The notes beneath the pieces are model-generated. The model ran no database searches, was not told the DNA's origin, and saw nothing but the letters and a program-made list of their open reading frames with translations. Source: Pycnococcus provasolii (lineage: Eukaryota > Chlorophyta > Pseudoscourfieldiophyceae > Pseudoscourfieldiales > Pycnococcaceae). Taken from it: a DNA stretch of 64,000 nt. Of this stretch, positions 1-64,000 are shown piece by piece. Location of the stretch: contig OW568873.1 of the NCBI GenBank assembly GCA_938743325.2, positions 62,001 to 126,000 of the forward strand, in the 5' to 3' direction. Position 1 is the first letter of the stretch, and each line of letters opens with the position of its first letter. The translations under genes and the position numbers were made by a program.

Positions 1-534
1 CGGCGTGAGCGCGAACGCGCGGACGAAGAGCTCGCAAGAAGGCTGCAGGCGCAGTTTGACGCAGAAGAGCAGGGAGGCGGCGACGGACACGCAACAAGAG
101 GAATACGGGGGTACGAGACGACGGGCGTGTCTCCCGCAAATTTCGAGCCCGGCGGCGTGACGAATACCGACACTCACGACGACCCGTTCGACGTCGCGCC
201 GCTGTCTGACGCGCTTGCGAGCGTTGGCACAGCTATCGGGCAAGGACTCAGCTGGCTTGGCGAGGCGTTCACAGAAGCCGTCGCAGATCCCCAGGAACCT
301 GAGCCTTCGAGTCAAGCGGGCGGGCGCGACGGTGCTGGTGAAGGTGTCACCGACGTCGACGCCGATGCGGTTGTTGTGGAGGGCGGTTCAGCCACGACGA
401 GAGAAGGCACTCACAGGCACCGCAGCGCGCTCCCTACGTCGACGTTGCCGACGTCCTCAGTCGCCGCCGTTCCGGCAGCCGCAGCGGCGAGCGATTCCGC
501 CACGCCACGGCGCGACAACAAGAAGGATGTGTAA
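1..534 (+). CDS. C-terminal part of an unrecognised protein (5' end outside window)
   Basis: Frame 1 is open from the first base to a TAA at 532-534, about 177 residues; the start lies left of the window. The visible N-terminal stretch is charged (motif DEELARRLQAQFDAEE), a pattern often seen in helical tails of ubiquitin-related proteins, but too short to assign a family. A segment rich in small and hydrophobic residues with one Trp (around nt 190-285) follows, then a low-complexity Ala/Ser/Thr/Pro tail. No catalytic motif is visible. A convergent AP-4 sigma gene ends 116 bp downstream. The acidic to small-residue composition and continuous frame support real coding sequence; the function is unknown. 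Confidence 0.55.
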   Translation, partial: RRERERADEELARRLQAQFDAEEQGGGDGHATRGIRGYETTGVSPANFEPGGVTNTDTHDDPFDVAPLSDALASVGTAIGQGLSWLGEAFTEAVADPQEPEPSSQAGGRDGAGEGVTDVDADAVVVEGGSATTREGTHRHRSALPTSTLPTSSVAAVPAAAAASDSATPRRDNKKDV

Positions 535-650
535 ACAAGTTGTGTTTTTTTTTGCTTGTGTTTGTAATTCTCTACAGAAGAAGAAGGAAAAGAGGAAGGC
601 AGAAACAAGCCAAAACCAAGTTTGCTTGAATTGCAGTACAGAGCACCACG

Positions 651-1100
651 TCATGCCCTTTCCTGCGCAATTTGTGCCTCAAGCGCCTGGAGCGGACTCA
701 CGACGTTCGTCCTGTTTGTTTCGTACACCGCGCCATCCATGATCATTTCGTCGATAACGTAGTGCGCCTTTTCGATGTGGAACATGATGTCGAGCTCGCA
801 CACGTTTCCGAAGTACTTGTCGAGCGTTTCGACAAGCGCGTGTATGAGCTCTAGCGTTGCGAGTTCGTTCTCCGAGTCGTCGATGCCGACGAGGAAGAAG
901 AGCGACGCGTATCTCCGGTAGACGACTTTGTAGTCGCGGTGCGGCAGGAACGAGCACGACGACTCGGGTCGCGCGAGGCACTTGCGCACGACCTCGCCTT
1001 CGAGCGCGCGTCGTTCGTCGACGCTGAGCGACTCGTCGGTGTACCGCGCGAGCCGCGTCTGGCCCTGCTTGTTGACTAGTAGGACGAACTTCAGCGCCAT
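651..1100 (-). CDS. AP4S1: AP-4 complex sigma (small) subunit
   Basis: A 149-residue sigma adaptin. Start chosen at MALKFVLLVNKQGQTRLARY, which is how AP-4 sigma chains begin (the VNKQGQTRL stretch is diagnostic); the open frame extends further upstream but that part has no homology. Further family signatures are the ISLAND-like YRRYASLFFLVG, then NELATLELIHALVETLDKYF, ELDIMFHIEKAHYVIDEM and ETNRTNVVSPL. The whole length matches the usual ~145 residues, in one exon. AP-4 is a cytosolic heterotetrameric coat at the trans-Golgi network that sorts cargo toward endosomes or the cell periphery. It ends convergently with the gene at 1-534 and shares a ~350-bp divergent promoter region with the secreted-protein gene at 1450. 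Confidence 0.93.
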   Translation of the reverse strand: MALKFVLLVNKQGQTRLARYTDESLSVDERRALEGEVVRKCLARPESSCSFLPHRDYKVVYRRYASLFFLVGIDDSENELATLELIHALVETLDKYFGNVCELDIMFHIEKAHYVIDEMIMDGAVYETNRTNVVSPLQALEAQIAQERA

Positions 1101-1449
1101 GGCGGAAGTTGCCAACCAAGCCGAAAGGGGAAAAAAAGGTGAGAAGAAACTAATTGGCCGCAGCAAACCCAGAAAAACGCCTCCCCCGAACCTTAGCTAA
1201 CCCTAACCCCCGAACCCTAACCCTTAGGGTTTTGTGAAGCATGATAAGTAGCATGTTCCTGTTCCTGTTCCCTCTTCTCTTTTTTTTTTTCTCTTTTCTT
1301 TCGAACTCTTCGCATGTTTATGTCACGTCATGAGGCGGGTCATTATATGAGTGGTCCCACGCATGTTGGTTTGGTTGGTTTGGTTTGGTCTCCTCGGCGT
1401 CTACTTCCTGGGTCGGCACTGCACGCCTCTTAGATTCATTCTTTGAATC
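1101..1449. promoter_or_regulatory. Divergent intergenic region with telomere-like motif and pyrimidine tract
   Basis: Separates the AP-4 sigma start (minus) from the secreted-protein start (plus). At about 1193-1236 it carries degenerate telomere-like copies (CTAACCCTAACCC, then CGAACCCTAACCCTTAGGG) ending in an inverted TTAGGG. At about 1251-1302 lies a C/T-only tract with a run of ten or more T on the plus strand. At 1361-1390 there are TTGGTTTGG repeats. Telo-box motifs in promoters of plant and algal housekeeping genes are known; whether this is one, or a repair scar, cannot be decided from sequence. Confidence 0.4.
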
Positions 1450-2496
1450 ATGGCGACGAAAATTGTCGCACTAGTAGGTCTTTCAGTGGTAACACTCGGC
1501 GCGAATGCGAAGCCGTATGGTGGTGATAACGGCGGCTACTACGGAAAGTACGGAGGTGGCAAGTACGGCGGCGTCTCGGACTCGTACGATGACGGCTACT
1601 ACAAAGGAAGCAAGTATGGCGGGTACGGGTACAATATGCCGAAGCCGAAGGTCAGTTGGTGGAAGCCTTGGTCGTGGAAGTACGCGAAGAAGAGCTACAG
1701 CTACGGCGACGAGTACGAGTACGGCTACGACAACGGCTTGACGAAGGCGGACTTGAGGGAGGCGGCGCACGCGTACGTCGGACTGAGTGAGACGCTCAAA
1801 CTAGATGAGTTCAGGGCTGTTCCTATGCCTCCGGGTACTACTACTACAGAGGCGGCTATTCCGAAACAAGCCCCTAACCAGTTTGAGTGCACGTGCGGTT
1901 GCAACGTCGGACATCAAGCCTTTGCGTGCATATCGTTCCTCTTTGACAAGGATGGCAACGAGATTCCCCCTCCTGAGGTTGGAGAGCTTTCCGCTCTTCA
2001 GAATGTCTACCAGCCAGTGGAAAATAATAAGTTCATTGGCACATCGCAGACAATTCTCACCAGTACTAGTCCCTCAAATATAACAGTAAAATCAACAACA
2101 AGGCTCCAGGGCAATTCAATGCCGCACTATGCTGGTGGCATGCGCATCAACACGATCACGGCAACGTCCGTTCAGTTCACCGACCCTAACGCCCCTATGG
2201 ACTTTCAAAGGGCGCCCTTAACGCAGGTTCAGAAGCAGAGTAAAGTGTTTTGTGACGGTCCGCAGGCTGTGTTTGACGGTTGTGAGTTGCGTTGCAATAA
2301 GGCGGTGGAAGATAAGCTGTTGGAGAGGAACGAGTTTGAGCAGAAGTGCAGGTTCATTAACCCCCTAATCTTTAACCCTATCGTAGGATTAGGGTTAGGG
2401 CCCGGCCCCGGCAACCAGCCCAACCAATTGGCGGCTATCGTAGGAGATGAACAGGATATTGTTCTTTTTCCATTTATTATACAATTCTTGTTGTAG
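1450..2496 (+). CDS. Secreted Gly/Tyr-rich protein with Cys-rich C-terminal part; 3' end disturbed
   Basis: The frame gives 348 residues. Residues 1-20 form a signal peptide (IVALVGLSVVTLGANA, cleavage probably after ANA). Residues 21-100 are strongly enriched in Gly, Tyr and Lys (GGYYGKYGGGKYGG), typical of extracellular matrix or adhesive proteins. The second half is globular, with Cys clusters (FECTCGCNVGHQAFAC and later CDGP...CELRC). I do not recognise a family. The last ~45 codons are suspicious: from about nt 2365 the sequence becomes telomere-like, and from about 2440 it is the complement of a decayed transposase, so the native C-terminus probably ended near the EQKCRF stretch or was replaced. 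No intron is evident. Confidence 0.6.
   Translation: MATKIVALVGLSVVTLGANAKPYGGDNGGYYGKYGGGKYGGVSDSYDDGYYKGSKYGGYGYNMPKPKVSWWKPWSWKYAKKSYSYGDEYEYGYDNGLTKADLREAAHAYVGLSETLKLDEFRAVPMPPGTTTTEAAIPKQAPNQFECTCGCNVGHQAFACISFLFDKDGNEIPPPEVGELSALQNVYQPVENNKFIGTSQTILTSTSPSNITVKSTTRLQGNSMPHYAGGMRINTITATSVQFTDPNAPMDFQRAPLTQVQKQSKVFCDGPQAVFDGCELRCNKAVEDKLLERNEFEQKCRFINPLIFNPIVGLGLGPGPGNQPNQLAAIVGDEQDIVLFPFIIQFLL
2371..2446. repeat. Telomere-like patch flanked by an 11-bp direct repeat
   Basis: TTTAACCCTATCGTAGGATTAGGGTTAGGG at reading level: one CCCTA unit facing two TTAGGG units. The 11-mer CTATCGTAGGA occurs at 2378-2388 and again at 2435-2445, bracketing the TTAGGG units and a GC-rich stretch. The same AACCCTATCGTA string sits beside the telomere-like array at 14126-14169. 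This looks like a junction or insertion scar at the end of the secreted-protein gene. Confidence 0.45.
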
Positions 2497-3162
2497 ATTG
2501 AGTCCAGGAAACGATTTGGCATTCGGTTTAGCAATAGGTCTAATTGTGCCGTCCACGAAGGCCCATATGTCGACCGGAATCGTTCCATGTCGCTCTGGCG
2601 GCACCACACTCTTGAGCTTTCTATGTATGCACGCAGCGTATAACGGCATTCTCGGCTGTACCCACGAGAGGTTGTCCATCCTTCTGCGAACATGATGCTC
2701 GAACAACCAGTCCACCATGTACAGGTTGATGTCGCTCAAGGCAGTACTGTCACGTCGAAACAACAACTCAAACTGAGACCAACGCCGGCCGTCTCGCAAC
2801 CTCGCCAACATCAACAAGAAAGCGGACTCACCCGGCCAAACGTACCTGTGTTTTGTTTTTATCCTCGCTGGGAGGTGAAGAGCTGTCATCACTTTCCGCA
2901 GGTCTTTTTTTGACCGAAATCCAAACAGTTGATGGACGTTTTCTTCTGTGAAGTCGTCTAAGGTCGGCGCACCTCCCATGGCGTAGTGAGAACGTTCGCG
3001 CCGCGGTCGGTCCGTGCTCAATCTACGCGCCTTCAAGAAACAAAGAACGGGAAGCATGGCAGGCACCTTTGGTGCTAAAAGACACAAGCGCATGAGCTTT
3101 AGTTTGCGGTATTCCCTGCGCCACGCGAACTTGGTTATGCCCTTCGGAACCGGAGCCCCCAT
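2440..3162 (-). pseudogene. Decayed PIF/Harbinger-type transposase (DNA transposon remnant)
   Basis: On the minus strand a frame with Harbinger DDE transposase features runs from about 3162 (MGAPVPKG) down to about 2470. Visible features are a helix-rich region (LLMLARLRDGRRWSQFELLF) and the block around the first catalytic Asp, IWAFVDGTIRPIAKP, followed by QQELYN. Homology stops right after LYN, where the family normally continues into the rest of the DDE core, so the catalytic C-terminal half is gone and the frame runs into the telomere-like patch and the neighbouring gene's 3' end. No partner (Myb-like) gene or terminal inverted repeats could be placed. A plain DNA transposon fossil, unable to act as it stands. 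Confidence 0.7.
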
Positions 3163-3204
3163 GGCACGACGCGCGCAAGGGTTACGCCAAGCTAGACTGC
3201 AGAC

Positions 3205-3260
3205 TGCGGCAGTGGATGCGCAGTGGATGCGCAGTGGATGCGCGGATGGATGGATGAGGT
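3205..3260. repeat. Short tandem repeat (GTGGATGCGCA units)
   Basis: Three tandem 11-bp units with the core GTGGATGCGCA (about 3210-3245), followed by degenerate GGATGGATG. Lies just upstream of the fold-back repeat and inside transposon-derived sequence. Confidence 0.6.
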
Positions 3261-3374
3261 ACTCGTGGGTTGCCTGCCACGACTTGCCAGCACTTGACAG
3301 GACTGGACACTGGACAGGACAACGACCTGGGATACGTCGTAGGTGCAGAATGCATGAGTGGTAGGGGAAGAGTC

Positions 3375-3497
3375 CCAGGGACGCTTGCAAGAGGTCCTGG
3401 GAGGAACTCTTCCGGCCGATTTTCGCCCGGAAGAGGTCCAAAAAAAGAGGTCCGGACCTCTTCGAGCTCTCCGAGGGACGCTTGCAAGCGTCCCTGG
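3375..3497. mobile_element. Fold-back / MITE-like inverted repeat
   Basis: A perfect 17-bp inverted repeat: CCAGGGACGCTTGCAAG at 3375-3391 and its complement at 3481-3497. The right arm is itself the half of a 22-bp perfect palindrome (3474-3495). The interior holds further self-complementary pieces (CTTCCGG...CCGGAAG; GAGGTCCGGACCTC). The whole 123 bp can fold on itself and codes for nothing; this fits a small non-autonomous DNA element. No target duplication could be read with confidence. Confidence 0.5.
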
Positions 3498-3718
3498 AAG
3501 AGGAATTCCTCTTTGCACGTACACTCTAATGTATCAGCTGGTGACCATACCACGGGTAGCCGCCTGTGGCATAGACGTCGGAGAGTTACTCGACGTGCAC
3601 CGGGAAATCCTCGCGTGGCGCGGCGTCTGGCGCGCCGACGCACCACTTTTCGGGTGGATATCGGACCCCACCAAGCAGCTGACGCCGAAGGGAACGCAGG
3701 TAATGGAGCGACTGCACA

Positions 3719-3960
3719 CCATGGACTGTGGAAGACGCATTCGCATCTGCAGTTCCAGATGGTTTTGAGGGCTATGCTGTGGATAAGAGCCCATAGCGGG
3801 AGGTGATGGTTGTTGCGAGCTTTGTGTTGTTGTTGAATTGGAGGAGCGTTGAGTGCCTCAGCCTGATCTTCCCATGACATGGGTTGTGGCGTTACAGTGG
3901 TTTGTGGGTTGGATGGGGGGTTGAGAATGAATCCTGAGGTCATGGCGAATAGTGAAGATC
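3719..3960 (-). mobile_element. Possible non-LTR retrotransposon (LINE) C-terminal remnant
   Basis: On the minus strand about 80 codons end in WALIHSIALKTIWNCRCECV, which resembles the Trp-rich segment found after the reverse transcriptase in many plant and protist LINE ORF2 proteins (pattern W..L...LWxIWxxR). Upstream is a low-complexity linker (PPSNPQTTVTPQPMSWEDQA). No reverse-transcriptase core is present. On the plus strand 3520-3767 is also open, with protein-like composition (GELLDVHREILAWRGVWRAD), and could be another decayed insert. Both calls rest on short matches. Confidence 0.3.
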
Positions 3961-4129
3961 GCAATTCCTGCATTGGGATGGCAGCGTCGATGCCTAGGTG
4001 TGTTACAAACAAAACCCTAAAGTACTTTACTTGCCCCCCTTCTTCTCTTCCTCTCCAGAGTGCCTCCGAGGCTTTGACGACGTCGTCCTCTTTTTCGGCC
4101 TCTCCCAACTTCGCCTAGCTACTCAGAGC

Positions 4130-4402
4130 ATGCCGCCGCCGCCGTCAGCAATGTCGCCGCTCGCCATGTACCGCAACCTCGTGCGTGCCGCTCGCTCGTT
4201 CCAAGACTACAACGTGCGCGAATACGCACTCAGACGCGTACGATCGGGATTCAAGGAAAACGCGTCCACAGATGCGGTACAGGCTGAACTTTTGATGCAT
4301 AAGGCTACAAAAGAACTGCGAACCATGCAAAGGCAAGCGACCGTGTACAACCTATACGCGGGGGGAATGAAAAGCATACTCGAAACGAAGGGTGTCGCAT
4401 AA
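4130..4402 (+). CDS. ISD11: ISD11 / LYRM4, LYR-motif protein of the mitochondrial Fe-S cluster machinery
   Basis: A 90-residue protein beginning MPPPPSAMSPLAMYRNLVRA. The LYR-type tripeptide is present as MYR (13-15), followed by the family pattern SFQDYNVREYALRRVRSGFKEN, close to the human YNYRTYAVRRIRDAFREN segment, and by a C-terminal helix (KATKELRTMQRQATVYNLY). Length matches the family. ISD11 binds the cysteine desulfurase NFS1 together with acyl carrier protein and stabilises it in the mitochondrial matrix; the basic N-terminal helix may double as import signal. It is convergent with the methyltransferase gene at 4587, and a copy of the short repeat lies 36 bp after its stop. Start chosen as the first ATG before the conserved domain. 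Confidence 0.9.
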   Translation: MPPPPSAMSPLAMYRNLVRAARSFQDYNVREYALRRVRSGFKENASTDAVQAELLMHKATKELRTMQRQATVYNLYAGGMKSILETKGVA

Positions 4403-4438
4403 ATAGTCCGCCCCTGTAAATAATGTGGCTGTACCAAG

Positions 4439-4517
4439 CTAAGATCGATCATGTAGGAATAGGGACGGCGGGTCACTTCGTCCAACGGTCGTCCACTCAC
4501 ACACGTTCACACTCACC
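4439..4517 (-). repeat. Short interspersed 3'-region repeat, copy A
   Basis: Contains CTAAGATCGATCATG at one end and CCAACGGTCGTCCACTCACA further on. Similar strings occur at 17398-17483, 29597-29729 and 61327-61465. It lies 36 bp downstream of the ISD11 stop, reading in the ISD11 sense, and in the gap before the convergent methyltransferase gene. Strand is given relative to the orientation of copies B and C. Confidence 0.6.
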
Positions 4518-4586
4518 GCGATGGGCGCTTTTCATTGGCGTCCGGCGTGTAAGGGCTCGTAAACAACAACAATGCTAGTAGGTAAC

Positions 4587-5768
4587 TTACTTTTTCGTAC
4601 ACGAAATCATGCCGTACGTCAACAGGCCGTCGCTGAACGCGCGGTGCATCCTCTCCAGCGTGACAATGTCGCGCAAGGTGCGGTACCACGCGCGTGGTCG
4701 GCTGAACACCGTCCACGGGTCGTACACACCAGCCCAAACGCTGTGACGCCAACTCGGTATCGTCTGCTGTGCCCAGTCATCCGTCGTGATGTCCGTCGCC
4801 ATGCCGCTGCGCTCGCAGACGCGAGCGTACTCCTCGTAGCTGATGAAGTACGGGTGAGCCCACTCGCGGTAGAGAAAGTCGAGCCGAGACTTCTCCTCGT
4901 CGGTGAAACCGACGAGATTCTCGTACGCGTTCGCCATCGCCTCTTCGCTCGCACCCGAAGCCTTGAGCGCGTCGAGGTTGTCGCGCTGGCACCAGGTTGC
5001 GATGATGAGACGACCGCCAGGCTTGAGCACGCGAAGCATCTCGTTGACATACTTTGTCTTGTCGGGCATGTGCTCGCCGCTCTCGCACGCCCACACCATG
5101 TCGAACGAGTTGTCTGGATACTCCATGTTCAGCGCGTCCTTGAGCTCAAACTTTGCATTGGGAACGTCCTGCTCCTTGGCGAGTTGCGTCGCGCGTTCCA
5201 CCTGCTTTTCGCTAATGGTGATACCCGTAACGGTGGCATTCGGAAGGAGCTCCTTCGCAAGGTAGCGCGACGTTCCGCCGATGCCGCAGCCGACGTCGAG
5301 AACAGTCTTGACGTTAGAGGTGTCGATCGGCTGCGTTCCCCAGTGGAACATCTCGTCGATGAAGTCGTACTTCGCCTGCTTGAAGTCCTTCTTCTTGTAT
5401 CCCTCGGCGCGTTCCTCGTCGCTGTAGTATCCGAGGTGGATGTGCTCGCCCCAGTAGTACTCGAGTATGCCCTCGTCGTGCCATGCGTCATACTCCTTGC
5501 CCACCTGCGCACCTTCCTTGTACTCGCGTGCAGGCGTGTCCAGGACGCGCTTCACCGCAAGTCCCGCCGCGGCGATCGCCGCCGCGGAGCCCGCCGCTAC
5601 GATTGCGGGCGATCCCAGCGGTGCGTTTTGCGTGTTTGTTGGCACCGCCGCCGACGCCGCGAGGTTGGGCACAGCGACGGATGCGGGCGTGTGCTTGTTC
5701 GAAGACGCGTGCGCGTGTGTGCGCGCGCGGGAGGAGAGGCGCGAGCGCACCAAGCGAGGCGTCGGCAT
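4587..5768 (-). CDS. 2-methyl-6-phytyl/solanyl-1,4-benzoquinol methyltransferase, cyanobacterial type (chloroplast)
   Basis: A 393-residue SAM-dependent methyltransferase. Residues 1-50 are rich in Arg, Ser, Ala and Thr like a plastid transit peptide, followed by a hydrophobic Ala-rich helix (54-72). The catalytic part has EYYWGEHIHLGYY (103-115) and SAM motif I VLDVGCGIGGTSR (156-168), then AFELKDA-type motif II region, SFDMVWACESGEHMPDK and RVLKPGGRLIIATW. The pattern AYDxWxxDGILEYYWGDHIHLG is that of cyanobacterial MPBQ/MSBQ methyltransferase (Synechocystis sll0418). That enzyme methylates the ring in tocopherol and plastoquinone synthesis. Gamma-tocopherol methyltransferase is the closest alternative. 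The C-terminal extension matches in length. Single exon; 3' end convergent with ISD11, 5' end 168 bp from the next minus-strand gene's stop. Confidence 0.82.
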   Translation of the reverse strand: MPTPRLVRSRLSSRARTHAHASSNKHTPASVAVPNLAASAAVPTNTQNAPLGSPAIVAAGSAAAIAAAGLAVKRVLDTPAREYKEGAQVGKEYDAWHDEGILEYYWGEHIHLGYYSDEERAEGYKKKDFKQAKYDFIDEMFHWGTQPIDTSNVKTVLDVGCGIGGTSRYLAKELLPNATVTGITISEKQVERATQLAKEQDVPNAKFELKDALNMEYPDNSFDMVWACESGEHMPDKTKYVNEMLRVLKPGGRLIIATWCQRDNLDALKASGASEEAMANAYENLVGFTDEEKSRLDFLYREWAHPYFISYEEYARVCERSGMATDITTDDWAQQTIPSWRHSVWAGVYDPWTVFSRPRAWYRTLRDIVTLERMHRAFSDGLLTYGMISCTKK

Positions 5769-5936
5769 GTCACCTGCTCAAGAATCGGAGGTGGGAGACC
5801 AAGGCGAGATCGGGGGGAGGAGTTGGGGGTTTGATTTGCTCTGCATGCCGGGGTGGATTATTCGGGTTTGGAAAGGAACAAGGGGAAACGCGATTGACGA
5901 GGTAAACTTTTATTATTCGCTTGAGCTTGTCACTTT

Positions 5937-6926
5937 CTAGAATGCGCGCCCGTACTCCGTGCGCCATGGCGTTGCCAGAGCAGGCGCCGTCTCGGCGCGC
6001 GAGTCTTTTGAGAACCACTTGCTCCGGTAAGCGTTCAGCTCAGGCAACGCGGGGCGGTGCTCCTCGCGAATGCCGCACAGAACGCGGCTCTTCGTGTCGC
6101 TCGCGCGACTGCGCTTCTGAAATTCAAGGCGGTCCTTCTCGCCGTACACGCTCGAGCCGACGGACTTGAACATGTGCGTGGGAGCGGTGCCCACCCAGTA
6201 GCACCCGCTCATGTTCGGGTCTTTCGCTGACACGTCCGCTCGCTCGTTCGAGTAGTTTATGTAGTTTGGCCTTCGCTCGTTCAAGAGCTGGTAGGTGTGA
6301 CTGCGGTAGTCGTCGCGCACTCCACGCACCTTTGCGACGACCGGCGAGCTATTCTTCTTCTTGGTGTACAGCCTTGACGCCTCCTTGAGCGTCTTGGAGG
6401 CGACGCTCTCGTACGTGGTTGGCTGGCGCTCCGACACGGTTCCGCTGTGGTAGGCCGCGTCGTGGCGCTCCTCGACCCAGTTGTCGACGTTGCTTCCCGG
6501 TCGGAATGTGCGGCTGCCGGCGTAGTAGTCCTTCCAGATGAGCTCGAGTCGCTCACTGCGCAGGTGGTTGATGTTAATGCTCGTCGGTCTGTCGCTGAGC
6601 TGCGTGGGAAGGCTTCGCACCGTTCCGCTCGTCTCGCTGAGCGGCCCGAGGCTGTGCTTGAATGCTCCCGTGGGAAGCGCGTCGAGGCTTCCGTAGTCCT
6701 TGAGCGTTTTGTATGCGGTTCGTGGAGGTCTTGCGAGTATGGAGTTTTTCTGAATTCGCAGCGTCTCCCCCACGACGGGCGTCGCGGGCGTGAGCACGCC
6801 GGTGAAGGTGTTTCCCTTGGAGGCGTCCTTGGCGGAGTTGCCGTCGAGCGCCTTGTACCAGTACGTGCCGCGGTAGTGGTCGGCGCGCGTGTCGAGGTGG
6901 GCCGCGTGCGCGCGTGGCGTCGGCAT
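5937..6926 (-). CDS. Unrecognised basic, Tyr-rich protein (possible axonemal inner-tubule type)
   Basis: 329 residues from the ATG at 6924-6926 (MPTPRAHAAHLDT); an open extension upstream to 7094 is low complexity and probably untranslated. No signal peptide, no membrane helix, no coiled coil. The protein is basic, rich in Tyr, Arg, Ser and Asn, with short aromatic motifs (DHYRGTYWYKALDG, LELIWKDYYAG, ERRPNYINYSNER, TPWRTEYGRAF) and little predicted globular core. Extended basic proteins with scattered Tyr/Trp motifs of this kind are common among microtubule inner proteins of cilia, but no specific family is recognised; that is a guess from composition. Same strand as the methyltransferase, so not divergently paired with it. 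Confidence 0.6.
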   Translation of the reverse strand: MPTPRAHAAHLDTRADHYRGTYWYKALDGNSAKDASKGNTFTGVLTPATPVVGETLRIQKNSILARPPRTAYKTLKDYGSLDALPTGAFKHSLGPLSETSGTVRSLPTQLSDRPTSININHLRSERLELIWKDYYAGSRTFRPGSNVDNWVEERHDAAYHSGTVSERQPTTYESVASKTLKEASRLYTKKKNSSPVVAKVRGVRDDYRSHTYQLLNERRPNYINYSNERADVSAKDPNMSGCYWVGTAPTHMFKSVGSSVYGEKDRLEFQKRSRASDTKSRVLCGIREEHRPALPELNAYRSKWFSKDSRAETAPALATPWRTEYGRAF

Positions 6927-7649
6927 CAGCAAGACAAAGAACCCTGAAGAGTTGTTTGTTTGATGGGAACGAAGGCGATGTTGATGTTGATTGATGGGAG
7001 AGAACCGAACCGAACCAACTGCAGGTGAGAAGGGGAGGAAGGGAGAAGAGGAAGAGGAGAGGAGGTGCCGTTCAGCAGCCTTCCCAAAGTACAAAGTATG
7101 TACTTCTACCTCGCATCCATCGGCATCACATCAATCGCACCCTTGCAGGAATGATGAAGGCCTTGCAGGAAGGCCTTGCAAGTTGCAACGCCTGGCTGGG
7201 GAGGAATAATGAGAGGGGGAGGGACTGAGGAGGGAGGGGGAGAGGAGTGAGAGGGGGTGGGAACTGGGAAGGAGGCGGGGCAAGGGGCTGAGGTGCTGAG
7301 GGGGGTAGTAAAGGAAAAACAGAGTGGCGAGGACCTGTGGCGAGTGGACGAACGTTCGGGACTGGTGCGCCAGTGGTCGGGGAAAGGAATCCCACAGGCA
7401 GAGAGGACCGTCAGAGGGCAGGGAGAAGGGTAAAGTTGACCACCTCTTCAAACGTCATACAACACCGGCCGCGAAATTGCAAGCTCTTGCAAGGTCTTGC
7501 AAGGTTGGTCGAGAGAAAGATTCCGCCTCTCCTCTGCTCTCCTCTGCTCCGTGTCCGAGTCACATCACAGCTGGTGCTCTCTCCCTTGGAAGTGTTCTCC
7601 TCTCCGCCGCCGCCGTTAAGAGCGTGCTCTTCCCATCAACCACCTCACC
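6927..7649. other. Intergenic region with G-rich tract and CTTGCAAGG motifs
   Basis: Divergent promoter region of the genes at 6926 (minus) and 7650 (plus). From about 7193 to 7310 the plus strand is almost all purine with many GGG runs, so G-quadruplex formation is possible. Repeated CTTGCAGG/CTTGCAAGG words cluster at 7143-7186 and 7487-7507. No coding signal is convincing here. Confidence 0.4.
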
Positions 7650-8153
7650 ATGCCCGCGTCCAAGTCGTCCGCGGACTTCCTCGCCAAGTCCAACGCAAAC
7701 AGCGACATGGAGAACTGGAGGCAGAGAGTGCATAGCGAACTCAAGGCGGAAAACCAATTCCCAAACGAATGGTCGTGGGTAGCGGAGAGACGATCGCAGC
7801 AAGCTATGTCGATGCAAGAGCACGCGAGAATCCTACAACGCGTACCCACGCTGCACCGACCGAAGGAAATGCACGACGCGCTGGACCTATTCGCGAAGGA
7901 GGAATTCGCGAGGTTCTACCACCACCGACGAAAGGCGGCGGAGGTGAAGTACAACCTGGACAACATTCGACAAACGCCGAGGGAGAGCGTGCACGACGCA
8001 ATTCGGTTCCCGAAAGAAGGGGTACAATCGAAGCAGCCGCAGGCGGCGACGAGACGTCCTCCTCGTAGACCACGCCACAATGTCACCACCCAGGCGGACT
8101 ACGGCCACGGACGCAACTTGGAAACAATACCTATGAAACTTTATTTTCGATAA
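7650..8153 (+). CDS. Unrecognised small basic protein
   Basis: 167 residues, from MPASKSSADFLAKSN to a TAA at 8151-8153. The middle is helical and charged (MQEHARILQRVPTLHRPKEM, ALDLFAKEEFARFYHHRRKA), the C-terminal third is basic with a Tyr/Gly motif (TTQADYGHG). No targeting signal or membrane helix. I do not recognise the family. The A+C-rich Kozak-like context (ACCATGC) and good codon bias support translation. It is convergent with the calpain-III-like gene, whose stop lies 117 bp away. Confidence 0.6.
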   Translation: MPASKSSADFLAKSNANSDMENWRQRVHSELKAENQFPNEWSWVAERRSQQAMSMQEHARILQRVPTLHRPKEMHDALDLFAKEEFARFYHHRRKAAEVKYNLDNIRQTPRESVHDAIRFPKEGVQSKQPQAATRRPPRRPRHNVTTQADYGHGRNLETIPMKLYFR

Positions 8154-8270
8154 GGGCCAAGCTCGTTGGAGAATCGTTATCAAGAATAAGTACAAAAGAG
8201 TATAGAGTAAATGAATGAATAGTACTACATAAAGCTTACAAAATCCTTTAACACAGTAATCACAATACAC

Positions 8271-11200
8271 TCAGCGGACGCGCCGCACTTCTGTGCTCGA
8301 CCACGCTTCGAGGCGCACCGACGTCGACTCCGCCGACGAAATCACCCAGGGCACGAGAAGGTGGCGCTTAGATTCATTCAGAGCAATGCGGCGCATCGCC
8401 ACGCCGCCAATATCAGAAGAGAAGGCCAGCGCCACGCCGTCGGAACGAAGCACGCTCTCTTCCGCATCATCGGCAATTTCGTAAACGCGCAAGCTGACCT
8501 CCACATCCGGCGACGTCGGCGTGAGTCGAAGTGTCGCGTGACGTGCCCCAGCAGCCAGAACGAAAATGGGCGCCATGTCGTGGTAAAGCGCACTCGGCCG
8601 ATTGCCCAGTGAGGTTGGGCCACCGAACGGCATTTCAATATCAAAGAGCGACGACGCCTTGGGCTTGCGCGTCACGACAGGTCGCCACGTAATCCCATTT
8701 GGTGTGCACACCACGACGCGCAGAATGCCAGCACATAGATTCGACGGGCGGACGGAAATAACGCACGTGTCCTCAGCCAGGGGTACGCGCGCAATGGCGA
8801 ATGCACCACTCGGCAGGCTACTGGCAAATGCGTCCGCGTCGCTCGTTGACCGGAATCCGTCGCAAAGCACAGTCAAGCTGCGTCGATTTGCAGGCGAGAC
8901 GACAACACCACCGGAGTCATCTGTGCCATCCGTGCCACCTGTCATAGCACTCGTCGTGTTCAAGTCGAATGAAACGCCGTCAAGCAACGTCGGAGACGCG
9001 TTGTCATCGGTGTACACAACCACGTACGCGAACTTGTCCTCGAAGCCTTTGCCTGGTGTGGCAACGAGCTCAAGGGTTGTCGAAGGAACAGCTTGATTCG
9101 CATCAATCTGGAACGGCATTTGCGTTCCGCGCCAAGCTTTCTCAACGTTAGTTGGAAGTCGACTATCCTTGCAATACTTGCTGTTGAGCTCGCCCGAGGC
9201 GGCCAGGTATGCGTGCAGTATAGACAGAAGCAGAGCTTTCCCCTCTGACGGGTCAACATTCTGATATTCGACGTTAATGCCTAGCGCTATGTTCGCAGCA
9301 GTATGCATCGCCTCGGGGATCAGCTGCATGGTGTCCGCGTAGTCGACCAAGGCTGCGCGATCCGCCGCGTCGAGCAGCGCGGCAGCAGATGCGATTGTCG
9401 ATCGCGCGCGCTGCGCTATATTGCAGTACGCGCGCCAATCGCGATTGTTCAGCGCCACCCCGAGGCGCATCTTCTCAAGGAGGACGAAGTAGCGAAGCGC
9501 AGATGCCATAAGATGGGAATACAAACGCGAGTTATTCGCAAGGTCTCGAACTGCCGTGCGGCGGATACGGTCGGTGATGGACTGCAGAGCGATGTGTATG
9601 TCGTCAAGGCTGCGCTTTTCTTCAATCATCTGCGAGACGGAAGACACCGTGGCTGCATTTGGGTCATCCGCAAACTCAATCGCGCCTGAAGAATCTTCGT
9701 CGAAGAATGTGGCGCTGATCGTGAAGGCGATTGGTTCCGCGGACGCGTCGTCGAGCGCCTGCATTGACGGTATGACGACAAACCTCCTTCCAGGTTCGCA
9801 GAGGAACGTCAGCGAGGCGGGAATGGATGAGCAGTCTGTGTAGTGCACGAGCCGAGCGTTGGTAAGACTCGCGGGTGCCGTCCCACCACCTCGATCCGTC
9901 TCGAAGATGTGTATTCCGCATCTGCCGAGATACGTGACATCGGCAAGGCCGAGAACGAGCGTCACCTCTTGCGGGACGTGGCCCTGTGCCACAATCACCG
10001 TCTGAGGATTAGCCACGAAGAATGCTGCGGCGTCTGCACCGTAGAGCGTCGAGTGCGTGAGTATGCCATCGACGAGAGCTGTTTTCGTAGACTTGCGATG
10101 TCCACGCAGTTGCTGTTGTCCATCTCTCTTCACCGCAGCCCACACGCGCTCAGACCAACCTTTGATGTCATGCCTCGTGTACGGCGTGCCGAGGACTGGC
10201 TTTGGGTCGCGAATTTCCATGTCAACGCTCTGCTCAATGGCGTCGATGCGCGCCGACAGCATCTCCGCATCCTGCACCTCTGCCCGAGCCGACGGGGTGG
10301 GGGCTATGCCCTCGCGAAGCATGCTGTCTACCGAAGAGAGGCAATGCAGCGCTGCTGCGGATTTCCCATCCTCTATAAGTTCACGCACGAAGTTCGCGAA
10401 GTTCTCCTTCTGTGGGACAAGCTCCGCGTCTTGCACATCGTCGAGGCGAACCCCCAGAGGTTCGCCACGTCCGGCTTGAATAACGAATTCCTCGATGTCG
10501 TCGATCGCGGAACCAAGCGCGCTAACGCCGGGTGCCAGGGAACCGATTCCATCATTTTTGGATTTTTCAAGCGAGACGCGTGCATCTGACAGGCGCCTTG
10601 CCAGTGTCTTTGCATGCAGCTGTAACATGCATAAGATGCCCGCATGCATCAGTCGCCGTCCAGATGGCCGGTGCGCCTTGGGCACGGTCGACCACTGACC
10701 ACCCGCAGAGGTGCTGATCACGTCATCGTCCAGCGCCGCACGGCTGGCGGGCTGCGACATGAGTTCGCGAGGGTGAAGTACTTGCGGCACACCGAGGAAC
10801 TGGCAGAAGCGCGACACTGCCGCCATGAGCGCGGCTGTCACGTCATCTTCCATGTCATCTTCCTCAGAATCGGCAGCATCTGGCGCGGCGGCGAGCAGAA
10901 GCTCCATCAAGACCATCTGATACTCTAACCAGCTGCGCGCTTCGAGCACGTACACGTTCTCGAACCCTTCCATGTTTGCCGCCATCAGCTTCTGAGCGAG
11001 CAAATCGGTCACCTTGGGATACCATTTCTCGCGCTTCTTCACAACCTTCTCGCACGAGGATAGCACGTCGGTAAGCGTGCGCTTGGGAAAGAGTGGCTGC
11101 ACCTTATCGAGGCGGATGCGCACTGCAATTTCCGACGGGAGATCTGATCGGTACATCGTTGCGACAAGGTGAAAGCTTGCGGGTGCCACCACGGCTCGGC

Positions 11201-12896
11201 GCGATGCGACGACGTATACTGGACTTGCATTCGGGTGCAGCAGCACGCTTGTCTGCCATGGCGCATCTTCCTGGTACTCAGTGCTGGCAACAATGACATA
11301 TCCCGGACGAACGCGCAGGGGCGTTGTCGACGACTCCGACGACTGCTGCCGCGTCGGTTCGTCGAACTGAAGTTTGTTTGTCAGAACATGCAGTGCAAAG
11401 GGTCCAACGGATTCGTTGACGTTGCCAAGGTTATGATCACCCTGCGGCGTACACGGATGGTCGCAAGCGGTAATCGTAACCTGAAATGGTCCGCACGGCG
11501 GCGCTCCGTCCTTCGTTCTATCGTGCACGAGGCTGATTGCAAACGTGGGGTTATCGAGCCAGTCAGAGCTACCCAAAGGTCCTCCAAAGTCGCCAACGAC
11601 GAATCTGCCGTCGGCGCGTGCCGCAATGAGATCGCTCGCGTCGAGCATGGCCGCGGCTGCAATCTTCAAGCCTGAGTCGGCGTCGGCGTCGGCGCCGTCC
11701 CTTTCCGCAACCTGTGCAGCGACTGACGAGCACACGGCAACGACGGGCAAGTCGATGCGGTCGATGGCACTTCGAAATGTGTCGTCGAAAAGCGTGTCCC
11801 AAACGCGCCGCTGAGCTTCACGTGGGCGAAGTCCCTCCTGCAGTGCGACATGCACCGCCGCCCTGAGCGCGTCGAGCCGTGGTCCAGCCGCCAGCACGCG
11901 TTTTTGATGTTCGAGCGAAGCACAGAGTTGGCGCGCATTCGCCAAGAGAATGCGCGCTTCGGCACCGTGAGCCTCCGCTCCGTGACTATTCGCGTGCGAC
12001 TGCCTGAGTGCCGTTCGTCTCAGCGCACGCCGTATGCCCTCGACGTCGAGCTGCTCCATAGCCTTGCGCACGGCGTCGAGCATGCTCACCGAATTGACGA
12101 GCGATGCGACGTGGGCATGATAGTACGCATAGTCGACGTCGACAAGCAGCAAGACGACTTCGGAAGGGAGCGTCGAAGGGCTGTCGTCTCCGCGAGGAGG
12201 GAACTTGCCATCGTGCAGCAGCTTGTTTGCGCTTTTGTCGTCGCGCGTCAGAAGTGCAGCCAGAAGTGAGGCTGTGCATGCGCAACGCGCTGCGTCCCTT
12301 GACGACAAACTTTGCTGATTCGCAGCGTTTGCGACTGCAACCAGTCGCTTCTGGAAGCTGACAAGCGACGACGACGACGACGACGACGACGATAGCTGCG
12401 GTATCGACGCAACGGCGACTTGGGGTGGCGTTGTCTGTGCCGACTGTTTTTCGCGATTAGCCTGCCGTTCTCGGCTGACCCCAAGCAAGATGGCGTGCAA
12501 TTCGTTGACGACATCCAGCTGTTCCTTTCGTGGCGAAGCGAGCAGAACGGGTGCGGGCGCCTCAAGTTCGGGTGCTCTTTCACGCTTGTGGTGTCTCCTT
12601 TCGTATTCACGGTCTGCAAACCTAGCCGCGTTGTTGCTGCGCCACGGCGACGTGTGCGGCTGTGTTGCGCCCTGCGAAACTGCCGCACGCGTTTGCACCT
12701 TGGTATCGGCCGTCCCAGCTCCGGCCGCCTCCAACGACGCCTCTTTGGCTCTTCCCTTGAGCCTTGCGGAAGCCTCCGCGAGTTTCGCGTCAAGCGACGC
12801 GGACGCGATATCCGTAGACGCCGCCGATGACGCCGCGTTGGTTCGCTTAGGCACGCCCTTGGACGGTGCGTTCTGCTGGGACGCGCCGGTTCCCAT
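8271..12896 (-). CDS. Large protein with calpain-domain-III-like modules and N-myristoylation signal
   Basis: 1,541 residues from the ATG at 12894-12896. The N-terminus MGTGASQQ fits the N-myristoyltransferase consensus (Gly2, Ser6), so membrane attachment is likely; the first ~150 residues are low complexity. At about 430-600 a beta-sandwich module resembles calpain domain III (WLDNPTFAISLV at its start, GYVIVASTEYQED near its end). A second at about 945-1072 ends in RFVVIPSMQALDD, and two more divergent modules follow to the C-terminus (AWRGTQMPFQIDAN; FVLAAGARHATLRL). Helical spacers lie between. No catalytic Cys/His/Asn protease core is visible, so it is not an active calpain. Non-catalytic, acylated calpain-like proteins occur on flagella and cytoskeleton of protists; that role here is inference. 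Start chosen because the upstream frame extension is Cys/Phe-rich without homology. Confidence 0.65.
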   Translation of the reverse strand: MGTGASQQNAPSKGVPKRTNAASSAASTDIASASLDAKLAEASARLKGRAKEASLEAAGAGTADTKVQTRAAVSQGATQPHTSPWRSNNAARFADREYERRHHKRERAPELEAPAPVLLASPRKEQLDVVNELHAILLGVSRERQANREKQSAQTTPPQVAVASIPQLSSSSSSSSSLVSFQKRLVAVANAANQQSLSSRDAARCACTASLLAALLTRDDKSANKLLHDGKFPPRGDDSPSTLPSEVVLLLVDVDYAYYHAHVASLVNSVSMLDAVRKAMEQLDVEGIRRALRRTALRQSHANSHGAEAHGAEARILLANARQLCASLEHQKRVLAAGPRLDALRAAVHVALQEGLRPREAQRRVWDTLFDDTFRSAIDRIDLPVVAVCSSVAAQVAERDGADADADSGLKIAAAAMLDASDLIAARADGRFVVGDFGGPLGSSDWLDNPTFAISLVHDRTKDGAPPCGPFQVTITACDHPCTPQGDHNLGNVNESVGPFALHVLTNKLQFDEPTRQQSSESSTTPLRVRPGYVIVASTEYQEDAPWQTSVLLHPNASPVYVVASRRAVVAPASFHLVATMYRSDLPSEIAVRIRLDKVQPLFPKRTLTDVLSSCEKVVKKREKWYPKVTDLLAQKLMAANMEGFENVYVLEARSWLEYQMVLMELLLAAAPDAADSEEDDMEDDVTAALMAAVSRFCQFLGVPQVLHPRELMSQPASRAALDDDVISTSAGGQWSTVPKAHRPSGRRLMHAGILCMLQLHAKTLARRLSDARVSLEKSKNDGIGSLAPGVSALGSAIDDIEEFVIQAGRGEPLGVRLDDVQDAELVPQKENFANFVRELIEDGKSAAALHCLSSVDSMLREGIAPTPSARAEVQDAEMLSARIDAIEQSVDMEIRDPKPVLGTPYTRHDIKGWSERVWAAVKRDGQQQLRGHRKSTKTALVDGILTHSTLYGADAAAFFVANPQTVIVAQGHVPQEVTLVLGLADVTYLGRCGIHIFETDRGGGTAPASLTNARLVHYTDCSSIPASLTFLCEPGRRFVVIPSMQALDDASAEPIAFTISATFFDEDSSGAIEFADDPNAATVSSVSQMIEEKRSLDDIHIALQSITDRIRRTAVRDLANNSRLYSHLMASALRYFVLLEKMRLGVALNNRDWRAYCNIAQRARSTIASAAALLDAADRAALVDYADTMQLIPEAMHTAANIALGINVEYQNVDPSEGKALLLSILHAYLAASGELNSKYCKDSRLPTNVEKAWRGTQMPFQIDANQAVPSTTLELVATPGKGFEDKFAYVVVYTDDNASPTLLDGVSFDLNTTSAMTGGTDGTDDSGGVVVSPANRRSLTVLCDGFRSTSDADAFASSLPSGAFAIARVPLAEDTCVISVRPSNLCAGILRVVVCTPNGITWRPVVTRKPKASSLFDIEMPFGGPTSLGNRPSALYHDMAPIFVLAAGARHATLRLTPTSPDVEVSLRVYEIADDAEESVLRSDGVALAFSSDIGGVAMRRIALNESKRHLLVPWVISSAESTSVRLEAWSSTEVRRVR

Positions 12897-13634
12897 GATG
12901 AAATCCTGAAAATGGCAAGAGGAGCTGAAAAAGAGGGAGGCTAATGCGGTCAAACACGGGGGCCACACCACACCACACCTCACCTCCCTCAAAGCCTCAA
13001 AAGTTCGAACGAAGCAACAAGGGGAGGCGCATAGACTAAAATGGTATTTTACCAGCTGATGATTCCTGAATGCCTTAGCTGAACTAAACTTAATGGAAAT
13101 AATGGAATGCACCACCACCTTACACCTTATTAAGGTAGTCTATTATGGCTTGCAAGTGCCGCGGCCAACCTTGCACCCACCTCATGCCTCCTGCAATGCA
13201 TGCAATGCATCGTTCCATCGTGATCGTGGAAGGCCAAACGTGCTCTTTCCTCCCCTTGACACCTCACCTGAGCCTGAGGTGTAGTTCTGGTGCCATCTAT
13301 CTTTTGCTCCTTTTGCGGCCTTTTGCGGCCTTTTGCGGCCCGTGATTTACCATCCTAGGTTGTAGTTTAAGGTTGGTTCTTGCGTTCATTTCTTACATTA
13401 ATTGAGGTGGTCACCATCTTGCTTGGGAGGACTTCTCTGCCTCTCTGTGACTTACAATATGTTGGTAGGGAAGGTTCTCTTAGGGCCTTTGACGATGATG
13501 TCCTTATCACGAATACGAGACATCTTTGGTGTCTGCATACTTTATGGTTTTAAAAAGATACCTACAGTATAACAAAACTATATGCGCGCGAACGCGTGAC
13601 GCCGTCATGCGTGCGTTCGACATGAGCTTTAAGT
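12897..13634. other. Intergenic region with short tandem repeat
   Basis: Promoter of the calpain-III-like gene and 3' flank of the HIT gene. Three tandem copies of TTTTGCGGCC occupy 13311-13340. ATGCATGCAATGCAT, a near-palindrome, lies around 13196-13210. No gene or RNA is recognisable. Confidence 0.5.
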
Positions 13635-14051
13635 TTAGCCGAGCAGCGCCTTTTTGATTTCCTCGACGCGCTTCGCTTTGGTTTCTTCGTCGTACGGCGT
13701 CGCGGGGTGCGCGCCCCAAACGGGTCCCGGCCACGCGCGGTCGCCCTCTGTTCGCCCAAGCACGTGTATGTGAAGTTGCGGGCACACGCACCCGATCGCC
13801 GCGACGTTCATCTTGTCGGGCTTGTATAGCTCTTGTAGTTTTTTTGAGCAGAGGTTGATTTCCTTCATGAGCAGGAGCTGGTGCGGTTCGGAGAGGTCGT
13901 GCATTTCCCGCAAGTCGTTCTGCTGCGGGACGAGGACGACCCAAGGGTACGTGCTGTCGTCGTTCAGAAGCACGACGCAAAGCTCGAGCTTGCACACCTC
14001 CACCTTGTTCGAAGCAAGCTGAGGCCAAAGCGAAAAAGCCAAGGACGACAT
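13635..14051 (-). CDS. HIT-domain protein (histidine-triad nucleotide hydrolase), bacterial type
   Basis: 138 residues spanning one HIT domain. The active-site segment CPQLHIHVLGR carries the two downstream His of the triad with Gln in the first position, the variant common in proteobacterial HIT proteins; it is followed by DRAWPGPVWG, also typical of that group. Other family features are YPWVVLVPQQND and the helix QLLLMKEINLCSKKLQELY. HIT enzymes split nucleoside phosphoramidates or dinucleoside polyphosphates. No transit peptide is obvious. The resemblance to bacterial members suggests acquisition from a bacterium or from the organelle ancestor. Its promoter faces the telomere-like array at 14126. 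Confidence 0.85.
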   Translation of the reverse strand: MSSLAFSLWPQLASNKVEVCKLELCVVLLNDDSTYPWVVLVPQQNDLREMHDLSEPHQLLLMKEINLCSKKLQELYKPDKMNVAAIGCVCPQLHIHVLGRTEGDRAWPGPVWGAHPATPYDEETKAKRVEEIKKALLG

Positions 14052-14125
14052 ACTTACCGGTAGTTTTCTACCTACGGTACGAGTGCGAATGATGAAGAAC
14101 GAAGAAGTCCGGTGGGGTGGGCTCC

Positions 14126-14169
14126 CCCTAACCCTAACCCTAACCCTAACCCTAACCTAAAACCCTATC
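14126..14169. repeat. Interstitial telomere-like array (CCCTAA)n
   Basis: Five perfect CCCTAA units, then CCTAAAACCCTATCGTA. It lies between the HIT gene promoter and a hydrolase gene relic. The terminal AACCCTATCGTA string recurs at 2374-2385 in another telomere-like patch. Confidence 0.8.
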
Positions 14170-14186
14170 GTAACATAAGCCACCTG

Positions 14187-14344
14187 ATGAACGTTACCGC
14201 GGCGGATCTCGTCAAGACGTTGCAGCACCACGGCGTTCCGTACGAGGCGCACATCTTCTTTCTGACGTGTGCAGGCATGGCGAGGCGCTTGACTTCAACC
14301 ACGCGTGGTTTCACTTGATGTGCGACTGGTTCGCCACGATGTAA
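14187..14344 (+). pseudogene. Relic of the C-terminal end of an alpha/beta-hydrolase-like protein
   Basis: Two adjoining frames look like the last ~50 residues of an esterase/peptidase-type hydrolase: ADLVKTLQHHGVPYEAHIFF in one frame, then, after a shift near 14265-14276, HGEALDFNHAWFHLMCDW ending in a TAA at 14342-14344. The order (PYEAHIF, then HG, then Trp-rich end) is that around the catalytic His of alpha/beta hydrolases. No upstream part of such a gene exists nearby, and it directly abuts the telomere-like array, so it looks like a transposed 3' fragment rather than a gene. Confidence 0.5.
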
Positions 14345-14357
14345 CTGATTGCTTTGT

Positions 14358-15041
14358 TTACATGAAGTCCTCCTCGAGCTCCGCGACAGACTTCTTCTTC
14401 GCCGCCTCGCGCAACGCTGCATTGCTTTGCATCTTATCCTCGTCCATGATCCGGTCGTAGCTTCTCAGCTCCTCATCCTCCTTCTTTCTGCGTTCTTCCT
14501 CGAGCTGTTCCTTCTTTGACTCTCTCGCGCGCTCCTTGCCCTCCTGTCGCTTGATGGCGTCGCGCGCATCGCGTTCTGCCGACAGGTCAGGGTAGCTTTC
14601 CACCTTGGTTTTGTTGAGTTTGTTGACGACTTCGTTATTTTTTTTGACGTGGCCCACCTTGGTGACTTGTTTGTTGTCGAAGAATCCGATTTGTCCCACT
14701 TCCATGCGCGACTCTTTGCGCAGGTTTGTCCACGGCGTGTACACGACGTCGACTTCAGACTTCTTGGATCCTTCGATGGAGTTCGCCTTGACGAGCGCGC
14801 AGCACGCGTCGATGACCCCTTGCGGCATATCTTCGATGGTGCATCCTCGCGGTGGTCTGAGGTAGACGTGTGCTGACGAGAGTTTGTCGACGTGGAACCA
14901 GACGTCTTCGTCGAGTCCGTATTTGATCAAGTCTTCGTTCTCGTACTTGTCCTTGCCCATGTAGAAAACAGTACCTTCAGGTAACGACTCTTCTGAGGAC
15001 GTCGAGCACACCTCGGACGTCGGCGTGAAGAAGAACACCAT
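14358..15041 (-). CDS. CCDC25: CCDC25-like protein (NFACT-R / DUF814 domain)
   Basis: 227 residues from MVFFFTPTSEVC, the conserved beginning of CCDC25. The NFACT-R domain is plain: YMGKDKYENEDLIKYG, DVWFHVDKLSSAHVYLRPP, CCALVKANSIEGSKK, VDVVYTPWTNLRKES, MEVGQIGFFD. A charged helical tail follows (RARESKKEQLEEERRKKEDE) with the conserved ELRSYDRIM and a C-terminal EEDFM like the human protein. The domain is shared with NEMF/Rqc2-type ribosome quality control factors, so a link to tRNA or ribosome binding is likely, while CCDC25 itself is poorly understood. The frame is open further upstream, but that part is a low-complexity leader. Confidence 0.93.
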   Translation of the reverse strand: MVFFFTPTSEVCSTSSEESLPEGTVFYMGKDKYENEDLIKYGLDEDVWFHVDKLSSAHVYLRPPRGCTIEDMPQGVIDACCALVKANSIEGSKKSEVDVVYTPWTNLRKESRMEVGQIGFFDNKQVTKVGHVKKNNEVVNKLNKTKVESYPDLSAERDARDAIKRQEGKERARESKKEQLEEERRKKEDEELRSYDRIMDEDKMQSNAALREAAKKKSVAELEEDFM

Positions 15042-15370
15042 CGATCCGAGTGAGCGCGAGAATGAAGGAGAGGCGGCGGCGGCGGATACCCAAATACCCA
15101 AATACGTACCCAATACGTATGGCGCTTTCCTCAGGTGTCAGGATCGGGGATCAGAAAAATCGGAAACCGCGGGAGGATCGGGGTTCTGCTTCCTCGCTTT
15201 CGCTGACAACCAACCGCTCATGCCCGCGCCGCTTAAGACGAAAGCGAAAACGGCGAGAAAACAACACAGAGTTGCGGCTGTTGCGACGCCGGCGAGCTCG
15301 AAAGTCGAGTAGAGTATAACTGTAGATTTAAGAATTTATTTTTTTCGTGCTATTGGATACAAGACGTAAG

Positions 15371-15934
15371 TTACATCCCTTCCATCACCTTGTCGATGAG
15401 AACGCTGAAGGCGGCGAACGACGCACATCCGCCCGCCATCGCGAGAGGGCCCTGTTTGATCGCCATGAACCCTCCGCTAAAGCACCCTGCGGCGGCGCTG
15501 TTGACGACGTCGTGCTTCCCTCTGAACTTCTCCACCACGCACTCGCTCGTCGCGTAGAGTCCTCCAAGATACGAGAACGTCTTCGCGTAGCTGACTGACC
15601 TTTCTCTCGCCACCTTGAGCCCGGTGAAGAAGTGTTGTCTGAGCGGAATAGTCGCCGCTTCCGCGCCCATGTTTGGCGCCTCCATTCCCGCGAACATGAT
15701 TCCCATGACCGCACCCATCGCCCCGCCCATGACGACGCTGATCACGCCTCGGACTCCGCAGTTGTTCATGAAGTCCTCCTGTGCGATTTGCTCTGGCGTC
15801 GGCAGTTGCACGACGCTGTACTGCTTCAGGGAACGTTCTGCGAGCGGGTCCGGAGGCGGCCTAGGTGGTGGGGGCGGCGGCGCCGTCGCATCAGCACCAG
15901 CACTATCTGCAGGAGCGGGCGAGGGAGACGCCAT
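15371..15934 (-). CDS. TIM22: TIM22, core of the mitochondrial carrier translocase (Tim17/Tim22/Tim23 family)
   Basis: 187 residues from MASPSPAPADSAG. A Pro/Ala-rich N-terminus (residues ~15-30, PPPPPPRPPPDP) precedes the family core: NNCGVRGVISVVMGGAMGAV (first helix, with the Cys/Gly pattern of Tim22), SYAKTFSYLGGLYATSECVV (second) and VNSAAAGCFSGGFMAIKQGP, then AMAGGCASFAAFSVLIDKVM (third and fourth). The FxxxxGLYxxxECxxEKxRGKxD pattern separates Tim22 from Tim17 and Tim23. It inserts multispanning carriers into the mitochondrial inner membrane. A plastid OEP16-like paralogue is a less likely alternative. Shares a 164-bp divergent promoter with the ankyrin gene. Confidence 0.88.
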   Translation of the reverse strand: MASPSPAPADSAGADATAPPPPPPRPPPDPLAERSLKQYSVVQLPTPEQIAQEDFMNNCGVRGVISVVMGGAMGAVMGIMFAGMEAPNMGAEAATIPLRQHFFTGLKVARERSVSYAKTFSYLGGLYATSECVVEKFRGKHDVVNSAAAGCFSGGFMAIKQGPLAMAGGCASFAAFSVLIDKVMEGM

Positions 15935-16098
15935 CGCTTTCTCAACTGATTTGGAGGGGGAGGAGAACGAGGAAATCCCAAGGCCGCACTGCACAGAATT
16001 CCGATCCGATTAGGGCGTAGGGTTAAAACCAAACCTCGCCGTTAGGGTGTAGGGTTACCAAAGCGGCGGCGGAGGCGGCGCCTTAGTACCAGTCACAT
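15935..16098. promoter_or_regulatory. Divergent promoter with telo-box-like motifs
   Basis: Between TIM22 (minus) and the ankyrin gene (plus). At 16014-16056 there are three telo-box-like words, GTAGGGTTAAAACC, GTTAGGG and GTAGGGTTACC. Similar AAACCCTA boxes are common in plant promoters of growth-related genes. Confidence 0.4.
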
Positions 16099-17274
16099 AT
16101 GGAACCAAGCGACCACGTCGTTCGCGGCGCGCGCGTTCGTGTTCGTGCTGTTACGTTCACGTCCTTCCTATCGGGTCTGAGAAAGTACCACTTCAAAGAG
16201 GCGTGGCGCATATACCATAGGAGGAAGAGGAATAAGCTTTTGTCTTCAAATCATAATAATCACGTCGATGGTGCGCCACCTTTAAGAATAGTTGACCCGT
16301 CCTTCCTGCACGAATGCGCGCGCTTCAATAAACCTTTGGAGATTCGTCGCGCGATCAGTGCAGGTGTCGATCCAAACGTCGTGCAACCTTCCGACCCAAA
16401 CAAAGAATCTCTCGCAATCACCGCAGCCAAGCATGGGAGTGTCGACGTCCTGGACCTACTACTGAGCCTCCCGACGAATGATTGCACGACGGATAACGTG
16501 ACGGACCGATCCGAAGATAACACCGACGGCGGGTGGTTCGTGCACGCTGGCAAGTGGGACTCGCCGCTGTGGCAGTACTCCGAGGACGGATGGTCGCCAC
16601 TCATGCACGCCGTCAAGTGCAATCAGCTCGCGTGCGCAAAGCGCATCGTCGACGCTGGTGCGGACGCATACCTCACCGACTACGAGGGAAACGATGCCGT
16701 GCACGTCGCCATATCCACGCCGTATCCATCGCCGAAAGATACGCGCGACATGCTCGCGCTGATGATTACCGAGGGAGGGTACGCGGCTGGTGGCGACAAC
16801 GAGGATACCGGAGAGCATATGCTCTTGCACGCCGCAAGGTGCGCAAATACCACGGCGTGCGACGTTCTGCTGCGCGCGCCTTCTAATCCAGCGAAGCTCA
16901 ACAAACCAAACAAAAAGGGCGAGAGTGCCATGCTGCTTGCGGCGAGGGCAGGGTGCGCCGAAGCCATCGACGTGATGATTGCATTCGCGGTAGAAAGGAG
17001 CGACGTGGTGATGTTCCGGCTCCCGCAGGAGCATGCGACGGGTGACAACGCAATCCACGCCGCAGTGCGGGCAGGATCGGTGGATTGCATCCGCGCGATC
17101 CTTCGACCGCTAACGCGTCGAACTGAGGAGGAGGCGGAGATACGGAAAGTGCTCGTCGCGTCTCTTGGGCGCCGCAATCGAAAGGAGCGTTGCACGCCGC
17201 GCGAGCTTGCGTCGTCGATGCAGATGCTCGACGAAGCTGGCGTTCAAGCACTCTTCGACGCCGCGGCCGAATGA
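16099..17274 (+). CDS. Ankyrin-repeat protein
   Basis: 391 residues. A basic N-terminal ~55 residues (FSYHFKEAW-type region, KRNKLL) precede about six ankyrin repeats: around SLAITAAKHGSVDVLDLLLS (95-115), GWSPLMHAVKCNQLACAKRI (155-175), GNDAVHVAIS (195-205), HMLLHAARCANTTACDVLL (233-252), GESAMLLAARAGCAEAIDVM (265-285) and DNAIHAAVRAGSVDCIRAIL (304-323). The spacing between repeats is irregular with acidic insertions. No extra enzymatic domain or membrane helix is present, so it is likely a cytosolic binding scaffold of unknown partner. Confidence 0.85.
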   Translation: MEPSDHVVRGARVRVRAVTFTSFLSGLRKYHFKEAWRIYHRRKRNKLLSSNHNNHVDGAPPLRIVDPSFLHECARFNKPLEIRRAISAGVDPNVVQPSDPNKESLAITAAKHGSVDVLDLLLSLPTNDCTTDNVTDRSEDNTDGGWFVHAGKWDSPLWQYSEDGWSPLMHAVKCNQLACAKRIVDAGADAYLTDYEGNDAVHVAISTPYPSPKDTRDMLALMITEGGYAAGGDNEDTGEHMLLHAARCANTTACDVLLRAPSNPAKLNKPNKKGESAMLLAARAGCAEAIDVMIAFAVERSDVVMFRLPQEHATGDNAIHAAVRAGSVDCIRAILRPLTRRTEEEAEIRKVLVASLGRRNRKERCTPRELASSMQMLDEAGVQALFDAAAE

Positions 17275-17397
17275 CGATGTAGTTTGTAGTTTGTGTAAAA
17301 ATTCACTTCTGTATTTTTTGTGTTTTTCTATACGTACAGTAGACTTGCTTTGACGTACTGTAGCTTACTACGAGTAACGCAGGTTTAGTTGGTACCA

Positions 17398-17483
17398 CTG
17401 GATGGTGAATGTGAACGATGTGGATGATGGACGGTCGTTGGAAGAAGTAAATCACATTCCATTACTAAATGAGCGATCTTAGG
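17398..17483 (+). repeat. Short interspersed 3'-region repeat, copy B
   Basis: GGTGAATGTGAAC...GACGGTCGTTGGA...AATCACATTCCATTACT...AATGAGCGATCTTAG. Read on the minus strand it starts 12 bp after the ABCD stop codon and lies in the ABCD sense. Matches copies A, C and D. Confidence 0.7.
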
Positions 17484-17494
17484 GCAGCTATTTA

Positions 17495-19528
17495 CTAACG
17501 CAGTTCGCGAATTTCGAAAGATCCGCTGCCGTCACCCACAAAGTGGAGCTCAGCCTTATGGAATTTTCGCAGCTCTAGCCTGTGCGCAATCGAGAATACC
17601 GTCGTATCATTTTCAAGAACCATCTCGTACAGCTTCGACTCCTCGTCAGGGTTGATCGCCGCCGTCGCCTCGTCTAGAACGGCGTACGCGGGGCTGTGGT
17701 ACAGCAAGCGCGCAAATCCGACGCGCTGCTTCTCCCCTCCGGAAAGCACATCATTCCAGTCGTGGTGGTAAGAGCTAAGTCCGAAAGGGTCTTCCGTGGC
17801 GGACGCATCACAGAGCTTTGTCAGGCGCACCTTCTCGAGGCACGCGTGAACGCGCGCATCCACCTCGCGCGACGCCTTGCGGTAGTGCTGCGGGTACGTC
17901 ACCTGGTCGCGCAGCGTGCCGGTGACCAGATACGGGCGCTGAGGCACGTAAAGCATGCCCCTCTCGCTCGCCTCTTTCGGAACGAACAGCTGGCCATCCG
18001 TCTGCGCCCAGAGGCCTCGCAGCACGCGGAACAGGCTCGTCTTACCCGCGCCGTTGGGTCCCGTGACGAGCAGGTGCCTTCCCTTGGGGATCCGCAAGTT
18101 CAGATGGTCGAGAAGGAGCCTTCGATCGGGACTGTACACCGTCAAGTCGCGGAACTCGATCGCGCCGTCTTCAGATATTTCCGTGGACGGCACCTTCGTG
18201 TCCTGCGCGTCGCTTCCCTTCTTCACAGCCTCGAGCAGCTCGACGACGCGGCTGGCGTACCCGTTGAGACGCTGAAGCTTCTTGTAGACGAGCATGAGAT
18301 CGCCAACGGCGGCGGACGCCTCGGTGATCAGGCTGTCGCTCTCACGGTACTTGGATGCAACCTCCGTGGCATCGTTCGACGTGGACATGAGGAAGGGCAC
18401 GGCGACGACCGGCCATCCCACCTGGCTTGCGAAGTACTTCGTGACGAATTGGTCGAATATGCCCTGCTTGAACTGCATCCAGAAATACGTTCCCTGCGCG
18501 CGCGTGACTGTCAGCAGGCTATCGTCGAGAATCTTACGCTCGCGGTCTGCGCCGTTGAGGAATGCCACCTCCTCCGCGTGCGTGATGAGCCGGCTATGAT
18601 TGCGCCTAAACGTTCCTTCCAGCTTCTGCAGGTGCGCAATATATTTGGAGAAGGGCGGCGAGACTGCTTTGATCACGACGCCGGAGAGTGCGAAATAGCT
18701 GTAGAGGATGGCAAGACCTGTGTACCCCATATTCTGTCCCATGCGGTGCGTTGACAGCACGACGTCGAGGGCGGGCTTGAATGTTCGTCCGAACAGGTCG
18801 CTCGCGGTATCGCAGAAGAGGCTGAGGTCGTCGCAGATGCGCGCGTCCGCATTATCGAGGTCGCCGACGCGAAGCACTGCCGCCTTATAGAAGCTGAGGT
18901 TCTGCGCGTTTGCGTACCTCGCGTGCGTGTGCTTGGTGAGCCTTTCGCGGAAGCGCACGCTGATAGTGTTAGCGAGGTACTTGAGCGTGCTGTTGACGAA
19001 GCTGGCTGCGACGGACGTGAAGAAGAAGTCGACCATGGCGGTTGAGAATTCCTTCCACGATCGATTGAGCACGCTCTTGAGTCCTCGTCCCTTAAGTTCC
19101 GAGATTCGCAGCGAGAGCAGCGAGCGGCATATGAGCGTGGCTGTTTGCGTGTACAGCAGGCACGCTTCGGTGGACGTTGCGCTCGGCACGATGATGGGGA
19201 GGATTGTGCGGAGGCGCGCGACGAGTGTGGCGTCTGACTTTGCAGACTTTGCGGAGCTGCGGCGTGAGACGGCGGAGTTTGCCGTCTTGCTGCTTTCCTT
19301 CTTGGCTCGAGCTTCCGCGCGTATGACATCCGTGAGCCCATCTCCTCCCCGTGCGGCTGAGTCGGCGGCGCGGGACAGGGCGAGAGCCGTGACGCCTCCC
19401 AAAGACAGAGCGAGCGTGACGAGCGTTCGCTTATCCTTCGCGTACGACGCGAGCACTTCGCGCGTTATCGAGAGCCACTCGGCGCGCGTCAAGAGGCGCG
19501 GCATCTGCGCCGTCGTGCGGAGCGACAT
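17495..19528 (-). CDS. Peroxisomal ABC half-transporter, ABCD (ALD/PMP70) family
   Basis: 677 residues from MSLRTTAQMPRLL. The N-terminal membrane domain holds ALD hallmarks: LKYLANTISVRFRERLTKH, DNADARICDDLSLFCDTASD (the NxDQRIxxD-type loop) and the EAA-like EEVAFLNGADRERKIL. The nucleotide-binding domain has Walker A GPNGAGKTS (~490), signature VLSGGEKQRVGFARLLYH (~595) and Walker B AYAVLDEATAAINPDEE (~610), then the switch His in SIAHR. Family half-transporters dimerise in the peroxisomal membrane and import very-long-chain acyl-CoAs or fatty acids for beta-oxidation. ATAAINPDEE replaces the more usual CTSAVSxDVE. A second ATG at 19504 could also start it. Single exon. Confidence 0.92.
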   Translation of the reverse strand: MSLRTTAQMPRLLTRAEWLSITREVLASYAKDKRTLVTLALSLGGVTALALSRAADSAARGGDGLTDVIRAEARAKKESSKTANSAVSRRSSAKSAKSDATLVARLRTILPIIVPSATSTEACLLYTQTATLICRSLLSLRISELKGRGLKSVLNRSWKEFSTAMVDFFFTSVAASFVNSTLKYLANTISVRFRERLTKHTHARYANAQNLSFYKAAVLRVGDLDNADARICDDLSLFCDTASDLFGRTFKPALDVVLSTHRMGQNMGYTGLAILYSYFALSGVVIKAVSPPFSKYIAHLQKLEGTFRRNHSRLITHAEEVAFLNGADRERKILDDSLLTVTRAQGTYFWMQFKQGIFDQFVTKYFASQVGWPVVAVPFLMSTSNDATEVASKYRESDSLITEASAAVGDLMLVYKKLQRLNGYASRVVELLEAVKKGSDAQDTKVPSTEISEDGAIEFRDLTVYSPDRRLLLDHLNLRIPKGRHLLVTGPNGAGKTSLFRVLRGLWAQTDGQLFVPKEASERGMLYVPQRPYLVTGTLRDQVTYPQHYRKASREVDARVHACLEKVRLTKLCDASATEDPFGLSSYHHDWNDVLSGGEKQRVGFARLLYHSPAYAVLDEATAAINPDEESKLYEMVLENDTTVFSIAHRLELRKFHKAELHFVGDGSGSFEIRELR

Positions 19529-19728
19529 GTCGCGCGGGTGTAACGTCACTCTGAAAAAGGGAAAGAACCCTGTTTGCGCCTTTTTTCGGCTTTTTGAGGC
19601 TTTGGAACAAAAGGGCCTCGTTATTCGCCTCGCATTCGGGGATCCCTCGCAGGTTGCAGTTTCAAATCCGGGCCCGAGAAATCCGGACCCCTGCATCTAC
19701 GTCGACAAGCGGCGACTTGCTTGGGCGC

Positions 19729-20169
19729 ATGGCGGACGTGGACCAACGCACGTCGCACGACGCTGGTGCAATAACGCAGTGGGCGCGGATGGCCGGGGTG
19801 AACTTGCTCATTACTCCTGAAACGCTGATGAAAGGGTATGTCGACTCTGAGCGGGCTCGACGTGCTGCAGGAGTCGGAGGGCGTGTTGGAGGGCATGCTG
19901 CTCACGACGCATGGAAGGCTGGAAAATTCAACAATGTTGTGAAGGACGATCCACAAGCAACTGGGCGTGCTGCTCACGACGAATGGAAGGCTCGAAAATA
20001 CGAGAATTTGGTGAAGGGCGAAGCGACTACGAGTGTGTTCGAGTCGACAAAGGGCGCAACGGGATCCCGCGGCAATTCAAGCTGTGCACACGTCGGAGCA
20101 AGCACACGCCTCGCGTTGACGCACGTTGCGCGGCTGACTCCAAGGCATGGGTTCGCGGTTTGCAATTGA
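19729..20169 (+). CDS. Uncertain small ORF with a two-copy internal repeat
   Basis: 146 codons from MADVDQRTSHDAGAITQW. The best coding evidence is an internal tandem repeat, AAHDAWKAGKFNNVVKDD followed by AAHDEWKARKYENLVKGE, diverged more at third positions than at first and second. After about residue 115 the composition turns ragged, and other frames become open instead, so the 3' part may be decayed. It starts 200 bp from the divergent ABCD start. No family recognised; it may be a gene remnant. Confidence 0.35.
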   Translation: MADVDQRTSHDAGAITQWARMAGVNLLITPETLMKGYVDSERARRAAGVGGRVGGHAAHDAWKAGKFNNVVKDDPQATGRAAHDEWKARKYENLVKGEATTSVFESTKGATGSRGNSSCAHVGASTRLALTHVARLTPRHGFAVCN

Positions 20170-20743
20170 TGGCTATCTTCATGTTTCTTGTCATGATTCA
20201 TCACCAGGCGTACGACAGCGCGGCAATCACTGTGCTTGGCTTTGTGCATTGCACCAACAGGTATGTGCAGAGTTGCCCGCGCATGGCGTGCACAAGCCTC
20301 ATTGACCACATGAACCCACTCGCGGATGTGGCAATGGAGCCACATGTCGAGGCCTCCTGAGGCCTCCGGAGGCCGCGGTCCAAGAAGTAGACGCTTGTGT
20401 TTCAGAGGTGCTCCGCGCTTTACAAATCCGTCACGCGTGGAACGCGTTGACGGCCGAGCTCGATGACGAGCTTAAGCGCCGCGCCGGCATGCTCGTGACG
20501 TACAACATGTCACGAGATGTGATAATAGTATGCTCTTGCGTCGAGACGAGTCCTCAACACTACTCTGTCCTCAACCGACCTCGGGCCCGTCCGGGTCCGT
20601 CATCACTCATCAGGGGGTTGGGGATCCGTGATTGGTCAGGTCCCCGTATGGCCTGTTCCCTGGCGGCGCTTCCTCGTTCCCCATTTCCTCGCTCATTCGT
20701 CGTTGTCGTCGTCGTCGTCCGGCACCGTTCCCCACACGACACC
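20170..20743. other. Region upstream of RPC2
   Basis: Several open stretches in different frames (20170-20360 and 20408-20530) have protein-like composition but no single continuous gene, consistent with remnant coding sequence. GAGGCCTCCTGAGGCC and its extension (20348-20376) is self-complementary. A (GTC)n run sits at 20700-20718, about 30 bp before the RPC2 start. Confidence 0.35.
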
Positions 20744-23700
20744 ATGCCTCGTGGTGCTCCTGCACCAGCGGCAGCAGCGCCTTCTGCGGCTTACGAGTGC
20801 CTGAACGCCACAGATGCGGGTGCGTCCTTGAACGAACCCATACCCACCGCCGCTGACAAGTACGCGCTCCTACCCGCATTCCTCGCATGTCGAGGACTCG
20901 TCAAGCAGCACATCGACAGCTTCAACTACCTCGTCAACACAGAAATGAGAAATATCATCAAAACCAAAGCGAACGAAAAAATCATATGCGATGCTGACCC
21001 GTCGTTCTACCTGAAGTACACGGACATATACGTGGGAACGCCATCAATTGAAGAGGACTGCGTCACGGAAGCGATGACGCCGCAGCAGTGCAGACTGCGA
21101 GACATGACGTACTCGGCACCCATCATGGTTGACGTCGAGTACAAAAGGGACAGGGAGGTGGTCGTCAAGTCAGAGCCGGGAAGAGGGAGCGTGCTCATCG
21201 GAAGACTGCCCATCATGCTGCGTTCCAACAACTGCGTCCTGCACAACAAGACGGAAAAAGAACTCATGGGCAAGGGCGAGTGCCCGCTCGACCCAGGTGG
21301 GTACTTCGTCGTCAAGGGTGTCGAGAAAGTCATTCTCATACAAGAACAGCTCTCCAAGAACCGAATCATCGTCGACACGGACGTGCACAGTAACGTCTGC
21401 GCATCCGTCACCAGCTCCACGCACGAGCGGAAGTCGAAAACAACCATCGTCATGAAAAACAGAAAGCTCTACCTCAAGCACAACACATTCACCGACGAGG
21501 TCCCGCTCGTGGCTGTCATAAAGGCGATGGGCGTCGAATCTGACCAGGAGTTTGTCAGCCTCGTGGGTCTCGAAGAGCGCGTGCAGCTGATGATTCTCCC
21601 AAGCCTGCAGGAGTGCATGGGAATGCGCATATACAAGCAGTCGGATGCTCTCGAGTGGCTGAGCTCTAAAATCAAATCCGGCGCTCCAGGAACGTCGCAT
21701 GTCATGGGCGGTGGAGGGCGAGGAGGCGTGAGAGGTGCCAAGGTGTACGGCGGCGGATACCGGCGGTCGAAGGTGGACGAGGTGCGCGAAATACTAGCCA
21801 ATCTCGTGCTCAGCCATGTGCGCGTCGTGTCGTATGACTACCGCGACAAGGTGTGCTACATCGCGGTGATGATACGTCGCATCTTCGGCGCGTTGTTGGA
21901 CCCGAGCGAGTTTGACGACAAGGACTACTACGGCAACAAGAGGCTCGAGCTCGCGGGGCAGCTGCTTGCTCTGCTGTTCGAGGACCTGTTCAAGCGCTTC
22001 AACTCCGACATCAAGAGGCAGGCGGACGCCGTGCTCAGCAAGACGAACCGCGCAACGCCGTTCGACATACTCAAGTGCTTTCGCCCGGACACCATCAGCA
22101 ACGGGCTCGAGCACGCAATTGCCAGCGGAAATTGGACCGTCAAGCGCTTTCGCATGGAGCGCAAGGGCGTCACGCAGGTGCTCTCTCGGCTCAGCTTCAT
22201 CTCCGCGCTCGGCATGATGACGCGCATCACGAGCCAGTTCGAGAAGACGCGCAAGGTGTCAGGCCCGCGCGCGCTGCAGCCGAGTCAGTGGGGCATGCTG
22301 TGCCCAAGTGACACGCCGGAGGGCGAGAGCTGCGGCCTTGTGAAGAACCTTGCGCTGATGACGCACGTGACGAGCGATATCGACGACGAGCCTATCGTGC
22401 AGGTGATGCACGCGCTCGGCGTTGTGCCGCTGCAGAGTATCATGGCAGCCGAGCTCCACGCGCTGGGAACGTGTCTCGTGTTTCTTAACGGCAACATCGT
22501 CGGGCATCACCGAAATCCGCTCAGGTTTGCGAAAAGGCTTCGCAGCATGCGCCAAAGGGGAATCGTCAGCGAGTTTGTTTCCGTGCACGTTTCCGGCGGC
22601 CTGCGTGGCGGGAAGGACGGGTACGAAATGGGCGAGTCGCGAGTCTACGTTGCGAGCGACGGAGGCCGCGTCTGCCGCCCGCTCATCGTCTGCGACAAGG
22701 GAGCGTCGAAGGTTAAGATGCATCATCTCGACAAGTTGAGGGCGAAGGAGTGGACCTTTCAGACGTTCCTGAACAAGGGTCTCATCGAGTACCTCGACGT
22801 GAACGAGGAGAACGACTCGACAGTCGCGATGTACGAGCAGGACATTACCGAGATGACTACTCACCTGGAAATTGAGCCGTTCACCATCCTCGGCGTGTGC
22901 GCGGGCCTTGTTCCCTTTCCGCATCACAACCAGAGTCCGAGAAATACGTACCAGTGTGCGATGGGCAAGCAGGCGATGGGTGGGATCGCATTCAACCAGC
23001 TCGTTCGTATGGACACGCTGCTGTATCTCATGGTGTACCCGCAGAAGCCTCTGCTCACGACGAAGACGATCGAGCTGATCAAGTACGATCAGCTCGGCGG
23101 CGGGCAGAATGCGACGGTCGCGGTGATGTGCTACAGCGGGTACGACATTGAGGATGCGATCGTGATGAACAAGTCGAGCCTGGATCGCGGCTTCGGGAGG
23201 TGCATCGTGCTGAAGAAGTTTGGGTGTAGCGTGCGTCGCTACGCAAATCGCATGGCTGATCGCATCGCAAATCCCCATGAAGATGGAGAGCGCCGAGGTG
23301 GCGACAAGCTGTCCAGGCTAGACTCGGACGGCATTGCATCGGTGGGACAGAAGATTCGCAACGGGGACGTTTACGTGAATAAGCAAATGCCCGTCAACAC
23401 GCGCGACGCGATTGACACCACATTCGGCGGTGTGCCGGAGACGCGCGACTTCTACCGCGACACGCCGCTGGTGTACAAGGGTCCGCAGACGGAGGACGCC
23501 GTCGTGGATCAGGTGCTGCTAACGTGCAACGAGGACGACTACCTCGTCATCAAGGCGCTCATCCGTCAGACGCGCCGCCCGGAGGTGGGCGACAAGTTTT
23601 CAAGCCGACACGGGCAGAAGGGCGTTTGCGGCATCATCGTGAATCAGGAGGACATGCCGTTCTCCGAGCGTGGCATATGCCCCGACCTGATTATGAATCC

Positions 23701-24340
23701 GCACGGTTTTCCGAGCCGCATGACGGTGGGTAAGATGCTCGAGCTCGTGGGAAGCAAGGCGGCAGTGCTCACGGGCAAGCCGCAGTACGGCACGGCGTTC
23801 TGGCAGAAGGGTGCGGACGTGGACCTCGTCGACGCGTTCAGCAAGATGCTGATAAGCCACGGGTTTGAGTACAACGGCCGCGACTACCTGACGTGCGGGT
23901 TGACTGGCGAGGCTATCGCCAGCTACGTGTTCATGGGACCCGTTTTCTACCAGAAGCTGAAGCACATGGTGCTCGACAAGGTGCATGCTCGTGCTCGCGG
24001 CCCTCGCGTCGTTCTGACACGCCAGCCCACCGAGGGTCGTTCGCGCGACGGCGGCCTCCGTCTGGGTGAGATGGAGCGAGACTGCCTGATTGGGCATGGT
24101 GCCAGCAGCCTCATTTTGGAGCGTCTCATGCAGAGTTCCGACGTCTTCGAGACGTTTGTGTGCTCTCGATGCGGTCTTCTCGCTCACTTCGACTTTACGA
24201 ATCGCACGCCGTACTGCACAGCCTGCCGCAGTTTCGAGAACATCCGCGACGTGCGCATGCCATACGCGTGCAAGTTGCTGTTCCAGGAGCTATCGAGCAT
24301 GTCCATCAAGGTGCAGCTGACGTTGAAAGACGGCGCGTGA
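20744..24340 (+). CDS. RPC2: DNA-directed RNA polymerase III subunit RPC2 (second largest subunit)
   Basis: 1,198 residues in one exon, the expected length for RPC2/POLR3B (~1,130-1,150 plus a short Ala-rich N-terminus). Start at [12 protein letters not shown]. Conserved regions in order: [20 protein letters not shown] (~55), [17 protein letters not shown] (~185), [20 protein letters not shown]-type fork region with [13 protein letters not shown] (~510), [14 protein letters not shown] (~950, hybrid-binding, contacts the active centre), [16 protein letters not shown] (~985), and the C-terminal zinc ribbon [10 protein letters not shown]...CTACRS (~1137-1163). It is the Pol III paralogue rather than RPB2 or RPA2 by the overall sequence of the lobe and fork loops (for example RRPEVGDKF with IRQTRRPE). 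It builds, with RPC1, the active centre that transcribes tRNA and 5S rRNA genes in the nucleus. The frame extends upstream to 20408 without homology. Confidence 0.95.
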
Positions 24341-24381
24341 TGTGATGATAGTCTAATGTACCCTTTTCATCAGCATCCGCG

Positions 24382-24418
24382 TCAGTTCAGTTCAGTTCAG
24401 TTCAGTTCAGTTCAGTTG
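24382..24418. repeat. Pentanucleotide microsatellite (GTTCA)7
   Basis: Seven perfect GTTCA units, 40 bp after the RPC2 stop, in the gap before the convergent LRR gene. Confidence 0.9.
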
Positions 24419-24538
24419 TTGTATGTAACTACAGTAAAAACCAAGTGTTTCCTTGAACCATATTGGTGGTTACAGTACTCTCCCCTCCGCGGTGACTGTC
24501 CGTACAACTGCACGAGAATCGAGATGTTGCACGCCAAC

Positions 24539-25816
24539 TCAACCCGAGTCGTGCGCCCACGCGTCGAACACGCCCTCACGACGCAGGCGCTTGGGGTGGA
24601 ACACAACCTCACTGGCACGCTGACGCAAAATGGCGAGTCTCACGATGGCGCGCAACAAACCAAAGTGACGAGGGCGACGACGTGTACGGAGTTGAGCTTG
24701 TGCTTCGTCAAGGTCTCGTTCTCCGTCAACACCCACTCTGTTGCTGCCAAGGTCCAGCGTGTGCAAGGTGCACTTGTCGCTCCTCAGCGCATCCGCGAGC
24801 GCGCGTGCGCCGTCATCACCCACTTCGTTGTTGGAAAGGAACAGCGTGTGCAAGGTGCACGTGTCGCTCGTCAGCGCCTCCGCGAGCGCGCGTGCGCCGT
24901 CAGCACCCACTCCGTTGTAGGGAAGGAACAGCGTGTGCAAGGTGCACGTGTCGCTCCTCAGCGCCTCCGCGAGCGCGCGTGCGCCGTCAGCACCTACGTA
25001 GTTGCGGTTAAGGTTCAGCGTGTGCAAGGTGCACGTGTCGCTCCTCAGCGCCTCCGCGAGCGCGCGTGCACCGTCATCACCCACTCCGTTGTAGTGAAGG
25101 TCCAGCGTGTGCAAGGTGCACGTGTCGCTCCTTAGCGCTTCCGCGAGCGCGCGTGCGCCGTCAGCACCCACTTCGTTGCTGCCAAGGTCCAGCGTGTGCA
25201 AGGTGCACGTCTCGCTTGTCAGCGCCTCCGCGAGCGCGCGTGCGCCGTCAGCACCCACTTCGTTAGCGCCAAGCTCCAGCTCGTGCAAGGTGCACGTCTC
25301 GCTCGTCAGCGCCTCCGCGAGCGCGCGTGCGCCGTCATCACCCACTTCGTTGTTGGAAAGGAACAGCGTGTGCAAGGTGCACGTGTCGCTCGTCAGCGCC
25401 TCCGCGAGCGCGCGTGCGCCGTCAGCACCCACTCCGTTGTAGGGAAGGAACAGCGTGTGCAAGGTGCACGTGTCGCTCCTCAGCGCCTCCGCGAGCGCGC
25501 GTGCGCCGTCAGCACCTACGTAGTTGCGGTTAAGGTTCAGCGTGTGCAAGGTGCACGTGTCGCTCTTGATGGCCTCCGCGAGCGCTCGTGCGCCCTCAGC
25601 ACGTACGTAGTTGCTCCAAAGGCTCAGCGTGTGCAAGGTGCACGTCTCGCTCTTGATGGCCTCCGCGAGCGCGAGCATTTCACCCCAGCGTAGGCGATTT
25701 ACGCTGAGCTCTTCTACATGCGTTCCTGTTATATCATCCCATCGCGATTCTCTCTGAGAATCCTCTGGGTAGCGCACGGTCGTCGTCGAAGTCGGTGGTG
25801 CGTGCGCGTCGGCCAT
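24539..25816 (-). CDS. Leucine-rich-repeat protein (ribonuclease-inhibitor type) with near-identical repeats
   Basis: 425 residues from MADAHAPPTSTTT (ATG at 25814-25816). Eleven to twelve LRRs of exactly 29 residues (87 bp), consensus LHTLxLxxNxVGADGARALA with the remainder EALRSDTCT, typical of RI/NLR-type LRRs. Repeats 2-4 recur as repeats 8-10: the DNA from about 24806 to 25042 is repeated without visible change 522 bp downstream, so the array expanded recently. No NACHT, kinase or membrane domain is attached. The C-terminal ~65 residues are basic and different. Such solo LRR proteins are abundant in algae; the binding partner is unknown. The frame is open upstream to 26080 but without repeats. 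Confidence 0.8.
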   Translation of the reverse strand: MADAHAPPTSTTTVRYPEDSQRESRWDDITGTHVEELSVNRLRWGEMLALAEAIKSETCTLHTLSLWSNYVRAEGARALAEAIKSDTCTLHTLNLNRNYVGADGARALAEALRSDTCTLHTLFLPYNGVGADGARALAEALTSDTCTLHTLFLSNNEVGDDGARALAEALTSETCTLHELELGANEVGADGARALAEALTSETCTLHTLDLGSNEVGADGARALAEALRSDTCTLHTLDLHYNGVGDDGARALAEALRSDTCTLHTLNLNRNYVGADGARALAEALRSDTCTLHTLFLPYNGVGADGARALAEALTSDTCTLHTLFLSNNEVGDDGARALADALRSDKCTLHTLDLGSNRVGVDGERDLDEAQAQLRTRRRPRHFGLLRAIVRLAILRQRASEVVFHPKRLRREGVFDAWAHDSG

Positions 25817-26410
25817 GGCGTTTTGTAATTGCGTTGCGTTGTGATGCGATGGACCTGTGCAAGAGTGCCGAATGATGCGTTGCGTACTTGCGTTGCGATG
25901 CCGATGCTGATGCGACGGACCCGTGCGGAGGTGGAGACTGATGAAGGTCAAGTCATGAAGAGTTCCATGATGATGAAGCTGCGTGACCAAAGTCTGCTTT
26001 CCGAGATCGCTTGTGAGGATTCCTATTCCTGTCCGATCACAGGTGGATCCCATGCAAGAGACCACCGCATTATTTCCCATTGATTGTGCGGCCTTTAAAG
26101 GTATTGCAAGCTCTCCTCATCAGGCCATCCAACTGTTCGCTGCTTTACACAGTCTCCATATGTATGGGGATACATACGTCTTCGAACATAAGCCTTTTGG
26201 AGTTTGAGAGGTGCGTCCCCCTTGGCCACTTCCCTCCGCCGAATCCCACCGGATGAGCTCCATCTCCATCTCCATCTCACTCTCATTCTCATTCTCACTC
26301 TCCCTGTCATTCTCATCGGGGCCTCTTATTTTCTTCACCTTAAGCCGGCCGGCTGTTTCTCTTAAACTTAAGAGGATACAAAGGTCTCGTCTCGTCTCGT
26401 CTCGTCTCGT
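25817..26410. other. Divergent intergenic region with simple repeats
   Basis: Between the LRR gene and the coiled-coil membrane protein gene. At 26256-26316 lies a C/T-rich hexamer-like repeat (CTCCAT then CATTCT/CACTCT units); at 26384-26410 five TCTCG units run directly into the ATG of the next gene. No gene or RNA recognised. Confidence 0.5.
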
Positions 26411-28225
26411 ATGCTTCGTGCTCGTGGCATTGTCCAGAATGCGGCCTTGTCTCCTCTTAAGGACTCCTCGGTCTCCTCCTCCTCCTCCTACGGGAAACTG
26501 GACGACTCCTTGAAGACTTCCACTTCCACTTCAAGAAGAGAACGAGGTTGGCTGTTGCTCCTGTCGGCGATTTTAATATGGGTGCTGATTGAGGGATTTC
26601 GACCTGTGCAGGAAGAAGTAGTTCACACCCAGGAGAGTTCGGCGGTTAATTTAAGAGAAAGGACGACGGACACCGTGGCATCGAAAACGACATCCTTGCC
26701 TTCAGATGTTGTGGACAAAAATATCGCGCCCGTTCCTATTCCCAGAACGAAGAAGTTTACCAAGGAGGAAACGGAAGAGGAACAACAACAAGATGCGGAA
26801 GATTCGTCAGAGGACGACTCCTCGGCAGATACAAGAACAGACTCAGAAGAAGATGCCGTGACAGAGCCAAACACACCAAAGCCTTCGCCTTCGTTAACAA
26901 GTAAAGTTGCAACCAACAAGGCGGACTTGGAGCGACGCATGGAACTCGCGCAGAGGGAGCTCAGGAGACGCACGGATAAAAACAACCCCGCGAAGTACAT
27001 GAACGCCGCCGTTCGCGTCATCGAGGAGGGGGACGAACTGGCGGCGTGCTGTCCCGAGGATATGCAGGATGGAGAGATCTGCGTGTGCGACCAGTCCGTG
27101 GACCTCGTCGTTGTGCGCAACAACGGCACTACTCCAGACGATCGTGGCGACGTCGTTCTCAAGCAGGCGACGGACGTCACGCAGGACGACGAACCTGTCG
27201 CGAACGCGGAGGAGGTGGCGAGAGCCGTCGCGGAGGTGAGGAGACAGGCGGAGGCGGGCTGGCTCGAACGCGCGAAGGAGGAAGAGGCGCGCGCGCTCGC
27301 GGCGGAGATTGGTCGCCGGCAGGAGATTGCCGCGTTCCAGGAGGAGGCGCACGTGCGGTACATGCGCGAGAAGCACGAGGCGATCAAGAAAAAGCAGCTG
27401 GACCGTCAGATGGAGCAGGTGAACGGCTTCCTCGAGGAGCTGGACACGCGCGTCGAGGGACGGCTGCACAAGCTGCGCAAGGAGTACGCGAAGATGGAGA
27501 TCATGCGCCGCGAGTGGAAGGAGGAGGTGAAGGCGCTGTACGACGCCGCGAAGGGCGAGGGGCCGGCAGACACGCAGCTTCGTGCCAAGATGGAGCGCGC
27601 CATCGCCAAGGCTGAGCGCGAGGCGAGGGCGAAGAAGGCGGATGAGCTCGCCGGGCAGTGGGAGAACTGGGAGGCGCGACGATCTGTCGCGTCCGGCGCA
27701 GGCGACACGGTGGACGCCCAGCGATCTGGCTTGTTCGGCGGCAAGGGCGGATGGCGGTGGGTCGCAAAAGCCGGAGATGGAGACGGGGGCAACGGCCACT
27801 GGCAGTTCATTGACGGCAGGGCGCCAGATCCGAGGAGACTTCAGCGACAGCAGCGCAGGAAGGAGCGCGATGAGCGCGAGCTACGCGAGAAGCTCGCTCC
27901 GCAGCATAGTCACATGATACGCGTGGAGGAGACGTGGCACGTGGCAAAGCCGGGCACGGGTCGCTACGGAACGGGGTCGTCTGTGCGTGATCAGGTGGCG
28001 GTGGAAGAGGCGGCAGCGGAGGAGGCGCGCACACGAGAACAGGCTAACAAGGTGCACATTATGCCGTGCACCGCCGAGCTCATGAAGACGCTGCCTAGTG
28101 CCGCGGAGAGATTGTGCGCGAGAGGCCACGTGCGCCCTCTTCCGGAGAAGTTGGATCACACGGTGTCTGACAGCCTGAAAAAACGCAAGAAGTCTCTGGA
28201 TCCGGATGTTCAGAGCTTGGTGTGA
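26411..28225 (+). CDS. Type II membrane-anchored coiled-coil protein, unrecognised
   Basis: 604 residues. A Ser-rich N-terminus with a basic stretch (SRRER) is followed by one hydrophobic helix (46-62, GWLLLLSAILIWVLIEGF), so the bulk is lumenal or extracellular. Then comes a Glu/Asp-rich linker, a Cys motif (AACCPEDMQDGEICVCDQ, ~215-235), a long charged coiled coil (residues ~255-410) and a Gly/Trp segment (GGKGGWRWVAKAGDG). A Cys pair near the C-terminal (MPCTAELM, ERLCARG) is present. It may be a Golgi or ER protein; I recognise no family. The ATG directly follows a TCTCG microsatellite. Confidence 0.65.
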   Translation: MLRARGIVQNAALSPLKDSSVSSSSSYGKLDDSLKTSTSTSRRERGWLLLLSAILIWVLIEGFRPVQEEVVHTQESSAVNLRERTTDTVASKTTSLPSDVVDKNIAPVPIPRTKKFTKEETEEEQQQDAEDSSEDDSSADTRTDSEEDAVTEPNTPKPSPSLTSKVATNKADLERRMELAQRELRRRTDKNNPAKYMNAAVRVIEEGDELAACCPEDMQDGEICVCDQSVDLVVVRNNGTTPDDRGDVVLKQATDVTQDDEPVANAEEVARAVAEVRRQAEAGWLERAKEEEARALAAEIGRRQEIAAFQEEAHVRYMREKHEAIKKKQLDRQMEQVNGFLEELDTRVEGRLHKLRKEYAKMEIMRREWKEEVKALYDAAKGEGPADTQLRAKMERAIAKAEREARAKKADELAGQWENWEARRSVASGAGDTVDAQRSGLFGGKGGWRWVAKAGDGDGGNGHWQFIDGRAPDPRRLQRQQRRKERDERELREKLAPQHSHMIRVEETWHVAKPGTGRYGTGSSVRDQVAVEEAAAEEARTREQANKVHIMPCTAELMKTLPSAAERLCARGHVRPLPEKLDHTVSDSLKKRKKSLDPDVQSLV

Positions 28226-28323
28226 CGACAGGCGTTTTTTGTATCTTAATGTTTTGTGTCTTATTTACTAGCCTACAGGGGTCGAATAAAGTTAATTTCC
28301 CTATGGGAACAGTGATAACTTTG

Positions 28324-28635
28324 TGAGGAAGAAGGAGCGCGTTAAGGGTGAAGACAAGTTACATTTGCGAGCGTTCGTAGCCGGTTGTGCACGTGCGTCT
28401 ATGAGTGTGGACGCCATCGTTAGTCACCTCAACCCGACAATGCAAAATCGGAAAACCGTTGTGGCCTTCGTCAAGAAGTGGAGCTCACCTCAAGCTCTCG
28501 AAAGGAAGAGCGTCTCTTAGAGGACCGCACGCGCACCGGACGTCCGCGCTTGCTCACTCCGGAACAAGTCGCCCAAGTGCCGAAGATGTTAAAGCGAAGG
28601 GCCACTATTCTCCTCCTCCGTATGCACGATGGTTT
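28324..28635 (+). pseudogene. Tc1/mariner-type transposase N-terminal remnant
   Basis: The first ~60 codons (VAGCARASMSVDAIVSHLNP, RKTVVAFVKKW) resemble the first helix-turn-helix of Tc1/mariner transposases. After a frame change near 28490 the next frame continues with EDRTRTGRPRLLTPEQVAQV, the diagnostic GRPR linker between the two HTH domains. No DDE catalytic part follows. A decayed plain DNA transposon, disabled by at least one frameshift and 3' truncation. Confidence 0.6.
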
Positions 28636-28740
28636 TGATCTTTTCAGCAAGCTCTCTCTCCTTCGCTCCTTCCGACCCAGTCGCGCCGAGGCACCTCTGC
28701 ATCAGCTTCTCCAGGCTAGACAGCCTTTTCTTCGCTTTCG

Positions 28741-28800
28741 CCATGAATGGCGCGTGAATGGGTATTGTAGCGGCCACCGCGCCGTGAATGGTGAATGGTA
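28741..28800 (+). repeat. Partial copy of the short interspersed repeat
   Basis: ATGAATGGCGCGTGAATGGG and GTGAATGGTGAATGG match the distal half of copies C and D (GAATGGCGCCGCTGAATGGG). The half containing GATCTTA is absent. Confidence 0.35.
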
Positions 28801-28916
28801 ACTCGCGGCGATACCATAGCCGATAGACTAACATCGTTATTGGACCTCTAGAACCCACCCACACAAAGCAAACGTCGGGGACTTCGCACGACGCCATTGA
28901 AGTTTTGTGCAAACGG

Positions 28917-28940
28917 GTGGGCCCGGGATTCCGGGCCCAC
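28917..28940. repeat. Short perfect hairpin
   Basis: 10-bp arms GTGGGCCCGG / CCGGGCCCAC with a 4-base loop. In non-coding sequence between the mariner remnant and the golgin gene. It could be an element end or chance; it is not followed by a T-run. Confidence 0.5.
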
Positions 28941-29235
28941 GGCATGATTCACCGACTCCCGCGAGGGACCAACGAGGAATCCCGGATGGTTGGTGGTAAA
29001 AGTGAAAAATCACATGGAAAAGGGTTCCCGTAACCCGACGGGCTGGCCCGACCTGCTTTTTCCCCTCCGACCCGAGCTCCGACTGGTTTCGCCTGATTTG
29101 AGCGAGCATTCTCTCACAATCATCCGCTGCAGCGCAGCACGCGCAGCACGTCGTCGCGTGCACGCATACGCGCACGCGTCAGTGGCGCCACCGCACTATT
29201 TCTCGACGACACGTACGGTGCGACCGCTCCTCTAG

Positions 29236-29349
29236 CAGGCAGGTGCGGGACTCTTGGAAAGCAAGGCGGAGACGGACGTTTTCCACGCGCGTGTCATCAA
29301 TGCTTGGGGTGAAGACGCTGACAAGGACTTTTTTGGAAATATCTCGTAG
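29236..29349 (+). pseudogene. Orphan terminal-exon-like fragment
   Basis: 38 codons ending in TAG, with protein-like composition (ESKAETDVFHARVINAWGED, then ADKDFFGNIS). It is preceded by CTCTAGCAG, which could be a splice acceptor or simply an in-frame stop (29233-29235). No upstream exon was found. Probably the tail of a lost gene. Confidence 0.25.
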
Positions 29350-29596
29350 GAGTTTGTGTGTACATTGTTTGTTTAATACATGATTGCAGTCTCAACTCCA
29401 AGACATCCTTCTTTCCCACAAATTGGACTCCTCTAGATACTACTCTAGCGGCAGGTAGAGTAGTAAGTGTGACCCTTGAGTCATCGTGTTGATGCATGGT
29501 TGGTGGCGCTGGCGACGACATAAACGAAAACAAGTCGCAACCGGAGACCTCACTACGCCAACGAAAGTGCCCTGATAGAGTGATAAAACCTTCGAA

Positions 29597-29729
29597 ATCA
29601 CCTGCGCAATGTACAAAAACGCGCAGTGAATGGCACCGGTGAATGGGCTGAATGGTGAAAGTGAATGGTGTGAATGGACAACCGCTGGACAGAGTAAAGT
29701 ACACTTCATTACTGAATGAGGGATCTTAC
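29597..29729 (+). repeat. Short interspersed 3'-region repeat, copy C
   Basis: Long copy: CTTCGAAATCACC, then GAATGGCACCGGTGAATGGG, GGTGTGAATGGACAACCGC, CATTACTGAATGAGGGATCTTA. The final TTA is the complement of the golgin stop codon, so the element begins at the stop itself and reads in the golgin sense. Homologous along about 130 bp with copy D. Confidence 0.7.
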
Positions 29730-32700
29730 CTTACGAAAAAGACAAAGCCTAAAACGTGCGCGATGAGCGCGTACAGCAAAAGAAGGAGGCGCATCTTTGG
29801 GCGGCGGTACAGCGCAACAGACACCTTGTCCATGTACGACGCTGCCGCTATTGCGGGAGGCGCGGTGCAAATGCTGCGCGCCCTCACAGGCGCGGATCGC
29901 AGCAGGCCGGCGAGTGGCTGGAAGCCGCCACCACCCTCGAGGAGCGCTCCCTCGATGTCGTACTCGTCGTCATCGTCAACGTCACCGCCGCCGCGCTTCG
30001 AAAGAGGTGTCGATCGTGCGGTCAACGCCTCCCTCTCTTCCTTCGAGCGCTTGCGCTCCTCCGCTCGCGCGGCACGCTCCGCCTCGAGCGCCACCTCAAG
30101 GCTCTGCACCTTTTCCGTTGCCGAAGCAAGCTCCGCGGCGCTTGCACTGCTAGACGAGTTGCTCTTGAGACTTTGATTCTCCTGCAGCAGGAGCTCCATC
30201 TCCTTTTCCACTTCGCTCGTCAGCTGGCTGACGTGCTCCTCCAGCGCCACCTTCTCTGACTCTGCCGACGTGGCGCGATTCTGCAGCTCGCCCAACTCGG
30301 CTTGCAGCTGGCTAGCGCGCTCCTCGAGCGTCGCCTTCTCCTGAGCCAGCTGCGATTGCGCGGCGCCGCCCTCGCTCTGCAGCTCTTCCACCTGCCGCGT
30401 CAGCTGCGTGATGTACTCCTCGTACTCAGCCTTCTCCTGCTGCGCCGTGCCGCTCTGTGCACGCAGGCTCTCGATGTCCTGCGTCAGCTGGCTGACGTGC
30501 TCCTGCAGTGCCACCTTTTCCTCCGCCAGCTGGGCCTGCGCGGCACCACCCTGGCTCTGCAGTTCCTCGACTTGTCGGGTCAGCACACCAGCGCGCTCCT
30601 CGAGCGTCGCCTTCTCCTCCACGACGAGCGCCATGCGCTCCGCCACCTCCTGCGCCGCGGCACCTTGGCCCTGCAGCTCTTCCACCTGCCGCGTCAGCTG
30701 CGTGATGTACTCCTCGTACTTAGCCTTCTCCTGCTGCGCCGTGCCGCTCTGTGCACGCAGGCTCTCGATGTCCTGCGTCAGCTGGCTGACGTGCTCCTGC
30801 AGTGCCGCCTTTTCCTCCGCCAGCTGGGCCTGTGCGGCACCACCCTGGCTCTGCAGTTCCTCGACTTGTCGGGTCAGCACACCAGCGCGCTCCTCGAGCG
30901 CCGCCTTCTCCTGAGCCAGCTGCGCCTGTACCGCGCCGCCCTGGCTCTGCAGTTCCTCGACTTGTCGGATTAGCCCGCCGACGCGCTCCTCGAGCGTCGC
31001 CTTCTCCTGAGCCAGCTGCGATTGCGCGGCGCCGCCCTCGCTCTGCAGCTCTTCCACCTGCCGCGTCAGCTGTGTGATGTACTCCTCGTACTCAGCCTTC
31101 TCCTGCTGCGCCGTGCCGCTCTGTGCACGCAGGCTCTCGATGTCCTGCGTCAGCTGGCTGACGTGCTCCTGCAGTGCCGCCTTTTCCTCCGCCAGCTGGG
31201 CCTGCGCGGCACCACCCTGGCTCTGCAGTTCCTCGACTTGTCGGGTCAGCACACCAGCGCGCTCCTCGAGCGTCGCCTTCTCCTCCACGACGAGCGCCAT
31301 GCGCTCCGCCACCTCCTGCGCCGCGGCACCTTGGCCCTGCAGCTCTTCCACCTGCCGCGTCAGCACGCCGACGCGCTCCTCGAGCGCAGCCTTTTCCTCT
31401 GCCAGCTGGGTCTGTGCAGCACCACCCTGGCTCTGCAGTTCCTCCACCTGGCGTGCCAAGACGCCGGCACGCTCCTCGAGCGTCGCCTTCTCCTCCACGA
31501 CGAGCGCCATGCGCTCCGCCACCTCCTGCGCCGCGGCACCTTGGCCCTGCAGCTCTTCCACCTGCCGCGTCAGCTGCGACATGTAATTTTCAAGCTGCGA
31601 ATTAACATCCTTCGCGCTGTTGTTTGCATTCTGCAGATCCTCCACACGACTCGTCAACTGAGACACTTGGCTCTCAATTTCAACTTTCTGCTTGTCAGCC
31701 TCCTCCAATGATGCATCATTTTGATCCTGCAGCTCTTCAATGTGCTGCATCAGCGATGCCAACTTCTGCTCGAGCGCAGCCTTTTCCTCTGCCAGCTGCG
31801 TCTGTGCGGCACTGCCATCGTTCTGCAGTCCCTCCACCTGGCGTGTCAAGACGCCGACGCGCTCCTCGAGCGTAACCTTCTCCTCCACGACGAGCGCCAT
31901 GCGCTCTCCCACCTCCTGCGCAACACTGCTCTGGCTTTCCAACTCCTCCGCCATGCTGCTCAAGCGCTGTTCCAAAGCAGCCTTCTCTTCCGCCGTTGCG
32001 CGCAGAGCCTGAATTTCCTGATCCTTCGCTTCGTTTGCAGCCATCAGACCTTCCGCGCGTGTCTCCATGTCCTCTAATTCATCTGCACGCGATGCCACCT
32101 CTTCAAATTCTTCCCGAAGCTGCTCCAGTGCCGCTCGTTCGCTCGCGAGCTCCTCCTTCGCTGCTGAGAGCTCTGATGCAAGCGTGCTGGATGTACTCTC
32201 CTGCGAGGCACGCAGCTCTTCAAGCTGCCTCTGCGAATCTTCCAGTGCCGCTCGCGTCTCCGTCTCGCGCGTCTCCGCCTCAACCTGTGAAGCGCGCAGA
32301 GTTTCTAGTGCAGCTCGCGTTTCTGCCTCGCGGTTCGTCGCGGTGGCCAGCTCCTCTCGTGCGGTGGAAAGTTCGGATGCCGCAGCGCTCGATGCGCTCT
32401 CGAGTTCCGCAAGCCTTGTGTTCGCGGAAGCGAGCTCGTCTTGTGCGGTGGAGAGATCGGACGCCAGTGTGCTCGATGCGCTATCCTGCGAGGCGTGCAG
32501 AGCCTCGAGCTGCGCCTTCGTCGCCTCTAACTGCTCCTTCGAAGACTCCAGCTGCGCCTTCGTCGCCTCCTCGCGCGTCTCGACATCCTCGAGTTCCGCA
32601 AGCCTTGCGTTCGCGGAAGCCAGCTCGTCTCGTGCGGTGGAGAGATCGGACGCCAGCGTGCTCGATGCGCTATCCTGCGACGCATGCAGAGCCTCGAGCT

Positions 32701-33976
32701 GCGCCTTCATCTCCTCCAGCTGCGCGCTCGTCGCCTCTTGACTCGTCTTTGTCGCCTCTAGCTGTGCCTTCGTCGCCTCCTCGCGCGTCTCGACATCCTC
32801 GAGTTCCGCAAGCCTTGCGTTCGCGGAAGCCAGCTCGTCTCGTGCGGCGGAGAGCTCGGACGCCAGCGTGCTCGATGCGCTATCCTGCGACGCATGCAGA
32901 GCCTCGAGCTGCGCCTTCGTCGCCTCTAGCTGTGCATTCATCGCCTCCTCGCGCGTCTCGACATCCTCGAGTTCCGCAAGCCTTGCGTTCGCGGAAGCGA
33001 GCTCGTCTCGTGCGGCGGAGAGCTCGGACGCCAGCGTGCTCGATGCGCTATCCTGCGACGCATGCAGAGTCTCGAGCTGCGCCTTCGTCGCCTCTAGCTG
33101 TGCCTTCGTCGCCTCCTCGCGCGTCTCGACATCCTCGAGTTCCGCAAGCCTTGCGTTCGCGGAAGCGAGCTCGTCTCGTGCGGCGGAGAGCTCGGATGCC
33201 GCCGCCTGCAAAGCCTCGAGCTTTGCTTTCGTCGCCTCTAGCTGCGCCTTCGTCGCCTCCTCGCGCGTCTCGACATCCTCGAGTTCCGCAAGCCTTGCAT
33301 TCGCGGAAGCGAGTTCTTCTTTCGCTGCGAAAAGTTCGGAAGCAGATGCTTGCAGCTGTGTCATTGCATCCTGTTCGCGTTTCTCTGCATCTTCAACTCT
33401 TTGCTTGACGCCTTCGTCCTGTTCGGGTGTGGAGATCCTGACAGGCCCGTGGTCCTGCAGCACGACCGCCATGCCCACGTTCGTTCTCGGCGATCCTTCC
33501 CCGATCGTGCCTTGTGTTTGCGTGTTCGTCGCGTGTATGTGTTGTGGTATTGTTGGCACTTGTGGGCTTGGCGTCGTCGCCGTCGCCGTCGCCGTGACGG
33601 CGTTAGGTGTTGCGGACGTCGGCGCGGGGCTGAGAGCGATCGGGTGGCTTTGCGTCGACGGCACGCGCGTCATGCGCGTCGTGGGGTCGTCGTCGTCGGC
33701 TACTGCCTGTGTCGGCGTCGTCGCATACGCCTCCAACGGCGCGGCGTGCTGGTTTGCGCTGACTTGTGGTTGTGCAGGCTGGTTGGAACCTGTGGCTTCT
33801 GAGTTGATAGAAGACGCCGACGCAGATGTCGCAGGTGCCGCAGATGCCGCAGGTGCCGATGAAGCCGCCGAAGCCGATGATGACTTCTTCTTCATGACAA
33901 GTTCGGATTTGCGTCGTTTGAATTCTTCGAGCTTACGCCTCCCCGCCTCGAGAGACGCGCGCTTGCGTTCGTCCAT
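29726..33976 (-). CDS. Golgin-like tail-anchored coiled-coil protein
   Basis: 1,416 residues. It opens with MDERKRASLEAGRRKLEEFK, like the RKLEEFRxRK start of several golgins and AKAP9-type proteins. A low-complexity Ala/Ser/Thr linker follows to ~180, then about 1,100 residues of almost continuous heptad coiled coil made of internal repeats: SELSAARDELASANARLAEL units with VETREEATKAQLEATKAQLE in the first half, and TRQVEELQSQGGAAQAQLAE units with EEKATLEERAGVL in the second. The C-terminus has one hydrophobic helix (RRPKMRLLLLLYALIAHVLG), which places it as a tail-anchored membrane protein, as in golgin-84/CASP. Likely a Golgi tether; the exact orthologue cannot be named. Repeats are similar at the DNA level (for example spacing 294 bp between 30411 and 30705). 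Confidence 0.72.
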   Translation of the reverse strand: MDERKRASLEAGRRKLEEFKRRKSELVMKKKSSSASAASSAPAASAAPATSASASSINSEATGSNQPAQPQVSANQHAAPLEAYATTPTQAVADDDDPTTRMTRVPSTQSHPIALSPAPTSATPNAVTATATATTPSPQVPTIPQHIHATNTQTQGTIGEGSPRTNVGMAVVLQDHGPVRISTPEQDEGVKQRVEDAEKREQDAMTQLQASASELFAAKEELASANARLAELEDVETREEATKAQLEATKAKLEALQAAASELSAARDELASANARLAELEDVETREEATKAQLEATKAQLETLHASQDSASSTLASELSAARDELASANARLAELEDVETREEAMNAQLEATKAQLEALHASQDSASSTLASELSAARDELASANARLAELEDVETREEATKAQLEATKTSQEATSAQLEEMKAQLEALHASQDSASSTLASDLSTARDELASANARLAELEDVETREEATKAQLESSKEQLEATKAQLEALHASQDSASSTLASDLSTAQDELASANTRLAELESASSAAASELSTAREELATATNREAETRAALETLRASQVEAETRETETRAALEDSQRQLEELRASQESTSSTLASELSAAKEELASERAALEQLREEFEEVASRADELEDMETRAEGLMAANEAKDQEIQALRATAEEKAALEQRLSSMAEELESQSSVAQEVGERMALVVEEKVTLEERVGVLTRQVEGLQNDGSAAQTQLAEEKAALEQKLASLMQHIEELQDQNDASLEEADKQKVEIESQVSQLTSRVEDLQNANNSAKDVNSQLENYMSQLTRQVEELQGQGAAAQEVAERMALVVEEKATLEERAGVLARQVEELQSQGGAAQTQLAEEKAALEERVGVLTRQVEELQGQGAAAQEVAERMALVVEEKATLEERAGVLTRQVEELQSQGGAAQAQLAEEKAALQEHVSQLTQDIESLRAQSGTAQQEKAEYEEYITQLTRQVEELQSEGGAAQSQLAQEKATLEERVGGLIRQVEELQSQGGAVQAQLAQEKAALEERAGVLTRQVEELQSQGGAAQAQLAEEKAALQEHVSQLTQDIESLRAQSGTAQQEKAKYEEYITQLTRQVEELQGQGAAAQEVAERMALVVEEKATLEERAGVLTRQVEELQSQGGAAQAQLAEEKVALQEHVSQLTQDIESLRAQSGTAQQEKAEYEEYITQLTRQVEELQSEGGAAQSQLAQEKATLEERASQLQAELGELQNRATSAESEKVALEEHVSQLTSEVEKEMELLLQENQSLKSNSSSSASAAELASATEKVQSLEVALEAERAARAEERKRSKEEREALTARSTPLSKRGGGDVDDDDEYDIEGALLEGGGGFQPLAGLLRSAPVRARSICTAPPAIAAASYMDKVSVALYRRPKMRLLLLLYALIAHVLGFVFFVR

Positions 33977-34594
33977 AGCTGAGGTTACTACAGTACTATC
34001 AGCAGTTACTATCAGCAGAGGCAGGTGGAGGCTGCACAGTGCCCTGGTACCACCTCGAGTCGAAAATGAAAATGAAGATGAAAATGAAGGGGCGGGAGTG
34101 GAGGGAGGCGAAGCAGGTCAGGACTCCCTGAGGTGGTTGTTAAAAAAAGGAAACCCCAAATTTCCCCGAATGACCGAATTCCCCGGTAGGAAAACGAGGG
34201 AACTCTGCATGGGGATCCCGACCTGTAGCCCCGACTTACAGGACACTCCCCCCTGATTGAAACAGACCCTGGTGCCTGGGCATACACGGTCGGTCAACCC
34301 CTCATCGGCTCATCAGAAGTCAAACCCCTCCTGGTCCTGGTTCTGAACCCCGTTTGACCTTGACCAGGAGGTTTGGTTTGACCGCACCTTGGGGGGGTTA
34401 GGGCCCTCCTCCGGACCAAATTCCTTCTATGAATGGGGATCCGTCTCTGCGCTACTACTGTAATTGTCCTCCTCCCCTTTTGGCTGTTTGGGGGCCGCCG
34501 CCGCCATCCGCCATCCCCCCTGTTTCTTGGGCCTTGGTTGATTCCGTCTCTAGTTCGGCACAGCAGTCAGCAGTAGTCAGCAGTAGTTCATAGT
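33977..34594. other. Divergent intergenic region with imperfect hairpin
   Basis: Between golgin (minus) and RRP1 (plus). GTCAAACCCCTCCTGGTC at 34319-34336 pairs with GACCAGGAGGTTTGGTTTGAC at 34362-34382. This is an imperfect fold-back, perhaps a small element. Repeated CAGCAGTAGT words lie at 34559-34586 before the RRP1 ATG and ACTATCAGCAG words at 33990-34018 before the golgin start. No gene found. Confidence 0.4.
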
Positions 34595-36229
34595 ATGGCT
34601 GACGATCACGAGTCTTCGTCGTCGTCGGCGTTCGTTCGCGCACTCGCGCACTCCTCATCCCGTCAAGAACGACAGCGTGCACTCGAAGCGGTCAAGATGT
34701 ACATAAAGGCCTTAAAGAAAACAAACTCCCAAGACATGAGAAAATTACACCTCGGGCTCTTCTACGCGTACTGGCACTGCGATAAAACGCGCGCGCAGAA
34801 CGAACTATCCGAATCCATATGCGCGCTCCTGCACGACATACCGTCCGCGTCGGTCGCGGACACATTCGCAGAGGCGTTCTGGGCGACGGAAGCGAGGCAG
34901 TGGGACTCCATCGACAAACTCAGACTTGACAAGTACATGAGCCTAGTCAGAAACTTCATCAGACACTCGCTCGCAAAACTTGCTGCAAGGGGATGGCTAC
35001 AGGCGGACGTAGACGCGTGGAGCCAAACAGTCAGCAGAACGCTCACGCACGGCGACGAAGAGCTCAAGCGAAACAGCCGCGCATCCATCGGACTTGCACT
35101 GCACGTCGCGGACGTCGTCTTCAACGAACTCGCAAACGCCGCCGAGAACGGGGGCGGCGCGCCCTTGCACGCCACAATCGCCGTCGCAGATGCACTCATA
35201 CAACCGCTCGGCATGATCAACGTGCCTGCGTCGCTCGTCGCTCGCGTGCTTGCACCCGAGGACGGGGCGCTCGATAAACTCGCGCAAATCGCGTACGACG
35301 ACGCGAAGCGGAACTCGCTCACGCTCGTAGGTGCGGACGGCGCGCTTGACGCAATCGCTGAGCGGCTTATTCAGGCGGGATCGCGGCAAGGATGCGAGGG
35401 TGTGCTGCGCAAGGCTCTGTATGCCGCCAGCAAGCGTATGGAGAGTGCCGCGAAGCAGTATCGTAATCGTCGTGCAAAGAAACTGCGTGACGGGGACGAC
35501 GACGAGGATGACGAAGATGGCGAGGAAATGGAGGAGGAGGATGCCACAATCGCTCACGAAGTTGATGAGCCGCCACGCAAGAAGAAACGTAAGCGCATGC
35601 GTGGTCTTGACGGTGGTGGATGGGACCAGCCGAGTCTCATGGCGTTGGGCATCGTTGACCGTTCGGCGGACGCCGTCGAGCGCGCTCACAAGCATGCACG
35701 CTCGCTTGCGAAGATGGCGGCGGCTGCCGCGGCGGCTGAGACGGATCCGGCATCGGCATCGGCATCGGCATTCACAGCAGCAGCGCCGTCGCCTGAGGTG
35801 TTGGAGGAAGAGGAGCAGGAGGAGGACTACGACGTTCCCGTGCCGCCAGCTCGTTCGAAGCGCACGAAGGAGCGTCGAAAGAAGCGCGATGCATCAACCG
35901 TCTCGAACTCCGCCAAGTCTCCGCGCACGCCGCGAAACGACGCTCCTGCCTCAGCATCGCCAACTTCGTCGCCAATGAGTGGCAGAGCTGTTCAATTTGC
36001 CCTTGCTCGCAACACGCGCTGGGAGCCTGCGATGCGTTTACGTGGTTTCCTAAACAAGGCTGAGCAGGAGGCGACCGCGCCTCCTGGCGTGAAGCTTAGC
36101 ACGCCTGTGCACAGGAACGCATCTCCTGCGAAGAGCGCTCTGCGAACGACGCCACGAAGCGTCCCCCCGAAACGAAGAGAACTCGCCTTCTCCGCCTTCA
36201 CGGGAAAACACAGGCGCTTCACGCCGTAA
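34595..36229 (+). CDS. RRP1: RRP1 / Nop52-type ribosomal RNA processing protein
   Basis: 544 residues. The Nop52 domain covers ~10-260: SSFVRALAHSSSRQERQRAL-like N-terminus, MRKLHLGLFYAYWHCDKTRAQ, FAEAFWATEARQWDSIDKLRLDKYM and RNFIRHSLAKLAARGW match the family pattern of Trp and Asp/Lys positions (REWxxIDxLRLDKFYxLxR). The C-terminal half is low complexity with acidic runs (GDDDEDDEDGEEMEEED) and nuclear localisation signals (PRKKKRKRMR). A short conserved C-terminal block (RAVQFALARNTRWEP) resembles the end of vertebrate RRP1B. It acts in the nucleolus in 60S subunit maturation (27S pre-rRNA processing). Single exon. Its 3' end is convergent with SPT16 (163 bp). Confidence 0.9.
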   Translation: MADDHESSSSSAFVRALAHSSSRQERQRALEAVKMYIKALKKTNSQDMRKLHLGLFYAYWHCDKTRAQNELSESICALLHDIPSASVADTFAEAFWATEARQWDSIDKLRLDKYMSLVRNFIRHSLAKLAARGWLQADVDAWSQTVSRTLTHGDEELKRNSRASIGLALHVADVVFNELANAAENGGGAPLHATIAVADALIQPLGMINVPASLVARVLAPEDGALDKLAQIAYDDAKRNSLTLVGADGALDAIAERLIQAGSRQGCEGVLRKALYAASKRMESAAKQYRNRRAKKLRDGDDDEDDEDGEEMEEEDATIAHEVDEPPRKKKRKRMRGLDGGGWDQPSLMALGIVDRSADAVERAHKHARSLAKMAAAAAAAETDPASASASAFTAAAPSPEVLEEEEQEEDYDVPVPPARSKRTKERRKKRDASTVSNSAKSPRTPRNDAPASASPTSSPMSGRAVQFALARNTRWEPAMRLRGFLNKAEQEATAPPGVKLSTPVHRNASPAKSALRTTPRSVPPKRRELAFSAFTGKHRRFTP

Positions 36230-36392
36230 GCCGTAAAGCTTCTTACTGTCGAAGCATTTCTAAGCTTACTTGTAATGAACTTTTTCTGTTCTTTTCTTTT
36301 TTCTGAAATCAATGATAGACAAACTTCTACTATAAAATTTGTTACTCGTCCCCCAGACGCTCTCCGCCAAAATATGTGCACGAAAACTCGAA

Positions 36393-39300
36393 TCAACGCT
36401 TTCGACTCTTTTTCTTTGAAGGACGCCTATCGTCGTCGTCCTCCTCCCTCGCCTTCTTCTTGTCAGCCGCCGCCGCCTCCTCCTCGAGGTCGCTCCAGTC
36501 CATGCCGCGCTCGTCCGAGTCAAGCTCGTCCTCATCAAATTCTTCGCTGTCATCATCATCATCATCATCCTCGTCGTCGTCGTCGTCATCGTCGTCGTCG
36601 TCGTCACTCTCCTCATCATCAGAACTTTCAGGCTCAAAGCTGCTCTCCTCCTCCTCGTCGTCCTCCTCACCCTCGGAACCCTCAAGGTTCAAAAACTCCC
36701 ATCCGCCATCCTCCTCGAAGAACTTGTCCGGATCGTCCATAATGCTCGTCAGAATCGGCTTCCAGTTCAAGTTCATGCGACTCACGTAGTACTTGATCTC
36801 AACCTTCGAAAGCCACTGCTGGATCGCCTCCAGCCTCTCGCTCGGGATGGCGTCAATGCGCACCACCGGGCGAGTCATGTCCTTGAAGATGATCGTCATG
36901 TCAAAGTTCTTCAGCGAAAAGCCAACACGCTCGAGGTTCACCAGCAAAATCTCGTTCAGCGAAAGCACGAAGAACGGCATCTCAATCAGCTCCACGAGGC
37001 AGTTGAGGCAAGGAAGAACGGTGGACGTCGACTTGTGAGGAACGCCCTCGAAGCCAAGCTCGCGGAAGGGAACGTCCCACTCGAGCTGCAGCTGCGCGTG
37101 CTTCTGCTCCCACATCTCCTGGATCTTCTTCACAAACGCGCGGTAGCCATTGTTGATGCGGTTCTTCCGTTCCCTGTCCTTGCGTTCCTCGTCAATCTCG
37201 TCGGGGTCGTACATCGAGCGTCGTCCGCCGTCCAGGGCGACGGTGCCCTCAACAACCTCCGTGTAGAACTGCACGTCGGTGATCTTCTTCTTTCCAATCA
37301 TAATCGGATTGTGAAGGTGGAAGTGGATCAGCGTGATGAGGTCCTTCTCGCAAGGCTGAAAGATGGCGTGCTTGATGTTCGAGTACATGATGTCCACCTG
37401 CTCAGCCTTCTGCGTGGAGTAGCGGAAGCCGTTGGCGTGTGCCTCGAGGTTGCCTGGAAGCTTGCGCCCGCGCCCGCCAAAGTTGGGGCGAATCCAGCAG
37501 TCCTGCAGCCTGTAAACGCGCTCCTTGGTCAGCTTCAGCTTCTCCTGCGTCACGAGGCTCGCGCGGTCCTGCTGCTCGGTCATCTTCTGCATCACCGTCT
37601 TCTTGAGCATCTTGACGTCAGACAGAACCTTCGTCGCGTGCCGAGAGTCGATGCACTTGTAGTTAATCTCGCGAATGTACGTCAGGTCAGGGTGCTTCTG
37701 AGCCCACGGGAAGCCTGCCACCGGCGAGCCGGTGACGTTCGGCGTCTGGAAGACGATGCGAATGTAGGAGAAGTCCTGCTCGCTGTGCTGCGTGATATTT
37801 TTGACCATCGAGATGTGAAACGGCACCACCTGACCCATGATTGGCAGCAGGATCGACTCGTGGCGGCTGTCGACGGCGATCGTCATGTCGCGCGCAACGT
37901 GCGCCGGAATGTCGCTGATCGACTTGTACGACACCGGCTCCGCCGCGCTGGCCGAGGACGACGACGCGCCGCTGCCGCTGCCGGCACGTCCCTTCATGCG
38001 GTCAAGAATGTCCTTCGTCTCGTCGTTCACGCGCTTCGTGAGAGCATCTTGAACGTCAGCCATGTTCACGTCGCCATCCACGTTATCACGCAGCTTGTTG
38101 TCAATCAGAACGTTGCGCCCGCGGCTCGGCCCGTCAGCCGCACCCGCCGGCGCCGCCGCCGCCGCCGCCGCCGCCGCCTCTTTCTTACCCTTCGTCTTGG
38201 CATCCCGCGACTTGGCGTTCTCCTTCTCTGCGGGCTCCTCGTCCTCGTCGTCGCCCTCGAGGTTGTACGCAATGTCGCTGTACCTCTTCGTGGCTGCGTC
38301 CGTGAGCACCTGCGGCGCCTCCCCGTCCGGCTTCACGAGCACCGTGTCAGCAATCTGCATCGCGTACTTCTTTCCCTTCTTCGTCACGAGGTCCGAAAGG
38401 CCGACTGACACGTTGAACACCATTCCAGCCTTCACGGTCGCGGCTGTCGCCTTCGCGTTGATGACATACGCGCTCTCACGGAACTCAAGCCCCATGACGT
38501 ACCCTACGCTCTTCGTGAGCTTGGCGGCATACTCATCTCCCAGCGCGACTTTGGCCGCTTCGTACGCGTCGCTGAGCTTCGCGCCTTCGACGAGAGCGGC
38601 GGCGGCGGCGGCGTGCGCGTCGACGAGCTTCTGGTACGCCTTCTGCTGCCCGTCATCTGGGTCGATGAGGAACGTGCGGCTGATGTTCGTGCAGTAGTTG
38701 TTGTACCTCGCGCCGAGGCTGACGAGTATGGTATCGTAGGTCATGATTTTGTCGTCCGACTGCGCGGACGGTCGCAGGTCGTACGCGGGGCTCGACCCTG
38801 ACTGGAAGATTGGCTGGTAGCAGATCTCGACGTTCTCCTCGTTGAGCTTGACTCCCACCTGTGTAGGGTGGACGATGCTGTCCTCCGCGAGCTCGCTGAG
38901 CTTGCTGTGCTTGATCTTCTTCTCCTCCTCGATGGTATCCTCGAGCTGCTTGACGACAAACTTGTTGAGAGCGGCGGTTGTGAGCATCGCCGCCTTGCGC
39001 ACGTAGAGGATTTCGGATTCATCCTTGGGCGCGAGCGCCGTTGCGAGTGCGTTCGCGGCATCCTGCGGCGTGATGGAAGCGGCCTTGATCGCCTGGTCGT
39101 ACGCCTTCAAGAACGGCGCGGAGTCTTCGAACGGCGGCGTGTATTCCTTGGCGATGTGAGCGAATTGCGCGAGAAGTCCGACATGTTTCGCTCGCGCGAT
39201 CACTTCGTCGATATGTTTTTTCCCGTCGTCTCCCTTTTCCTTGGTGTGTAGGATCACGGTGACTCCCGCGTCTTTCAGGCACTTTTCTATGCACGGTTCG

Positions 39301-39626
39301 ATGAGCCGACACTTTTTCGCCGACGACACGACGTGCATTTCCTTCGTTAGTTCTCCCTCCCCCCCCGGACCACCGGGAGTTTGCAGGCACACGACGAGCG
39401 TGTCCGTGAGTTCGTATCCGAACAGGAAGAGCTGGAGCGCGGCAGACTTGCGGTACATGAACTCCTCGGACGCGGGGCCGGCAATGACTGCGATGCAGAA
39501 TGATCCCCCTAAAGATCCCCCTGATAAAGACGGATCTGATTTCGATGATCCTGCAGCATAATCTGACAATGCCGAGTACAACGCCGACGAGCGTGCGGAG
39601 AATACCGAAGCGTCGATGGTTGCCAT
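36393..39626 (-). CDS. SPT16: FACT complex subunit SPT16
   Basis: 1,077 residues, normal family length, one exon. In order: N-terminal peptidase-like domain (residues ~1-440; GPASEEFMYRKSAALQLFLF, YNNYCTNISRTFLIDP), linker with an Ala run (encoded by GCC repeats near 38150) and RNVLIDNKLRD, dimerisation domain, middle domain with double-PH fold (QTPNVTGSP; RPNFGGRGRKLPGNLEAHAN; NGYRAFVKKI; HKSTSTVLPCLNCLVEL; FDMTIIFKDMTRPVVRID) and a highly acidic C-terminal tail (~985-1060) ending in a basic KKKSRKR. The peptidase-like domain is catalytically dead in the family. With SSRP1/POB3 it is the histone H2A-H2B chaperone for transcription and replication. Upstream lies a shared GGTTTGGGTTTTCGC-like motif with POLA2. 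Confidence 0.95.
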   Translation of the reverse strand: MATIDASVFSARSSALYSALSDYAAGSSKSDPSLSGGSLGGSFCIAVIAGPASEEFMYRKSAALQLFLFGYELTDTLVVCLQTPGGPGGEGELTKEMHVVSSAKKCRLIEPCIEKCLKDAGVTVILHTKEKGDDGKKHIDEVIARAKHVGLLAQFAHIAKEYTPPFEDSAPFLKAYDQAIKAASITPQDAANALATALAPKDESEILYVRKAAMLTTAALNKFVVKQLEDTIEEEKKIKHSKLSELAEDSIVHPTQVGVKLNEENVEICYQPIFQSGSSPAYDLRPSAQSDDKIMTYDTILVSLGARYNNYCTNISRTFLIDPDDGQQKAYQKLVDAHAAAAAALVEGAKLSDAYEAAKVALGDEYAAKLTKSVGYVMGLEFRESAYVINAKATAATVKAGMVFNVSVGLSDLVTKKGKKYAMQIADTVLVKPDGEAPQVLTDAATKRYSDIAYNLEGDDEDEEPAEKENAKSRDAKTKGKKEAAAAAAAAAPAGAADGPSRGRNVLIDNKLRDNVDGDVNMADVQDALTKRVNDETKDILDRMKGRAGSGSGASSSSASAAEPVSYKSISDIPAHVARDMTIAVDSRHESILLPIMGQVVPFHISMVKNITQHSEQDFSYIRIVFQTPNVTGSPVAGFPWAQKHPDLTYIREINYKCIDSRHATKVLSDVKMLKKTVMQKMTEQQDRASLVTQEKLKLTKERVYRLQDCWIRPNFGGRGRKLPGNLEAHANGFRYSTQKAEQVDIMYSNIKHAIFQPCEKDLITLIHFHLHNPIMIGKKKITDVQFYTEVVEGTVALDGGRRSMYDPDEIDEERKDRERKNRINNGYRAFVKKIQEMWEQKHAQLQLEWDVPFRELGFEGVPHKSTSTVLPCLNCLVELIEMPFFVLSLNEILLVNLERVGFSLKNFDMTIIFKDMTRPVVRIDAIPSERLEAIQQWLSKVEIKYYVSRMNLNWKPILTSIMDDPDKFFEEDGGWEFLNLEGSEGEEDDEEEESSFEPESSDDEESDDDDDDDDDDDEDDDDDDDSEEFDEDELDSDERGMDWSDLEEEAAAADKKKAREEDDDDRRPSKKKSRKR

Positions 39627-39900
39627 AATTATTATTTATTATTTATTATTAACAGAAGCCGGCTTTCGTCGCCCCGTGCACGAGAATGAAACAGGGCAGT
39701 GATGGGGCAGGGCGGAGCAGAGACCTTTAAAGTAGGGGGGAGAGGGGAGGGGGCGAAAACCCAAACCCAACCAAAAAAGTGGCGGGAGGGACGGGTCCGG
39801 GGGGGGGGGGGGGCAATACATTTCAGGTTGAAAAATCAATATACTGTACTGTACGGCAAATTCTCGCATTATTCGGGATACACCGTGAGACCGTCGTCGC
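39627..39900 (-). promoter_or_regulatory. SPT16 promoter region with E2F-like motif and homopolymer
   Basis: On the minus strand the sequence GGTTTGGGTTTTCGCCC (39751-39767) lies 125-141 bp before the ATG; it contains TTTCGCCC, which fits the E2F consensus WTTSSCSS. The core GGTTTGGGTTTTCGC also lies 113-127 bp before the POLA2 ATG. A run of 15 G (plus strand) is at 39799-39813. The 5' leader next to the ATG is AT-only (AATAATTATTATTTATT-like). Confidence 0.4.
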
Positions 39901-39993
39901 GTGATTACGGTAGGTGTCCTGGCCGTGGGGTTGGAACAGGTTGTGGGGCACCCCTTCTTGAACACCTTATGTGAACACCTATGTGAACCACCT
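39901..39993 (+). repeat. 93-bp direct repeat, left copy, flanking the LTR element
   Basis: Begins GTGATTACGGTAGGTGTCC and ends TATGTGAACCACCT. It is identical to 45641-45733 and sits directly against the outer end of the left LTR. Confidence 0.9.
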
Positions 39994-40202
39994 TGTCGAG
40001 ATTATACCTTATATGCCTTGTGGGGAACCGTTGTTGAGGACTCGGGATCCCAGAGGGAAAGGGGACGCAATAGGTCGATTGGTCAAGATAGGCATCCTGA
40101 CCAACCGACCTAAACTCCCCCCTAGGGATAAGGGGGCGCGGCCCCTGGTTGTCTAAGTTGTAAGACCACTCTTTTCTTTTCTTTTTCTACTTATTCTCTT
40201 CA
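39994..40202 (+). repeat. Left LTR of the copia-type element
   Basis: 209 bp, starts TGTCGAGATTATACC and ends TATTCTCTTCA; identical in its body to the right LTR. Contains a GGGATCC...GGTCAAGATAGGC...GACCAACCGACC stretch with partial self-complementarity, and a T/C-rich end. Confidence 0.9.
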
Positions 40203-40752
40203 GGTTATGAGCCTCAAGTTGTGAAACAGCTACGCTACCTTAAGTCAGCCTACGAAACTTCACAGTCTTTGAGTACACTTACTTGGCCGCCGAATACACT
40301 TTACAGCTCACAAATATATTGACTACAGAAAAAACGCGAAAAGAAACTGCGTAGTGAAAAACAGCTTTCGACCTATTTTCCCGTTGTGGAAGGTGGTCAG
40401 ACCACTTCGAGAAACCTTATCCTGGCAAGATACGGTTATCCAAACTGAACATCTTGAAGTGCTGAACATAAAAAAGTTATTCTGCGCAGTTTCCAACCGT
40501 TTTTGACTTGGTCAACCTTGATACTATTTTCAGCCGTCTACTTACGCCTCGCAAGACGCCATACTTGAACTGGCGGCGCCGACGGGGACTTTTCTACGAA
40601 TTCGGGGTTCACACATCGCGAGTTTAGGGGTTTGGATTCTCTACTTTTGGAAAAAACACAAACCCGATTCCTCGAGCTCTCCTCATTAGGGTTCCCAGAA
40701 ACATAACCCTAGTTAGCAACTTCTGGATCACCTTTGGACAAGTTGTGACGTC

Positions 40753-43700
40753 ATGCCTGAACTGGACAACTCAAAACCACCGCTATTTGTACCGTCTAAA
40801 CGCTCTTACAACGATTTCGTTCTGGCTTGGCGCGGTCACTCGCGAAAGCGAAACTACTCGCAGTTGTTGGAGTGGGCAGAAAATCCGGACAACGCACCGG
40901 AAGCACTCACTCAACAGCAGCAGACGTGGAACTCACGATTTTTCTCTGACTTGGTTGACTCCCTGTATAACGGAGAAACTGATGACGCTGCCACCGCAGC
41001 TCTTGCAGCCATGGATGCAGCGGCCGACGACGGAATGCAGCTTTGGACAGCTCTGAAGCGCGAAATCGACATCACGCTGCCCTCAGCACGATCTCACGCA
41101 GAAGACCAGCTCAAGAACAAGACTAAACAAAAGCATGACGAAACTGTCGCGGAATTCGGACTACGCTTTCGAGGTGCAGTACGCGAATTCAAGAATCGCG
41201 GCGGTGAAATGACAAATTACAAATACGCTGAGCTGTTCGCTGCCAACGTCCACGAGCGGCACCAGCGCATCGCACTTGAACTAGTTACCGATTTGGACCC
41301 TGACGACGACAACGCGATCATCATACCCGACATCATCCGTCGCACCAACGAGCGCGCGTCCTTGCACGATCGTATCATACGCGCAAATCCAGAAAACCGC
41401 AGACGCCGCCTTGCACTACTCATGCAAGGGCGCGGCGGTGGCCGTAGCGGCGGCCGCACGGGTGGCAGAGGAGGCCGCAACACCGAACGTTTCGACCCGC
41501 AGCGACACCACCGACGCTGCCAAAACGCCAACTGTCCAGCTCCACACACTCACGACACTCCGATGTGTTATGCGCCTGGCGGCGCGCGTCACGACCCAGC
41601 ACGTTGGCGCGGCAACACCGACGCAGGCCGCGGAGGTCGCGGCGGACGAGGCGGATATCAAGGTGGCAGAGGCGGACGAGGAGGACGACACCCGCTGCAG
41701 TACACTCCACAGCCGCAGCATTACACGCCACAGCAACACCAAAACTTCCAACAACTTGGAGGTGCGTACACAACGCATCCAGCATACCCAGTCCTAGCGA
41801 CTGACGCATCGCATCACGGCATTGGAGGCACGCAGCAGTATCTTCCGCCACCACCACCGTTGCCATCGCAGCTCATGCAGCACAACATTGCACGAGTAGG
41901 GGAAGCATTCCCAACAATGAATGCTCCACCACCAACTGGCCAGATGTACCAAACTGGCCCATATCGACGTACATACGCCATCACTTTAGCAACAAACGAA
42001 CCAAACTGCAGCAAGTACATCGTCGACAATGCATCACCATATACACTTACTGGATCCTTGAGCCATCTCTACGACGTCCAACAGCTCGAGAAACCGAAAG
42101 AGATCGGCGGCATAAAAAAGGATTCCACCATCAAATGCACGCACGTTGGAAAGATCGACTTTACCACACACGAAGGCGCGCTGACAGTTACCAATGCATA
42201 CTATTCGGCAGAACTCTCTGGGTTCGTAAGCATCTTAAGTTACATAGTGATGCGCGATGCCGGCGCTGTGCTTGTCGATAAAAAGACGGATCCGTACATA
42301 CTCCTGCCAAACAGCGACATTATGTTCCTAAAGGAGATGGACTCCGGTCACCTTTACACCGAACTCACATCGCTTACGAACGTAGACGAAGACTACCCGA
42401 CGCTGCCTATCAACGCAGGGCAATGGCACGCACGACTGGGACATCTGCACCCACGCCGCATTGAAAATTTTCCCAGCGACGCTGAACAAATCCCGGCTGA
42501 TGCAGAGTGTCCAGCCTGCCAGTTGCACAAGTCCAAACGCACTCGCCGCGAACCGGCGCAATCAGTCACCGAGTACAAGATAGGGGAAGTCTGGAGCACG
42601 GACGCAATCCGACCTGGCACCATCAGCGTATCGGGCGTCACCACGTTCTTCCCGTTCATCGACTATGGCAGTCGTTTTGTGTTTGATTATTACGCCGTCT
42701 CGAAGGAAATCACAGAGTACATGGCAATACTCAAACAATGGGTATCTGACATTCACACCGTCCGCAACACAGTTAACCCCGACATAAACTGGCCGAAGCA
42801 ATTACGAACGGACCACGAGCAACTCTTTATGCATCCGGATTGTGTCGCTTTCTTGAACTACCATGGCATTACTGCAGTCCCGGTACCTCCGTACCAGCAC
42901 CACAAAGTCGGGCGCGTCGAGCGCCGATACGGCATTATCCATCAACACGCTTTGATCATGATGGAAACCGCCCAGATCTACGACCGCGTCTGGCCAGCGG
43001 CATACAGCTTCGCAGTCTTCCACACCAACTCTGCGAAACAATACCCATCTGCGATCGTACATGGAGCCACCACCGACTCCCAGGGCATGTACCCATCCCC
43101 AAACAAAATGTTTCTCAAGCGCGAAACCGACTTGAACTTCACGCGAATCCCATTTTGCGTCTCGTACGTCTATCACGAGCAGCATTCAAAATTCCAGCAG
43201 CGCAGCAACCGTGGCGTATTCGTCGGTTATAGCAAAGATGTCCCTGGCTCCTACGTAATCTGGCAGCCAGACGAAAATAAAACAAAGCTCTCTGCTCACG
43301 TTACATGCATGGAAAAACTTAAGGAAGACGGCACGCTGCTGCATCCTGCACACATCTTTTACCCAGAACTGGCGCGCACGAAAGTATCTAAATCGGCATG
43401 TGTTTTCAACATTGGCACAAAAATCGGTCCAGGCGGTCGGCGCATTGCCAAAACATCCGTTCCACACGCGCCGAGTACGAATCTTCTGGAAATTGGCGGC
43501 GAACCAGATACACATTCCCAGAAGACAACGCACTCAGCACTCGATTACGCATTCGCTACCGACGTCAGCGAGACCCCCGGATTCGAACCTCGAACGTACG
43601 AGGAAGCCATCCACTCGAAAGACCATGAACGATGGATACTTGCCATCGACAGTGAGTTAAACTCGCACCAGCTAAACGGCACATGGATCGTCATAGACAA

Positions 43701-45126
43701 CGACGGTACTGTTAAGAATCTAATTGGATGCAAATGGGTTTTCAAAATCAAGCTGAATTCTGATGGATCGATCGCTCGATATAAAGCTAGACTAGTAGCA
43801 CAGGGTTTCTCGCAGATTCATGGCGTGGATTACAGCGAGACATACGCCCCGGTGGTTCAGTACCAAACATTACGAACGCTACTGGCGATCTATTCCGCAC
43901 GTGGCTTCTACTTCGGACAAATTGATGTGGAGACCGCATACCTTTACGCTTTGGTACAAGAACTAATCTACATGAGGCCGCCGAAAGGAACAAACTACGG
44001 GCCTAATAAGATCTGCAGATTGCTGAAGTCTCTCTATGGCCTTAAACAGGCTGGGAGAAACTGGTACCTAGATCTGAAGGATTACCTAGTCGAGCTTGGC
44101 TTTAAACCAGGGGAAGTTGACATTGGGATGTACTCAGCTGCTGTCGGAACGGAGAACGAAATTTGGATTTTGGTCTATGTGGATGACATCATCTTCGCAT
44201 CCAAGAACGAGCAGACGAAAGACATCTTCGCCGGACACCTCCGCAAGAAGTACAGAATTACCGAACCAGCACAACTGACATGGGCACTCGGAATGAAGGT
44301 ATCGTTCGCAGCAGATGGCATCATCCTCACTCAAGATCTTTACGTGAGTAAGATACTTGAAAGGTTTGGTTTCACATCGGCCGCAAAATCAGCGACAACT
44401 CCGTTGGCCCACGGAACGACACTTACGCGAGCAGACGAAGAAGACGCCGAGGCGCGTCACCTCGCCCAGCAGTTTGTGGGTGCAATCCTCTACGCGGCAG
44501 TCATCAGCAGGCCAGACCTGTCATCGACCGTACGAGCGATGTCACACATCATGTCTAAACCACCATCGAACTTCGAAGCTTGCAAGAAGCATGTACTGCG
44601 GTACCTTTCTGGAACAATCAACCGAGGAATAAAGTACAACACCAACTCGAACGTACCGCTCAAGCTCATCGGATACTGCGACGCAAGCTGGGGAGATAAC
44701 CACGAGAATCGCCGATCCACATCGGGATACATTTTCTTCTTGAATGGTGGGCCGATTTCATGGGCGTCTTACCTGCAGACGACCGTAGCCTTATCAACAG
44801 TTGAATCTGAAGTCATGGCACTTACGGAAGCTATCAAGGAGGCTATCTACATCCGTCGACTTCTGGAGTCACTTGGCGCAGCGCAAGAAGGTCCAACTAT
44901 CATTTACACGGATTCAACAGGAGCTGAAGCGCTCGTCGATCATCCGACGTCGCACAGGCGAACGAAACACATCGAGATCCGACGCGAGTTCATCAAGTAT
45001 CACATCGAACACGAGACGGTCAAAATCGAACGAGTGAGCACAAAGGATCAGCTCGCTGACATCATGACGAAGCCTCTGAGGCAAGACATCCACAATTACC
45101 TCGTGCAAATGATTCTGCACGGTTAA
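40753..45126 (+). CDS. Gag-Pol open frame of the copia-type element (fossil element part)
   Basis: 1,457 codons. Parts in order: Gag-like region with several RGG/GGR-rich arrays (~210-310) and a Cys/His segment, aspartic protease region, integrase (zinc-binding region, then catalytic core), reverse transcriptase with the YVDDIIF box (~1140), and RNase H at the C-terminal end. The order protease-integrase-RT-RNase H defines the copia type as opposed to gypsy. There is no separate gag frame, so Gag and Pol would be made as one chain, as in plant copia elements. Codon use is less GC-rich than neighbouring host genes. Confidence 0.9.
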   Translation: MPELDNSKPPLFVPSKRSYNDFVLAWRGHSRKRNYSQLLEWAENPDNAPEALTQQQQTWNSRFFSDLVDSLYNGETDDAATAALAAMDAAADDGMQLWTALKREIDITLPSARSHAEDQLKNKTKQKHDETVAEFGLRFRGAVREFKNRGGEMTNYKYAELFAANVHERHQRIALELVTDLDPDDDNAIIIPDIIRRTNERASLHDRIIRANPENRRRRLALLMQGRGGGRSGGRTGGRGGRNTERFDPQRHHRRCQNANCPAPHTHDTPMCYAPGGARHDPARWRGNTDAGRGGRGGRGGYQGGRGGRGGRHPLQYTPQPQHYTPQQHQNFQQLGGAYTTHPAYPVLATDASHHGIGGTQQYLPPPPPLPSQLMQHNIARVGEAFPTMNAPPPTGQMYQTGPYRRTYAITLATNEPNCSKYIVDNASPYTLTGSLSHLYDVQQLEKPKEIGGIKKDSTIKCTHVGKIDFTTHEGALTVTNAYYSAELSGFVSILSYIVMRDAGAVLVDKKTDPYILLPNSDIMFLKEMDSGHLYTELTSLTNVDEDYPTLPINAGQWHARLGHLHPRRIENFPSDAEQIPADAECPACQLHKSKRTRREPAQSVTEYKIGEVWSTDAIRPGTISVSGVTTFFPFIDYGSRFVFDYYAVSKEITEYMAILKQWVSDIHTVRNTVNPDINWPKQLRTDHEQLFMHPDCVAFLNYHGITAVPVPPYQHHKVGRVERRYGIIHQHALIMMETAQIYDRVWPAAYSFAVFHTNSAKQYPSAIVHGATTDSQGMYPSPNKMFLKRETDLNFTRIPFCVSYVYHEQHSKFQQRSNRGVFVGYSKDVPGSYVIWQPDENKTKLSAHVTCMEKLKEDGTLLHPAHIFYPELARTKVSKSACVFNIGTKIGPGGRRIAKTSVPHAPSTNLLEIGGEPDTHSQKTTHSALDYAFATDVSETPGFEPRTYEEAIHSKDHERWILAIDSELNSHQLNGTWIVIDNDGTVKNLIGCKWVFKIKLNSDGSIARYKARLVAQGFSQIHGVDYSETYAPVVQYQTLRTLLAIYSARGFYFGQIDVETAYLYALVQELIYMRPPKGTNYGPNKICRLLKSLYGLKQAGRNWYLDLKDYLVELGFKPGEVDIGMYSAAVGTENEIWILVYVDDIIFASKNEQTKDIFAGHLRKKYRITEPAQLTWALGMKVSFAADGIILTQDLYVSKILERFGFTSAAKSATTPLAHGTTLTRADEEDAEARHLAQQFVGAILYAAVISRPDLSSTVRAMSHIMSKPPSNFEACKKHVLRYLSGTINRGIKYNTNSNVPLKLIGYCDASWGDNHENRRSTSGYIFFLNGGPISWASYLQTTVALSTVESEVMALTEAIKEAIYIRRLLESLGAAQEGPTIIYTDSTGAEALVDHPTSHRRTKHIEIRREFIKYHIEHETVKIERVSTKDQLADIMTKPLRQDIHNYLVQMILHG

Positions 45127-45432
45127 ACGGCCTCCAGTGAACCGACTGGTTGAGGTAACAGGCCACCTCACAATAACACAGACATCTCAGAAGATAAGGT
45201 CAATACACATACCAAAAGAAACAAAAATCAAAACATCACAAAATCAAATACAAATCGAAACATCACGAAAACGAATACAAATTCAAAACATTACAAAAAC
45301 GAATAAAAAATTAATCAACCATACAAGACCTTGACAAACCAAATAAGAAGAACGAAGAAATGAAGATACAAACTAAACAACTAAACAACGCTACTTGCCA
45401 GCTTTCATACCAGGCATAGCAGCGAGGGGAAG

Positions 45433-45640
45433 TGTCGAGATTATACCTTATATGCCTTGTGGGGAACCGTTGTTGAGGACTCGGGATCCCAGAGGGAAAG
45501 GGGACGCAATAGGTCGATTGGTCAAGATAGGCATCCTGACCAACCGACCTAAACTCCCCCCTAGGGATAAGGGGGCGCGGCCCCTGGTTGTCTAAGTTGT
45601 AAGACCACTCTTTTCTTTTCTTTTTCTACTTATTCTCTTC
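45433..45640 (+). repeat. Right LTR of the copia-type element
   Basis: Preceded by the polypurine tract at 45424-45432. It matches the left LTR along its length. Confidence 0.9.
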
Positions 45641-45733
45641 GTGATTACGGTAGGTGTCCTGGCCGTGGGGTTGGAACAGGTTGTGGGGCACCCCTTCTTG
45701 AACACCTTATGTGAACACCTATGTGAACCACCT
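45641..45733 (+). repeat. 93-bp direct repeat, right copy, flanking the LTR element
   Basis: Identical to 39901-39993 and directly abutting the right LTR; followed by unrelated ACAGTATGTGAACCCC. Confidence 0.9.
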
Positions 45734-46357
45734 ACAGTATGTGAACCCCTATCTGCAAACCCCTATCTGCAAACCCTATCCCTCGCCAATAAAGGCGGAT
45801 AGCTTAAGGATGTATCCCCAAAAATTCTTTAGAATAAAGCCACACAAGGCACAAATCCCTCCCTTTGGATCCTCTCAAGTCTCAACCATAAGGGAACAGA
45901 ACCATCCTTTTCCTAGGGTAGACGAAAGAAACCAGCCTGGTGAAAGAGCCTGGTGAGGAGGGGATCACGAAGGCCTTGGAGCGGCGTAACGAAACCAAAT
46001 CCGGACAAACTTGCACATACCACCTACCCGGTAGGGTACCTTTATTCTTGTGCCACTTGGTAAAGTATCGAGGGGGAGAAGGGCGCGGGTCCCTTCCCTT
46101 GCCAACACGTGTCTCTCTGAATTGGAATCACGGAATCAACTGATCGCGACTTTCCTTTTCATCCAGTCAGAGCCCAGTATTCATAGTTGACCACCTCCAG
46201 AACCACTGGCAAGGGTGAGAACTGAGAATAAAAAACATACCCTTAAGGGATTCTCTTAAGGGACCCCGACCGCAAATCGCCTTGCAACGATATAACCTTA
46301 CCGGGTAGATTTTTCTCAAGGCGTCCCGTCCATATCCCGTTCATTCTTCCTTTGGCC
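45734..46357. other. Intergenic region upstream of the giant channel gene
   Basis: Starts with two CCCCTATCTGCAAA units. It contains a near-palindrome CCCTTAAGGGATTCTCTTAA (46242-46261), and CTACCCGGTAGGGTACC. AT-richer than the genes. No coding capacity convincing; may include remnants of older repeats. The short upstream stretch to 46358 is presumably the 5' leader of the giant gene. Confidence 0.4.
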
Positions 46358-49300
46358 ATGCCGGCGCCGCCCACGGAACGCCCGTCGCGCACGCCGGCCA
46401 GCACAGGTACAGCCATGGCCGCGCGTCTGCGACTACGCCACGAACAACAAGCGCAAGCGCTCACCACTGTACTGGACGTTGACGCAAACGCAGACGCAAA
46501 CGCAAACGCAGACGCAGACGACGACAGTAGTACGACAAATATCCCTACGGAGGAGGAGCACGACTCCGTCCACGCGTCTCCTCCTCCTCCTCCTCCTCCT
46601 CCTGCTCCGCAAGAGACGGTCGACGACGACTTGCACCTCCGTGACAGTGACGAAGCAGAAGGAGCACAACAATCGGAGGACGAGTTTCGTCAGGAACCAA
46701 AACAGCTTGACACGACACGGGAAGAAGAAAAACGCCATCCTCCTGAGCCTGAGCCTGAACCTGAACCTGGTCCTGAGACCGAGGCGAAGATCGAGCACGA
46801 AACAGTGACGCCGGCAGCCGTGGCCTTGGAGATTGTGCAGAACCAAGTGCAGGACGAAAAAGACGACAGTGACGGGGACAGCGCAGACGCACACACAGGC
46901 GGTCAGGAAGAACCCCCCACGCCGGTCGCTCGCCCGCTCGTCAAGACCACGAGTCTACAGAGCTACACGGAAAGTCGAATCGACGAAGATGGCGACGGAA
47001 TCGAAGCACTGGAAGAGGAGGAGGTTGTCGGAGCAGCCGAAGTCGTCGGCGGGAGGACGACATCTCTTGGAACACAGCCGCTCGACGACATTCCGCCAGT
47101 CACACCAAGGGAACCGCCGCCACCACCACCACCACCACCACCACCACCACCAAAGTCGCTGGAACCCGAGCGGAGTCGTAAACAGCAACCTCGCCGCCTT
47201 GAACCAGCACACATCTTGAACGCCGCTCGTGAAAAGCAGAGCCGCCTTGTCGCCACCTACAGCCGAATGGTGAGGGCGGTCGTGTGGCTTGCAATTTTTG
47301 GACTGTATCTCGCCTATCAGGTGGCTCTGTGGGATATTAGTGCGACGTTTCGAGTGAATGACGACATCGAGAGTGCCCTTTTCAAGGCGCTCGCGAGGCC
47401 GTCATCCCGCTTGAGTGGTGTGGTCGCTTGGGTGCAAGACGCCTTCGTAAAGCCAGCATGGCGCGATCCCGTGTGCGGCGACGGTGTTTGCGAGCAGCCG
47501 TATGAGGTAAGTGGCAAGTCAGGACCGAACGCGTGCCCAGTTGACTGCGGCTACGATCGTGAAGCTGTGAAGGCTGTTGCGCGCATCACTTCAGATTTCC
47601 AGCATCCGAAGATTGCACCAAGAGTACTCCAGCAGCCTGCACGCTGGAACCTGTGTAGGCGTGACGATGGACGCGCGCGCGCTGGTGGGTCAGACTTGTG
47701 CTACTTCGAAAACGATGTTGCATTCGACGAAACGAGGCGGGTGCAGGCGGTGAGCGTCGAGCTAGCGCAGGGGACATGGTACCTTAGTATCGATGGAGAC
47801 CCGGCGGCGCGTACATCAGGATTTGTCATGGATGCGAATGTGCTCGCGTCACGTGGCCTTGCATATGCATACGATGCCACGCGCAATCTCACAGCCACGG
47901 GAGAAGTGCAGCTTGCACTCAACGCGTCCACGTGGGGAAGTTGCGAAGCGCCTCGTCTCGCATCGCCTTCTGCGGATGACGGTCGCATCCAGGAGCCAAC
48001 TGCGGTCGTTAAGGGCCGTCGCCAACTCCTGCAGCAGAGTTTGAGGGAGAATACGCAGTGTGCCTTCAGCTGCCCGCCTGAGGAAGTTGCGACCAAGACG
48101 TGTCCGTGCAGTGTTTGCGAGACAGATCCAGCCTCAGCAGTGTGCGCCACTACAATCGAATTATATTGCGCAGCATACGATGGCGCAGGCTTTCCTACCC
48201 CACCATCGATGCCGCCACCGTCACCGCCACCGCCGCCGCCATCGCCGGCACCACCACCACCACCTCCGCCGCCGCCGCCGCCTCCACCGCCTCCTCCTCC
48301 TTCTCCTTCTCCTCCTCCGCCGCCGAGTCCGCCGCCGAGCCCGCCGCCGAGCCCGCCGCCGCCGCCAGACGCGCCCATAGCTACTAACGCGATCGCGACT
48401 GGGCAGATGCGCTGCGACGCCCGGTGCTCCGAGCTGTGCGAGATTGGGGCGAGACACTTTCCAGAGATACTACAAGGCGCACCGGCAGCATCGATTGGCG
48501 AGGGAGTGAAGTTCCCCTTTTTCTCTCCAAGTGTCCGTGATTATCCTGTTGCCATCCCAGAGTCGCTTGCCAGCATTGCGTACGATTGGCCCGCCATCAC
48601 GCTGTATGCCATCCCTAAGATGAACTCGTCGCACATGTTCGTGGAATGCGAAGAAAAGGGATGCGAACTGTCGAATCCTGGACCGCACCAAGAGATGTCG
48701 TACACGACGCTCATGTATCCGTCTTGTGGGCCGACAACGATGCGCGTGAAGGTGTGCTGCGACGCGGGATGTGCTGGCGAGAAATCCATTTACACCTTCA
48801 GGTTTACGGGACACAAGCCGGAATGCGCTCCACCTCCGTCACCGCCGCCACCGCCGCCGCCGCCGCCGCCACCATCACCTCCTCCTCCTCTTCCTCCTCC
48901 CCCTCCTTCACCGCCGCCATCGCCGCCACCACCGCTTCCTCCTTCACCGCCGCCATCGCCGCCGCCGTCGTCGCCGTCGCCGCCTCCTTCACCGCCGTCA
49001 TTGCCGCCACCGTCGCCGCCTCTTTTCCCGCCGCCATCGCCACCGCCATCTCCACCTCCTTCGCCGCCGCCATTGCCGCCACCCCCGCCAAGCCCACCTC
49101 CAAATCCATGTATCAGCATTGGAAATTGCTCGCCACCGCCGCCGTCGCCGCCGCCGCCGCCGCCGCCGCCGCCTCCTTCACCGCCGCCGTCGCCGCCACC
49201 GCCGCCGCCTCCTTCACCGCCACCATCGCCACCACCATCTCCTCCCCCACCTCCCCCACCTCCCCCACCGAGCCCTGCGCCTCCGCCAGTACCTCCATCT

Positions 49301-52300
49301 CCGTCGGGACCGCACTGGGTACAAATGGGTGGAGATATTGACGGCACAAGAGCCCAGGAGAACTTGGGCGCCTACGTATCACTGTCTGCAGATGGCGAGT
49401 GGCTTGTAGCTGGCCATGACGGCGGCACTGGCATTCAGTCTCTCGTGCGAATCTACTCCAGTTCCTTTGGCACGGCGGTGCGGCGATCTTCGACAACGTG
49501 GAAAAAGTGTGGCAAGGATCCCGTGCTTGATAATCAAGATATTGGCAGAACCGTCGTGCGGATGTCAGCGAATGGACAACGCATCGTGGTGGGTATTCCG
49601 ATGAGAAGTTCTTCTTCGGGTCTTAATGACCAGGTCGGAATTGTCCGCGTCTTTGAATTTAATGCCACCAATCCTTTGAATCCAGACTGCAGCTCGTCGT
49701 CGTGGATTCAGGTGGGATCGGCCATTCAGCCAGCGTCCATCACTGCGTACCAGCAATTCGGATATGCCGTGGGAATTTCACAAGATGGCAGTCGCATCGT
49801 CGTCGGTTCGCCTGGCGATGCCTCCACGGGACGCGTTACCGCGTACGATTACAATGGGACGAGCTGGAATCTCGCGGGTAGCGCGAATGACATGCTCGGT
49901 GAAGCTGCAAACGACGGCGCCGGCGAGTCTGTCGCCATCTCGCACGACGGCTCTCGCGTCGCGCTTGGAGCTCCCATTTGGGGTCCTTCCGCAGAAAGGC
50001 GTGGCAAGGTGTACCTGTACGAATATTCGTCTTCCGCGAGTACATGGCAAAAGCTGTATGAAGCGGAGGGCGCCGGTCGCTTTGGCGTGGGAGATTATGC
50101 AAGCGTGCAAGAGTTTGGAAGTGCCGTGGCACTGTCCGGCGATGGATACACACTTGCTGCCGCCAGCCCGTTTTCGGATCGGGCTGACGGTGAAGTGCAT
50201 GTCTACACTTGCGTCAAACCTTTGGGCTCAAGTAGGTGCGATCCCATAAGCGTCATCACAGGTCCAAACAGGAGCGGGCAACCTGGTCTAGCAAATGAAG
50301 GCATATCCCTTACATACGATGGTCGAACCATTGCTATCGGGTACCGCGTGACTGATTCCACAACTCTGGAAATGGCAGGAATCGCACGAACATTTTCATT
50401 GAGCAGTGACAACTCGACGTGGACCATGCATCCCAAGGACGAGTTGGCACAATTAAATGCATGGCCAAGAGGCGAGGGAGCGTACGACGAGTTCGGTGGA
50501 AGTGTTTCCATCAGCAGCAACGGGCTTCGTCTAGCCGTGGGAGCACCGAAAAACGATCCACAGCTTGGCAAGAGTGCGTATACCAATGCAGGACATGTGC
50601 GGGTTTTCGAGGTCGCCATGCTTGGACCCAGCCCACCGCCTTTGCCACCACCGCCGCCTTCGCCGCCGCCATCGCCACCTCCGCCGCCTAGCCCGCCGCC
50701 ATCTCCCTGCACTATGACGGGAAATTGCCCGCCGCCGCCGCCGCCACCGCCACCGCCACCACCGAGTCCCCCACCGCCGTCTCCTCCTCCGCCACCGCCG
50801 AGTCCCCTACCGCCGCCTCCGCCATCGCCACCGCCGAGTCCTCCACCGCCGTCTCCGCCACCACCACCGCCACCGCCGCCACCGCCACATCCCCCGCCAA
50901 GTCCTCCACCGCCGCCGTCGCCACCACCTCCCCCGCCTAGTCCCCCGCCTCCTCCTGCTCCTCCTCCACCACCTCCTCCTCCTTCCCCACCGCCGCCGCC
51001 AATGCAACCACCTTTGCCGCCTGCATCTTGGTCACCGCATGGAACAAACACTCTTGGCCTTACTGCAGCTTCCACAGATACCGATAAATTTGGAAAGAAG
51101 ATTTCACTAAAGGGAAGTTTTTTAGCGGTTGGAGCTCCGTTAAACGATAGGAATTGTGGAACAAGTTGTACGGATACTGATGCAGGACTCGTCAAGACAT
51201 ATATATATAACGGATACTCAGGGCAGTGGGCACAGTGGGGTCAAGATTTAGGCTATATTACCACGGGTACCTCAAGGAATGCAGGATGTCAAGCGGTGTC
51301 GTTGGGTTCTTCATATCTTGCAGTCGGATGCAGTCTAGCTGACGATCCTACCCTAGGCCTTACCGATTCTGGGGTGGTTTTAATATACGTTAGAAGTATG
51401 TGGAACGATTGGCAAAACTTGGCAGAGTTAAAGGGAACAACAAACAGTGAAAAGTTTGGTTCCGCAGTCGCCATGTCGGAAACTGGGAGGATCCTCGCCG
51501 TTGGTGCCATAGGTGCCAACTTGCATGGCGCATATACTGGTGCGGTGACAATATTTCACGGACCTACTACGCACGCGAGTACCTGGGTGCAGGTCGGTCC
51601 CACCATCCATGGTGTGGCTGGTGACAACTGGTTCGGGGCTGAAATAGGTCTCTCTCTTGATGGCAAACGTTTTGTATCCGGAGCATCCAGGAATACTAAT
51701 TCGAATGGGGCAAGAGCTGGCCATGTGCGTGTGTTCCAGCACGGCGGTACTCTCGATGCAGCTGGAACGTGGACTCAGCTTGGTGCAGACATAGAAGGTG
51801 TGGCAGCTGACGACCGTTTTGGAGCCTCGGTTTCACTTTCGTCAGATGGATATACTGTCGCTTCTTCGGCTCCGATGAATGACGGCTTTGCGAATAAAGC
51901 CGGCCATGTTCGTGTTTTTAAGTATAATTCTGCTTCCAATGCATGGAATCAAGAGGGGCAGGACATTGAGGGTACAATTAGAAGAGACAATTTTGGCGAA
52001 TCGGTATCTTTGTCTGGTGATGGCCGGCGCATCGCTGTTGGGGCGCATCAGGGTGACACAATTCCCTTTACGAGTGATGACTCTCGTGGTTATGTGCGGG
52101 TATTTGAGCTCATATGTACACCGATGTGTACGTGGACGATGGTTGGTCCGACCCTTTATGGCGATGATGAATTCGATGAATTTCACGTAGTGCAGTTGTC
52201 ATCGGACGGAACCCGCCTCGCAGTTGGAGCACCGAACGGAAAATGCACACTTTGTAATAACCGCAGGGGTTATGTGAAGGTGTTCGAACTTGGATATTTC

Positions 52301-55300
52301 CGTCGCCGGCGCCGCACTCTTCTGTCATCGGCTGTGGAGTCGCTGGGCACGTATCGGCATTTGCTGAATCAGCAGCGACTTTCCATCTACGATCCAGATC
52401 CCAAATGCACGACTGTCTGGAAATCACCACCTCCATCGTTATCGCCACCTTCAACTTCGCCACCAGCAGCACAAACGTTGACTCCGCCAAGCTGGGATTT
52501 ACCCCCTCCGAATCCGCCGCCAGCACCTCGAATTGTTGTGGCCATTTCCAACGAGACGCTACCTGCACCACCGCCCAATATATCACCCCCACCACCGCCT
52601 CCTGATTCCAGCATCCCCATCCTTAAGCTCATCGGACCTGTGGAGGTGGTTGTGCCACTCAATACTGACTATGTCGATAGTGGCGCGACATGTGTCGACA
52701 ACGTGGATGGCTCCATTGCTGTTCCCGAGCCTGATGGCCTGTCTGCAGTAAATACGGCATATGCTACGCTGCCGGATCGCCCATATATACTTACGTACGA
52801 ATGCATTGATCGGTCTCTCAACCGCATACAGTTGCAGCGGCGCGTGCACGTTTCCGACAGCCCGTGTGCAGCTGCATCGATTGCATCTGGTCGCCTTGAA
52901 GAGGTTTGCCCAAGTACCAATGATGTTGATGATGATGACACTCAACCAACATGCAGTATTTTTGGCGTATGTGTAGGTCTATCATTTGCAGTAGACCCTG
53001 ACGCTAAGAATGCCTCAATCCCTGCGGCATCAATTTTGGCTGACGCCATACCACCGCGAGTTTTGCTTATTGGGATGAAAGAGGGCTCGTTCATGGCTCG
53101 CACCACGGATGGCACTCTCGTTCTTCAAGAGGAGATTCTACAAGGTCAGGTGTACAGGGATCCTGGATACGTATGCTTGGATCAAACGGATGGCGACATT
53201 AGCGACAGGGTGAGCGTGTTCGGCGAATCTGCAGTGGACTCAAGAAATCCAACCATCGATCCGTTTGTGATTCGCTACACATGCAAAGATCTTGCAGGCG
53301 TTCGTGCTGAGGAGGTGCAGCGATGGATCACCGTAACCTCGCTTTGTGCTGGCGAGGCGACTTGCGACGATGGAAGCTGCCCTTTGGATGGTTATTGCGT
53401 TGTGAGCAAACCGACCACAGTTCAGCTTGTACACTTACCCACTGAGATTGTGAAAGACAAGCCACCGACCATCACACTGGTTGGAGACGAGAGACTCGAG
53501 ATTGAGGGAAGTGGATATGCCAAGTGCGTTGAGGGTCTTGCTGTGTCCGCGCGTTGCGATCGCGGGGTGAAGGCTTTTGATTCGACGGACGGTGATCTCA
53601 CGCCTTACGTCAGGGCATGTGATCGAAGCTTCCAGGATGAGGGCCTTGCCGGATGTGCAATTAGCGGCTCGGACTATCCAGGCGAGTACGAGATTGAGTT
53701 CAGCGTTACCGATAGTGCTGGTCAAAGGGCTCGTGTTGTGCGCAAAGTCGTGATTGTCGTGCAGTGTGAAGCAGGTAAAGTGCGATGCAGGGACGGTGTG
53801 ACGTGCGTTCCTGAGGGCATGCCTTGCGAAGCAGATATAGTTACTGAGATTGACGAGGCTGTGGAGTTCACTGCCCCGCCGATGCCGCCAAACGTCACCC
53901 TACTTGGTTCGTCGATTTTGAAAATACCCCGCTTCATCGAGTACACGTCATGCGCTTCCGGGCAGTTTTCGTCAGACCTCGTGCCATGTGATGAAGGAAG
54001 TCTTGCGCTTGGCGCGATGGGAGAGAGTCTTGCTGACTCACTTCTCGTTTGCCCTCCAGAGTCGTGTATGCCTTTTGGGTGTCCAGGGCACGAGCTATGG
54101 CGCAAGGGTGTCCACAGCTGTGTCAACACGTCGGCGCCGGTGGGCACGGCATTCAGCATCACGTTTGTCGCATTTAGTACGGAAGGTTTGCACGCGTCAA
54201 CGACACGCACCGTCATGATCGATGAGCCATGTCCGGAAGGACAGCACTGGTGTCCGGCAAACTCACCCGCGGGACGGTGTGAGAATGCCGCTTGCAGTGT
54301 AGTCGAGCTTCTGGCTGACGACAGCAGTCTCCCGCCTTCCCTGCGATTTGACGACACAAGCTCTTTCGCCGGGCCAGTCGTCGAATGGAGAACGCCGCCA
54401 CGAGACGAAATGCCCTTCGGTTTTGTGTACGGGCAAACGCCCTGGAACCCGTCGGACATTTGTGGTAGTGCGGCAAGCCCCGTTGCCCCATGCACGGGAG
54501 CATTGGTGAATGAATACTTTCCACAGTGTGCCGCAATGGCTCGGGACAGTTCCGATGCAGAAAAAGTGACCTCCACGCTTCTAGTTAACAATCCTAGAGA
54601 TGAGTGCGCACCAGGTGTTCTCGCATCAGGACTCTGTGAGCCAGGTGTGTATCGCTTTTTCTTCTCGGCTGTCGATAATGAAGGTAATGTTGGAGAGGGT
54701 GACACTGCGATTGAGATTGAGGTGTTGCAGGGATGGCAGGAGATGTATCGGATGTACACGAGGGGAAACTGCAGTCTCCTGCTCGATCCACGAACGCCAG
54801 ACAGTTCTCGCGTTCGATCCAGCGTGTCTTCGTTGCTTGCCTTGCCGACGGGGCGGGTGCGCATTCACAAGTGCGAGCAAGACCCAGCGCTCGGACGCCG
54901 CATGGACGGACTTGCGGCTCATTTGCAGGTGGTTGTTGTTCGTGCATACAGCGACGGCGGCCCGCTCCGACCGGAGCAGTACGGTGCGAGTCGACGGAGC
55001 GGTAGCAATCGACATCCATATGCCGAAGGCATTGACACGGACGTCCTGCTCGATTTTGCGTTTCACCTTGCCGAGGTGGAGAGTGCGGATCCAAATGGCT
55101 TGTGGGCGCAGAGTGCGCGTGTGAAGGCGGTATCGATCACAGCCGACGAATTTTCGAACCAAATGATGGTTGCAACGAATATGACTCTGGAGATGATTGA
55201 CGGCACAGCAGACGGCGACAGCGCAACTGGTAGCTTGAGCGCCGTTGCTGGAACCTTAGCCACATTCTTTGACGAGGGCGTGGACGTGTCACGTACGGGG

Positions 55301-58300
55301 CATGGTGGGATCTCAGCATCGGCGACTGAAGCTTTCGATCTGCTCGCACAAACACAAGCAGTAACTGAGAATGCAACATTTGTGGCGTCATCAATCGCAA
55401 GCAATACCTATCAGGTGCAGACTCGTGGCGACCAGTTGCAGGCGACGCTTCAAGCAGCATTCACCGCCGTATCTGAGACGAGCGGAATTGCCCCAAACAC
55501 TCCGACGGAGTGCCGCGGTGCGAATGGCGCACGGCATGTGTACTACAGTATTGGCGATTCGGTTCCTCGGCTACAGAATCAAGGAGATGAGCCTTCCATA
55601 AACAGTGCAACGAATAGTACTGATAAAGCGCGCCGGCAATTGCACTCCACCGTGGCAAGGCGACTTCTGCGCGCAAAGTCGTCATCGCGCAGTGGCGTAG
55701 TTGCGCGTGAGTCGCTGAAAGCAGGAAACATGCCAGATGAAAGTTTTGCTGGATACATGCAGTCAGAGCTTTCTACTGACGACCTTCGGCTTGTGAATCA
55801 CTCAGGATACAATCGACCGCGCACGCTTGGCGCGGTGCCTCGTTTACGAGTCGTGGGTGGAGTTCTCATTACGCAGACTCGTGCATCTCGTGACGCGGGA
55901 TGCCGCGGCCGACAGGCGTCAAATATGGTTGGGCAAAAATCCAGTGTGCAATGGCGCTTTCAGGAGCTCTTTCCGGATGCAGTTTGTTCTAGCGAGGCGA
56001 CAGCGGCGTTCGGATATGACCCATTCTACACACGCCTTGACATGCCATATGATGTGGCCGGTCTCTCCAGCCGTTATCCCAGCGGTCTCTACGACCCCGC
56101 TTTGCGGACCATGCGAAGCGCCTTTTACAACACATCCGAGCTTGCAGCACCGGACATCCCCTACGCATTTTTTAGCCGAGGCTACGATGGTTGCGTGGGA
56201 AAGTCATCTTGCGAAGATTTCTTGGATGTTGACCTGGAAAGTGCACTTTTCGACGTTTACCTCGACGGAACGTTAATGGAAGATCGTGCGCATCGTCTTC
56301 TCTCGTACCTCTATCTGGCTCGCTTCGTCGATCGCCAAACTACTTCTGTCAACATCCGCGTGCTCCTTCACAACGAGCAGGCACAGGTGCTCGTTGACGT
56401 GCGTGTTCGAATGGATGTGAATTCGCACGGTGAGATTAGCGCGACAACCGCTGCTTGGCCAATTCCGTTAACAGACTTCCTCGACGGCTCCGTGGCGAAT
56501 TCGCTGCTTTTCACCGCGGAGATTGTTATCCTTGTCATAGCAATTGTCCTGTGCATCAATTCGGCGCGCAGTGCGCGCAAGTTTGCCTCATTATTCTACG
56601 ACTCCGTCGTTCTACGACTTCGCCAGCACATCGTGAGGAGACGCTTCGTGGTTGACATGTGGATTCTCATCGTGGAGGGGCTTAAAATTTCCATTCCTCT
56701 ATTCTTGCTGGCAGGCAGTTGCGTGCAGTTGTCCTACTATTTTACCTACGTGCAGGGCTTCACGTATGAGCCGAGCTATCGCTGGTACGATGGAGATGGA
56801 TCAGCCACGGCGCGTCCTCTGCTCCTGAAGCGCGATGCACCACCTCAGCCTCCAATCGAAGGCTATCCGCGCGGTGCATTTCGGCACACTCTACCGTCGG
56901 ATACATCTGAGCGTGATCAGTACTTGCAGCTCCTTGAGAAATGCGACAAAATGATTTTACTCAATGGAGTATACCTCGGACTACAGACGCCCATCTTTCT
57001 TGGAATCGCTGCTAATGTCGCTCGGCTACTCATGAGAATTCCTGGCGTGTACACATTTTTGCACACAACAAAGCGTGCTCTACCGGAAATGGGGCTACTT
57101 GTCGCATTGATGATGATGTTCACGACGCTGTGCGCATACGCTCTTCACCTCTTGATTGGTGACCAATTCGAACCGTACGCTCGTGCAAAAAATGCCATCG
57201 CGGCTCTAGCAGAATATCAGATTGGAGATACCTCAGGCTTGGTATATCGAAATGTAATGGGCGTGGACAGGGGTCGGCTCATGAGTGCTTCCGAAATTGC
57301 CGGCGTCGCAATGGTGCGAATCTTCTTTCCGATCGCGACTGCATTCCTGCTGATGCAATTCATAGTAGCGGTCCTTCTGGATTACTTTTCTGATGAGATT
57401 TCTCGTCGATCAGCAAATGCGCGCTTTGCCAAGCAGAATGAAACGGTGCACGAGCGAGTTGCAATGCGCGCGATGACTACGAATGGCATTCTTGACAGCT
57501 TGCGGGATCACGCAAGTGCTTTGTTTTACTCCATTGGCTGGAAGAACACGTCCGCGTACTTGTTTTCGAGAAATTCGCGATGGCTTCATCCAGGCAGGGG
57601 GTTGCGAGCTTTTGCCACGAATGCAGGTTTGACGTATGCTGCCGAATCTTCCGACGTCATGTTGGCGGAGGAGCCGAGCACACCTCACGCACGCGCGCGT
57701 GCCATGGAGATACTTGAATCAATCGTATCGAATGCCGGCGGTGATTCTGAAGGCGTTGCCAATGAAGCACATGCGATAGCCGCCAGCTCGATGACGGCAG
57801 GGAACATACGACGCGAGGGGCTGCAAAGCGACGCGGCTCGTTACTTGCGCATGAATGTCCTCAATCGCCGCCAGGAACTCGTTGTGCCAATTCTTGGCCT
57901 AATTGGGCCCGTGGCGCTCGGTGAGCTGTTGGGTAGACTTCACGAGTTTAGGTCGACCGCAACAAGGAGCTTCAGCGATATCCTGTACGACTTCACGAGT
58001 AGGGAGAACAGAGCACGCCTTGCGCGCAGCAGGGTGCAGCAGGCAGTTGGAGATGAAATCGATCGCGATGCGTGCTCGAGACTTGCCGAGCGCATTACGC
58101 ACGACCTCGGCTGGCGTCCTGGCACAGAGTTCGATCGGTCGTTCGGCAGAGCACTTGCCATGGCAGTACTCAAGCGCGCGCGCGACACCGCGAAGGGCAT
58201 GTATGCGGTGAGCGCGGATATGATCGTTTTGTCGTTGACGTTCGAAGAAACGGTGGTTCAGTTGCGAACTTCTGGGCTCACGCCGCGCGGTGTCGGTGGT

Positions 58301-58549
58301 CTGGCGTTGCTTAAGCGCCAGCTATCGAATACAGCCACGCGCCCTTGGAAGGTGGTGAAGACAGCGTGGAGGTCTCTCTTTATTGGCAAATCTGGCGTTG
58401 ACAAAAAGGGGCAAGATGCACTTGAGACGCTGAGGCAGAACCCTCAATGGTCGGTGATGGACCTCTCCGTAGCGCGCGCTCAGAAGAAGAGGAGGAGAGC
58501 AACGAAGCATCAGATGATGCGCGACGTGGTGAAAATGGGAGGCACTTGA
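46358..58549 (+). CDS. Giant polycystin (PKD2-like) channel with Ser-Pro-rich and FG-GAP ectodomain, Mstax-like
   Basis: 4,063 residues, one uninterrupted frame from ATG 46358. Cytosolic acidic N-terminus (1-300, with a Pro10-type run), then S1 helix (~304-328, VVWLAIFGLYLAYQVALW). The S1-S2 loop is enormous: a Cys motif CGDGVCEQPYEV (~370), Ser-Pro/poly-Pro block 1 (~615-675), block 2 (~825-985), FG-GAP-like repeats (~988-1423), Pro block 3 (~1424-1558), more FG-GAP-like repeats (~1559-1980), Ig-like HYR/DUF5011-type modules (~2085-2640; FDSTDGDLTPYV, TCVDNVDGSI), an unassigned region, and a polycystin (TOP) domain (~3158-3372; GAVPRLRVVGGV, ARFVDRQTTSVNIRVLLHNE). Then S2 (~3383), S3 (~3440), S4 (~3532), S5 (~3578), a pore loop with IGD at 3622-3624 (PKD2 has LGD) and S6 (~3650-3680), and a ~380-residue cytosolic tail. 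Pro-Ser blocks would be hydroxylated and glycosylated outside the cell. Layout matches the PKD2-like mastigoneme axial protein of Chlamydomonas, but FG-GAP and Ig-like modules make it distinct. Confidence 0.88.
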   Translation: MPAPPTERPSRTPASTGTAMAARLRLRHEQQAQALTTVLDVDANADANANADADDDSSTTNIPTEEEHDSVHASPPPPPPPPAPQETVDDDLHLRDSDEAEGAQQSEDEFRQEPKQLDTTREEEKRHPPEPEPEPEPGPETEAKIEHETVTPAAVALEIVQNQVQDEKDDSDGDSADAHTGGQEEPPTPVARPLVKTTSLQSYTESRIDEDGDGIEALEEEEVVGAAEVVGGRTTSLGTQPLDDIPPVTPREPPPPPPPPPPPPPKSLEPERSRKQQPRRLEPAHILNAAREKQSRLVATYSRMVRAVVWLAIFGLYLAYQVALWDISATFRVNDDIESALFKALARPSSRLSGVVAWVQDAFVKPAWRDPVCGDGVCEQPYEVSGKSGPNACPVDCGYDREAVKAVARITSDFQHPKIAPRVLQQPARWNLCRRDDGRARAGGSDLCYFENDVAFDETRRVQAVSVELAQGTWYLSIDGDPAARTSGFVMDANVLASRGLAYAYDATRNLTATGEVQLALNASTWGSCEAPRLASPSADDGRIQEPTAVVKGRRQLLQQSLRENTQCAFSCPPEEVATKTCPCSVCETDPASAVCATTIELYCAAYDGAGFPTPPSMPPPSPPPPPPSPAPPPPPPPPPPPPPPPPPSPSPPPPPSPPPSPPPSPPPPPDAPIATNAIATGQMRCDARCSELCEIGARHFPEILQGAPAASIGEGVKFPFFSPSVRDYPVAIPESLASIAYDWPAITLYAIPKMNSSHMFVECEEKGCELSNPGPHQEMSYTTLMYPSCGPTTMRVKVCCDAGCAGEKSIYTFRFTGHKPECAPPPSPPPPPPPPPPPSPPPPLPPPPPSPPPSPPPPLPPSPPPSPPPSSPSPPPSPPSLPPPSPPLFPPPSPPPSPPPSPPPLPPPPPSPPPNPCISIGNCSPPPPSPPPPPPPPPPSPPPSPPPPPPPSPPPSPPPSPPPPPPPPPPSPAPPPVPPSPSGPHWVQMGGDIDGTRAQENLGAYVSLSADGEWLVAGHDGGTGIQSLVRIYSSSFGTAVRRSSTTWKKCGKDPVLDNQDIGRTVVRMSANGQRIVVGIPMRSSSSGLNDQVGIVRVFEFNATNPLNPDCSSSSWIQVGSAIQPASITAYQQFGYAVGISQDGSRIVVGSPGDASTGRVTAYDYNGTSWNLAGSANDMLGEAANDGAGESVAISHDGSRVALGAPIWGPSAERRGKVYLYEYSSSASTWQKLYEAEGAGRFGVGDYASVQEFGSAVALSGDGYTLAAASPFSDRADGEVHVYTCVKPLGSSRCDPISVITGPNRSGQPGLANEGISLTYDGRTIAIGYRVTDSTTLEMAGIARTFSLSSDNSTWTMHPKDELAQLNAWPRGEGAYDEFGGSVSISSNGLRLAVGAPKNDPQLGKSAYTNAGHVRVFEVAMLGPSPPPLPPPPPSPPPSPPPPPSPPPSPCTMTGNCPPPPPPPPPPPPSPPPPSPPPPPPSPLPPPPPSPPPSPPPPSPPPPPPPPPPPHPPPSPPPPPSPPPPPPSPPPPPAPPPPPPPPSPPPPPMQPPLPPASWSPHGTNTLGLTAASTDTDKFGKKISLKGSFLAVGAPLNDRNCGTSCTDTDAGLVKTYIYNGYSGQWAQWGQDLGYITTGTSRNAGCQAVSLGSSYLAVGCSLADDPTLGLTDSGVVLIYVRSMWNDWQNLAELKGTTNSEKFGSAVAMSETGRILAVGAIGANLHGAYTGAVTIFHGPTTHASTWVQVGPTIHGVAGDNWFGAEIGLSLDGKRFVSGASRNTNSNGARAGHVRVFQHGGTLDAAGTWTQLGADIEGVAADDRFGASVSLSSDGYTVASSAPMNDGFANKAGHVRVFKYNSASNAWNQEGQDIEGTIRRDNFGESVSLSGDGRRIAVGAHQGDTIPFTSDDSRGYVRVFELICTPMCTWTMVGPTLYGDDEFDEFHVVQLSSDGTRLAVGAPNGKCTLCNNRRGYVKVFELGYFRRRRRTLLSSAVESLGTYRHLLNQQRLSIYDPDPKCTTVWKSPPPSLSPPSTSPPAAQTLTPPSWDLPPPNPPPAPRIVVAISNETLPAPPPNISPPPPPPDSSIPILKLIGPVEVVVPLNTDYVDSGATCVDNVDGSIAVPEPDGLSAVNTAYATLPDRPYILTYECIDRSLNRIQLQRRVHVSDSPCAAASIASGRLEEVCPSTNDVDDDDTQPTCSIFGVCVGLSFAVDPDAKNASIPAASILADAIPPRVLLIGMKEGSFMARTTDGTLVLQEEILQGQVYRDPGYVCLDQTDGDISDRVSVFGESAVDSRNPTIDPFVIRYTCKDLAGVRAEEVQRWITVTSLCAGEATCDDGSCPLDGYCVVSKPTTVQLVHLPTEIVKDKPPTITLVGDERLEIEGSGYAKCVEGLAVSARCDRGVKAFDSTDGDLTPYVRACDRSFQDEGLAGCAISGSDYPGEYEIEFSVTDSAGQRARVVRKVVIVVQCEAGKVRCRDGVTCVPEGMPCEADIVTEIDEAVEFTAPPMPPNVTLLGSSILKIPRFIEYTSCASGQFSSDLVPCDEGSLALGAMGESLADSLLVCPPESCMPFGCPGHELWRKGVHSCVNTSAPVGTAFSITFVAFSTEGLHASTTRTVMIDEPCPEGQHWCPANSPAGRCENAACSVVELLADDSSLPPSLRFDDTSSFAGPVVEWRTPPRDEMPFGFVYGQTPWNPSDICGSAASPVAPCTGALVNEYFPQCAAMARDSSDAEKVTSTLLVNNPRDECAPGVLASGLCEPGVYRFFFSAVDNEGNVGEGDTAIEIEVLQGWQEMYRMYTRGNCSLLLDPRTPDSSRVRSSVSSLLALPTGRVRIHKCEQDPALGRRMDGLAAHLQVVVVRAYSDGGPLRPEQYGASRRSGSNRHPYAEGIDTDVLLDFAFHLAEVESADPNGLWAQSARVKAVSITADEFSNQMMVATNMTLEMIDGTADGDSATGSLSAVAGTLATFFDEGVDVSRTGHGGISASATEAFDLLAQTQAVTENATFVASSIASNTYQVQTRGDQLQATLQAAFTAVSETSGIAPNTPTECRGANGARHVYYSIGDSVPRLQNQGDEPSINSATNSTDKARRQLHSTVARRLLRAKSSSRSGVVARESLKAGNMPDESFAGYMQSELSTDDLRLVNHSGYNRPRTLGAVPRLRVVGGVLITQTRASRDAGCRGRQASNMVGQKSSVQWRFQELFPDAVCSSEATAAFGYDPFYTRLDMPYDVAGLSSRYPSGLYDPALRTMRSAFYNTSELAAPDIPYAFFSRGYDGCVGKSSCEDFLDVDLESALFDVYLDGTLMEDRAHRLLSYLYLARFVDRQTTSVNIRVLLHNEQAQVLVDVRVRMDVNSHGEISATTAAWPIPLTDFLDGSVANSLLFTAEIVILVIAIVLCINSARSARKFASLFYDSVVLRLRQHIVRRRFVVDMWILIVEGLKISIPLFLLAGSCVQLSYYFTYVQGFTYEPSYRWYDGDGSATARPLLLKRDAPPQPPIEGYPRGAFRHTLPSDTSERDQYLQLLEKCDKMILLNGVYLGLQTPIFLGIAANVARLLMRIPGVYTFLHTTKRALPEMGLLVALMMMFTTLCAYALHLLIGDQFEPYARAKNAIAALAEYQIGDTSGLVYRNVMGVDRGRLMSASEIAGVAMVRIFFPIATAFLLMQFIVAVLLDYFSDEISRRSANARFAKQNETVHERVAMRAMTTNGILDSLRDHASALFYSIGWKNTSAYLFSRNSRWLHPGRGLRAFATNAGLTYAAESSDVMLAEEPSTPHARARAMEILESIVSNAGGDSEGVANEAHAIAASSMTAGNIRREGLQSDAARYLRMNVLNRRQELVVPILGLIGPVALGELLGRLHEFRSTATRSFSDILYDFTSRENRARLARSRVQQAVGDEIDRDACSRLAERITHDLGWRPGTEFDRSFGRALAMAVLKRARDTAKGMYAVSADMIVLSLTFEETVVQLRTSGLTPRGVGGLALLKRQLSNTATRPWKVVKTAWRSLFIGKSGVDKKGQDALETLRQNPQWSVMDLSVARAQKKRRRATKHQMMRDVVKMGGT

Positions 58550-59347
58550 GTGAGGTGGCAGGAAGAGAAGCAGAACAATGGCCCAAATGGAAGAAGCTTT
58601 TTTCTAATCAAGCTTTTTGTTTTTGTTTAAAAAAATCGCACGCTGCCATAGTTCGCTTTACATGAAGGTCAGGTCCACTTCCGTGCCCGGTTTGTACAGT
58701 AGTTCCTGATTGTGACTTTGGTGATTGTGATTTGTGATTTAGGTTGTCGTCGAAGACAGACGAAGACGAAGACGCGGGGGTCCCGGCCCCGGTCGGTGGT
58801 TCTTGCGCTGACCGCTGACGACGGTAAGGCTGTGCCATCCTTCGCTCCTATTTCCTTCGTAGTACTTAGTTTAGTAAACAACAAAGAAAGATCATAACAA
58901 ACAGAAAGGCGCAGATAGAGACACGTTTCACGGTTTCAGCTTGAAACGGACCTGGACATCTTCTTACAGGTTAAAAAAAAGGGTAAACAAAACGTAGTCT
59001 ACAATACAGTAAGCGAGCACAAGAAGAGCTCTTCTAAGCATAACTAGGGTAGGGTACAGTATTCCCATTCGCTGGGGCCCTAAACTTAATACCATCCCGG
59101 ACGGTAACCCCGGACGCGAAGAAGCCAATCATTTATTTGGGAGGAATCCGAAACCCGAACCAAAAAATTGGAATCCCAAAACTGTTCTTTGGGGATCCGT
59201 TCTTGGATTAAATCCAGATCGGTTTGGGTTTTCGCGCGCACCGCACCCCCCTTTCCCATTTGGAGTTCCGCCTCCCCCTCTCCTCTGCTTGTTCTCCCCC
59301 CCCCCCCCCCCCCCTTAATTGTTTTCAAATCCGAACCCACGTCCCCC
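58550..59347 (+). promoter_or_regulatory. POLA2 upstream region with E2F-like site and poly-C run
   Basis: 798 bp between the giant channel and POLA2, same strand. GGTTTGGGTTTTCGC at 59221-59235 continues into TTTTCGCGCGC (59229-59239), which contains the E2F/DP consensus TTTCGCGC 109-119 bp before the ATG, apt for an S-phase gene. A run of 19 C lies at 59296-59314. The first part (58550-59100) shows nothing recognisable beyond an A-run at 58971-58979. Confidence 0.5.
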
Positions 59348-61318
59348 ATGGCCATGATGTCGACGACGGTCGACGCCGTGCGCGTTGTGTTCACATCGCG
59401 CGACTACTCCATCACGTCGCCTCTGCTCGCGTCCAAGCTGCTCTCGCTCTGCGTCAACTACTCCCTCTCCCCCTCCTTACTCGTCGACGAATACGAATCG
59501 CTCGCAATCACGTCCGCGTGGGATACCGCACTCACAGACGCTCGCATTGACGCGCTCGCGGCACAACTCATGAGAATGCAAGCCAAGAGAACCTTGCCGA
59601 AAACGCCTGTCGCAGCAGCCTTGAAGAATAAAAACGCATTCGGCGCGTCATCAGCAATCAAAGGCGCTTCCGCCGTCGCGATCGCAATCGACGCCGAACT
59701 GCCCAACACGCCCGCAGCGTACGGCGCGAAGAAAACTGCCGCCTCTGTCGCGCAGCTCACGCCCATGACGCCGACGGACGCCATCAAACTCATCGACCAG
59801 GACAGGAAAAGCTCAGGGCAGCAGTCCGCCTTCAAAACACGAACGGAGCCGGGAAAGGAACTCGCGACGTATGGAAACAACGACGCAGGCAGTGTCTCCA
59901 AAGCGCCCGTCGTGCTTGTCGTGGACGCAAACGAAAAGAAAGCGAAGGAGAGCAGCGCGCGGTACATGTACGAAAAAGTCGAAGATCGCGCGAACGCCAT
60001 CGACACGCGCATCAGGCGATTCGCAGAGCGTGTCAAGGAACGACTTGTGCCCGATGAAGGGGAAGAGGGTGCGCGCGTCAAGCTCGACCCCGTCGGCGCC
60101 GCGAGACAAACGCTCGTTCGCGTCGTCGGGCGCATATGCATCGACGCCGAGGGTGCCAACGGCGGACGACTCAACGAAAACAGCCTCATGCTCGAGGGTG
60201 ACGTTAAGACCAGCTCAGGTGCGCGCGTCAAGCTCGACGTCAGCAGCCTCGACAAAATCAGCCTCTTCCCTGGACAGGTGGTGTACGTCGAAGGATTCAA
60301 CCTGAGCGGATTCACGCTCGTCGCCACCAGGCTCGTCTCATGCGTCGAAAGCATGGCGCTGCCATCCACCGGCGACGAGGCGGTCAAAATGGACAGCGAC
60401 GGTGCCGACGGCGATGCCACCGCCAACGACGACAAGCCACGCTGCCCCGGAGGAGCGCGCATCGCCGTCGCCAGCGGGCCATTCACGTGCACGTGTGACT
60501 CTTCGTACGAACCGCTCGAGGAGCTGCTCGCTCAGTTCGATGGACAGAGCAACGAGGTGGATGCTCTCGTTCTCGTCGGCCCGTTTGTCGACGCGGAGCA
60601 CCCGAGCGTCGCAGGGAATACGCTGCCAATCACCTTCGAAGAGCTGTTTGCAGCCAAACCCAGGGCAATGATCGAGGCGTTTACAGAGAAAAACGCGCAG
60701 ACGACTGTCATCGTGATCCCTTCGGTGCGCGACGTCTGCGAGCCGTTCGTCTTCCCCCAGCCGCCCATGGAGGAGGGTAAGGTGGAAGGCGCAGTCGCGG
60801 CGCCCAATCCGGCGACGCTTGACGTGGAAGGACTTCGCATCGCCGTTAGCAGCGTGGATGCCATGAAGCACCTTGCGGGAGCGGAGCTTGGCCGCGGCTA
60901 CGGAGCTGGCGCAGACCGACTGGCAAGGCTGGCAGCTCACTGCATTTCGCAGCGACTCGCGTATCCCATTTTCCCGTCACCGCGAATGGCAGGACTACCA
61001 CTCGACGTGGCGATGGCAGAAGAGAAAGCTCAGATTTCAGGCGACGTCGATGTGCTGCTAATGCCATCCGACATCGCGCCGCTTGCCAAGGCTGTTGACG
61101 CGTCGGCACTGCTGCCCGTCGCGGTGGCTGGGGATGCGAAGGCAGAGACTGAGGCGAGTGTGGGTGGCATCGTGCCAAGCGCAAATTCGAGTGTTCTTGC
61201 CGTGAATCCAGGCCGTACGGCACGTGGCACAGGCGGTGGTTCGTACGCGCGAATCATGGTCAGCGCAGGCGAAACACCCGTTCGGGAGCGTTTGACTGTG
61301 CGCATCATTCGCGTGTAA
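59348..61318 (+). CDS. POLA2: DNA polymerase alpha subunit B (primase-polymerase accessory subunit)
   Basis: 656 residues from MAMMSTTVDAVRVVF (human 598). The N-terminal part (1-90) is the helical bundle; a linker with KTPVAAAL and TPMTPTDAIK (CDK-site-like TP motifs) follows. The OB-fold part (~250-345) includes VRVVGRICIDAEG, SLFPGQVVYVEGFN. The inactive phosphoesterase domain starts at ~367 (RIAVASGPFTCTCD), with ALVLVGPFVDAEHPSV, TVIVIPSVRDVCEPFVFPQPP and ISGDVDVLLMPSDIAPLAKA. It tethers primase to the catalytic subunit at replication origins. The frame extends 60 codons upstream but without homology and across a poly-C run. Single exon; convergent with the coiled-coil gene. Confidence 0.93.
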   Translation: MAMMSTTVDAVRVVFTSRDYSITSPLLASKLLSLCVNYSLSPSLLVDEYESLAITSAWDTALTDARIDALAAQLMRMQAKRTLPKTPVAAALKNKNAFGASSAIKGASAVAIAIDAELPNTPAAYGAKKTAASVAQLTPMTPTDAIKLIDQDRKSSGQQSAFKTRTEPGKELATYGNNDAGSVSKAPVVLVVDANEKKAKESSARYMYEKVEDRANAIDTRIRRFAERVKERLVPDEGEEGARVKLDPVGAARQTLVRVVGRICIDAEGANGGRLNENSLMLEGDVKTSSGARVKLDVSSLDKISLFPGQVVYVEGFNLSGFTLVATRLVSCVESMALPSTGDEAVKMDSDGADGDATANDDKPRCPGGARIAVASGPFTCTCDSSYEPLEELLAQFDGQSNEVDALVLVGPFVDAEHPSVAGNTLPITFEELFAAKPRAMIEAFTEKNAQTTVIVIPSVRDVCEPFVFPQPPMEEGKVEGAVAAPNPATLDVEGLRIAVSSVDAMKHLAGAELGRGYGAGADRLARLAAHCISQRLAYPIFPSPRMAGLPLDVAMAEEKAQISGDVDVLLMPSDIAPLAKAVDASALLPVAVAGDAKAETEASVGGIVPSANSSVLAVNPGRTARGTGGGSYARIMVSAGETPVRERLTVRIIRV

Positions 61319-61326
61319 CGTCTCCA

Positions 61327-61465
61327 ACTATGAACGCTCATTCAGTGATGGAATGTGATTTTCCTTCGGTCCAATGGTCGTCCATTCACACCATTGAGCC
61401 CATTCAGCGGCGCCATTCAGCAGCGCAGCGTTTGCACGTGGCGCCGGTGATTTCGAAGATTTCTA
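61327..61465 (-). repeat. Short interspersed 3'-region repeat, copy D
   Basis: Begins ~10 bp after the POLA2 stop, reading in its sense: GAACGCTCATTCAGTGATGG, AATGTGATTT, CCAATGGTCGTCCATTCACA, CCATTCAGCGGCGCCATTCA, GGTGATTTCGAAGA. Matches copy C over about 130 bp, with A and B sharing the proximal 80 bp. Confidence 0.7.
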
Positions 61466-61523
61466 CCAAGGTGAGGTGAAAAAAATAGTGTAGTAGTAAC
61501 ATTTGGATTCTCTGCCGACGTCG

Positions 61524-64000
61524 TCACGCCTTTGCAGCCTCCTGGCTCTTCCTAAGCGCGTTGTAGTCCACCGGACCACGACCAGCCTTCAGCTCCTGCT
61601 CCTGAACTCGCTTCCTTGCAATGGCCGCCAGCTTTTCTCTTTGAGACGCTGTGCCACGTGCACTCGCGGATAATGGGCGCGAAGGAACGCGAGGCTCTGG
61701 CGCCGTTCCGTGACCCTCGAGCGTCAGCTCCTCCTCCGTCGTCGTTGGTGGCTCTTTCAAGGGACTTTTGTAGATGGTTGCCAAGCCTTTCACCAGACGG
61801 TCCGTACGATGCTTTCTCGCGTCGTCGGCAGCCGACGCCGCGGCACGATGGTCAGCCGAAGTGGCATTGGATATGTTGTTATGCAATGCTGCAGCCTCGC
61901 CACTTCCCGTTGCTGCAGCCTGGAACACACCAGTCAATTCCGCGCGCAGGCGGTTATTTGCTGCAAGCAGGCGATCGCGCTCGGCGGAAACGTGGCGATT
62001 ATTCGTGTGCATCTGATTTAGCTCGTGCCTCAAATGTGCCGCCGCGGCGTGATTCGGTGATTCGGTAGGAAGGCCACCGGCGTAGGCAACATGCGTGTCA
62101 TCTGGCATCGCCCAAGCAGCTGGACGTGCCGCCTGCGAATGCGGGGTAATCATGTCTGCATCAGCTGGTGCGTAGGATGCAGGCGCGTGTGTCGCCACCG
62201 CGGGTGCAGGTGCCGCAGGTGCCGCAGGTGTCTCAGCGGGCCTGGCAGATCGTGGGCCGCTGTCACCAACGGTTGAGGTGCCGCCGTCGGTGGCAGCGTC
62301 CGCTGGACTTGCACCGCTGGAAGTTCTGCCCAAGGTGTGCTGAGATCGCAGCTGACGAAGCTCGGTCTTGATCAGATTGAGCTGAGCCATCGCGTCGAGC
62401 GTGGCATTCGTGGGCTGCGGAGGCGGCGTCTGCTCATTCACGGCGGGCGATGGCGTCGCCTCGCTCTGGATGTTGCCAACATTAATAAGTCGCTCCATCT
62501 CCGCTCGCATCATTGCCACACTCTCGCGCAGTTTCTCATTCTCTTCCTGAAGCAGCTTTTGCTGTTTCGTCTGATATGCTGAGGCACCCCCACTCGGCGC
62601 GGGTGCGGGTGGCACAGGCGACATCTCGAAGCTTGAGCGCAAGCTTGGCACAGTGAAATCGCCTGGGCTCTGCAGCGGAGACGAGTCTGAAATGTTGCCA
62701 CGATCGGGCGTGCGATGATCTGACGGGAGGGTGAGAGGCGACACGCCAGGCTGGTTGGGTGCGCGATGAGCGGGGTAATGAGCCGTCTGGCCCGCAAATG
62801 AGGAGGGTGCTTCCGCCGGAATTCTAGCCTGCGAATCGGGATGCCTAGTGCTTGCCCCGGCATTCGGGATGATGGTCTGCTGGGGCATGGCTGCCGCGCC
62901 GCCTACCGCGCTAGGTATCGCTGCTCCCGAGACGAATCCTGTGTGATGAGTATAGTACGTCTGCGGAGGTACTGGTGCCGTTCCACCACCTACTGCAGGT
63001 GGCACTGCTCCCGAGACAGATCCAGTATGCTTAGGGTTGCTCAGGATAACCTGAGGATGACCGGATGTAGAGGGTTCCGGTGCGGCTCTTGCGTGACCTG
63101 CCTGTGGATGAGTCGTCGTCTGCTGCGAATCGCTTGCCGCTGCACTCTCGGGATATCTCCCCGAGGATGTGTTTGGCTCTCTTGAGTAAACGAGGTGGCG
63201 CGGTGTTTGCGCAGCCGACACCGTGCCAGTTGCCGTTTCGTGAGTTCCAGGGACCGCGGTATGATGATAACTGACGTTTTGCATGGGCGCGTCTTCCGCA
63301 GCATTGGAGCTGTTTCTGTTGTTGTTGTTGTTGTTGTCATAGCGAGGCTGGGCGCCGATGCTACCACTTGCCGTGGGAGCTACAATAGCTTCTTGCCGGC
63401 TTTGTCCATCAAGGGCATGCGCAGTGCTGACGGGAGCACCGCCACTTGCCTGCAGCCTGGCACGCAGCGCCGCTCTTTCCTGGTCGCTCTCCTCCAACTT
63501 GCGTTCGCAAGCAACAAGGTCGTTGCGTCGTTGCGCTATTGTCTCCTTCATGCGCTCCAGCTTCGCCTTGAGAGATCTGATCTCCTCGTCGCGAGCCCAC
63601 ACGCGCTCCTCCACCTCGCGCACTCCCTGCACCGCAGTCGCCTTTGCCATACGAACCGCGTGCTCCGCGCCATCTGAGGCTGCCTCTGCAGCTGCCTCCG
63701 CCTTTGCACGCGCCTCGTCAGAACTGCGCAGCTCAGCGCGAACATCCGCGACACGGCGCTCCGCATCCTCCGCCGCCTTGCGCAGCTGCTTGTGGAGGTC
63801 ATCTACCTGCCCCAGCAGATGCGTTTGCGCGACGAGGTGTCTCTCCTTCTCCGCCTTGGCATTGCTTGCCACCTCCAGCCTCGCCTGCTCGAGCGCCGCC
63901 TCCATGCTCGCAACCTTCGCCGCCTCCTCGCCGAGTCGTGCCTGGAAGCTCGCCACCTCCATAGACCTCGCGTCGTCAGCCTCCTGCCTCTTCCTTGAGA
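61524..64000 (-). CDS. Coiled-coil protein, C-terminal part (5' end beyond the window)
   Basis: The frame is open from the right edge to TGA at 61524-61526, about 825 residues visible. The visible N-terminal 170 residues are a charged coiled coil (MEAALEQARLEVASNAKAEK, LKAKLERMKETIAQRRNDL). A Pro/Ser/Thr/Gln-rich disordered stretch follows (~180-470), then shorter coils (KLLQEENEKLRESVAMMRAE; AAAHLRHELNQMHTNNRHVS), an Ala/Pro linker and a basic C-terminus (AAIARKRVQEQELK, GPVDYNALRKSQEAAKA). No catalytic domain. Probably a scaffold or centrosomal/cytoskeletal protein; family unknown. Confidence 0.65.
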   Translation of the reverse strand, partial: SRKRQEADDARSMEVASFQARLGEEAAKVASMEAALEQARLEVASNAKAEKERHLVAQTHLLGQVDDLHKQLRKAAEDAERRVADVRAELRSSDEARAKAEAAAEAASDGAEHAVRMAKATAVQGVREVEERVWARDEEIRSLKAKLERMKETIAQRRNDLVACERKLEESDQERAALRARLQASGGAPVSTAHALDGQSRQEAIVAPTASGSIGAQPRYDNNNNNNRNSSNAAEDAPMQNVSYHHTAVPGTHETATGTVSAAQTPRHLVYSREPNTSSGRYPESAAASDSQQTTTHPQAGHARAAPEPSTSGHPQVILSNPKHTGSVSGAVPPAVGGGTAPVPPQTYYTHHTGFVSGAAIPSAVGGAAAMPQQTIIPNAGASTRHPDSQARIPAEAPSSFAGQTAHYPAHRAPNQPGVSPLTLPSDHRTPDRGNISDSSPLQSPGDFTVPSLRSSFEMSPVPPAPAPSGGASAYQTKQQKLLQEENEKLRESVAMMRAEMERLINVGNIQSEATPSPAVNEQTPPPQPTNATLDAMAQLNLIKTELRQLRSQHTLGRTSSGASPADAATDGGTSTVGDSGPRSARPAETPAAPAAPAPAVATHAPASYAPADADMITPHSQAARPAAWAMPDDTHVAYAGGLPTESPNHAAAAHLRHELNQMHTNNRHVSAERDRLLAANNRLRAELTGVFQAAATGSGEAAALHNNISNATSADHRAAASAADDARKHRTDRLVKGLATIYKSPLKEPPTTTEEELTLEGHGTAPEPRVPSRPLSASARGTASQREKLAAIARKRVQEQELKAGRGPVDYNALRKSQEAAKA

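Follow-up and report, generated by a model that had tools for sequence, protein, structure and literature searches.

A giant polycystin subunit of Pycnococcus provasolii, probably an unsplit form of the MST3 line

Introduction

Among described proteins, those closest to the one considered here are MST3, SIP and PKD2 of Chlamydomonas. There the anchor of the flagellar hair, or mastigoneme, comes from two genes, MST3 and SIP, and MST3 forms the mastigoneme axis together with MST1. For MST3 (Cre06.g309951; PDB 9b4h chain X), a chain of 8572 residues is described that carries 42 P13/P11 repeats, five C-type lectin domains and an intracellular C-terminal part of 1600 residues. Two TOP helices, S1 and one Ig-like domain are missing from it, and these correspond to the region encoded by SIP (PMC11015965). 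Seven relatives of MST3 are known from C. reinhardtii (PMC11015965). SIP (Small Interactor of PKD2) is reported to have 361 aa, with a 30-residue stretch 80% identical to PKD2, and to be present in further green algae, Trebouxia and Micromonas among them (PMC10846610). According to the proposal of Dai et al., a PKD2-like gene fragmented into MST3 and SIP, and a flip of the N-terminus then let large ectodomains join (PMC11015965). Chlamydomonas PKD2 is itself reported to be cleaved in the S1-TOP loop, with fragments of 140 kDa (N-terminal) and 90 kDa (C-terminal), by a mechanism called currently unknown in that report (PMC10846610). Mammalian PKD1 is described as combining a polycystin core, preceded by five extra helices, with a very large ectodomain containing Ig-like and lectin modules (PMC11015965). 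Beyond PMC11015965 and PMC10846610, nothing close on MST3 or SIP was found by title in the literature searched, which was mostly non-subscription.

The genome of P. provasolii ucPycProv1 is published as 32.2 Mb, with 44 chromosomes and two organelles (PMC11130579). The window analysed here is one whole stretch of 64,000 nucleotides, positions 62001-126000 of contig C13 (chromosome 13) in a 32.3 Mb, 46-contig genome. A sequence-only reading had proposed that it encodes a six-helix polycystin channel with a cell-wall-like ectodomain, related to a mastigoneme protein that it called 'Mstax'; that name was not found with mastigoneme in the literature searched, where the protein is MST3.

Results

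The gene occupies window 46358..58549 on the + strand, as do all of its features given below, and forms a single open frame of 4063 aa (434 kDa). Its acidic, Pro-rich N-terminal tail (residues 1-300; 46358..47257) is presumed to be cytosolic by analogy with PKD2 topology. The S1 helix (residues 304-328; 47267..47341), recognized by hydropathy and by alignment to PKD2 S1, lies within a SIP/PKD2-type segment (residues 292-500; 47231..47857) that has invariant columns in sets of 19 and 22 rows and the pattern W..DPVCGDGVCE..C..DCG...WN.C...G.WYL...GD, containing a CGDGxCE module. Beyond this segment are Ser/Pro block 1 (residues 608-679; 48179..48394), Ser/Pro block 2 (residues 817-990; 48806..49327), FG-GAP block A (residues 985-1418; 49310..50611), Ser/Pro block 3 (residues 1417-1562; 50606..51043), FG-GAP block B (residues 1563-1985; 51044..52312) and an Ig-like/Cys-rich array (residues 2090-2700; 52625..54457). 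The chain continues with the C-terminal part of the TOP (polycystin) domain (residues 3147-3378; 55796..56491) and S2-S6 with the pore (residues 3379-3693; 56492..57436), both identified by profile and predicted fold, and ends in a tail (residues 3694-4063; 57437..58546). The ectodomain is thus inserted between S1 and TOP within one frame, as had been proposed, and hydropathy, the S1 profile alignment and the predicted fold together bear out a channel with all of S1-S6. The three Ser-Pro(n) blocks (P 67-71%) suggest hydroxyproline-rich glycoprotein character, with hydroxylation and O-glycosylation predicted.

The match of FG-GAP repeats to beta-propellers, part of the same reading, holds for block A by Pfam and by predicted fold, although phmmer recovered nothing for this block in the PDB at E<=0.1; block B is placed by Pfam and motif positions, and would be a propeller by analogy with block A. 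The label 'HYR-like' gives way to Bact_surface_Ig-like, the assignment made by Pfam. For the whole protein, Pfam listed no PKD_channel or Polycystin_dom match at E<=1, a customary label of such channels though biologically not required, and no C-type lectin domain, and the S1-segment profile had no PDB match at E<=1. Pfam matches to an EML propeller, AnfO, Phage_T3_1_05 and New_glue were judged weak or low-complexity. The predicted model of the C-terminus, compared by fold with VIA-align 2, has modest confidence, which is low in the TOP part. A hydrophobic stretch, LVVPILGLIGPVALGELLG, is present in the presumed cytosolic tail (residues 3841-3859; window 57878-57934), and may be re-entrant, amphipathic or a seventh helix. 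Neighbors of the gene are housekeeping genes, including the RNA polymerase second-largest subunit (window 20408-24340, +), SPT16 (36393-39626, -) and DNA polymerase alpha subunit B (59168-61318, +), and a Copia-type frame of 1457 aa (40753-45126, +; RVT_2 1e-59) lies upstream.

Searches with the S1 segment, Ig array and channel of the window protein, paired by locus, revealed at least 23 giant loci in the genome, all counts for this family being lower bounds. The order S1 segment, Ig array, channel was found at 23/23. Channel-segment dN/dS was 0.125-0.338 in six pairs (dS was saturated, at 2.45, in the window/C9 pair), indicating that the channel part is under purifying selection. A chance open frame is ruled out by these values together with the 23 paralogous loci. 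A frame made solely of low-complexity repeats was also rejected: the listed repeats are confined to Pro-rich stretches, and the alignments of the channel, Ig, propeller and S1 parts are those of ordinary sequence. Stretches with a Ser/Pro content of 0.8 or more per 40 residues come after the S1 segment in 18/20 giants examined, and before the channel in 0/20. FG-GAP repeats occur in at least 8/23 giants, with 150 of 195 candidates scored, which does not show them to be universal in the family, and the strongest FG-GAP matches sit in non-channel frames. Loci with no channel match (C31:172344-175037, C36:251525-263868, C11:147119-148330 and C1:1273454-1274674) showed frames of 545-1121 aa that contain dense arrays of FG-GAP_2. 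A 24th Ig-array locus, C29:156422-160294, matches the S1 segment weakly and the channel not at all, and is suggested to be a divergent, truncated or secreted form.

One locus could in principle yield both a SIP-like protein with S1 and an MST3-like protein without it, through splicing, separate promoters or early termination. Two deposited models speak for this: P0006 (Pycnococcus, 334 aa) is identical to paralogue C4a over 333 aa and consists of its S1 segment alone, while P0002 (Pseudoscourfieldia marina), 99.25% identical to paralogue C9 over 1472 aa, begins at the FG-GAP block with nothing before it. Both end or start inside the chain, that is, they split or shorten these genes. However, at 18/23 giant loci the two ends lie in a single frame of 3023-6984 aa, as judged from the equal open-frame length reported for both, which is unexpected for separate genes, and PKD2 also holds both parts in one chain. 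We therefore regard two products as improbable.

Both ends of the giants are homologous to PKD2. A profile of 19 giant S1 segments matched a profile of 14 PKD2s by hhalign with an E value of 1.1e-32, at residues 50-256 of Chlamydomonas PKD2 (CrPKD2), so the helix that the sequence-only reading placed at 304-328 is homologous to PKD2 S1; an 18-row giant channel profile matched PKD2 with an E value of 1.2e-29, at residues 949-1419, in agreement with the predicted polycystin C-terminus. Because both ends match PKD2 far apart, with a gap between S1 segment and channel of about 690 residues in CrPKD2 vs 1624-5636 in the giants, the giants are PKD2-type chains with a filled S1-TOP loop. Green-algal PKD2s share the S1 and CGDG segment, a long S1-TOP loop, TOP and S2-S6 with the window protein, but are far shorter (1467 aa in C23 to 1644 aa in CrPKD2, vs 4063 aa). 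The same genome has short PKD2-type genes at C1 (L049) and C23 (L050), with S1 segment and channel, and a third, divergent PKD2-size gene at C38 (L051); unlike the giants, all three are without the Ig array. Residues 40-1300 of the C23 protein recover green-algal PKD2s, among them C. reinhardtii CHLRE_17g715300 (1.2e-188), which we take to be Chlamydomonas PKD2. The selectivity filter is LLG(E/N) in C1, C23 and CrPKD2, whereas the window protein has IGD, found as had been claimed (residues 3622-3624; 57221..57229).

Within the PDB, the giant channel profile was closest to MST3 (9b4h_X, 5.9e-27), with PKD2L1 at 1.6e-8. A four-row profile of the Ig array had a single match at E<=10, with E 2e-41, to residues 4439-5103 of MST3. 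The match falls into two collinear stretches (1.4e-24 and 4.1e-17) with Cys motifs in common, indicating homology. This relation rests on the profile, the rows of which are without the Ser/Pro block; a single-sequence query from residue 2085 missed MST3 at E<=1, and one from residue 2005 recovered it at 9.1e-29. The S3-S4 loop of the window protein carries PRGAFRHTLPSD (residues 3504-3515; 56867..56902). The corresponding pattern PRGxxRHTLPxD, composed after both giants and MST3 had been viewed, is present in 15/20 giants, with variants in three more and C4a and C14b unmatched; it reads PRGGDYRWLLPDD in MST3, and was seen in 0/18 PKD2-type rows and 0/4 other polycystin rows. In the maximum likelihood channel tree, the giants formed one clade (95/91), PKD2-type rows grouped with C38 (63/37), and MST3 joined the giants (91/84). 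Removal of five long rows raised the last value to 99/96, in a tree that carries a program warning on long branches.

These results corroborate a relative of MST3 with a different domain mix, as the sequence-only reading had supposed, but similar modules could also have been recruited twice. Pycnococcaceae might have independently inserted cell-wall modules in the PKD2 loop, so that the likeness to MST3 arose by convergence. AU tests leave MST3 + PKD2 unrejected (p 0.263 in the full channel tree, p 0.169 without the five long rows), the tree rows nearest to MST3 by path are PKD2-type, and FG-GAP and lectin content differ between the giants and MST3 as described in PMC11015965. A collinear array with common Cys motifs, for which MST3 is moreover the sole PDB match, a common S3-S4 motif and the MST3 + giants node are all difficult to reconcile with separate origins, and we find convergence an unlikely explanation. 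The grouping of MST3 with the giants is favored, not proven.

A search with P0015 (EukProt, 362 aa), used as a stand-in for Chlamydomonas SIP (A8JFQ9), matched 26 loci of the genome, with a channel at 26/26; neither this six-frame search nor the one with the window protein's S1 segment found a free-standing SIP homologue there. P0015 is identical to CrPKD2 at 25/30 positions of the CGDG stretch and appears to be a SIP. The S1-segment tree placed the giants on one side (100/100) and P0015 among the PKD2s, apart from the giants' segments; if P0015 is a SIP, then SIP is the N-terminus of a PKD2 rather than an S1 shed by a giant.

The loop of the giants contains recurrent dibasic motifs. In the window protein, RRQLLQQ (residues 554-560; 48017..48037) ends the S1 segment, and RRQLHSTVARRLL (residues 3092-3104; 55631..55669) precedes TOP. 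In 17/20 giants, [RKH]RxL lies 215-370 residues beyond the point where the S1-segment match begins, against a mean of 0.69 and a maximum of 4 in 500 shuffles; in 13/20 it lies no more than 150 residues ahead of the channel match, against a shuffled mean of 2.2 and maximum of 7. The motif was noticed before counting, and the shuffle controls were thus not blind. We suggest that the RRxL sites are candidate cleavage sites, at which proteolysis could remake a two-piece arrangement. Most PKD2s carry an RRxL-like loop motif as the giants do (15/17 proteins, by a looser, unshuffled pattern with the loop end unplaced in 5), which gives weak support to cleavage. CrPKD2 has RRLL at 764, and a cut after 765 predicts fragments of 85 and 98 kDa before glycosylation. 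Relative to the reported fragments, the C-terminal one fits roughly, and the N-terminal one would have to run large to fit, as glycosylation could make it do; RRLL764 may be the cleavage site of CrPKD2. Cleavage at RRLL in Chlamydomonas was not found in the literature searched, most subscription papers lying outside it.

Discussion

We consider it probable that the window protein belongs to the MST3 line, as a giant, unsplit polycystin (TRPP-type) subunit with six helices. Like MST3 it has polyproline rods, an Ig-like array, TOP followed by S2-S6, and the S3-S4 motif, but it keeps S1 and the SIP-like part in the chain, has FG-GAP propellers and no listed C-type lectin, and has a tail of only about 370 residues. 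SIP covers S1 together with some of TOP, as residues 292-500 of the window protein do, but is a separate gene that supplies S1 to MST3 in trans. The chain would start in the cytosol, cross the membrane at S1 and form the first part of TOP, the equivalent of SIP in Chlamydomonas; it would then run outward, first as rods of Ser/Pro, then through a beta-propeller or two and a stalk of Ig/Cys type, before returning to complete TOP and S2-S6. The subunit would belong to a hetero- or homotetramer, the likely partners being the PKD2-type proteins of C1 and C23. A glycosylated fiber or adhesion rod held rigidly on TOP might let a pull or binding at its tip act on the pore, and RRxL cleavage may release the N-terminal end of the rod, a post-translational equivalent of the two Chlamydomonas genes.

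Hair, adhesion and mechanosensation are all candidate roles. The Ig-to-channel distance is 397-449 aa in 17/23 giants and 480-1032 in 6, while the S1-to-Ig length ranges from 594 to 4535 aa; this near-constant proximal and variable distal part fits a fixed stalk with exchangeable tips. Such a stalk, with differing tips, might serve a coccoid cell as a repertoire of receptors for adhesion, recognition or the cell wall, and not as a ciliary hair anchor, a possibility that we rate only a little below even. The 23 paralogues of such variable length, the propeller repeats in some giants, the coccoid form described for the species (PMC11130579) and a sub-threshold C-type lectin in C26 (L040, C26:135912-139874; 21.3 bits vs cut-off 22.6, 500 aa past the S1 segment) are consistent with this, and C-type lectin domains are reported from MST3 and PKD1 (PMC11015965). 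On the other hand, PKD2-type genes are retained, and IFT46 and IFT57 genes are present, so that cilia are likely at some stage and a flagellate stage is plausible despite the coccoid description. A receptor repertoire concerns function alone, and is compatible with the unsplit architecture that we favor.

The giants argue against the published order, in which the split came first and the ectodomain later, though SIP has been reported in another prasinophyte. Since Micromonas is a prasinophyte, the absence of a free SIP here may reflect loss rather than the original state. The word 'ancestral', tentatively applied to this protein by the sequence-only reading, suits its topology, with S1 in cis as in PKD2, which is likely but not proven to be the ancestral one; for descent, the trees favor MST3 + giants short of proof. 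A tentative and rather doubtful scenario would make the giants a surviving unsplit mastigoneme anchor. The ectodomain would have entered the S1-TOP loop first; elsewhere in green algae S1 would later have been lost, with SIP, a duplicated PKD2 N-terminus, compensating in trans, while in Pycnococcus a protease would cut at RRxL and the at least 23 genes would display a varied set of exchangeable rods and propellers, each of them connected to a channel. The report of SIP from Micromonas makes the timing of this scenario less simple.

The RRxL motif gives a testable candidate for the loop cleavage of Chlamydomonas PKD2. With an MST3 homologue that has the ectodomain, S1 and a SIP-like segment in cis, the reverse order of events also becomes testable by green-algal sampling. 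PKD1 has extra helices before its core, whereas the ectodomain of the window protein is inserted in a loop, and the giants thus represent a further route for hanging a giant ectodomain on a polycystin. Four more polycystins of the same genome appear by eye to have an ectodomain, an extra hydrophobic helix, S1, TOP and S2-S6 (L001/L007, C9:544121-547749; L003, C15:132559-135786; L004, C1:1164099-1167320; L005/L008, C16:571932-575483); these look like a PKD1-like route to an outside N-terminus, and resemble yet another way of attaching such ectodomains.
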